Of a DNA stretch of 33,418 bases, positions 1 through 33,418 are shown in pieces. Numbering within the stretch: position 1 is the stretch's first letter; each line of letters begins with the position of its first letter. The position numbers were made by a program, and so were the translations under genes. The stretch comes from Thermoanaerobaculia bacterium (lineage in GTDB: Bacteria; Acidobacteriota; Thermoanaerobaculia; Multivoradales; JAHZIX01), in the NCBI GenBank assembly GCA_027069135.1, contig JALXFE010000492.1, positions 65,542-98,959 on the forward strand. Direction: 5' to 3'. The notes beneath the pieces are model-generated. The model did no database searches. It worked only from the letters and a program-made list of their open reading frames with translations, and was not told the DNA's origin.

Positions 1-73
1 CGCCCATAGCCCCGCGTCCCAGAATTTCCAGGACTTTGTATCGGCCTAGTTGGGAAGGATAATCCGACGACAT
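1..73 (-). CDS. Ser/Thr protein kinase, N-terminal fragment (partial)
   Basis: Read on the minus strand from an ATG at 73-71, the first 24 codons give MSSDYPSQLGRYKVLEILGR followed by GAMG. A short leader, GRYKVLEILG and then GRGAMG is the typical start of a bacterial Hanks-type (PknB-like) kinase, with the glycine-rich ATP-binding loop at residues 19-24. The rest lies outside the window. A good sigma-70-like promoter sits 27 nt upstream of the ATG, supporting this start. No strong Shine-Dalgarno is visible. The gene is divergent from the EF-G-like gene. Domains beyond the first beta strands, and any membrane or TPR region, cannot be seen. Confidence 0.72.
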   Translation of the reverse strand, partial: MSSDYPSQLGRYKVLEILGRGAMG

Positions 74-99
74 TTTCAACTCATGCTCAAGGGCACTCA

Positions 100-128
100 A
101 GTGTAGATTCTCCCTTTCTCCGCGTCAA
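100..128 (-). promoter_or_regulatory. Sigma-70-type promoter for the divergent kinase gene
   Basis: On the minus strand TTGACG (128-123) is followed by a 17-nt spacer and TACACT (105-100). The -35 matches the consensus at 5 of 6 positions and the -10 at 4 of 6. The expected start near 93 gives a leader of about 20 nt before the ATG at 73. Confidence 0.55.
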
Positions 129-164
129 CGCAAGGGTCAAGATCGACGGACCGGGGGATGGCTG

Positions 165-173
165 TGGTATACA
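165..173 (+). promoter_or_regulatory. Candidate extended -10 promoter for the EF-G-like gene
   Basis: TG at 165-166, one base, then TATACA at 168-173 makes an extended -10 element. No convincing -35 is seen 17 nt upstream (GACGGA). The implied leader is about 37 nt. It is placed back to back with the kinase promoter in the 143-nt divergent gap. Confidence 0.4.
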
Positions 174-216
174 GTCCCAGCGCTTAAAATAACCGCGAAC
201 CAGGAGGCACTCTTCG

Positions 217-2307
217 ATGCTAGTCGACTCTTCCGACAAAATTCGCAACCTCGCCCTCGTAGGTCATAACGACACCGGAAAAACGACTCTTACCAGCGCC
301 TTGCTGTATTGCGGCGAGGTCCAGAATCGTCTGACGCGGGTCGAGGACGGCAACACCATTACGGATTTCGACCCGGAAGAGATCCACCGAGGTATTTCCA
401 TCGGCTTGGCTCCCTGCTTCGTGCCCTGGAAGAAGCATAAGATCAATCTGCTCGACTGCCCCGGCTACGGAATTTTCTTCGCGGAGACCCGCTCCGCCCT
501 GCGAGCCGCGGACGCCGCTCTTCTCGCCGTTGATGCCGTCTCCGGTGTCGAGGTCACGACGGAGCGCAGCTGGGGGGTCGCAAAGCGCGAAGAAGTACCG
601 GTCATCTTTCACCTGACCCGCATGGACCGAGAGCGAGCCAGCCTCGATCAGACTCTCGAGGGTCTCACCGAGCTCGTGGCCCGCGGCGTCCTGCCGATCC
701 AACTTCCCATCGGTAAGGAGCACGATTTCGAAGGCGTCGTCGACATCGTGACCCAAAAGGCCTACCTCTTCGATCGAGACGGAAACGGCCGCGGGAAGGA
801 GACCGACATCCCGGCGGACATGACGGAAGCCGTGGAAAAGGCTCGCACCGAGCTCATCGAAGCCGTCGCCGAGGCGGACGATCTGCTTCTCGAAAAATTC
901 TTCGACGAGGGGGAGCTGACCCAGAAAGAGCTCGAAAAAGGCCTGACCTTCGCGGTCCTGAAGCGGCGCATTTTCCCCGTCACCATGAGCGCCGCCGGTC
1001 ATGGCATCGGCTGTTCGAGCCTCCTCGACGCCCTCATCGCCGTGGCCCCGGATCCCCTCGCCCGCGGGACTTTCCCGGCCCTCAACGTCGGCGGTGACGA
1101 GATCAAAGTCAAGACGGAAGAGGGCGAGCCCTTCAGCGCTCTGGTCTTCAAGACCCTCTCCGATCCGTTCACCGGCAAGATGTCGATTTTCCGCATCGTC
1201 AGCGGTAGCGCCCGCGCCGATACCCAGGCCTGGAACACTCAACACGAAATTCCGGAGAAGATGGCCAATCTGGCCGCCATTCAGGGCAAGCAGACGACCT
1301 CCGTCAGCAAAATGGTCACCGGGGACATCGGATGTGTCGCCAAGCTCAAGGACACCCACACCGGAGACACCCTCTGTGCCAAGGAACGGCCCGTAGCCCT
1401 GACCTGGTTGGTGGAACGGGAGCCGGCCATGTCCTTCGCCATCGAGCCCAAGTCCAAAGGCGATGAAGAAAAGATCGGTGAAGCCCTCCAACGCTTGATG
1501 GAGGAAGACACCCGGCTGCGCTCCGGCCGCGACCCGGAGACCCACGAGTATCTGCTCTCCGGCACCGGTCAATTGCATATCGAGATCGCCGTGGCACGCC
1601 TCAAGAGCCGCTTCAACGTGGAAGTCATCCTCCACCCACCCAAGGTCCCCTATCGGGAGACCATCCGCAAGGCCGCCAACGGCCACGGCCGACACAAGAA
1701 ACAGACCGGTGGACGGGGACAATTTGCCGACTGCAGGATCAAGATCGAGCCGTTGCGCCGGGGCGAGGAGTTCGAGTTCAAGGACGAGATCTTCGGCGGC
1801 GCCATCCCCCAGGGCTATCGGCCGGCCGTCGAGAAAGGCATCCAGGAAGCTCGTATGCGGGGGTATCTCGCTGGCTATCCCATGGTGGATTTCTGCGTCC
1901 GCCTCTTGGACGGCCAATACCACGACGTCGACTCCTCAGAAATGGCGTTCAAGATCGCCGGCTCCCTGGCCTACAAAGACGCCATGGAAAAAGCGAGGCC
2001 GGTGATCATGGAGCCGATGATGGAGGTCGAGGTGGTGACCACCGAGGAGTACATGGGCGACATTATGGGAGACCTCTCCCAGCGACGGGGACGACCCCAG
2101 GGAATGGAGGTCCAGGGGGCCAACCAGGTGATCAAGGCCGTCGTCCCCATGGCTGAGATGCTGGACTACGCCAAGGTGCTACGAGCCCTGACCCAAGGCC
2201 GTTCCCGCTTTCATATGGAGGTCTCCCACTACGAGGAGGTCCCGGGCAATATCCAGGAGAAGCTCATCAAGGAAGCGGAGGAGAAGAAAGCGGAGCATTC
2301 GGCGTAG
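217..2307 (+). CDS. fusA: Elongation factor G-like translational GTPase (EF-G paralogue)
   Basis: A 696-residue protein with the full EF-G layout. The G domain has P-loop GHNDTGKT (16-23), HRGISI switch I, and DCPGYG where EF-G normally has DTPGH. Domain IV carries HKKQTGGRGQFA and domain V ends the protein. The length is normal for EF-G. The ATG at 217 is set by AGGAGG at 202-207, 9 nt upstream. Departures from housekeeping EF-G are AHIDAGKT changed to GHNDTGKT, the G3 His missing, and the G4 motif NKMD reading TRMD (134-137). These fit the EF-G2/EF-G-like group, whose role is less clear than ribosome translocation by FusA. It stands alone and faces hisS. Whether it does translocation, ribosome recycling or a stress role cannot be told from the sequence. 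Confidence 0.9.
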   Translation: MLVDSSDKIRNLALVGHNDTGKTTLTSALLYCGEVQNRLTRVEDGNTITDFDPEEIHRGISIGLAPCFVPWKKHKINLLDCPGYGIFFAETRSALRAADAALLAVDAVSGVEVTTERSWGVAKREEVPVIFHLTRMDRERASLDQTLEGLTELVARGVLPIQLPIGKEHDFEGVVDIVTQKAYLFDRDGNGRGKETDIPADMTEAVEKARTELIEAVAEADDLLLEKFFDEGELTQKELEKGLTFAVLKRRIFPVTMSAAGHGIGCSSLLDALIAVAPDPLARGTFPALNVGGDEIKVKTEEGEPFSALVFKTLSDPFTGKMSIFRIVSGSARADTQAWNTQHEIPEKMANLAAIQGKQTTSVSKMVTGDIGCVAKLKDTHTGDTLCAKERPVALTWLVEREPAMSFAIEPKSKGDEEKIGEALQRLMEEDTRLRSGRDPETHEYLLSGTGQLHIEIAVARLKSRFNVEVILHPPKVPYRETIRKAANGHGRHKKQTGGRGQFADCRIKIEPLRRGEEFEFKDEIFGGAIPQGYRPAVEKGIQEARMRGYLAGYPMVDFCVRLLDGQYHDVDSSEMAFKIAGSLAYKDAMEKARPVIMEPMMEVEVVTTEEYMGDIMGDLSQRRGRPQGMEVQGANQVIKAVVPMAEMLDYAKVLRALTQGRSRFHMEVSHYEEVPGNIQEKLIKEAEEKKAEHSA

Positions 2308-2312
2308 GAGCA

Positions 2313-2357
2313 CCGGGGCTTAAGCCCCGGGCTGGTTTCGAGCCCGGCTAAAGCCGG
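2313..2357. repeat. Clover-leaf palindromic intergenic repeat, copy A
   Basis: In the 78-nt gap between convergent genes lies a perfect 18-nt palindrome CCGGGGCTTAAGCCCCGG (2313-2330). It overlaps CCGGGCT/AGCCCGG (2327-2333 with 2341-2347), and then comes CCGGCT/AGCCGG (2344-2349 with 2352-2357). Three overlapping hairpins make this a REP-like element. It may also end transcription from both sides, although there is no T-tract. A close copy lies at 28145-28199. Confidence 0.75.
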
Positions 2358-2385
2358 CCGGGGCGTTCTCCGCCCGCCTGGGCAT

Positions 2386-3825
2386 TCATGCCTCGTTCGC
2401 TCGGACGTTCGCCAGAATCCGCCGCACCTCGGCCACCAGGTCGTGCCGGCGGATTTCTTGTTGGCCGGGACGTTCTTCGATCCACTCCTCGCGGGATTCC
2501 ATCTGGGAGGAGCGGGCACGGCCCGCGTCCAGGTCCTTGACGGTGACGATGCCTTGTTCCTTCTCGTTGGAGCCGTAGAGCAAGGCCAGAGGCACCCCGG
2601 TGCGGTCGGCGTATTTGAGCTGCTTACCGACGTTCTTCGCCGTACCGATATAAAGCTCCGTGGGGATCCCGGCTCGGCGCAACTCGAAGGTCATGGCCAA
2701 CACGTCGTCTTCGAGGCTCGGGTCCATATTCAGGACCAAGACCTCGGTGGCGGTGGTCCGCCCGCCTATTTTTCCGAGGTGGGTCAGGGCCGCCAACAGC
2801 CGATCGACACCGATCGAGGCCCCGGTAGCCGGCACCCGTTCCCCCAGAAACCGCATCACGAGGCCATCGTAGCGACCCCCGCCGAAGACCGAGCCGAATT
2901 GTGGTGCCTGCTCTAGGTTGGCTTCGAACACCGGGCCGGTGTAATAGGCCAATCCCCGGGCGATGGAAAGATCCAGCGTGACCTTGTCGTCGCCGTAGCC
3001 CAAGGCGTAGAGGTGGCGGGAGATCTTCTCCACGCCGCGAATCGCTTCTTCCGCCCCTTCGATCCCGGCAAAGAGATCCCGCAGCTGATCCACCACCTCG
3101 GAACGCTGTTCCGAGCGGACATCCAGGAACTTTCCGATACGGGCTACTTGGCTGTGCTCCAGACCCAAGCCTCGGATCACGTCCCCGGATTTATCCTGGT
3201 AACCGGTCGTGAGCTCCTTGCTGACCTTCTCGAAGCCCACCTTGTCCAACTTGTCGAGGACTCGAAAGATATCCACGCTGCGTTGCGCCGGAATCCCAGC
3301 GAAGACCAGGACCGCGTCGAGAATCTGCCGGCTCGAATAGCGGACCCGATACCCCCCCACGTCCAGGGCGTCGAGCGTGTCGCACATGCCCGCGATGATC
3401 TCCGTGTCGGCAATCTCAGAGACCGTGCCCACGGAATCCAGGTCGAATTGGGTGAACTCCCGGTAGCGCCCCTTGTCCGGTTTGTCGGCGCGCCACACGG
3501 GTGCCACCTGGTAACGACGAAACGGACGCGGCAATGCTCGATGTTGGGCCATGACCCGCGCCAAGGGCACGGTGAGGTCGAAGCGCAGGCCCAGAGCCTC
3601 TTCCTCGGGGTTCGAGACCGTGAAGATCGAGTGCTGAGCTTCCTCACCGGCAGCGGAACCGGTCAGCACTTCCAGGTACTCGATGGCGGGGGTGCTGATG
3701 GGGGAAAAGCCGTAGGTCTCATACACTCGGCGGATGGTATCGACCATGGATTGGCGCGCCATCATTTCTTCCGGCAACAGATCGCGCAATCCTCTTGAAA
3801 CTCGCGGTTTGACGCGTTGAGACAT
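2386..3825 (-). CDS. hisS: Histidyl-tRNA synthetase (class II)
   Basis: A 479-residue protein that charges tRNA-His with histidine in the cytoplasm. Visible parts are RGLRDLLPEE near the N-terminus (motif 1 region), RFDLTVPLAR (81-90), the motif 2 region with GRYREFTQFDLD (119-130), RGLAYYTG (Arg290, the catalytic HisA motif), GGGRYDGL, and motif 3 GASIGVDRLL. A C-terminal anticodon-binding domain follows. The start is the ATG at 3825: GGAG lies 7 nt upstream and the family alignment begins there; the reading frame stays open further upstream but that part has no family character. The RFDLTVPLAR and REF-Q-DLD wording is like archaeal/eukaryotic HisRS rather than E. coli HisRS (LRPEGTA). The D of RGLDYY is Ala293. 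HisZ is less likely because motif 2, motif 3, Arg290 and the anticodon domain are present. It lies 133 nt after the radical SAM gene on the same strand. Confidence 0.92.
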   Translation of the reverse strand: MSQRVKPRVSRGLRDLLPEEMMARQSMVDTIRRVYETYGFSPISTPAIEYLEVLTGSAAGEEAQHSIFTVSNPEEEALGLRFDLTVPLARVMAQHRALPRPFRRYQVAPVWRADKPDKGRYREFTQFDLDSVGTVSEIADTEIIAGMCDTLDALDVGGYRVRYSSRQILDAVLVFAGIPAQRSVDIFRVLDKLDKVGFEKVSKELTTGYQDKSGDVIRGLGLEHSQVARIGKFLDVRSEQRSEVVDQLRDLFAGIEGAEEAIRGVEKISRHLYALGYGDDKVTLDLSIARGLAYYTGPVFEANLEQAPQFGSVFGGGRYDGLVMRFLGERVPATGASIGVDRLLAALTHLGKIGGRTTATEVLVLNMDPSLEDDVLAMTFELRRAGIPTELYIGTAKNVGKQLKYADRTGVPLALLYGSNEKEQGIVTVKDLDAGRARSSQMESREEWIEERPGQQEIRRHDLVAEVRRILANVRANEA

Positions 3826-3903
3826 CGTGGATCTCCAGATGGGGTTCGGTAAGAGGGGCTCACCGGCGGACCGGCGGCGCTCCCCCAAGTACAGGGCGAG
3901 GCG

Positions 3904-3932
3904 AATATACCCTCCCGCTGGGCTCCTGGCTA
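3904..3932 (-). promoter_or_regulatory. Candidate promoter for hisS
   Basis: On the minus strand TATATT (3909-3904) has a 17-nt spacer to TAGCCA (3932-3927), a weak -35 with 4 of 6 matches. It lies about 80 nt upstream of the hisS ATG. It would let hisS be transcribed independently of the radical SAM gene. Confidence 0.35.
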
Positions 3933-3958
3933 GCAGCCTGCAGAGGGGCCGGGTCCGC

Positions 3959-5407
3959 TCAGGAAGCCGCCGCCCGGGCCAGGCGGTCGGCGCTCTCGTG
4001 GTGAGCCCGTAGGAAGGTCTCCGGTCGACCCAACACCGACCCCATGCGCATACCCTTACGCAAGGCGCTGAAGGTGACTTTGCGCAACGCCAGGGCCGCG
4101 AGGAGGTCGAGATGGGTGCGCATCCGACCGTGGACTCGATACCGAACATCCACCGCATGCCTCCAAAGACCCGCATACTCCGCATAGAAATCATCGAGAG
4201 GCAGCTTGGTTGGCAGAACCGAATGGGCGATGTCGAAGAGCTCCCAATCTTCGGTGGTCACCTGGTCCTCCACCTCGTCCCAGAGGTCGGTACCCGGTAG
4301 CGGGGTCAATACCGAGAAACCACTATTGTAGGCACCGGTGCGGTCGATCCACCGCTTGAGCTTGGCAAAATCCCCTCGATCCCAGGAGGGATCTACAATG
4401 AAATTGGGCGTATATCCGACATCCAAATCCTGCAGGATCTCGATGGCGCGATCGTTATTGGCCGCCGTATTGCCCTTGTTGACCGAAGCCAGACCGGCGT
4501 CGTCGATCTTCTCCAGGCCGAGGAAGATCGTCATCGAGCCGCAATCCCTCCACATTTCGATGAGCTCGGGAAACTTGCAGATGATGTCCGTGCGGGTCTG
4601 GATGGTGTAATGCTTGCGGATCCCGGAGGCCTGAACCGCCTTGGCCAGCTCCCGACCGCGCCGTACGTTCATCCAGAAGATGTCGTCGGTGATGAAGATA
4701 TTCGGCGCTTCGATCTGAGCGAGCTCCTCTACCACCCGCGGCGGAGACTTCTCCCGAAAACTGCTTTCATGGAATTTCCATACCGAGCAGAAATTGCATT
4801 TGAACGGGCAGCCCCGAGCGGTTTCCATGAGCGCCAAAGGACGGCGAAAGTTGATGTAGTACTCGGAGGCGTAATCCCGGATCAGGTGGCGGGCGGGGAG
4901 CGGAAGCTCGTCCAAGGAGCGACGATCCGGCGCCGGACCGGCGGATCTGCGCCCATCCGGCGTGTTGATCTCGAGGCCCGGCACTGTGGCAAGGTCCCGC
5001 CCTTCCTCGTAGGCGGCCACCAGAGCCGGCAAGATGCGCTCGCCATCCCCCACCGCCACGACGTCAAATCCGTTGCGGCAGAACCACCCGGGATCCCGGG
5101 AGGCATCGTGGCCACCGAGCACCACCAACGCCTCGGGCATCTGACGACGGACATGCTTTGCCAAGGCCAAGGCCCGGAACCGCTCGGTGGTGAAATTGCA
5201 CTGAATTCCGACGATCTGAGGAGCGAAGGCCAGGGCCTTGGCCAATCCCTCCTCCAGGCCGTCGATTCTCAGATCGACAATCTGGCAGGTATGTCCTTCC
5301 TCCTCGATCGCCCCGGCCACACACTCCAAGCCGAGGGGTTCGACGAAGGTGATCATCTCCAAGCCGATGATGCCGCCGATAGGTGCCTTCAAGAGGCTAA
5401 CTTTCAT
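3959..5407 (-). CDS. B12-binding radical SAM protein, HpnR (hopanoid C-3 methylase)-like
   Basis: A 482-residue protein. The N-terminal ~140 residues look like a cobalamin-binding Rossmann domain (EPLGLECVAGAIEEEGHTC, then VVLGGHDAS and VVAVGDGE) without the classic DxHxxG motif. The radical SAM domain has CPFKCNFC with Cys200, Cys204 and Cys207 (CX3CX2C) to hold the 4Fe-4S cluster. The wording CNFCSVWKF, FITDDIFW, GLEKIDDAGLASVNKGN and NFIVDPSWDRGDF resembles hopanoid C-3 methylases of the HpnR type, which methylate hopanoids at the inner membrane. No hopanoid gene is nearby, so the substrate is unproven. The start ATG at 5407 has AGGAGG (5419-5414) 6 nt upstream. Another lipid or natural-product methylase of the same family remains possible. 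Confidence 0.82.
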   Translation of the reverse strand: MKVSLLKAPIGGIIGLEMITFVEPLGLECVAGAIEEEGHTCQIVDLRIDGLEEGLAKALAFAPQIVGIQCNFTTERFRALALAKHVRRQMPEALVVLGGHDASRDPGWFCRNGFDVVAVGDGERILPALVAAYEEGRDLATVPGLEINTPDGRRSAGPAPDRRSLDELPLPARHLIRDYASEYYINFRRPLALMETARGCPFKCNFCSVWKFHESSFREKSPPRVVEELAQIEAPNIFITDDIFWMNVRRGRELAKAVQASGIRKHYTIQTRTDIICKFPELIEMWRDCGSMTIFLGLEKIDDAGLASVNKGNTAANNDRAIEILQDLDVGYTPNFIVDPSWDRGDFAKLKRWIDRTGAYNSGFSVLTPLPGTDLWDEVEDQVTTEDWELFDIAHSVLPTKLPLDDFYAEYAGLWRHAVDVRYRVHGRMRTHLDLLAALALRKVTFSALRKGMRMGSVLGRPETFLRAHHESADRLARAAAS

Positions 5408-5419
5408 GGCACTCCTCCT

Positions 5420-5432
5420 GGGAGAATCTCCC
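5420..5432 (-). other. Palindrome next to the radical SAM ribosome-binding site
   Basis: GGGAGA-A-TCTCCC (plus strand) is a 6-bp inverted repeat that ends directly upstream of the AGGAGG Shine-Dalgarno (5419-5414) on the minus-strand transcript. It could form a small hairpin or bind a protein. Its short length makes chance possible. Confidence 0.3.
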
Positions 5433-5475
5433 GCCTCTCGAAATCCACTCCGCCAGTCGGAAGCTCCGTTCGCCA

Positions 5476-5512
5476 CGTTGTCCGCTAAGAAACGCGTTGT
5501 CCGTAAGGAAAC
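5476..5512. repeat. Two tandem 18-nt repeats between divergent genes
   Basis: CGTTGTCCGCTAAGAAAC (5476-5493) and CGTTGTCCGTAAGGAAAC (5495-5512) match at 16 of 18 positions with a 19-nt period. They lie in the 246-nt gap between the radical SAM gene and the membrane-protein gene, 69-105 nt upstream of the former. A pair of direct repeats here could be a regulator-binding site. No regulator gene adjoins them. Confidence 0.4.
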
Positions 5513-5653
5513 TAGCTGCATCATACACCCCAGCCTCCGGAGGGCCGAAGATGGCGACGGCGCCCCCCGGAGAGGTAGTGGGAGAGGTGGAGTTTCTTTC
5601 CTTGAGGCCGTAGAATCTCGGCCGACTGCCCGGTCCACCGAAAGGAGACAACG

Positions 5654-6643
5654 ATGGTTGTCAAGCAGCGTACGTTTCCCCTCGAGTTTGCGATGCTGGC
5701 GACGGCGATCTACCTCTGTGGTATCTACGTCGCACGCCTCGTCCCCGGGGCCGATGCACCACGGCTTCTCGCCTTCGGCATCACCGCAGACCTGGCGATC
5801 TTGGTGCCCCTTCTCTACTACTGGCTTGCGGTGCGCCGTCGAGGCTGGCCGGCCTTCTCGGTCGTTCCGATCTTTGTGCTCAGCCTTTTTGGCGCCTCCC
5901 GCATCGTGCCGGCGGAGCACCATCAACTTCTCGAGGGCCTGAAGCACAGCCTGGTAGTCTTGGAGCTGGGGATCTTCGGCTTCGTCGCGTGGACCTTGCG
6001 CCGAGCCCTCGCCCAAGGCCGGAATCTGGGAGACCGGCTGGAGGGATTCCGGAGTGTTCTCACCACCCTGATGCCGCCCCGCCCCGCCGCGGCTGCCGCC
6101 TACGAGCTCGCCACGTTGACCTATGCCCTGGCCCCTCGGCAGCGAATCTCTGGCGAGCATGCCTTCACCTACCACGTCAAGGGGGCGACCGGCGCCATCA
6201 CCTTCGCCTTCCTACTCGCCGTTGTCGCGGAGTCCATTCCGGTCCACGTGCTGCTCAGCCGGTGGTCCGTCGTCGCCGCCGGGATCCATCTCCTCCTCTC
6301 CGTCTACGGAGCCCTCTGGCTGATCGGTGACAGCCGCGCCATGGCCCAGCGCCCTATCGAAGTCTCCGACGATGGCCTCACCCTACGCCTCGGCCTGCGT
6401 TGGACTTTGGAAGTGCCCTCCGAGGACATCGCCGAGCTGTCGTCATTTCGTGGCTCCGCCAAAAGATCGAAGACCACCCTCGACCTCGTCCCCATGGGGT
6501 CCATGTCCAGCCACCGGCTGCGGCTCCGAAGACCGCTGGCCGCTCAGGGTATCTACGGATTCACCAAGAAGGTGGAAGAGGTCGTCTTCTGCGTGGACGA
6601 AGTGGAACGCTTCGAAGCCGTGAGAAGCTTGAAATCGATCTAG
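5654..6643 (+). CDS. Six-helix membrane protein of unknown function
   Basis: A 329-residue protein I do not recognise. Hydrophobic segments lie at about 9-29, 38-60, 66-84, 97-117, 178-196 and 205-225, so six inner-membrane helices are likely. A polar stretch (118-177) separates helices 4 and 5. The last ~95 residues (235-329) are soluble and beta-rich (IEVSDDGLTLRLGLRWTLEV, then TTLDLVPMGS), a little like the PH-like tails of some bacterial membrane proteins. The ATG at 5654 is set by AAGGAGA, with GGAG at 5644-5647, 6 nt upstream. It is transcribed alone, divergent from the radical SAM gene and convergent with the glycosidase-like gene. No catalytic or transporter motif is visible. Confidence 0.8.
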   Translation: MVVKQRTFPLEFAMLATAIYLCGIYVARLVPGADAPRLLAFGITADLAILVPLLYYWLAVRRRGWPAFSVVPIFVLSLFGASRIVPAEHHQLLEGLKHSLVVLELGIFGFVAWTLRRALAQGRNLGDRLEGFRSVLTTLMPPRPAAAAAYELATLTYALAPRQRISGEHAFTYHVKGATGAITFAFLLAVVAESIPVHVLLSRWSVVAAGIHLLLSVYGALWLIGDSRAMAQRPIEVSDDGLTLRLGLRWTLEVPSEDIAELSSFRGSAKRSKTTLDLVPMGSMSSHRLRLRRPLAAQGIYGFTKKVEEVVFCVDEVERFEAVRSLKSI

Positions 6644-6713
6644 CGGACCCGAGGAGACAGCCCCGAGGAGACACCTCAGCCTCGAATCGGTCGGGTTGTT
6701 CGGTCTCTGAATC

Positions 6714-6742
6714 TCGGGAGCGGTGAGTCTCACCGCCCCCGA
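6714..6742. terminator. Bidirectional terminator-like hairpin
   Basis: A near-perfect stem lies in the 105-nt gap between convergent genes. The 8-bp core is GCGGTGAG-T-CTCACCGC (6720-6736), extended by TCGGG/CCCGA pairs with one A-C mismatch. TTT follows on the plus strand. It could stop transcription from both sides; the T-tract is short. Confidence 0.5.
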
Positions 6743-6748
6743 TTTCAT

Positions 6749-8686
6749 CTACTGCTTGATGAAATTGAGCTTCCTCACGTAGTCGACGCCACCGATCCTG
6801 AACGTGGCTCGCATCCAGCCGCTGGACATGAGGTGGATCTGCTGGGGGACCGTCAGCGAACAGGTCGCCGGATTCGTGCCGTAGGTATCGGTATTGAGGA
6901 CGACCTCGTCTCCGGCATTCAATGCGTTTAGAAGCCAGGCCGGGCAATCGTGCTCCATCAGATCCCAGGATGCCTGAAATTTGCAGGAATCTATGGTGTC
7001 GCCGGCATAGCTCATCGTCAGGTACGTCGGATTGTTCTGCCCGGTGTTGCAGGGACCGTCAACAGGCCTCTCCTCGAAATTTCCCTGACTCTCGTCGTAG
7101 TAAAACGAGAAGCTCGGAGGGTCCGGAAGCTCTGAGGTGAAGGTCGTCCGAGCCGAGGACGAAGAGGGGAGGTAGCTGGCGATCAAGCGCACATCCGGCG
7201 CCGAGCCCGTTCGAACGATTCTCACCAGGGGGCGGCCCACGGTCTGCATTCCAGGAAGCTCATCATCGACAGAGAACGTCCAGTTCCCCCCCGGATGCCC
7301 CTGAATGACTCCTCCCCCACTCTTCGTGCTGGTCGGGAAAACGTCGAACCACGTGTACGCATAAGTGCCCGCCGGCAGGTTAAGGGTGAAGTCCATGTCA
7401 AAATCTTCTTGAAAGATGATGTATTCCTGGCCGGGATCGACCAAACAATAGGCAGTGCCACAGACCCCCAGACCCTCCGGGACCATATTCTTCAAATCCG
7501 CCATCTCCGCCACCTCGAGTACATCTCCCATCGCAGCCCGGGCGAGGGAGTATTGCGAGGAGCTCTGATCCCAATCCCCGCCGGAAGTCCACAGCAGGTC
7601 ATGGAGCGGATCCATGTAGATCGGATGGTGGCCTCGGGTAAAGGCCTTCCAGACCCAAAGATAGTTGCCGGAAACGCCCAAGAGATGATCGGTGTCGAGG
7701 AGCACCGGGCGCCCTCCCGTACCACTCGTTGCAGCGCTGCTATCCGCCTCCGGCGGCGAGTTGAAATTACCGAAACCGTCAGTCCTGTTCGGGGAGACGA
7801 TATCTGCCGATGTCGCCGCCAGGTCGGAGTTGTTGTTCCAGTCGCCCGCCGCGTTCATGGAGATCAGGTGCTGATTGGGAAGGTTCGCCTCTTCGCTCTG
7901 GATGACGCCGGCCATATGGTTCTGCCAGGCCACCGATCCAGAACGGCTCTCATTGCTGATCTCCCAGATCAGATTGGGAAAGCCGTTGAAGCGCTGCACC
8001 ATCAACCGGACGTAAGCCTCTTGATAGCCGAGAATTCCCGAACCGGCTCCGAGGGTGTGAACCTCCAGCCCTCGACCGTCACTGTTCAGATCGCCGTTGA
8101 CGCCGTTGACGTTGTTGCCGCCGCGAAACGGGTGTTTGAGCCACGGATTCGGATTCCGTAACGGACCTTGGCTGGACGGTTTATCCTCGATACTCCAACC
8201 TTGAAACAGCATGATGCTGATATAAAGGTCATTCTGGGCCGCCCCCGTCAGCGCGGTGCATACTTCGTTGAAATGCGCGTCGTCGAACTGTGACAAATCA
8301 TACTGGCCGCCAGCATTCTTGACGAAGGGAAGATGGGAATAGTCCCCATCTTCCCAAGTCCACCCACGCACAAAGTTATGACCGTTCTGGAGGACCGTAT
8401 TGAGGTAGCTACTCCAAGTCACATCCAAGTTCCCGGAGCCGCCTCCCACCCAATTCTGGATATTTCCCCAAACGTGAGATCCGCTGAGCACCACCGCCTT
8501 CTCCGACGGATCTCCCTTGACCATAAAATAGAGTCCGTTGCTAGGATGCACTTCCAACAGACCCGGCGCGCCGGCCGGAACGAGGCATTGAAAACTTCCC
8601 TTGCCTCCCCGTCCTCCACCCCCCAGCTGCGCGGAGGCCTGAAACGGAATCAAGAAAACGAGACATGCCAATAGAAAACGCAACAT
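6749..8686 (-). CDS. Exported glycoside hydrolase-like protein (TIM barrel plus beta domains)
   Basis: A 645-residue protein with a clear Sec signal peptide (about 1-20, cleaved after FQASA). Residues ~35-400 look like a clan-A type (beta/alpha)8 barrel: SGSHVWGNIQNW, FVRGWTWEDGD, and NLIWEISNES, where Asn245-Glu246 would be the acid/base pair of such glycosidases. A beta region (~410-495: EEYIIFQEDF, AGTYAYTWFDVFPT) resembles the putative collagen-binding-like domain that often follows DUF4038/apiosidase-like barrels. The last ~130 residues are Cys-containing and unrecognised. The ATG at 8686 has AAGGAG 8 nt upstream. It is the third gene of a minus-strand group after the giant modular protein, which has the same barrel-plus-beta layout, and the YD-repeat protein. 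The substrate is unknown; a plant or microbial polysaccharide is only a guess. Confidence 0.8.
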   Translation of the reverse strand: MLRFLLACLVFLIPFQASAQLGGGGRGGKGSFQCLVPAGAPGLLEVHPSNGLYFMVKGDPSEKAVVLSGSHVWGNIQNWVGGGSGNLDVTWSSYLNTVLQNGHNFVRGWTWEDGDYSHLPFVKNAGGQYDLSQFDDAHFNEVCTALTGAAQNDLYISIMLFQGWSIEDKPSSQGPLRNPNPWLKHPFRGGNNVNGVNGDLNSDGRGLEVHTLGAGSGILGYQEAYVRLMVQRFNGFPNLIWEISNESRSGSVAWQNHMAGVIQSEEANLPNQHLISMNAAGDWNNNSDLAATSADIVSPNRTDGFGNFNSPPEADSSAATSGTGGRPVLLDTDHLLGVSGNYLWVWKAFTRGHHPIYMDPLHDLLWTSGGDWDQSSSQYSLARAAMGDVLEVAEMADLKNMVPEGLGVCGTAYCLVDPGQEYIIFQEDFDMDFTLNLPAGTYAYTWFDVFPTSTKSGGGVIQGHPGGNWTFSVDDELPGMQTVGRPLVRIVRTGSAPDVRLIASYLPSSSSARTTFTSELPDPPSFSFYYDESQGNFEERPVDGPCNTGQNNPTYLTMSYAGDTIDSCKFQASWDLMEHDCPAWLLNALNAGDEVVLNTDTYGTNPATCSLTVPQQIHLMSSGWMRATFRIGGVDYVRKLNFIKQ

Positions 8687-8950
8687 CAGAAAACTCCTTT
8701 TTCGAGATACATTGATCCTTCTCAGAGCCTCACGACGGGCTCAGGATCCCGGAGCTCCTCAACGTCTCAAGACAGGAGTGAGGGCCCCAAGGGCGAACCG
8801 TTTCGTTCGCTACCTACTATTGCGAGGGTCGATGAAGAAAACGTCCAAAAGGCTTCCAAAAAAGCGACACGCAGCGATCCCTATCGTCTGCAGCGGCACT
8901 GGACACTAGTGTTCCGGGGCAAACGGCTCACGAGGATCACTGCCTCCGTC

Positions 8951-11900
8951 TCATTCCGGCTCTGGGACTAGACGCCGGACAAACTCGAGGATCCCATTGG
9001 CAAATTCGATCGCGGCATTCACTGCAGATCGGGCATCGAGGGTACCCTTGACGGAAACGCTGACTTTCGGCTTCGACCGTACTTTGGCCTCCAGATCGAG
9101 TTGTAATGACTCATCCACCACCAGGCCCCCCATCCCGGTCTGAAGCTCCGCCCTGATCAATGCATCGCTCTCGAGCGGACCGGTGGCCACCTCAAGGCGA
9201 GCCGACTGGATTTCCAAGTATCCCGAGTTAGAATCTGCTTGGAATCCACCGGGAATAATGTCAAAGACTTTTCCTCCCGAAACGCCAGCCTGAACTTCTC
9301 CGACGACCCCGAAATTACTCACCCCTCCTCCCGAAAACTCAACCTGAATGCCGGCCCGCGCACTCACGAAATTGCTCCCTGGAGGCCTGAACTTGTAACT
9401 CAGACCGAAGGTAAAAGCACTTGAGGGACTCTCCAGTTTCGGTATTCTTCGGATCGTTTCTCGGAACGCACCAGCGGCGGTCGTCGAGTTATCGTCCCGA
9501 CCATCGGGATCAATTCGGGCGACTGGGTTGTTGGAAGAATAACTGTAGCGATTCCAACTCTGTGAGCTGGATGCCGTTCCCAGCACAGAATCCACACTCA
9601 GGAACCTCCCCAAGTACGGTGAGTGATACCGAGCATGCATGTAGTCCAAATCGCCTTCGATGTCCCCTCCGTTGCCGTCGCGTTCATGGCCGGTGAATTG
9701 GAGCTCTTCGGCCTCGATCAGGGGTGGACGGACATAGCCGCCAAAGGGGTAGAAGTCGTTCGATTCGACGATCTGTTGGGAGGAGCCCGTGATACGCCTC
9801 GTAGTCCCCAAATGATCCAGATGCAGGTGGCGGATGCCGTCAGCAGAGACGGTAGCCACCGGGCGGGTGCCCGCGTGAATGTAATCTTCGTCCCACTGCC
9901 ATTGGCCGGCTTGCCGCTTGTATCGGCGCAACACCTGCTGGGTGGCGGATCGGGGAGTGTAGGTCTCATCACCCAAGGCCAATCCCAGGGTGGCCAGCCT
10001 TTCCCCCGTCACCGTGTAGAGATAGGTCCTCTCGACGGTGCCGTGGGAAAGATAGGTCATGCGGTCGAAGGCGTCGTATCGGTATTGGTAAGGAACCCCG
10101 GCGAGCTCGACGGCCAAGAGATTGCCATTGGCGTCATAGCCCGTTCCCGGAGCGTCCAGGCGGTTCGAGACTGTGCTGACAGGGATAGCGCCGGGGCTTG
10201 GACCGATGACGGAGCCGGAGGCCGTGAGATCGGTGAGGTTTCCAAAGACGTCGTAGGTGGCATCCTGTTGGGCGGTCTGGCCGTCCAGGTCCAAAGCTCC
10301 GCGGGTCAGCCGGCCCAGAAGATCGTAGCGGTAAACATCGCCTCCGATGCCCGTGACGTTGCCTGCCGGATCGTAAGAGAAACCATTCTTCTCCCACAGA
10401 GTAGCGCCGCTCAGGGTCTTGATGGCGATGCGATCCAGGCGCCAACCGTTGGCATCGAGAGCGTAGAAATCCTGGACATTGTTCTGATGCTTGAGGCGGG
10501 CCAACTGGCCGTTGGGGTGGTATTCGAGAATGGGAGCAAAGCCGGGGACTCCCGTCAGAATTCCTTCGCGGTAGCTGTAGCCGACAGGGCCCGGCACGGC
10601 AATGCCCTCGCAGCCGGGAGTCGTGCACTCCGGATAGGTTTGCGTCAGAACGTTCCCGAGGGCATCGTAGCCATCGATGGATGAGCTGAAGGAAGCTCCG
10701 GAGCTCGCGCGGACGGAGTAGCCCGTCAGCCGCCCCAAGGGGTCGGCGTAAGTGAAGGTCTCGGAGACCACCACGTCCGTGAGCTGGGGGGAGCCCGCTT
10801 GCAGAGGAACGTCGTTATGACGCTTGGTGTACACGAGCTTTCCGGCGCGCAGGTCTGCACCGGAGCTCGTCCGGGCGAAAAACAGTTCCTTCATCAAAGG
10901 ACCCGTGAGCCGGGAGACCGGATCCCGTCCGTCCGGCTGGTAGATCTGCACCGCTCGCCCTGCCGCGTCATAGCGGGTTCCCAGATCGAAGGCGGGGTCC
11001 GGCGCCCATTGGAAAAGAATGTTCCCTCTCGAGTCGTACTCGAAGGCCTTGCTCCCTCCACCTCCGATCCCCAACTCCGGATGGTTTTCGCTCTTTTGCA
11101 GGCCGCGCCCGTCGTAGTTGAAAACGCGCCATTGGGCACTCGGGGGACAGACGAGAGCGCCGTCGTCGTCGTCGTTCACACAGACGTGACTGAGCCGCCC
11201 CCCTTCGTCGTAGCGATAGGTCGTGCGCAGCTGAAGCGCTCCGGATCCGTCGAGCTCTTCCAGGAGAAACATTCGCCCGAGACCGTCTTTGGATCTGTGT
11301 TCCACTCTGGTCTGCAGTCCGCCTTCAGTCTGGACCTCTACGGAGGTCTCCTGGAGTCGATCCCCCAGGTAAGTGGTCGTAACCTGGCTCAGGTCCGGGT
11401 TGGTGACGACGCCGGGCCGACCGAAGGCGTCATAGCTTGAGAAGGTCGTTCCGGCGGCAGCCTGTCCGTTACCGCTCGAGCTCCACAACCGGTTCCTCAG
11501 GGGCCAGCCGAGAGCGTTGACCTCGAAGTAACGCTCGACGAGCTCGGACCCCGTCGCCGCCGTGGGTATCTTGCGCCTCTCGATCTGCAGCCGGCCCAGG
11601 GCGTCAAAATGAGACGAGCCTTCCGTGAGCTGGCCTCCCCGGGCACAGCCCCCGGCGGAAGTAAAAATCTTTTGCACGACTTTGGGATCCCAGATGTCGT
11701 TGGCTCCGAGGTATTGGTATTCCGTGCTGGCAACTCGGACGTCCACCTCACAGGTCTCTACCAATCGCCCCAACAGATCGTATTTATTCCGTGTTTCTAC
11801 CCCGGCGGGATCGAAAGAAGAGGCTACTTTCGAAGTCCCCGGATCCAGAGAGAGATTTGCCAAATTGAGAAAGACCGCGCCGTTTTCCGGATCCAGGGCA

Positions 11901-14410
11901 TCGCTTCGCACTCGGGCCCCCAGGCTGTAGGAGTGCTTGAGGCTATACTCCGGGATCGTCCCCGGGGCCGCACACCCGTTCAGGGGAAGGCCGCTCGGAC
12001 CATCTCCTCCGAAATAATCCTCTCTTTCGATATGACCCGGGATAGGAGAGGACGTCGGGGTGTAACGGACCAGAAAGTCGTGCTCTCCCTGCTGCACCGA
12101 AAGTTGCTGATTGCCACCGTCTTCCGCCACCCGCCGCTGCCCCAGGAGGAAACCCGTCGTGGGATCGTGGCAGGTCAGCGTCAAGGAAATATCGCGTCGG
12201 TTGTTCGGTGCCTGCACGATCTCCGACCAGGTCGAGGTGCCGAGAACCCATTTTCCGTTCGTGGGAATCTGCCATTGGTTCGGCTGATATCCGGCCGATA
12301 GGGGATAGCCGCCTCCCCCGACGGGGGGGTTGAAGTAGGTAAACCGGTCCTGCCGCGAGTTCCCGCCGAAGGTCGAGCTCAGCTCCGTCTTTCGAAAGTT
12401 TCCGAAGCCATCGAAATCACTCTTGATGGAAGTCGTCCGGTGAGCCTGGGCGCTGCATATCGCAGGATCTGCGGCGCCGGTTTGGGGATCGTCGCAGTAC
12501 AAGGTTTGCTGATACCGCAGGCGGGGGTTGTAACCGACCTTACCCCGCAGACTGGGAAGGATATCCTCAAAGAAGCCGTCGAAGGTGAAATGGACATACT
12601 CCTCTCTCAAAAGAACGCCGTTCTTGTCGTAGATCCTCTTGGAGAGGTAGCGGGTCGGTTTGACAAAATCATCCGGCGCGGTGGGAGCCGTGAAGTTTCC
12701 GGTGGCGTCAATGATGCTCAGGGGATCCACGCCGTCGCTGACACCATCGTTGTCGACGTCGAAGAGGACCGCTCCGAGGACCGGTGAAGTGAGGTGGTGA
12801 TCCGGCGAACACACGGTGTAGGGTTGGCCGAACTCCCGCACCAGGCCAACGCGGGCGGTCTGGAAGTAATTGACCGTGTAGTTTCCTTCCGGGTCGGTCA
12901 CCTTGTTGCTCGTATAGCAGGGTTGGACCCCGAGCTTGTCCTTATTGGTCTCGGGATTGAAGAGCAGGATGTTGTCCCAGGGGGATTCCAAAAAATTGCC
13001 GGCGGGGGTCTGAGCCATCTCGTGCTCGTAGGTCCACTCGCCGATCTGGACACCGCCATTGGGAGCCTCCGGATCGGAGAGTAAGACCTTGCGGCTCACC
13101 CCTTCGATGGGCCGATACTGACGATTGAAGGCCATGCCTGCAGGAATCTCATATCTGTAGAGGCTGTACTCCCAGCCGTAGCCACCCCCGGTGGGCAGGC
13201 GCAATCGTTGGATTGCTCCCGATTTACTCCGTACAAGGGGCGTCGGATCCTCCACGTAATAGGACATGCCGAAGGACCAATCTGTGCCCAGGGCCTCGAT
13301 GCGTGTCAGATGGCTGACCACGACTTGTTCCTCCGGTCCGGGACCTCCGCAAACGATGGAACCCGGGTTCACGGTACCGATTCGATAACGATCAACAGCC
13401 TCCTCGAGGTAGTTGAATTGATAGGTCGTCACCGCGGGGTTTCCAAACGCTGGGAAAGTGACGCTTGCGACCCGGGCTCCCTCTTCCGGGTTATTAGTGG
13501 GCCTGGCCTCCAGATCGACGGTGATCGAACGGCCGAACTGATCCGAGATGGTCCAGGTCCGCGCGCCATCGACATCTGCCGTCCCATAGTCGAAGCTCAC
13601 CGGATTGCCGAAGGCATCTTGGATGTCGGCTACTCGCCAGGGGCTCCCGTTGTTCGGAATGCGCAGAATCTCGTCCGCCTGATACGTGAAGTGATGTACC
13701 GACCCGTTCGGAAAATCGATCCATAGCTCACAGCTGGAGCTCGGAGGGTTGAGCCTCCGATTGACCTCGCAGCCGGGACCGGTGGTGCGAAGGCGAAGAT
13801 AGGAGCCGTCCCGGGAATAGGCGACCTGCGGTTCCTCGACCATTCCCGGATGCAGGGTCGGATAAAACTCGTGGCGGCTGCCGTCCGGAGCGACATAGGT
13901 ATTGCGCTCCGGAAGCGAAGGATCCATTTCGCTGATTCCCAGAATCATTCCCGGGTTGATGGACCAACCGAGGCCGGCGTTGGACAGGGGATCCGGCGCC
14001 TTGTAGAACCTCTCCAGGTCGTCGGGAACGCTGCCGCCGCCGGCTCCGGTTTCCACGCAATCGAAGGCGTACTCCCAGATATTGGAGTTGTAGACCAGGG
14101 TCAGCCCGTAACTCAGACTGCCGCCCGCCGGAATCGTTGGGCCCAACGGAAAGCTCAGGGTCAGATTGCCGTTGAAGAGATTGACCGAATCCATCCCCCC
14201 GAACTGAAAGGCACCGTTGACCGCCGTACCCCGTGACTCTACCGGAGACTGAGCCGCCCCCTGGTCCCCGGAACCCTGGGCCCATAAGGCCTTCTGCGAA
14301 GAGCCTGCGAAGAACACCGAGATCAGGCAGACCCGCAGGGCTAACGAACCGATAGTGCGAACCATCATCGAATCCCATCCTTTCCGCATCTTCATTCTCC
14401 GGATCCTCAT
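8951..14410 (-). CDS. Exported YD-repeat/RHS-family protein
   Basis: A 1819-residue protein with a signal peptide ending at ALWA-Q (Ala44). The first ~800 residues form an N-terminal shell-like region. YD repeats then run from about 830 to 1530 (YDLLGRL, YDAFGRP, YDEGGRL, YDSRGN, YDAAGRA, YDPAGN, YDANGN and others). The RHS-associated core is at ~1590-1635 (YMHARYHSPYLGRFLSVD, then DPDGR). RHS shells usually enclose a variable C-terminal cargo. Here the last ~180 residues are beta-rich with alternating hydrophobic residues and no nuclease, deaminase or protease motif I know. GC in that part is about 56% by hand count, against about 62% in a core sample. The first ATG overlaps the upstream stop as ATGA. 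Later in-frame ATGs (14368 among them, with AAGGA 9 nt upstream) would give a more classical 30-residue signal peptide, so the exact start is uncertain. No immunity-like gene follows. Confidence 0.88.
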   Translation of the reverse strand: MRIRRMKMRKGWDSMMVRTIGSLALRVCLISVFFAGSSQKALWAQGSGDQGAAQSPVESRGTAVNGAFQFGGMDSVNLFNGNLTLSFPLGPTIPAGGSLSYGLTLVYNSNIWEYAFDCVETGAGGGSVPDDLERFYKAPDPLSNAGLGWSINPGMILGISEMDPSLPERNTYVAPDGSRHEFYPTLHPGMVEEPQVAYSRDGSYLRLRTTGPGCEVNRRLNPPSSSCELWIDFPNGSVHHFTYQADEILRIPNNGSPWRVADIQDAFGNPVSFDYGTADVDGARTWTISDQFGRSITVDLEARPTNNPEEGARVASVTFPAFGNPAVTTYQFNYLEEAVDRYRIGTVNPGSIVCGGPGPEEQVVVSHLTRIEALGTDWSFGMSYYVEDPTPLVRSKSGAIQRLRLPTGGGYGWEYSLYRYEIPAGMAFNRQYRPIEGVSRKVLLSDPEAPNGGVQIGEWTYEHEMAQTPAGNFLESPWDNILLFNPETNKDKLGVQPCYTSNKVTDPEGNYTVNYFQTARVGLVREFGQPYTVCSPDHHLTSPVLGAVLFDVDNDGVSDGVDPLSIIDATGNFTAPTAPDDFVKPTRYLSKRIYDKNGVLLREEYVHFTFDGFFEDILPSLRGKVGYNPRLRYQQTLYCDDPQTGAADPAICSAQAHRTTSIKSDFDGFGNFRKTELSSTFGGNSRQDRFTYFNPPVGGGGYPLSAGYQPNQWQIPTNGKWVLGTSTWSEIVQAPNNRRDISLTLTCHDPTTGFLLGQRRVAEDGGNQQLSVQQGEHDFLVRYTPTSSPIPGHIEREDYFGGDGPSGLPLNGCAAPGTIPEYSLKHSYSLGARVRSDALDPENGAVFLNLANLSLDPGTSKVASSFDPAGVETRNKYDLLGRLVETCEVDVRVASTEYQYLGANDIWDPKVVQKIFTSAGGCARGGQLTEGSSHFDALGRLQIERRKIPTAATGSELVERYFEVNALGWPLRNRLWSSSGNGQAAAGTTFSSYDAFGRPGVVTNPDLSQVTTTYLGDRLQETSVEVQTEGGLQTRVEHRSKDGLGRMFLLEELDGSGALQLRTTYRYDEGGRLSHVCVNDDDDGALVCPPSAQWRVFNYDGRGLQKSENHPELGIGGGGSKAFEYDSRGNILFQWAPDPAFDLGTRYDAAGRAVQIYQPDGRDPVSRLTGPLMKELFFARTSSGADLRAGKLVYTKRHNDVPLQAGSPQLTDVVVSETFTYADPLGRLTGYSVRASSGASFSSSIDGYDALGNVLTQTYPECTTPGCEGIAVPGPVGYSYREGILTGVPGFAPILEYHPNGQLARLKHQNNVQDFYALDANGWRLDRIAIKTLSGATLWEKNGFSYDPAGNVTGIGGDVYRYDLLGRLTRGALDLDGQTAQQDATYDVFGNLTDLTASGSVIGPSPGAIPVSTVSNRLDAPGTGYDANGNLLAVELAGVPYQYRYDAFDRMTYLSHGTVERTYLYTVTGERLATLGLALGDETYTPRSATQQVLRRYKRQAGQWQWDEDYIHAGTRPVATVSADGIRHLHLDHLGTTRRITGSSQQIVESNDFYPFGGYVRPPLIEAEELQFTGHERDGNGGDIEGDLDYMHARYHSPYLGRFLSVDSVLGTASSSQSWNRYSYSSNNPVARIDPDGRDDNSTTAAGAFRETIRRIPKLESPSSAFTFGLSYKFRPPGSNFVSARAGIQVEFSGGGVSNFGVVGEVQAGVSGGKVFDIIPGGFQADSNSGYLEIQSARLEVATGPLESDALIRAELQTGMGGLVVDESLQLDLEAKVRSKPKVSVSVKGTLDARSAVNAAIEFANGILEFVRRLVPEPE

Positions 14411-16248
14411 TTCCAGGTCCGGAAGTTGTCGAAATAGAAGTTCCCCACGGTGCCGGGATCCAGGCCGAAGACGGCCCCCAGACGCAGGCCTTCGAGGGTG
14501 TGGACCGAGTTGTCGATCCCGCTGAGGTCATGGATCAGGGTCGAGCCGAGCCAGACTCGGGCAAGGCCGTCCGCCAGGCCCGGCGCCGTGGCGGCGCGCC
14601 ACTCCAGGGTGAGGCTCTGAGGAGCGTCGGCGAAGGGCTGCCAACTGCTGAAGAGGTAATTCCCGGCATCCCGGCGAACGAGAAGCCATAGCTCATAGCC
14701 GCCGACGCCGCTGCGCATCCGGAGGCTGAAGGCCGTTCCCCCGGCGCCCCAGCCTTGAAGGACGGTGAAATCTCCATTGGGGATGGCCAGGGAATTGGGG
14801 TCGAAGAGAAACTCGAGATGCTGGGTTCTATCGAGATCCGTCCAGCTCGTCCCCACCCGGGCGGCAGCGTCGCCACTGAGTACGTTGACCTCGAGACCGA
14901 AGGCATCGTCCAACGCCGCTACCGGGGTGGCGGCGACGGACCCGGCACCGCTGACCCCGGCCTCGCTCCAGGCCGAGAGATCACCGCTTTCGAAATCGTC
15001 CCGCTGCCGGTAGCGGCGGCTGTTCCAGCCCCGCCAGGACTCGAAGGCGTCGAAGAAGTAGCTGCCGCTGATGGCGGCGTCGAGGCTGTGGATGGCTCCC
15101 AGGCGGACGCCGTCCAGGAGACGCTCGGAATTGGCGAGGCCTAAAACCTCCGCGACCTCGGCCCCGGCAACCCACAGCCGGGCGAGGCCGTCGGCGGCCG
15201 TGGGATCTGTCGCCGCCCGCCATTCGAGGAGCACCTCATGGACCCCATTGGGGAGCACCGCCGCTGAAGCCGTCGCGTTGCCCCCGACGTTCTTGCGGGC
15301 TTTGAGATGCAGAAAGTACTGGGAGGCGTCCGGCATCTGGGAGATCTCCAGGGAGAAGACATTCCCCGCCGGACCGAAGCCGGTGAAGATCGGATGCTGG
15401 TTGTGGGAGCGAAGGCTGCCGGTATCGATGAGGAAACGGGCCCAGTAGTGATTCTCCCGCTGCGGCGAGCGGTCCTCCACCCAGAGATTCTGAGCACCTT
15501 CGAGGCCCACCCTCAGCGCGTAGCTCCCTTCCAGGCCGGCGGCGGGGATGACCTCGAGGGTGCCGCCGCCGTTGGCGACGACGCTGCCCCAGGCGCTCGC
15601 ATCCCCACTCTCGAAACCATCCTTGTGCAAGGGGACTCGATCCCGCTCGCCGGAGCAGGCTGACACCTCATCGAAGTAGAGCACTCCTACGGTACCGGCA
15701 TCGACGGCGCTCACGGCACCGAGCCGGACGGTCGTCACCGCGACATCCCCGGTATCTAGCCCCAGGAGCTCCGAAACCAGGTGACGATCGATCCACAGCC
15801 GCGCTCCACCGTCCGGTCGCCCCGGGGCGGAGGAAGCCCACCACTCCATATGGATCTGGGCCGTTGCAGACCGCAAGGTGGTCTGGGGCCCGGGAAAGGT
15901 CACCCCGCCATCGAGGACCCGTAGACGAAGGGAAGACTCCTTGGCGCCGCCCACCAACTGGACAGCAAAGGGCTTGGTGGCACCGGAGCGACCGTCCAGC
16001 AGACTGAAGGCCGCTCCCGAGGGAAGACGGAGCCCCGAGGGGTCGAGGAGGAAGCTTATCCGATAGTGGCGCTGGGCCTCCGGCAGGTTGTCGATGAGCC
16101 TCACCTGCGGAGCTCCAACCTGCACGGGGAGCTCTACCGCCAAGCCCAAGAGCCCCTCGAGAGCCGCGGCTGGATCCACCCGGACGTCCCCTTGGCCCAC
16201 CACCTGGACACCATCCCAAAGACTCAGGTCTCCCCCTTCGAAGTCGTC
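14407..16248 (-). repeat. Three tandem ConA-like domain repeats within the giant protein
   Basis: Three units of about 200 residues each open with DDFEGGDLSLW, DGFESGDASAW and DDFESGDLSAW. They close with VRLGAVSAVDAGTVGVLYFD, VRLGAIHSLDAAISGSYFFD and LRLGAVFGLDPGTVGNFYFD. They share ARLW or ARVW before the closing motif. They are clear internal duplications that have since diverged, and look like carbohydrate-binding jelly-roll modules. Confidence 0.8.
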
Positions 16249-19200
16249 CTCCTGCAGAGAAGAACAAGGCCCGAAACGGCTCAGATGGACCGTGCTGGTA
16301 GAGCTTTCGAGGCCGGTCCCGGTGCCCACGGTGTAGGTGAAGGCATCGGAGCCGGTACGCCAGAAGTCCGCCCCCGGCTGATAGACCAGGGAATCCCCGA
16401 AGTCGATGACGGTGCCAAAGGCGGCGCCTCCATTGCCGGCAATCTGCAATTGCGAAGGCGCATCGTTGGCCAGCAGCGCGACCTTCGGCAAGGCCAGGCC
16501 GGCTACGCCCTCGGGGACCAGGAAGTGATCCGGCCGAGCCACCAGCTCGACCGTGACAGAGATACGCCCGCGGTCAGACTCCCGACCGTCGGCATCCCGG
16601 ACCGTGTAGGTGAAGGAATCCTCACCGACAAAATCCGGCTCCGGGAGATACGTCACCGAATCGGCGCCGATGTCCAACGTGCCGTGGGCCGGCGGGCTCG
16701 GGAAGGCTTCGACCGTGAGCCCCTGCCCCTGGTCATTTCCCAACAGGTCGTCGAAGGCCATCTCGGTGCCGACGTCGGAGGGAGCAAGAAAGGCATCCGC
16801 CACGGCGGCCAGGGCCGGCACCGCTGCGGGATAAAAGTAGATCCTACCCACCGCCGAATGGGTGACATCGCCGATCTGCAACCTCATCGTGTAGTGGGCG
16901 CTGTCCACCCCTTGGGTCGGCCAGCCCTCCGGTGGGCAGTAGTGAAATCCCGGCCCCCCGGGGGCGGAGATGGTGCCCCCGGCGGTGGTGGTCGTCTGGA
17001 AGCCGACGATGCTCAGCTCCCCGTCGTAAGGTCGATCATTGGCCAGAACGTCCTCGGCAAAAAACTCCAGGGCCGGCACCACGCAGGTGGGATCCTGGGT
17101 GGTGGGGATATTGCCGAAGGCGTCATCGACGGCCCCGAAGCCACTTTCGGCGACGATGAAGACCGTGGCCTCGGCGGGAGCGGTGGGGTCGGCGTCATAG
17201 CTGACCTGATAGGCGAAGGTGTCGGCGCCGGCCTCCCAGAAGGAATCGTCCGGGGTGTAGACCACGGTATCGCCGACCCTCCGGGCAAGGCCATGAACCC
17301 CGTTGCTGGCGCCCAGGAGCTGGAGGTGCCCCGGCGGCGAGTCGTTGGCTAGAAGGTCTGCCGATGTCAGCACCACCCCCCCGCTGGCCGGGCTCAGGGG
17401 CAAGAGAAACTCGTCCGCCCCGGCCACGGCGATGGCTCGGATATGGAGAAGAGCGGTATCACAGACTCCGGGATCCGAAAGCAGGCAGACTCGGTACAGC
17501 AGCGAGTCAGAGCCCGCCGAATGGAAGCCCGCGGGGTCGTCGAGGACCAGGTTGAAGCCCCCCGGCACGTCCCAGAGGGTGAAGAAAGCGGAGGAAAAGG
17601 CGAGACCGTCCAGGCCGATGGCTCCGGCCGGCTCGTCGTTGCCCAGAATGTCATCCAGCGAGAGAGGGAGATTCCCCCGATCGACAGGAAAATCTATGGC
17701 GTCGTCATTGGCCTCCACCGGATTGCTGCCGAGGACCGTCACCGTGCCGGTCGCCGTCGAGGTGGTGCCCGGGGCCATATAGGCCGGGGCCTCCTGGAGA
17801 CGGATACGGTAACTGAACTGATCCGGTGCATTGGCACAGAAGGCGTCCGGGCCTACGTTGTCCGGGGTGTAGGTAAGCATCCCCGAACCGAGATCCACGC
17901 TGACCTGGCCGTGGGCGGCCTGCACCGCGATGCCGTCCCATTGAATGCGGGCGGCGGGGAGGTCCGTGTCCAACAGATCGCTCAAGGGGAAGGTGAGAGC
18001 CCCGGCGGTTCCGCCAGCTCCCGGCGGTGAGCAGAGGGTGACCTTGATCTCGTCGTCGGCCACCGGCCCGCCGGCAATGACCCGAACCAGCGCCTGGTCC
18101 GTGCGGCCCTCTTCGTCGTCCGGATGAGCGATGACGTATTCGAAGGCGTCGTCCCGATGGCTCCAGAAATAGCCATCCGGGGTGAACTCGATCTCGCCAC
18201 CGGTAAGGAGGTCCGCTTTGCAGCAGACCGTGTCCACGATCTCGACGCCGGCCGGCGAATCGTTGGCCAGCAGGGCCGCCCCGGGAATGGTGAAACTCGA
18301 TTGGGTGGAATCGTAAGGCAGCACCACCCAATCGCTCACCGCCAAGGGGGCTCCCACGGGAGGTGCGAAGGCCGTCAACTGCAGGAGATCGAATCGAAAC
18401 CCGCTGGCACCGATGGCGTCCACCACAAAGCGCAGGATGTGCTGCCCCGCGGCCAGCGACACCACCGGCGGCGAGGGAAGCCACTTGAAGCTGCCGCCAG
18501 TATTGGGAATGGTGATCGCCGGCCCGAGAGCCTGACTCCCGCCCTGGGCGCCGTCGAGCTCGAAGTGGATCTGGCCGCCGTTTGAGTCCGTGCCGGTCTT
18601 GATGTTCAACTCATAGTCGCCGGCGGTGGCCACGGAAACGCTGTACTCCAGCATCTCACCGGCCTCGGGGGCGCCGACGAAGGCCGAGCTGGCTCCCGGC
18701 CAGAGCACCATGTCGGTGCCTTCATAGCCGGAGCCGGGACGGCGATACCCACCGGAGTTGCGCGCCTCGGCGTCGCTGTAGCTGACCCCCTCGCCCCCCA
18801 GGTCGAAGGCCTCCGCCTCGAGGGTTCCCGGCAGAGGGTGGGGAGCGCCCAGATAGGGGGCCCGGGTCCGGGTCGCGACGGTACCGGCCTCGACCCGGAA
18901 GTCGTCGACCTTCATGCGGCCCGCGGCACCGCCGTTCTTGAGATTCATCTGGAACCCGGCGTGGGTGATGTCGATGCGGTCGGCGAAGCTGCCGCCACCG
19001 CTTGAATCCGGCGGCAGCCAGGAGCGCCAGAGCACCTGCTCCGAGTTGACCCAGGCGGAGACCGTGGACGCCGCCGAGTCGTACTCCAGCACCAGGGTGT
19101 TGAAGCCCCCCGGCGTGAAGTCACCGGCCGTGCCGCTGATCATCGGGGCGTGAACGCCGGAGCCCTCCCCATGCACGTCGAAACGGCCGTCCTCCCGCAG

Positions 19201-21642
19201 CAGCATCCAGATCTGGCCATGACCGCTGGGGGTGAAATAGCTGCCCGTGGCGGAGTCCGAGAAGCCCAGAGCGATCCAGCCTTCGCCGACGATCTGAACA
19301 TCGCCGCTCAAGGTCAGGATCGGCGTAGCGCCCTGCTGCGAGGCGTCATAGCTCACTCCACCGATGATCTGGAATCCTTCCCCCACCGGCACGGTGACCT
19401 GGGGATGGGTCACGAAGCCCGAGCCGGTGGAGCCACCGAAGATCGCCTCCGGAGTCGCGGACCAGAGGCGGTCCCCGGCCTCCGTACCCGTGCCGTGGAG
19501 TGGGGCGCCGAGAGTCCGATCGAGGCCGTTGAGCTCGAAACCGTCCACCACGGTGGAGCTGCTCCCCTCGACCACGCTCAGCAAGGGGGCGGCGGAGGTC
19601 ACCGAGGAGGCTCCGGCGGCGGAGACGACGCAGCGGAAGTCCGCCTGGTCGTCGATGAAGGCCAGTGGGCTCACGGTCAGCGTCGACGTCGAGCCCAAAG
19701 TCGTCACCACGTGGCGGCCATCCGTCGGCAGGGGTGCGTTGTTCCGGAGCCATTCGAAGGTAAGGGCGGTCGGCGGCGCCGAAGAAGCCCCGACGACAAA
19801 CTCCGCCGTCCCCCCCACCGGTACCGTCACCGGCTGAGGCTCGAGGTCGATGGTGATCACCGGCCCGGGAGGCTGTGTGGAGCGCAGATAGAGCACCGCC
19901 TCGTCAGCCAGCGCCCCGGACGTGACAAAGGTGGAGCCCGCCGGGGTCGCCGCCTGGCTGATACCCGTCACCGGGTCGAACCAGAAAGCCTCGAAGGTCG
20001 AGGGCAACGCGCCCCCGTTGAAGGTCACCGAGCCGCCACCGTAGAGGTAGGCGATATACTCCTCCCCTTCCCTCGCCAGCAGCCAGACGAAGTCCGACGG
20101 GGTTTGAGCGATCAGATCGTCCCGCGGCACCATGCCCACAAGATCGACCGAAAACTCATCGATGAGGGCCTTGGTATAGCCGACGAAGCGCATGCCGTCC
20201 TGAGTCACCGCCGCGCCGATACCCTGGCGATGGACGTCGTAGACCAACATACTGGGATTGGCCCCGGCGACCAACGAAAGCCAGGCCTTCTTTCGTAGCT
20301 GAGCCGGGGTACCCGGGGTAACACAGCAATCGTTGTCGGCGATCAGGGGACGGTTCGGAAAATCCTGCTCGAAATCCTTGACCAAGCCGCCGTAGACACT
20401 CAAATACTCAGCGTCGCCGTCGTCGGCGCCACCCCCGCCGCTGGGCGTAAAATGTCCGGCCAAATTCCGATGATCCGGAGAGTCGAAAGGCATGATGAGG
20501 TGGTTGGAGCAGCCGGCGGACGCCTCCGTCGAACGGATGGTATCCCGCATCACTTCCTGCCAGGAGCGCCCGCCAAAATCCGCGAGGGGTGCATTCGCGA
20601 AACCATCGTGGGGCTCGTTGATGGTCTCCCAGATAATGTTGTCGAAATGGCATAGATCGCTCACCGCTCGCTCGACGAAGGCAATCTGGGCGTTCACGAC
20701 CTCCGTCCTCTGATACAACTGGGAAGTCGCCGTCACGTCACCGATGCCGAGGCTGTTCTTCGAGCTGAAATATGAGTAATGAAAGCCCCAACGATCCAGG
20801 GGAACCCACTCCGGATCATCGTCGTGGCTAGGGTCGTCGGGCACTTTGGAATGAAAACCGTCCAAGAGGGCCACCTGGAGGACGATGCCCCGATCCCTCG
20901 CCGCTGCCGCCACATCTACCCAATACTGAAAAAAGGACTCATTCCAGACACTCAGATTGAATTTATTCCCGAGGACTCCCGGTTCTTCTCCCGAGTGGTA
21001 GGTACAGCAGGTGCCGGAACGACCGTAGGGATGCAACCAATCGTGCTCTTCCATCGCCATTCCCATGGTGAGAACCGTACGCAGAAGATTGATGTGGTGG
21101 CTGGCCAAAGCATTCAGAAAAGACACATGTTGCCCCCGCAGGCCGGCGTTCGGATCGGCAACCAGGAGGGCCTGGATCCCCGGGTAGTAGCCGGCCAGAT
21201 GCACAGCCTCGCCCCCGGCGAAGAAGCGGTGGGGATCTCTCGGGTCGAGGGTCGGAAGGCCCAAGGGGGTCGGATCGGGAGGGCCGGCGTCCACTTGGAT
21301 CATCACCGTAGCCGTACCGAAGCCGCCGTCTTCATCGAGGACGTCGTAGAGAAGCTGGCATTGCCCTGCTTCGGTCGGAGTCGGCTGATAGGTCAAAGTG
21401 CCGTCGCCGTTATCGAGGGCAACCCCCGGACAGGTATCGGCCTGAAGGGTCACGGTCATCGGGGCGCCGCAACCCGACGAGTCGTTGGCCAGGAGGTCGA
21501 CCCACACCGCGGTGCCGGCGCTGGTGGTGGCGAAGTCGCCCTGCAGGACAAGCTGCGGGTTACAGGTCTCGGCGTCGGAAAGGCTCGCCCAAAAGAAGCT
21601 GAGCACAAGCCAAAGAACACTCGATGTGTGACGGACCTTCAT
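14407..21642 (-). CDS. Giant exported modular glycosidase-like adhesin
   Basis: A 2411-residue protein. In order: signal peptide (1-24); one LLAND-type beta domain (~28-117); a glycosidase-like TIM barrel with NIIWETINEP (Asn342, Glu343) and a following beta domain (YIAYLYGGGSVTF, FEAFWFDPVTG) to ~590; an Ig-like domain (~595-690); a ConA/LamG-like domain (~700-925); a CBM6-like domain (~938-1090, LEAEAFDLGGEGVSYSDAEA); seven more LLAND/GND beta domains (~1098-1786); and three ConA-like repeats (~1795-2411). ATG at 21642 has GGAG 7 nt upstream. The layout suggests a cell-surface or released protein that binds polysaccharide at several points and cuts it. There is no LPXTG, T9SS or PEP-CTERM tail, so how it leaves the periplasm is unclear. 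It is translationally coupled to the YD-repeat gene and divergent from the kinase-linked sigma factor. Confidence 0.87.
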   Translation of the reverse strand: MKVRHTSSVLWLVLSFFWASLSDAETCNPQLVLQGDFATTSAGTAVWVDLLANDSSGCGAPMTVTLQADTCPGVALDNGDGTLTYQPTPTEAGQCQLLYDVLDEDGGFGTATVMIQVDAGPPDPTPLGLPTLDPRDPHRFFAGGEAVHLAGYYPGIQALLVADPNAGLRGQHVSFLNALASHHINLLRTVLTMGMAMEEHDWLHPYGRSGTCCTYHSGEEPGVLGNKFNLSVWNESFFQYWVDVAAAARDRGIVLQVALLDGFHSKVPDDPSHDDDPEWVPLDRWGFHYSYFSSKNSLGIGDVTATSQLYQRTEVVNAQIAFVERAVSDLCHFDNIIWETINEPHDGFANAPLADFGGRSWQEVMRDTIRSTEASAGCSNHLIMPFDSPDHRNLAGHFTPSGGGGADDGDAEYLSVYGGLVKDFEQDFPNRPLIADNDCCVTPGTPAQLRKKAWLSLVAGANPSMLVYDVHRQGIGAAVTQDGMRFVGYTKALIDEFSVDLVGMVPRDDLIAQTPSDFVWLLAREGEEYIAYLYGGGSVTFNGGALPSTFEAFWFDPVTGISQAATPAGSTFVTSGALADEAVLYLRSTQPPGPVITIDLEPQPVTVPVGGTAEFVVGASSAPPTALTFEWLRNNAPLPTDGRHVVTTLGSTSTLTVSPLAFIDDQADFRCVVSAAGASSVTSAAPLLSVVEGSSSTVVDGFELNGLDRTLGAPLHGTGTEAGDRLWSATPEAIFGGSTGSGFVTHPQVTVPVGEGFQIIGGVSYDASQQGATPILTLSGDVQIVGEGWIALGFSDSATGSYFTPSGHGQIWMLLREDGRFDVHGEGSGVHAPMISGTAGDFTPGGFNTLVLEYDSAASTVSAWVNSEQVLWRSWLPPDSSGGGSFADRIDITHAGFQMNLKNGGAAGRMKVDDFRVEAGTVATRTRAPYLGAPHPLPGTLEAEAFDLGGEGVSYSDAEARNSGGYRRPGSGYEGTDMVLWPGASSAFVGAPEAGEMLEYSVSVATAGDYELNIKTGTDSNGGQIHFELDGAQGGSQALGPAITIPNTGGSFKWLPSPPVVSLAAGQHILRFVVDAIGASGFRFDLLQLTAFAPPVGAPLAVSDWVVLPYDSTQSSFTIPGAALLANDSPAGVEIVDTVCCKADLLTGGEIEFTPDGYFWSHRDDAFEYVIAHPDDEEGRTDQALVRVIAGGPVADDEIKVTLCSPPGAGGTAGALTFPLSDLLDTDLPAARIQWDGIAVQAAHGQVSVDLGSGMLTYTPDNVGPDAFCANAPDQFSYRIRLQEAPAYMAPGTTSTATGTVTVLGSNPVEANDDAIDFPVDRGNLPLSLDDILGNDEPAGAIGLDGLAFSSAFFTLWDVPGGFNLVLDDPAGFHSAGSDSLLYRVCLLSDPGVCDTALLHIRAIAVAGADEFLLPLSPASGGVVLTSADLLANDSPPGHLQLLGASNGVHGLARRVGDTVVYTPDDSFWEAGADTFAYQVSYDADPTAPAEATVFIVAESGFGAVDDAFGNIPTTQDPTCVVPALEFFAEDVLANDRPYDGELSIVGFQTTTTAGGTISAPGGPGFHYCPPEGWPTQGVDSAHYTMRLQIGDVTHSAVGRIYFYPAAVPALAAVADAFLAPSDVGTEMAFDDLLGNDQGQGLTVEAFPSPPAHGTLDIGADSVTYLPEPDFVGEDSFTYTVRDADGRESDRGRISVTVELVARPDHFLVPEGVAGLALPKVALLANDAPSQLQIAGNGGAAFGTVIDFGDSLVYQPGADFWRTGSDAFTYTVGTGTGLESSTSTVHLSRFGPCSSLQEDDFEGGDLSLWDGVQVVGQGDVRVDPAAALEGLLGLAVELPVQVGAPQVRLIDNLPEAQRHYRISFLLDPSGLRLPSGAAFSLLDGRSGATKPFAVQLVGGAKESSLRLRVLDGGVTFPGPQTTLRSATAQIHMEWWASSAPGRPDGGARLWIDRHLVSELLGLDTGDVAVTTVRLGAVSAVDAGTVGVLYFDEVSACSGERDRVPLHKDGFESGDASAWGSVVANGGGTLEVIPAAGLEGSYALRVGLEGAQNLWVEDRSPQRENHYWARFLIDTGSLRSHNQHPIFTGFGPAGNVFSLEISQMPDASQYFLHLKARKNVGGNATASAAVLPNGVHEVLLEWRAATDPTAADGLARLWVAGAEVAEVLGLANSERLLDGVRLGAIHSLDAAISGSYFFDAFESWRGWNSRRYRQRDDFESGDLSAWSEAGVSGAGSVAATPVAALDDAFGLEVNVLSGDAAARVGTSWTDLDRTQHLEFLFDPNSLAIPNGDFTVLQGWGAGGTAFSLRMRSGVGGYELWLLVRRDAGNYLFSSWQPFADAPQSLTLEWRAATAPGLADGLARVWLGSTLIHDLSGIDNSVHTLEGLRLGAVFGLDPGTVGNFYFDNFRTWK

Positions 21643-22139
21643 GGTTCTCTCCCAAGGTTGGAAACCTTTTCCGGCTATCCGATTCCGGTTTCATGTCTAG
21701 CTCGAGGGCTCTGCACCCAATCTCCGGCATATAGAGCCCTCCAGCTCCCATCCGGAAACCCGGCAAGGCGTTGACCGCTGCCGGTTTCCCTCTATTCGCC
21801 ATTGCGGCAGCCGCCGTCAAAAGCGTCCAAGAAATCCGCACCTCCCTTGGCTCACCCGGTTCTTTGAGGAAATCTCAGCCGATGTGGACGGTTTTTCTCG
21901 GCGATGACGCAATAGGTAGTGGATCGCATTCCCGTCAACCGCCGACCCTCCCGGAGGAAGCCCTCCGCCTTCCGGGAAGGCAACACCCAAGCAGGACCCG
22001 AGCCATGGAACACTCCCTCAGCAAATCGACCCACGGCAACACGAGGCTTGCCATGAAACCCGCCGCCGTCTGTGGTAGAGAAAGGCGTCGGCATCTGCCC
22101 CTGGCAGCGCCCCACGCCAGGAGGTACCCTGTTTCCATC
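21643..22139. other. 497-nt gene-free divergent regulatory region
   Basis: This gap separates the giant minus-strand gene from the plus-strand ECF sigma factor. The plus-strand frame stays open upstream of the sigma-factor ATG, but that translation has no family character. The region holds the inverted repeat at 21704-21741 and, near its right end, AGGAGGT at 22119-22125. I see no convincing -35/-10 pair for either gene, no RNA gene and no small ORF with a good ribosome-binding site. Confidence 0.6.
21704..21741. promoter_or_regulatory. 9-bp inverted repeat upstream of the giant exported protein
   Basis: GAGGGCTCT (21704-21712) and AGAGCCCTC (21733-21741) are perfect 9-bp arms 20 nt apart, 62-99 nt upstream of the minus-strand ATG at 21642. 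A TATATG that could act as a -10 on the minus strand lies at the edge of the spacer. The arrangement suits an operator or a leader hairpin. Function is not shown. Confidence 0.4.
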
Positions 22140-22697
22140 ATGGGCGACGAACCTCTGACGGATCTGCTGGACCGCTGGAGCCACGGTGACTCCGCCGCCG
22201 GGGACCGGCTGCTGCCCTTGGTCTACGATCAGCTGCGGGAGCTCGCCGGAGTCCGGTTTCGCGGCGAACGCTCGAATCACACCCTGCAGCCCACGGCTCT
22301 CGTCCACGAGGCCTTCCTGCGACTTCGGGCCCAGAATCAGGTCCAGTGGCAGAACCGAGCCCAGTTCCTGGGCTACTCCGCCCGCGTGATGCGGCAGATC
22401 CTCGTCGATCACGCCCGCTCTCGGAACCGCCACAAGCGGGGAGGGCATTGGCAGCGGGTGCCGATGACCGACATCTCGGATTTCGTTCAGACACCACCGG
22501 GAATCCTGGCGCTCAACGAAGCCCTGGAGTGGCTCGGGAAACGAGACCCGGTCAAAAGCCGGGTGGTGGAGCTGCGCTTCTTCGGTGGATTGACCCACGA
22601 CGAGATCGCCCTGCTGCTCGAGGTCTCAGAGACCACGGTGCGCCGCCATTGGCGAACCGCCCGCGCCTGGCTCCACCAGCGCCTGGTCGAGGATTGA
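22140..22697 (+). CDS. ECF sigma factor of the kinase-linked type (TIGR02999/Sigma70_ECF-like)
   Basis: A 185-residue sigma factor. Region 2 holds HTLQPTALVHEAFLRL (47-62) and FLGYSARVMRQILVDHARSR. Region 4 ends the protein with ELRFFGGLTHDEIALLLEVS and TVRRHWRTARAWL, a helix-turn-helix that would read the -35 element. In most ECF factors the region 2.2 core-binding patch is acidic (DAED before LVQE). Here the aligned residues are QPTA (50-53), with Thr52 where negative charge is expected. This wording is typical of the family found beside Ser/Thr kinases, and the kinase gene begins 4 nt downstream. The ATG at 22140 gives the family length; AGGAGGT lies 14 nt upstream, rather far. No anti-sigma gene is adjacent, so activation by phosphorylation is likely but inferred. 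Confidence 0.9.
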   Translation: MGDEPLTDLLDRWSHGDSAAGDRLLPLVYDQLRELAGVRFRGERSNHTLQPTALVHEAFLRLRAQNQVQWQNRAQFLGYSARVMRQILVDHARSRNRHKRGGHWQRVPMTDISDFVQTPPGILALNEALEWLGKRDPVKSRVVELRFFGGLTHDEIALLLEVSETTVRRHWRTARAWLHQRLVED

Positions 22698-22701
22698 CGC
22701 C

Positions 22702-25425
22702 GTGACGGATGCGCAATGGCAGGAGATCGACCGAATCTTCGAGGCGGCCCTCGAACTGTCCGAAGACGCCCGCCACCCGTGGCTCACGGCAGAATGTGCC
22801 GGGGATCACGATCTGCACCGAGCGGTGCTCCGCTTGCTCGAGTCCGACCGCAAGGCGGAGAGCTTTCTCGCTCGCCCCATGAGTCCCGCCCTGCCGCTGG
22901 CCCCGGAACCAGTCGACGAGCGAGGCCGCCGAGTCGGCGCCTATCGGTTGATAGAACCCATCTCCCATGGCGGCATGGGTTCCGTCTATCTGGCGGAACG
23001 CGACGACGACCATTACCGCCGGCGAGTGGCCATCAAGCTGGTCCGCCAAGGATTTCTCGAAGAGCAGCTGTACCAGCGCTTCCTCCTGGAACGGCAGATC
23101 CTCGCTGGCCTCGAGCACCCCTACATCGCCCGACTCTACGGGGGCGGCGAAACGGAGACCGGACGACCGTTTCTGGTCATGGAATTCGTCGAGGGTCTAC
23201 CCATCGATCGCTACTGCCATGAGCAGGGCCTCGATGTACGGGATCGTCTGGAGCTCTTCCGCAAGGTCTGCACCGCTGTCCACTACGCCCACCAGAATCT
23301 CCTGGTCCACCGGGATCTCAAGCCCGCCAACATCCTGGTAACCCAGACCGGCACGCCACGATTGCTGGATTTTGGGATCGCCAAGGCCCTGACCCCCAAC
23401 GCCGGCAGCTCGGAGCTCACCACCGGTGCCGGCTTGCGCCCCATGACTCCGGGCTATGCCAGCCCGGAGCAGATTCGGGGCAAGGCCATCAGCACCTCCA
23501 GCGACGTCTATGCTCTCGGCGTTCTCCTCTACGAACTCCTCACCGGCGTCCGGCCCCATGAGGTGGAATCCCAGGGGCTCCACGAGCTCGAGCGAGCCAT
23601 CTGCGACCAGCCCCCGACAGCACCGAGCCAACGGGTCCGCTCGGGAAGGGGATTCATGGGCTTGCAGCCCAAGGACCTGGCCCGCCGGCTGGCCGGTGAT
23701 CTCGACACCATTACCCTCACGGCGCTTCGCAAGGAGCCGGAGCGACGCTACGCCTCGGCCCAGGAGCTAGCCGACGACCTCGGCCGGCATCTGGAGAATC
23801 TTCCGGTCTCCGCACGGCCCGATACCTTTAGCTACCGGGCCGGCAAGTTTCTGCGTCGCAACCGTCTGGCGGTGGGAGCCACGACCGCAGCCCTCGTCGC
23901 CCTCCTGGCCATGGCCACCTACGTGGCCATCACCAGCACTCGCGAGGTTCGCCGCACGGCCCTCGAAACTCAGAAGACAGAACAGGCGATGGCCTATCTG
24001 CTGGAGGTCTTCAAGGGCACGGATCCGAGACAGACCGGGCAGGGCCCTCCCTCGACCCTCAAGCTCCTCGACGATGGAACCCGCCAGGTCGGCGAGCGCT
24101 TCGCCGGCAATCCGGAGATGCAAGCGACGCTCTTTGACGCTATCGGCCAGGTCTATACCAGCCTCGGCTACCTCGAGCGAGCAAAGCCCCTGCTCATCCA
24201 GGCCCTCGCGTTTCGTCGCCAGCATCTGGAAGAGGCACACCCGGATGTCATCGAAAGCCTGATTCACCTGGGAGAGCTTCAATCGGCCTCGGGCCGTCCA
24301 AAGGAAGCCATCGCCTCCTATGAAGAAGCTCTCGATGCCCTGCTCCGCCAGGAGGAGGCCGCCGTCCCGAAGATCAACCGAGTGCGGCAGAATCTGGCCG
24401 CGGCCACCCTGGAGAACGGGGATCTAAAGACCGCCGAGAGGCTTCAGCGGCAAGTCCTGGCAGCTCTTCGAATCAGCCCGGAGACCGAAGGCCTCGAGAT
24501 GAGCGAAGCGATGAACGCTCTGGGAACCATCCTCAATATCCGCAACGCCTTGGACGAGGCCGAGGCTCTGCATCGGGACGCCCTGAGGATCGAAGAAGCG
24601 AGGCTGACCGACGATCATCTGACCCTCGCTAGCACCCGCGAGAAGCTCGCTTTGGTCCTCATCGGTTCCGGTCGCTACGTCGAAGCCGAGAACCTTCTGC
24701 GCTCCTGCATCGCGGCTCGCGAGAAAGCCCTGGATCGGGAGCACCCGGACCTGGCCCAGGGACTCGCTCACCTGGCCATCAGCCTCTACTACCAGGGGAA
24801 GCTGGGAGAGGCTGAAAAGCTCCATCGGCGATCCCTGTCCATGGTCGAGAGACGCCTGGGGAGCGAGCACCCGGAAAGGGCGACCAGCCTCCACAACCTC
24901 GGTATCCTGCAACTCTCGACCGGCGATCTGGAGGCTGCGGAGCAGAGCCTGCGCCAAGCCCAGGCCATCCTGCAGAAGGTCCTCGGCGACGACCACCTAC
25001 GCACCGCCAAGGCCAGGTCAATTCTGGCTCTGGTCCTGCAAAGGATGGGAAGGAAAGAGGAGGCCCAGGAGATCCACGACGCCATCCTGCCGGTCCTCAA
25101 ACGGACCTACGACACCGAGGGGTTGGCCTGGGCTCATTTCCTCCTCCAATTCGGTCGATCCTTGCTGGTAGCGGGAGACTACGAGGCAGCCGAAGCACCC
25201 CTAGCCAAAGCCCTGGAGAATCGTCGGCGCGGCCTGTCTCCGGATCATTGGATGGTCGCTGAGACGAAAGGAGCGTATGGGGTCTGCCTGGCGAGGCTGG
25301 GCCGGCACGCTGAGGCCAGAGCCCTCCTGACCGAAGCGCGGCCGAAAGTCTTGGAGAACTTCGGTGCCGAGAATTGGCGAATCCGCAGTATCGACGCCAC
25401 CCTGGCCGGCCTGCCCAAACCATGA
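22702..25425 (+). CDS. Transmembrane Ser/Thr protein kinase with C-terminal TPR sensor
   Basis: A 907-residue protein with a GTG start; GAGGA lies 8 nt upstream, inside the end of the sigma-factor gene. An N-terminal ~75-residue helical leader precedes a PknB-like kinase domain (~82-370): SHGGMGSV loop, VAIK (Lys112), HRDLKPAN (Asp205), DFG (Asp223), then SPEQ in place of APE. The usual first glycine of the loop is Ser. One hydrophobic segment follows (~388-411). The remainder (~440-900) is a run of 42-residue KLC-type TPRs (for example HPDLAQGLAHLAISLYYQGK). The kinase would be cytoplasmic and the TPRs periplasmic, where they may sense a protein or peptide. The 4-nt spacing to the QPTA-type ECF factor makes that sigma factor its most likely substrate (inference). 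Catalytic residues are intact. Confidence 0.93.
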   Translation: MTDAQWQEIDRIFEAALELSEDARHPWLTAECAGDHDLHRAVLRLLESDRKAESFLARPMSPALPLAPEPVDERGRRVGAYRLIEPISHGGMGSVYLAERDDDHYRRRVAIKLVRQGFLEEQLYQRFLLERQILAGLEHPYIARLYGGGETETGRPFLVMEFVEGLPIDRYCHEQGLDVRDRLELFRKVCTAVHYAHQNLLVHRDLKPANILVTQTGTPRLLDFGIAKALTPNAGSSELTTGAGLRPMTPGYASPEQIRGKAISTSSDVYALGVLLYELLTGVRPHEVESQGLHELERAICDQPPTAPSQRVRSGRGFMGLQPKDLARRLAGDLDTITLTALRKEPERRYASAQELADDLGRHLENLPVSARPDTFSYRAGKFLRRNRLAVGATTAALVALLAMATYVAITSTREVRRTALETQKTEQAMAYLLEVFKGTDPRQTGQGPPSTLKLLDDGTRQVGERFAGNPEMQATLFDAIGQVYTSLGYLERAKPLLIQALAFRRQHLEEAHPDVIESLIHLGELQSASGRPKEAIASYEEALDALLRQEEAAVPKINRVRQNLAAATLENGDLKTAERLQRQVLAALRISPETEGLEMSEAMNALGTILNIRNALDEAEALHRDALRIEEARLTDDHLTLASTREKLALVLIGSGRYVEAENLLRSCIAAREKALDREHPDLAQGLAHLAISLYYQGKLGEAEKLHRRSLSMVERRLGSEHPERATSLHNLGILQLSTGDLEAAEQSLRQAQAILQKVLGDDHLRTAKARSILALVLQRMGRKEEAQEIHDAILPVLKRTYDTEGLAWAHFLLQFGRSLLVAGDYEAAEAPLAKALENRRRGLSPDHWMVAETKGAYGVCLARLGRHAEARALLTEARPKVLENFGAENWRIRSIDATLAGLPKP

Positions 25426-25531
25426 ATACCTGTCGAGGACCTGTTGGCGAGGGAGAGCCCCTGGCGGAAGAACGGCACCGCTGATACGGTGGGTCGGCTC
25501 TGACTTCTTCGAACCGATAGGAGCTTCTTCC

Positions 25532-26149
25532 TTGGACGACGCCCGGCTGCTCCAGGCCATCCGCTCCGGCGCCCCCGGAGCCTTCGACGCTTTTGTCGAC
25601 CGCTACGGCCGTCGGCTGATGGCCTTTGGTATGCGCATGTGCGGCCAGCGCCAAGACGCCGAGGACGTCTTCCAGGACACGCTGCTCAAGGCCTATAAGA
25701 GCCTCGAGGACCTTCGGGATCCGGCCGCCTTGAGGACCTGGCTCTTCCGCATCGTGGCCAATCAATGCCGCATGAAACGGCGCAAGGAGATCCCTAGCCG
25801 GGAGCTCCCCCTGGACGACCTCGGCCCTCCGGGCTGGGAAGGGAACGGCTCACCGGACGGGGAATGGGGAGAGGGGATTCCGCAGGCGGTCTTCGATTGG
25901 TCCCACCTGCCGGAGGCGGCCGCCGAGCGAGCACAGATGCGGGAGGCCTTGGAGACCGCCCTCGCGGAGCTCCCCCCGGATTACCGGATGGTGGTGCTGC
26001 TCCGGGACCTCGAAGGGCTTTCCACCCGGGAGGCCGCCGACGCGCTGGGCCTGGGCCTCTCCGCTGCCAAGATGCGCCTGCACCGGGGTCGTCTGGCCCT
26101 GCGCAAGCGTCTCGAACAGGTTTTCCAACCCGCAGGAGGCAAGGCATGA
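25532..26149 (+). CDS. ECF sigma factor (RpoE-like), TTG start
   Basis: A 205-residue sigma factor. Region 2 has FVDRYGRRLMAFGMRM, CGQRQDAEDVFQDTLL (DAED at 42-45) and LRTWLFRIVANQCRMKRR. Region 4 has ELPPDYRMVVLLRDLEGLST and a helix-turn-helix ending AKMRLHRGRLALRKRL. The linker between them (~80-130) is long and rich in Gly, Pro and acidic residues. The TTG at 25532 fits because TAGGAG (25518-25523) lies 8 nt upstream and the family match starts there; the upstream in-frame extension has no similarity. The gene starts 106 nt after the kinase and overlaps the putative anti-sigma gene by ATGA. Unlike the sigma factor at 22140 it has the normal acidic patch, so it is probably held off by an anti-sigma factor. 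Likely targets are the efflux/redox genes downstream. Confidence 0.92.
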   Translation: MDDARLLQAIRSGAPGAFDAFVDRYGRRLMAFGMRMCGQRQDAEDVFQDTLLKAYKSLEDLRDPAALRTWLFRIVANQCRMKRRKEIPSRELPLDDLGPPGWEGNGSPDGEWGEGIPQAVFDWSHLPEAAAERAQMREALETALAELPPDYRMVVLLRDLEGLSTREAADALGLGLSAAKMRLHRGRLALRKRLEQVFQPAGGKA

Positions 26150-26454
26150 GTCAGCATGACCCCGGCATGGAAAAGCTCCTCGCCCTGCCCCGGGAGGACC
26201 GGCAGGCCTTCTGTCGCCAGGTGTTGGACAACCTCTCGGATCTCGTGGAGGGAGAGGCACCGGAGGATCTCTGCCGCCAGGTGGACGAGATCCTCGCCGA
26301 ATGCCAGCCTTTCGTCGCCTACCGCAACACCCTCCAGGCCACGATCCGTCTGCTGGCGGACCACGCCGCCTCCCCCTCCGCCGGAGCCGACATTGACGAG
26401 GATCGATTCCAGGCCTGCGTCGAGAAAGTGCGCCGCCGGCTTCGGAGCGAATAG
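26146..26454 (+). CDS. Putative anti-sigma factor with degenerate zinc-finger (ZAS-like) motif
   Basis: A 102-residue helical, soluble protein. Its ATG overlaps the sigma-factor stop (ATGA) and has AGGAGG 6 nt upstream, so the two are made together. The stretch LCRQVDEILAECQPFVAYRN (42-61) aligns by eye with the zinc anti-sigma core of the form CRxVxxHLxECPxCRxYxxT. Of the HxxxCxxC ligands only Cys53 remains: His is Ile49 and the last Cys is Phe56. Position and this resemblance make it a cytoplasmic anti-sigma factor for the gene at 25532. Zinc binding of the usual kind looks impossible, though Cys23, Cys43, Cys53 and Cys91 could still do redox chemistry. An unrelated small regulator is the alternative. 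Confidence 0.75.
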   Translation: MSQHDPGMEKLLALPREDRQAFCRQVLDNLSDLVEGEAPEDLCRQVDEILAECQPFVAYRNTLQATIRLLADHAASPSAGADIDEDRFQACVEKVRRRLRSE

Positions 26455-26479
26455 CCGACAGCGGGACTCGGAGGCCCGC

Positions 26480-26496
26480 CACAGAAAATTTCTGTG
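26480..26496. promoter_or_regulatory. Palindromic operator-like sequence upstream of the efflux operon
   Basis: CACAGAAA-A-TTTCTGTG is a perfect palindrome with 8-bp arms, 26-42 nt after the anti-sigma stop. Its right arm runs into the TGTGACC -35-like element at 26493-26499. It could be a repressor or activator site overlapping the promoter. Confidence 0.45.
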
Positions 26497-26519
26497 ACCC
26501 TTTTCTGCGCCGCTGCATC
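26493..26519 (+). promoter_or_regulatory. ECF-type promoter for the efflux/redox operon
   Basis: TGTGACC (26493-26499), followed by CTTTT, has a 16-nt spacer to CATC (26516-26519). ECF promoters of the general form TGTAACC-N16-CGTC look like this. The predicted start near 26526 is about 49 nt before the DUF2892 ATG. The neighbouring ECF factor at 25532 is the natural candidate to read it. The two mismatches to the general form lower confidence. Confidence 0.45.
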
Positions 26520-26574
26520 CCTCTATCGAAGGCCCTCCTGGAAGAGCGTCTTCCCCTGGAAAAAGGAGCAGACC

Positions 26575-26775
26575 ATGCACATCGAAAACAAAGTCCGGGC
26601 CTTTGCCGGCACCTTCACCCTGATCGGCCTCACCCTCGGCTGGTGGATCCATCCAGCCTTTTTCCTGCTGACGGCCTTCGTCGGCCTCAATCTCCTCCAA
26701 AGTGCCTTCACCGGCGTCTGCCCGCTGGTGAACATCCTTGAGCGGGATCGCATGACCCGCCACGTGGACTCGTGA
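26575..26775 (+). CDS. DUF2892 (YgaP-like) inner-membrane protein
   Basis: A 66-residue protein. N-terminal MHIENKVRAFAGTFTLIGL, then a hydrophobic run, HPAFFLLTAFVGLNLLQSAF and TGVCPLVNIL match the small DUF2892 family, also found as the membrane part of YgaP: two transmembrane helices with a conserved GxCP near the end (Cys49). The ATG at 26575 has AAGGAG 6 nt upstream. It is the first gene of the efflux/redox operon and ends 11 nt before the TolC gene. Members are often encoded with rhodanese, thioredoxin or DUF302 genes, which suggests a link to sulfur or thiol chemistry; the exact role is unknown. Confidence 0.85.
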   Translation: MHIENKVRAFAGTFTLIGLTLGWWIHPAFFLLTAFVGLNLLQSAFTGVCPLVNILERDRMTRHVDS

Positions 26776-26786
26776 GGGAACAGACC

Positions 26787-28115
26787 ATGATGCGTCCGAT
26801 GATTAAAGCGACGGTGGTCGCAGCTCTCGTTTTCGCCACGGCGCCTGCCGCTGGAGAGGTATTGACCCTCGAGAGGGCCATCGCCATCGCCCTCGAGGAC
26901 AATCTCGAGCTGGCCGCCGCGGACGCTCGCCTAGACGCCGCCGAGGCCGGGGTGGACGAAGCCCGAGCGGCCCGTCTCCCTCAGGTGGATCTCGCGGCGG
27001 GCTTTCTCCGCACGGACCACCCGGTACAGGTCTTCGGTACCCTCCTCTCCCAGGGCCGGTTCAGCGAAGAAAATTTCGCCATCGGCTCTCTCAACGATCC
27101 CGCTCCCCTCTCCGACTGGAATAGCCGGCTGAGCTTCACCCTGCCCCTGTGGACCGGCGGTGGGATCCGCGCCCAACGAGAGGCCGCCACCCACCAGCGG
27201 GAGGCCGCTGCCGCCACCCGCAGCCGCTCCCGGCAGCAGGTGGCCTATCGGGTCGTGGAGGGCTACACCACCGCAGTTCTGGCCCGGGCACAGTTGGAGG
27301 TCGCCCAAGACGCCCTCGCCGCCGCCCAGGGCAATGTCAAATTGACAGAGGATCTGTGGCGTGCCGGCCTGGTGGTGGAATCCGATCCCCTCCAAGCCCG
27401 GGTCCGAGAAAGCGCCCTGCAGGAGCTGGTGATCCGCGCCGAAAGCGGAGTGGAGATCAGCCGGTCCACCCTCAACCAAATCCTAGGGAGAGACCTCGAC
27501 GAGCCTTTTCTCCTGCCCGAAGACCTGGCGGTGGAAGACGCTGACGATGAAGACCTGAAAGACATCCTGGCGACGGGGCCAGAGAACCGGCCGGACCTCC
27601 TGGCGGCGACGCTGCAAGTCGAGACCGCCCAACAGGCGGTTCGGGGGGAACGCTCCAGGCGCTGGCCTCAGGTCATGCTTCGCTCCTCCGTCGACACAGA
27701 TGACGAGAGCTTCTTTGCCGCCGACGGGCCTCATTGGACCGCCGGGGTGGGGTTTCGCCTCCGTCTCTTCGACGGTGCCGCCGCACGTTCCCGGGTACTG
27801 CGGGCCCAGGCTCGCCAACGGGAGGCGCAAGCCCAGCAGCAGCTCCTCAAAGACACCGTAGGCCTCGAGATCCGCCGTGCTTACCACGAGCTCAAGGCCG
27901 CCGGTCAACGGTTGAAACAAGCCACCGCGGCGATTTCCTTAGCCGAGAAAAGCCGCACCATTGTGGATGATCGATACAAATCCGGGTTGGCCCGCCTGCC
28001 CGAGCTGCTGGACGCCGAGTCCGCGCTCACCGAGGCCCGTCTGCGCGACGTGGCCGCCCGCCGGGACCTACTCTTGACTCGAGCCGCCCTCGATCTGGCG
28101 GCGGGGAGACTGTGA
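26787..28115 (+). CDS. TolC-family outer-membrane efflux protein
   Basis: A 442-residue protein with a signal peptide (about 1-22, MMRPMIKATVVAALVFATAP). It has the two-fold repeated outer-membrane factor layout: LTLERAIAIALEDNLELAAA opens repeat one and a matching coiled-coil pair makes repeat two, ending with YKSGLARLPELLDAESALTE before the terminal helices. It forms the trimeric tunnel that takes substrate from the RND pump across the outer membrane. The ATG at 26787 is preferred because GAGGGA lies 7 nt upstream; a GTG at 26772 in frame is possible. It overlaps the adaptor gene by one base (TGATG). Confidence 0.92.
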   Translation: MMRPMIKATVVAALVFATAPAAGEVLTLERAIAIALEDNLELAAADARLDAAEAGVDEARAARLPQVDLAAGFLRTDHPVQVFGTLLSQGRFSEENFAIGSLNDPAPLSDWNSRLSFTLPLWTGGGIRAQREAATHQREAAAATRSRSRQQVAYRVVEGYTTAVLARAQLEVAQDALAAAQGNVKLTEDLWRAGLVVESDPLQARVRESALQELVIRAESGVEISRSTLNQILGRDLDEPFLLPEDLAVEDADDEDLKDILATGPENRPDLLAATLQVETAQQAVRGERSRRWPQVMLRSSVDTDDESFFAADGPHWTAGVGFRLRLFDGAAARSRVLRAQARQREAQAQQQLLKDTVGLEIRRAYHELKAAGQRLKQATAAISLAEKSRTIVDDRYKSGLARLPELLDAESALTEARLRDVAARRDLLLTRAALDLAAGRL

Positions 28116-29320
28116 TGGAAACTTTGACGAATGGGAACCTTGCGCCGGGGCTGAAGCCCCGGGCTGGTTTTCGAGCCCGCCTGAAGGCGGCCTGGTTCTC
28201 GACGTGGGGGCCTCTTCGCTTCTTGACTTTCCTCCTGGCCCTGCCGGTCCTCGGCCTCACCGCCTGCGGCGGAGGCGAGGCACCCCGGGAAGCCCAGACA
28301 CCTCCGGCGGCCATCGCGGTGAAGGTGGCGACCCTCGAGCCCCAGGTATTTGCCGCCACCGTCCAGGCTCCCGGTTCTCTGGTGGCCCTGTCCCGGGTCT
28401 CCCCCGGCACTAAGATCCTAGGTCGCGTCGAGCGGGTGGTGGTGAAAGAGGGGGACCGGGTGCGCCGGGGGCAGCTCCTGGCGAAACTCGAGTCCCGAGA
28501 CCTTGAGGCGGCTCTGGGCCAGGCCCGCAGCGGCCTCGCCATGGCTGAAGCACGCCTCGACAACGCCCGCGCCCAGCGGGACCGTATGAGCGAGCTCCAC
28601 GGCCGGGGGTCGGCCACAGAAAAGGGGCTGGAGGACGCCGTCGCCGCGTTTCGTATCGCCGAAGCCACCGTGGCCAAGGCCCAGGCGGATATCGCCGCCG
28701 CCCGCGTCCAGCTGGATTACGCCGCCATCCGCAGCCCCCGGGATGGCTGGGTGGTGAAGAAATCCATCGAGCCCGGGGATATGGCGACTCCCGGCGCCCC
28801 CCTCTTCGTCGTCGAAGATCTCTCCCAGTTGGAAGCGGTCGTGCGGATTCCCGAGGCCGACGTGGCAGGAATTGCCCCGGGAGCCAAAGCCCAGGTGGAG
28901 GTGCTCGGAAAGAAGCGGTCTGCCGTCATTGACCGCATCGTCCCGGCGAGTGACCCCGCCAGTCGCACCTTCGAGCTGCGGCTGGTCCTGGACAACCCGG
29001 ACGGCATTCTCAAGTCCGGCATGTTCGCCCGGGTATCCCTCGACATCGGCCAGGAGGAAGTCCTCTCCCTGCCCACCGAAGCCCTGGTACACCGGGGACA
29101 GCTCACCGGTACCTACATCGTCGGAGCCCACGATCATGCCCGCCTGCGTTGGATCAAGATCGGCCGTGAGCTCGAGAGCGAGGGCGAGACTCGGGTGGAA
29201 ATTCTCTCCGGCCTCAAGGCCGGGGAACGCTTCGTCGTGTCGCCGCCACCGGGCCTCACGGATGGAGCGCCGGTGATCGCCCAGGCCTCCTCGGGAGCTG
29301 CCGGAGGAGCCCAGCCATGA
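28115..29320 (+). CDS. RND efflux periplasmic adaptor lipoprotein (HlyD/AcrA-like)
   Basis: A 401-residue membrane-fusion protein linking the RND pump to TolC. Motifs: VERVVVKEGDRVRRGQLLAK (barrel-sandwich half), a long Ala/Arg-rich coiled-coil hairpin, LDYAAIRSPRDGWVV (second half), a beta-barrel domain and a membrane-proximal end. A lipobox LTAC places the lipidated Cys at residue 51. The region before it is unusually long: residues ~11-28 are encoded by a palindromic repeat that also occurs between genes at 2313-2357. The ATG at 28115 has GGGGAG about 7 nt upstream and overlaps the TolC stop; a GTG one codon earlier is also possible. No good later start with a ribosome site precedes the hydrophobic segment, so the repeat is probably translated. 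It overlaps the pump gene by ATGA. Confidence 0.9.
   Translation: METLTNGNLAPGLKPRAGFRARLKAAWFSTWGPLRFLTFLLALPVLGLTACGGGEAPREAQTPPAAIAVKVATLEPQVFAATVQAPGSLVALSRVSPGTKILGRVERVVVKEGDRVRRGQLLAKLESRDLEAALGQARSGLAMAEARLDNARAQRDRMSELHGRGSATEKGLEDAVAAFRIAEATVAKAQADIAAARVQLDYAAIRSPRDGWVVKKSIEPGDMATPGAPLFVVEDLSQLEAVVRIPEADVAGIAPGAKAQVEVLGKKRSAVIDRIVPASDPASRTFELRLVLDNPDGILKSGMFARVSLDIGQEEVLSLPTEALVHRGQLTGTYIVGAHDHARLRWIKIGRELESEGETRVEILSGLKAGERFVVSPPPGLTDGAPVIAQASSGAAGGAQP
28145..28199. repeat. Clover-leaf palindromic repeat, copy B, inside a coding sequence
   Basis: CCGGGGCTGAAGCCCCGG (28145-28162), then GGCTGGTTTTCGAGCCCGCC, then TGAAGGCGG, closely match copy A at 2313-2357 in order and spacing; several changes are paired so that the stems persist. 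This copy is read through in frame as part of the adaptor N-terminus. Confidence 0.75.
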
Positions 29321-32300
29321 ATCAGGATCTCGGCCCCGCCGGCCGCCTGGCGGCCCTATTCCTGGACTCCAAGCTGACTCCCCTGCTGGTGGTGGCAGCC
29401 CTCGCCCTGGGGGTGATCTCCGTGGCCTTTACGGCTCGAGAAGAGGAGCCCCAGGTCATCGTCCCCATCGTCGACCTCTTCGTCGGGCTGCCCGGCTCGG
29501 AGCCGGCAGAGGTCGAGAGCCGGGTCGTGATCCCCTTAGAAAAACGCATGTGGGAGATCCCCGGCGTAGAGTACGTCTACTCCACCGCCATGACCGGCAT
29601 GGCGGCCATCACCGTCCGCTTTCAGGTCGGGGGCGATCCGGAACGGAGCCTGATCCGGGTCTACGAGAAGATCGCCGCCAACCTGGACAAGGCACCGGCG
29701 GGGGCCACTCCTCCCTTGGTCAAGGTGAGGAGTATCGACGACGTGCCGGTGCTGGGACTTACCCTTTGGAGCGAGCATTACGACGCCTCCGAGCTGCGCC
29801 GCATCGCCGGTGAGCTGGGCAGCGAGCTGGCCGCCGTCGACAAGGTTGCGGACATGAAGCTCATCGGTGGCAGCCGACGCCAGGTGCGGGTGCTCCTGGA
29901 TCCGCAGCGAATGGCCGCATCGGGACTCGATCCGGCAGCCGTCGCCGGATCCCTCAACCTGCAGAACGCAGCCGCTCCGGCGGGTAGCTTCCAGGTCGGG
30001 AATCAGGAAGTGCTGGTCACCACCGGTGCCTTCCTCACCAGTGCAAGGGAAGTCGCTGCTCTGGTGGTGGGCCTCCGAGACGGACGCCCCATCTACCTCC
30101 ACCAGGTTGCGGAAATAAGAGACGGTGCCGAGGAGCCCGCCTCCTACACCTCCTTCCGCGCCGGTCCCGGTCACGACAACGCCAGCTCCGCGTTCCACGA
30201 TGCTGTGACCCTCACCTTCGCCAAGCGCAAGGGAGCCGACGCCGCCCGGGTGGTGGCCCGCATCATGGACAAGGTGGAGACCCTCCGGGGCACCGTCCTA
30301 CCGCCGGACGTCCAGGTCGAGATCACCCGGGATTACGGCGCCACCGCCAAGGAGAAAGCCAACGAGCTGCTGACCCATCTGCTGGTGGCGATTCTGTCGG
30401 TATCCATCCTCATCGGCTTTGCCCTCGGCTGGCGGGGCGCCCTGGTGATCTTCATCTCGGTGCCGGTGTCCTTCGCCCTGACCCTCTTCGGCTACTACGT
30501 CTTCGGCTATACCTTGAACCGGGTCACCCTCTTCGCCTTGATCTTCGTCACCGGCATCGTGGTGGACGACTCCATCATCGTGGTGGAAAACATGGTGCGG
30601 CATTTCTCGAAGAGCTCCAAGAGGACACCGCTGGCCGCCATCCTCGCCGTCAACGAGGTCGGCAATCCGACCATCCTGGCAACCTTCACGGTGATCGCCG
30701 CAGTGCTGCCCATGGCCTTTGTCCGCGGCCTCATGGGGCCCTATATGCGACCCATGCCGGTGGGAGCCTCTGTCGCCATGATGTTCTCGTTGCTGGTGGC
30801 CTTGATCTCCGCCCCCTGGTTCGCCTATCGGCTCCTCAAGGGCAGCAAAGCTCCCGCCGACGACGAAGTCCGGAAGGAATCCCTCATCTACCGGACCTAC
30901 CGCCGGATCCTGGTACCGATGATGGTGAAGCCCCGCAAGGGCTGGATCTTCTTGGGGGTGATCACCCTGCTCCTGGTGGGCTCGGTGCTCCTGGTGCCCG
31001 CCAAGCTGGTGAGCCTCAAGATGCTGCCCTTTGACAATAAGAGCGAGCTCCAGGTGATCCTCGACCTGCCGGAAGGCACCCCCTTAGAGGCCACCGCCGC
31101 CGCCGCGCGGGAAATCGCCGACTACCTGGCACAGCAGCCGGAGGTGCGGGACCTCGAGCTCTACGCCGGCACCGCCGCTCCGATCAATTTCAACGGCCTG
31201 GTGCGTCATTACGACCTGCGGCAGGGCCCCAACGTTGCGGACCTGCAAGTCAACCTGGCCCACAAGAGCGAGCGGGATCTGCAGAGCCACGACATCGCCA
31301 AGCGCTTCCGGGGCCCGGTGCAGGAGATCGCCCGGCGCCACGGTGCCAACGCCAAGATCCTCGAGGTCCCCCCGGGGCCGCCGGTCCTAAGCACCCTGGT
31401 AGCGGAGATCTACGGTCCCACCCAGGAGGAGCGCCTGGCCGTAGCCCGGCAGGTGAAGGAGGTCTTCGAGACCACCGACGGCGTGGTGGACGTGGATTGG
31501 ACGGTAGAGGATCCCCAGCCGAAGAAAATCTTCCGGGTGGATCATGAGAAGGCCGCCCTGGCCGGTGTACCGGCAGCTTCGGTGGCCCGAACCTTGCGTC
31601 TGGCTCTCTCCGGCGAGGACGCCGGCCTGCTCCACCTGCCGGAGGAGCTGGAGCCGGTGACCGTGCGCCTGGAGGTTCCACGGAAAGATCGCTCCTCCAC
31701 CGCGGATCTAGGCCGTATCCACCTGCGCTCCGGGAGTGGCGCTCCGGTGCCCCTGTCGGAGCTGGTCAGGGTGGAGGAGACGACCCTCTCCCCCAGCCGC
31801 TATCGCAAGAACCTCCAACCGGTGATCTATGTCTTGGCCGACGTTGCCGACGGTGCCGAAAGCCCGGCCTACTCCATCCTCACCATGGCGGAGCGCCTGG
31901 ATGAGCTCGAGCTACCCGCCGGCGGCAAGCTGAAACAGCTCTATCGAGCCCAGCCGGATTCGACGGAGGAGCCGGTGCTCAAATGGGATGGTGAATGGCA
32001 GATCACCTACGAGGTCTTCCGAGATCTAGGCGGCGCCTTCGGGGTGGTCTTGGTGCTCATCTACTTGCTGATCATCGGATGGTTCGGTTCTCTGCGAGTG
32101 CCCTTGGTGATGATGATCGCCATCCCCCTGAGCCTGGCCGGCATTCTGCCCGCCCATTGGGCCTTCGGCGCCTTCTTCACCGCCACCTCGATGATCGGCT
32201 TCATCGCCCTGGCGGGGATCATGGTGCGCAACTCCGTCTTGCTCATCGACTTCGTGAACCTCTCCTTAGCGGAGGGCCGTACCCTGGGAGAGGCCCTGGT

Positions 32301-32745
32301 GGAGGCTGGCGCCGTGCGCCTCCGGCCCATCCTGCTGACCGCCGGCACGGTGGTGGTGGGAGCCTTCGTCATCCTCTTCGACCCCATCTTCCAGGGCCTT
32401 GCCATCGCGCTGATGGCCGGTGCTGTGGCGTCGACGGCCCTGACCCTGGTAGTGGTGCCCTTGGTGTACTTCATCACCGAACGGGGTGGCTACGACCACC
32501 CGCTGCCGAGGCGGTGGCTCGAGGGGTCCGTCGAGAAGGAAGGTGGGCACCTGGGATTCGAAGAGCTCGCCGCCCATGGGGCCATGGCGGTAGCACCGGA
32601 AGCCCACCGACCCCCGGAGCCGAGCGGCGCGCGGGACGAAGGTCCCGAAGAAGGCCCAGAAGATTCTGAGAATCGTGTAGATTCTGAAGATACGCCGGAG
32701 GGCCCTCCCCCGGAGGACAGCCCGAAGGCTACCGATGAGAAATGA
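29317..32745 (+). CDS. RND-family efflux transporter, inner-membrane pump subunit
   Basis: A 1142-residue AcrB-like proton antiporter. TM1 is at the N-terminus (LTPLLVVAALALGVISVAF). The porter domain follows (VEYVYSTAMTGMAAITVRFQ). TM4 carries the proton-relay pair GIVVDDSIIVVEN (Asp417, Asp418). The second half repeats the plan, with LIYLLIIGWFGSLRVPLVMM and GIMVRNSVLLIDFVN. About 75 residues after the last helix form an acidic, Pro/Ser-rich tail (GPEEGPEDSENRVDSED), which most RND pumps lack and which partly explains the extra length over ~1040. The ATG overlaps the adaptor stop (ATGA). The substrate cannot be read from the sequence: neither a metal-type methionine set nor a drug-pocket signature is obvious by eye. 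Confidence 0.94.
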   Translation: MNQDLGPAGRLAALFLDSKLTPLLVVAALALGVISVAFTAREEEPQVIVPIVDLFVGLPGSEPAEVESRVVIPLEKRMWEIPGVEYVYSTAMTGMAAITVRFQVGGDPERSLIRVYEKIAANLDKAPAGATPPLVKVRSIDDVPVLGLTLWSEHYDASELRRIAGELGSELAAVDKVADMKLIGGSRRQVRVLLDPQRMAASGLDPAAVAGSLNLQNAAAPAGSFQVGNQEVLVTTGAFLTSAREVAALVVGLRDGRPIYLHQVAEIRDGAEEPASYTSFRAGPGHDNASSAFHDAVTLTFAKRKGADAARVVARIMDKVETLRGTVLPPDVQVEITRDYGATAKEKANELLTHLLVAILSVSILIGFALGWRGALVIFISVPVSFALTLFGYYVFGYTLNRVTLFALIFVTGIVVDDSIIVVENMVRHFSKSSKRTPLAAILAVNEVGNPTILATFTVIAAVLPMAFVRGLMGPYMRPMPVGASVAMMFSLLVALISAPWFAYRLLKGSKAPADDEVRKESLIYRTYRRILVPMMVKPRKGWIFLGVITLLLVGSVLLVPAKLVSLKMLPFDNKSELQVILDLPEGTPLEATAAAAREIADYLAQQPEVRDLELYAGTAAPINFNGLVRHYDLRQGPNVADLQVNLAHKSERDLQSHDIAKRFRGPVQEIARRHGANAKILEVPPGPPVLSTLVAEIYGPTQEERLAVARQVKEVFETTDGVVDVDWTVEDPQPKKIFRVDHEKAALAGVPAASVARTLRLALSGEDAGLLHLPEELEPVTVRLEVPRKDRSSTADLGRIHLRSGSGAPVPLSELVRVEETTLSPSRYRKNLQPVIYVLADVADGAESPAYSILTMAERLDELELPAGGKLKQLYRAQPDSTEEPVLKWDGEWQITYEVFRDLGGAFGVVLVLIYLLIIGWFGSLRVPLVMMIAIPLSLAGILPAHWAFGAFFTATSMIGFIALAGIMVRNSVLLIDFVNLSLAEGRTLGEALVEAGAVRLRPILLTAGTVVVGAFVILFDPIFQGLAIALMAGAVASTALTLVVVPLVYFITERGGYDHPLPRRWLEGSVEKEGGHLGFEELAAHGAMAVAPEAHRPPEPSGARDEGPEEGPEDSENRVDSEDTPEGPPPEDSPKATDEK

Positions 32746-32756
32746 AAGGAGCCATC

Positions 32757-33089
32757 ATGATCGATACACCTCTCGACTTGAGCGATGAGCAGTTGAAAGA
32801 AACCCTGGCGTCCTCCGACGTCCCCGTCCTGGTAGATTTCTGGGCCCCTTGGTGCGGACCCTGCCGGGCCGTGGCGCCCATCTTGAAAGAGGTCGCCAAG
32901 AGCTACGCCGGCCGCCTGGTCATCGCCAAGGTGGACACCGACCAGCACCAGCACTTCGCCTCGAGCGCTGGCGTTCAAGGCATCCCGACGATGGTGCTCT
33001 TCAGTGGCGGCAAGGAGGTCGCCCGCCAGGTCGGCGCCCTGCCCAAGGCCCGCCTGGAGAGCTGGCTCGACGACGCCATCGCCGTCTGA
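32757..33089 (+). CDS. trxA: Thioredoxin
   Basis: A 110-residue protein with the full thioredoxin fold and active site WAPWCGPC (CGPC), followed by GIPTMVLFSGGKEV with the cis-proline. There is no signal peptide, so it acts in the cytoplasm as a disulfide reductase. The ATG at 32757 is chosen because AAGGAG (32746-32751) lies 5 nt upstream; an earlier ATG at 32742 overlaps the pump stop but lacks its own site. Lying 11 nt after the pump gene, it is surely cotranscribed with it. Together with DUF2892 and DUF302 it points to a thiol or redox stress theme. Confidence 0.93.
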   Translation: MIDTPLDLSDEQLKETLASSDVPVLVDFWAPWCGPCRAVAPILKEVAKSYAGRLVIAKVDTDQHQHFASSAGVQGIPTMVLFSGGKEVARQVGALPKARLESWLDDAIAV

Positions 33090-33105
33090 ACCTCTGACCC
33101 AAGAT

Positions 33106-33138
33106 CGGTAGGGGCGGGTTTGAAACCCGCCCCTACCG
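33106..33138. terminator. 16-bp perfect hairpin after the thioredoxin gene
   Basis: CGGTAGGGGCGGGTTT (33106-33121) pairs fully with AAACCCGCCCCTACCG (33123-33138) around one central base. It begins 16 nt after the thioredoxin stop. There is no T-tract, so it may be a REP-like repeat that protects or attenuates the message rather than a classical terminator; the DUF302 gene lies just beyond. Confidence 0.55.
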
Positions 33139-33225
33139 TGCCCAAAGCCATTCGGTTCGCTGAACGGCCGGCTTTTCCCAGGGACCACCCAAACCTCCGA
33201 CCTGTTCGACAAGAGAGATCACCCG

Positions 33226-33418
33226 ATGAATACCATGACCGAGACCGCCGCCGCCTACCAGATCACGAGCCCCCTCTCCTTCGACGCCGCCGTCGAGCGC
33301 TGCCGCGAGAAGCTCGCCGGCGAAGGCTTCGGGGTGCTGACGGAGATCAACGTCCAGGCCACCCTGAAGAAAAAACTCGACGCCGACGTCCCCCCCTACA
33401 TCATCCTCGGCGCCTGCC
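33226..33418 (+). CDS. DUF302-domain protein (partial, cut by the window edge)
   Basis: The first 64 codons show the DUF302 pattern: FDAAVERCREKLAGEGFGVL, TEINVQATLKKKL, then PPYIILGAC. DUF302 proteins are small, often cytoplasmic, of unclear function, and turn up near thioredoxin, DUF2892 and redox-stress genes. The ATG at 33226 has a weak AAGAGAG site 8 nt upstream; the ATG at 33235 is an alternative. A 136-nt gap with a hairpin separates it from thioredoxin, so it may be cotranscribed at a lower level or have its own promoter. Confidence 0.82.
   Translation, partial: MNTMTETAAAYQITSPLSFDAAVERCREKLAGEGFGVLTEINVQATLKKKLDADVPPYIILGAC

Follow-up and report, generated by a model that had tools for sequence, protein, structure and literature searches.

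We have analysed a window of 33,418 nucleotides (the whole stretch of DNA, whose positions are used throughout) from a Thermoanaerobaculia bacterium of the Acidobacteriota, and have focussed on a sigma factor gene and the kinase gene that follows it. The features of this pair, together with one from a neighbouring gene that serves as an internal contrast, are the following:

22140–22697, plus strand: ECF sigma factor of 185 aa, TIGR02999/PF07638 family (ECF43-like), from the coding sequence and profile matches
22287–22298, plus strand: QPTA, sigma factor residues 50–53, replacing DAED in region 2.2, with the proposed phospho-acceptor Thr52
22467–22469, plus strand: Thr110 in the linker between sigma2 and sigma4, candidate second phosphosite
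22545–22556, plus strand: sigma4 residues 136–139 (helix 4.2), with coevolutionary coupling to residue 10 of the kinase
22641–22679, plus strand: sigma4 residues 168–180 (last helix), with coevolutionary coupling to helices 1 and 3 of the kinase
22702–25425, plus strand: transmembrane Ser/Thr kinase of 907 aa, GTG start, 4 nt after the sigma factor stop codon
22708–22872, plus strand: N-terminal three-helix extension (kinase residues 3–57), proposed sigma4-docking domain, from AF2, the match to PknS and the couplings
22942–23814, plus strand: Hanks-type kinase domain, all catalytic motifs present, from a profile match and the motifs
23869–23934, plus strand: single transmembrane helix (kinase residues about 390–411), from hydropathy
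24097–25341, plus strand: TPR sensor region, predicted to be extracytoplasmic, from profile matches
25655–25666, plus strand: DAED in the canonical ECF sigma factor encoded next to, but outside, the pair, from alignment

The sigma factor matched TIGR02999 with 211.7 bits (cut-off 126.15, E 7e-63, residues 4–182) and PF07638 with a score of 190 (cut-off 21.1, E 5e-56). A preliminary description of this DNA had read QPTA in place of DAED at residues 50–53, with Thr52 (codon ACG, 22293–22295) inside the motif, and the translation of the coding sequence confirms it. The second ECF sigma factor of the window (25526–26149) is a canonical one, with QRQDAEDVFQD at the place aligned with QPTA, so that the acidic patch is truly missing from region 2.2 of the first, as had been claimed. 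This is no chance motif, since 32 of the 38 TIGR02999/PF07638 paralogues found in this genome have Thr at column 52 and QxTA is the consensus of the family; in other words, QPTA is the usual consensus of a large and already known family of sigma factors. Most of these 38 genes lie beside a kinase gene, and another genome of the same genus gave 74 matches to the family. The ECF43 sigma factors are described as lacking DAED and carrying instead a QTTA-like motif, with the Thr kept in 88% of the members, and as being activated by an adjacent kinase (PMC8999054, PMC13147305). The sigma factor studied here likewise lacks DAED, has its own Thr where EcfP and EcfK have theirs, within a QTTA-like motif, and is followed by a Ser/Thr kinase gene with no anti-sigma gene in between.

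The kinase had been described correctly as regards its distance from the sigma factor gene, its complete catalytic site, its transmembrane helix and its TPRs, but its N-terminal domain had been overlooked. The Pkinase domain spans residues 81–291, with GGMG at 90, AIK at 110, HRDLKPAN at 203, DFG at 223 and SPE at 254, and seven TPR_12 stretches reach the C-terminus. The best relative in the PDB is PknS of Xanthomonas citri (9eed_A), with an alignment that starts at residue 5, and the layout is that of PknS: N-terminal helical extension, Hanks domain, transmembrane helix and C-terminal sensor. The TPRs of PknS are periplasmic, and the Thr that it phosphorylates is the equivalent of Thr52 (PMC13147305), so the TPR sensor, which had been put forward as a new twist, was already known in the same layout. 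In the nearest relative of the pair (L266) the sigma factor is 64% identical, with both QPTA and Thr110 kept, and the cytosolic half of the kinase is 55% identical while the TPR region has diverged, indicating that the sensor is free to change.

Thus, the pair belongs essentially to the published sigma-kinase switches of the ECF43/PknS type. With EcfK/PknS of X. citri it shares the Thr in region 2.2 and a sigma factor beside a Hanks kinase that crosses the membrane, begins with a helical extension and carries its TPRs at the C-terminus. However, the EcfK motif is QATE instead of QPTA, and the target in X. citri is a T6SS, whereas the genome studied here holds about 38 paralogues. In EcfP of Vibrio parahaemolyticus, which is reported to be intrinsically inactive, DAED has become STTA and the second Thr is phosphorylated (PMC8999054). 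This second Thr aligns with Thr52, a likeness drawn from the published motif, although the signal in V. parahaemolyticus is polymyxin stress. The analogy with EcfP/PknT made in the preliminary description was therefore well founded, given the same sigma family, the same place of the Thr, an adjacent PknS-type kinase and a pattern of compensation (see below) that fits a role of the charge. What is new here is the kinase extension, which a comparison of the sequences of 258 pairs indicates to be a putative sigma4-docking domain.

Conservation of Thr52, which had been proposed as a check, was borne out, with Thr in 243 of 263 relatives from samples unselected for Thr (25 of 27 in the Gammaproteobacteria sample and all 35 in the Planctomycetota sample); the loci from the scan of genome contigs were excluded from this rate because the scan pattern itself contains Thr52. 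The accompanying expectation that the Thr would be kept solely beside kinase genes did not hold. Among 15 sigma factor genes of the same unselected samples with no kinase within 1.5 kb there were 14 Thr and one Ser, so the conservation is not explained by adjacency and a test based on adjacency cannot discriminate. The loss of Thr52 is more informative. A negative-charge role predicts that, when the residue is lost, a hydroxyl will have moved or an acid will be fixed nearby, and Thr/Ser at 51 or D/E at 50 or 53 was found in 36 of the 38 sequences without Thr52, vs. 93 of the 323 that keep it (P=8e-16, an optimistic value since the sequences are related). A DNA-pattern scan of 396 genomes gave 23 non-Thr variants, 20 of them with Thr/Ser at 51, and for 16 of the 23 there was a kinase within the fetched stretch. 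One kinase-linked homologue (L410) has QPAA, with neither hydroxyl nor acid, and counts against the switch model. There are also sigma factors with EPAA, lacking a hydroxyl but with an acid at 50 (L026:12218–12787, minus strand, and L290/L262), which have a kinase nearby on the opposite strand and are perhaps hard-wired, kinase-independent versions.

Judged by these sequences, the pattern of Thr52 loss fits a negative-charge role, as predicted, and not that of a helix cap. It might be argued that QPTA is structural, Thr52 simply capping the following helix, and that the sigma factor is active as such or controlled solely through its own synthesis, which would agree with the equal conservation of the Thr where no kinase gene is near. 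However, a cap would tolerate D or N, and the 361 sequences show D once and N never at column 52. Neither would a cap call for a Thr/Ser at 51 or an acid at 50 upon loss of Thr52, and phosphorylation is backed by experiments in two relatives (PMC8999054, PMC13147305), so we find this explanation very improbable. Natural phosphomimics (D/E at 52) were also looked for in copies without a kinase and are practically absent, the single D adjoining a kinase.

Thr52 need not be the sole site. In X. citri, EcfK T51A is functional in vivo and a Thr in the linker substitutes for T51, either T51 or T106 being needed (PMC13147305). Of 217 relatives, 158 have D/E in the column of Thr110, which, together with the linker Thr of EcfK, makes Thr110 a residue that may be a second phosphosite. 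Hence, the proposal of Thr52 as phosphosite stands as regards its EcfP/PknT-like position, but may be incomplete in naming a single site. Could Thr110 be the main switch, with Thr52 as an auxiliary? The acids at this column, the retention of Thr110 in the nearest relative and the requirement for T51 or T106 in EcfK all lean that way, and the functional T51A mutant weighs against Thr52 as the key site. On the other hand, most relatives have an acid at 110 and yet retain Thr52, and residue 110 is equated with T106 only by the logic of the alignment. We regard a main switch at Thr110 as rather improbable.

The extension of the kinase consists, according to AF2, of three helices (residues 3–17, 21–31 and 36–57, pLDDT about 95). 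A Pfam search with residues 1–57 matched no family, while the extension alone found PknS (9eed_A) in the PDB at E 4e-11. In PknS the N-terminal segment has 83 residues and is invisible, i.e., disordered, in the crystal structure 9EED, and its role was left open (PMC13147305). Of 176 sigma-adjacent kinases, 170 matched a profile of the extension, vs. 3 of 20 other kinases of the genome (for L148 the downstream side was masked in this count); the sigma-adjacent kinases are perhaps one clade, which makes this distribution alone weak evidence. Three kinases of this genome (L325, L326, and L327) have the extension and no sigma factor gene in the fetched stretch, and a few sigma factor genes (L024 and L042) have no kinase; these are possible split pairs. 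At another locus (L273:4968–10536) the sigma factor gene is followed by two tandem kinases, both with the extension, possibly representing two inputs into one sigma factor. An orphan kinase without the extension (L309:2522–4666, minus strand) adjoins the window on its left side (contig C492:64826–65581).

The extension varies in step with the sigma factor. In 142 pairs, the distances between sigma factors correlated with those of the extension at r 0.42 and with those of the kinase domain at 0.21, and for sigma4 the values were 0.40 vs. 0.09. The top couplings in 258 pairs (sigma factor residue followed by kinase residue) were 139–10 (z 8.1), 172–49 (z 7.3) and 180–44 (z 6.4), with 176–13 and 180–41 at z 5.1 each, and none of the 12 highest-ranking couplings involved sigma2. 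In the pair of the window, the coupled residues include K139–D10, R172–D49, and A176–F13. PknS aligns a Glu with kinase residue 10, so that Lys/Arg or a neutral residue would be expected in EcfK at the equivalent of 139. When 118 pairs outside the discovery set were used, 139–10, 172–49, and 180–44 ranked 4, 1, and 3 out of 9464; some couplings of the discovery set, e.g., 170–10, failed to replicate in these pairs. The coupled positions fall in helix 1 (6, 10, 13, and 14) and helix 3 (41, 44, 48, 49, 52, and 53) of the extension and in the last helix of sigma4 (168–180), and their spacing of 3–4 residues is the pattern of packed helices. Like-charge pairs at 139/10 were expected 30 times by shuffling (minimum 18 in 2000) and observed not even once, and A/F and L/L alternate at 176/13, which is size complementarity.

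These couplings also carry information about the partner. We trained without one genome, ranked all its paralogues and repeated this for three genomes. The mean rank of the held-out true partner was 4.0 of 28 in the genome studied here, 4.6 of 25 and 2.2 of 13 in the other two (permutation p 5e-5 in each), and for the sigma factor of the window its own kinase came first of 28. Exact assignment was incomplete, with 8/28, 7/25, and 11/13 partners correct. The coupling of the kinase domain with the sigma factor, tried as a source of specificity, was rejected: for the same 28 pairs its columns gave mean ranks of 14.6–16.9, where chance gives 14.5, while the extension, with an equally reduced training set, reached z 4.4.

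There is a trivial explanation for coupling between adjacent genes, namely that they are passed on jointly and that the sigma4 couplings are mere co-inheritance. We find it scarcely credible here. The kinase-domain columns, co-inherited to the same extent, hold no partner information, the coupled positions show helical spacing with charge and size complementarity, and swapping partners between nearest relatives lowered the 139–10 signal from 0.252 to 0.064 (this strict swap was used because permuting within sets of 5 or 10 nearest relatives involves many swaps and mixes widely). From these comparisons we infer that the extension docks sigma4 and presents Thr52 to the kinase.

Such docking is reminiscent of the class I anti-sigma factors (RseA, RskA, and RsiW), in which helices 1–3 form a bundle whose helix 1 (D11 in RseA) and helix 3 touch helices 4.2 and 4.4 of sigma4, while regions 2.1/2.2 are blocked by helix 4 (PMC7406223). 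The extension is predicted to be a bundle of three helices too, coevolution points to 4.2/4.4 as the targets of its helices 1 and 3, and its couplings resemble the key contact of those proteins, Asp-Arg or hydrophobic. Unlike them, it has no fourth helix for sigma2, with only three helices in residues 1–75, and it is followed by a kinase domain whose proposed target is in region 2.2. Neither Pfam nor the fold search connected the extension with class I anti-sigma domains by sequence or by a confident fold match, the latter search returning weak homeodomain-like and unrelated matches, none of them confident (RskA, 4nqw_B, Z 2.8). For a structure of the joined pair we used a natural in-frame read-through of sigma factor, stop and kinase from this genome (L001), with the stop read as Gly and an alignment of 37 paired and 62 unpaired rows. 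The AF2 model had a mean pLDDT of 86 and a pTM of 0.83, with the extension at 97–98, although the short natural linker may force proximity. Its sigma factor superposed on those held by anti-sigma factors (149 residues of CnrH at 5.8 Å, 145–152 of SigW at 7.0–7.5 Å) better than on holoenzyme-bound ones (26–27 Å), so that the compact form is favoured, again with a possible bias from the linker.

It is conceivable that the kinase acts chiefly as an anti-sigma factor, sequestering sigma4 through its N-terminal domain, and that release is what activates the sigma factor, with the phosphate being secondary. The coupled helices are those touched in class I complexes, and the compact AF2 sigma factor resembles CnrH/CnrY and SigW/RsiW. 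However, sequestration would not be needed to keep the sigma factor off if, like EcfP, it is intrinsically inactive (PMC8999054), and the fold search linked the extension to no anti-sigma domain with confidence. We consider this reading unlikely. Docking by itself does not tell apart a kinase that inhibits, one that delivers, and one that does both.

The model that we consider probable is an ECF43/PknS-type switch in which the extension docks sigma4, Thr52 is phosphorylated and docking selects the partner. We infer the phosphorylation, the physical docking complex, the release, the signal and the regulon, and they would be linked in the following manner. At rest, the sigma factor, lacking the acidic patch for the beta' clamp of RNA polymerase, would be held at the membrane by its own kinase, with sigma4 gripped at its helices 4.2 and 4.4 by helices 1 and 3 of the extension. 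A signal reaching the TPR domain would activate the kinase, phosphorylation of Thr52 (perhaps of Thr110 too) would restore the missing charge, and the phosphorylated sigma factor would then bind the core polymerase. The choice of partner among about 38 paralogues would reside in the docking interface and not in the kinase domain. With less assurance, but still leaning toward it, we propose that the extension is a sigma4 binder that functions like the half of an anti-sigma factor that contacts sigma4, and may derive from it, with the kinase domain replacing the helix that blocks region 2.2. Positions 139/10, 172/49, 180/41/44, and 176/13 would then be an insulating code, and the holding, choice and activation of the sigma factor would all fall to one membrane protein.

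We found no explanation in the literature searched for how dozens of similar kinases find their own sigma factors. The docking code, if true, could explain the absence of cross-talk among dozens of pairs in one cell. The coevolving residues provide a concrete hypothesis and offer a role for the domain that is disordered in the PknS structure, and sigma-kinase pairs of this kind could act as orthogonal membrane-to-promoter switches.

Concerning the surroundings of the pair, a gene divergent from that of the sigma factor and about 500 bp apart (14407–21642, minus strand) codes for a secreted-looking protein of 2411 aa with cadherin-like/tandem-95 repeats, Ig and CBM6 domains, a possible member of the regulon. 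On the other side (25526–32745, plus strand), the canonical ECF sigma factor gene starts about 100 nt past the kinase and is followed by that of a small YgaP-like transmembrane protein and then by a complete RND efflux set (OEP, HlyD-type adaptor, and AcrB-type pump).
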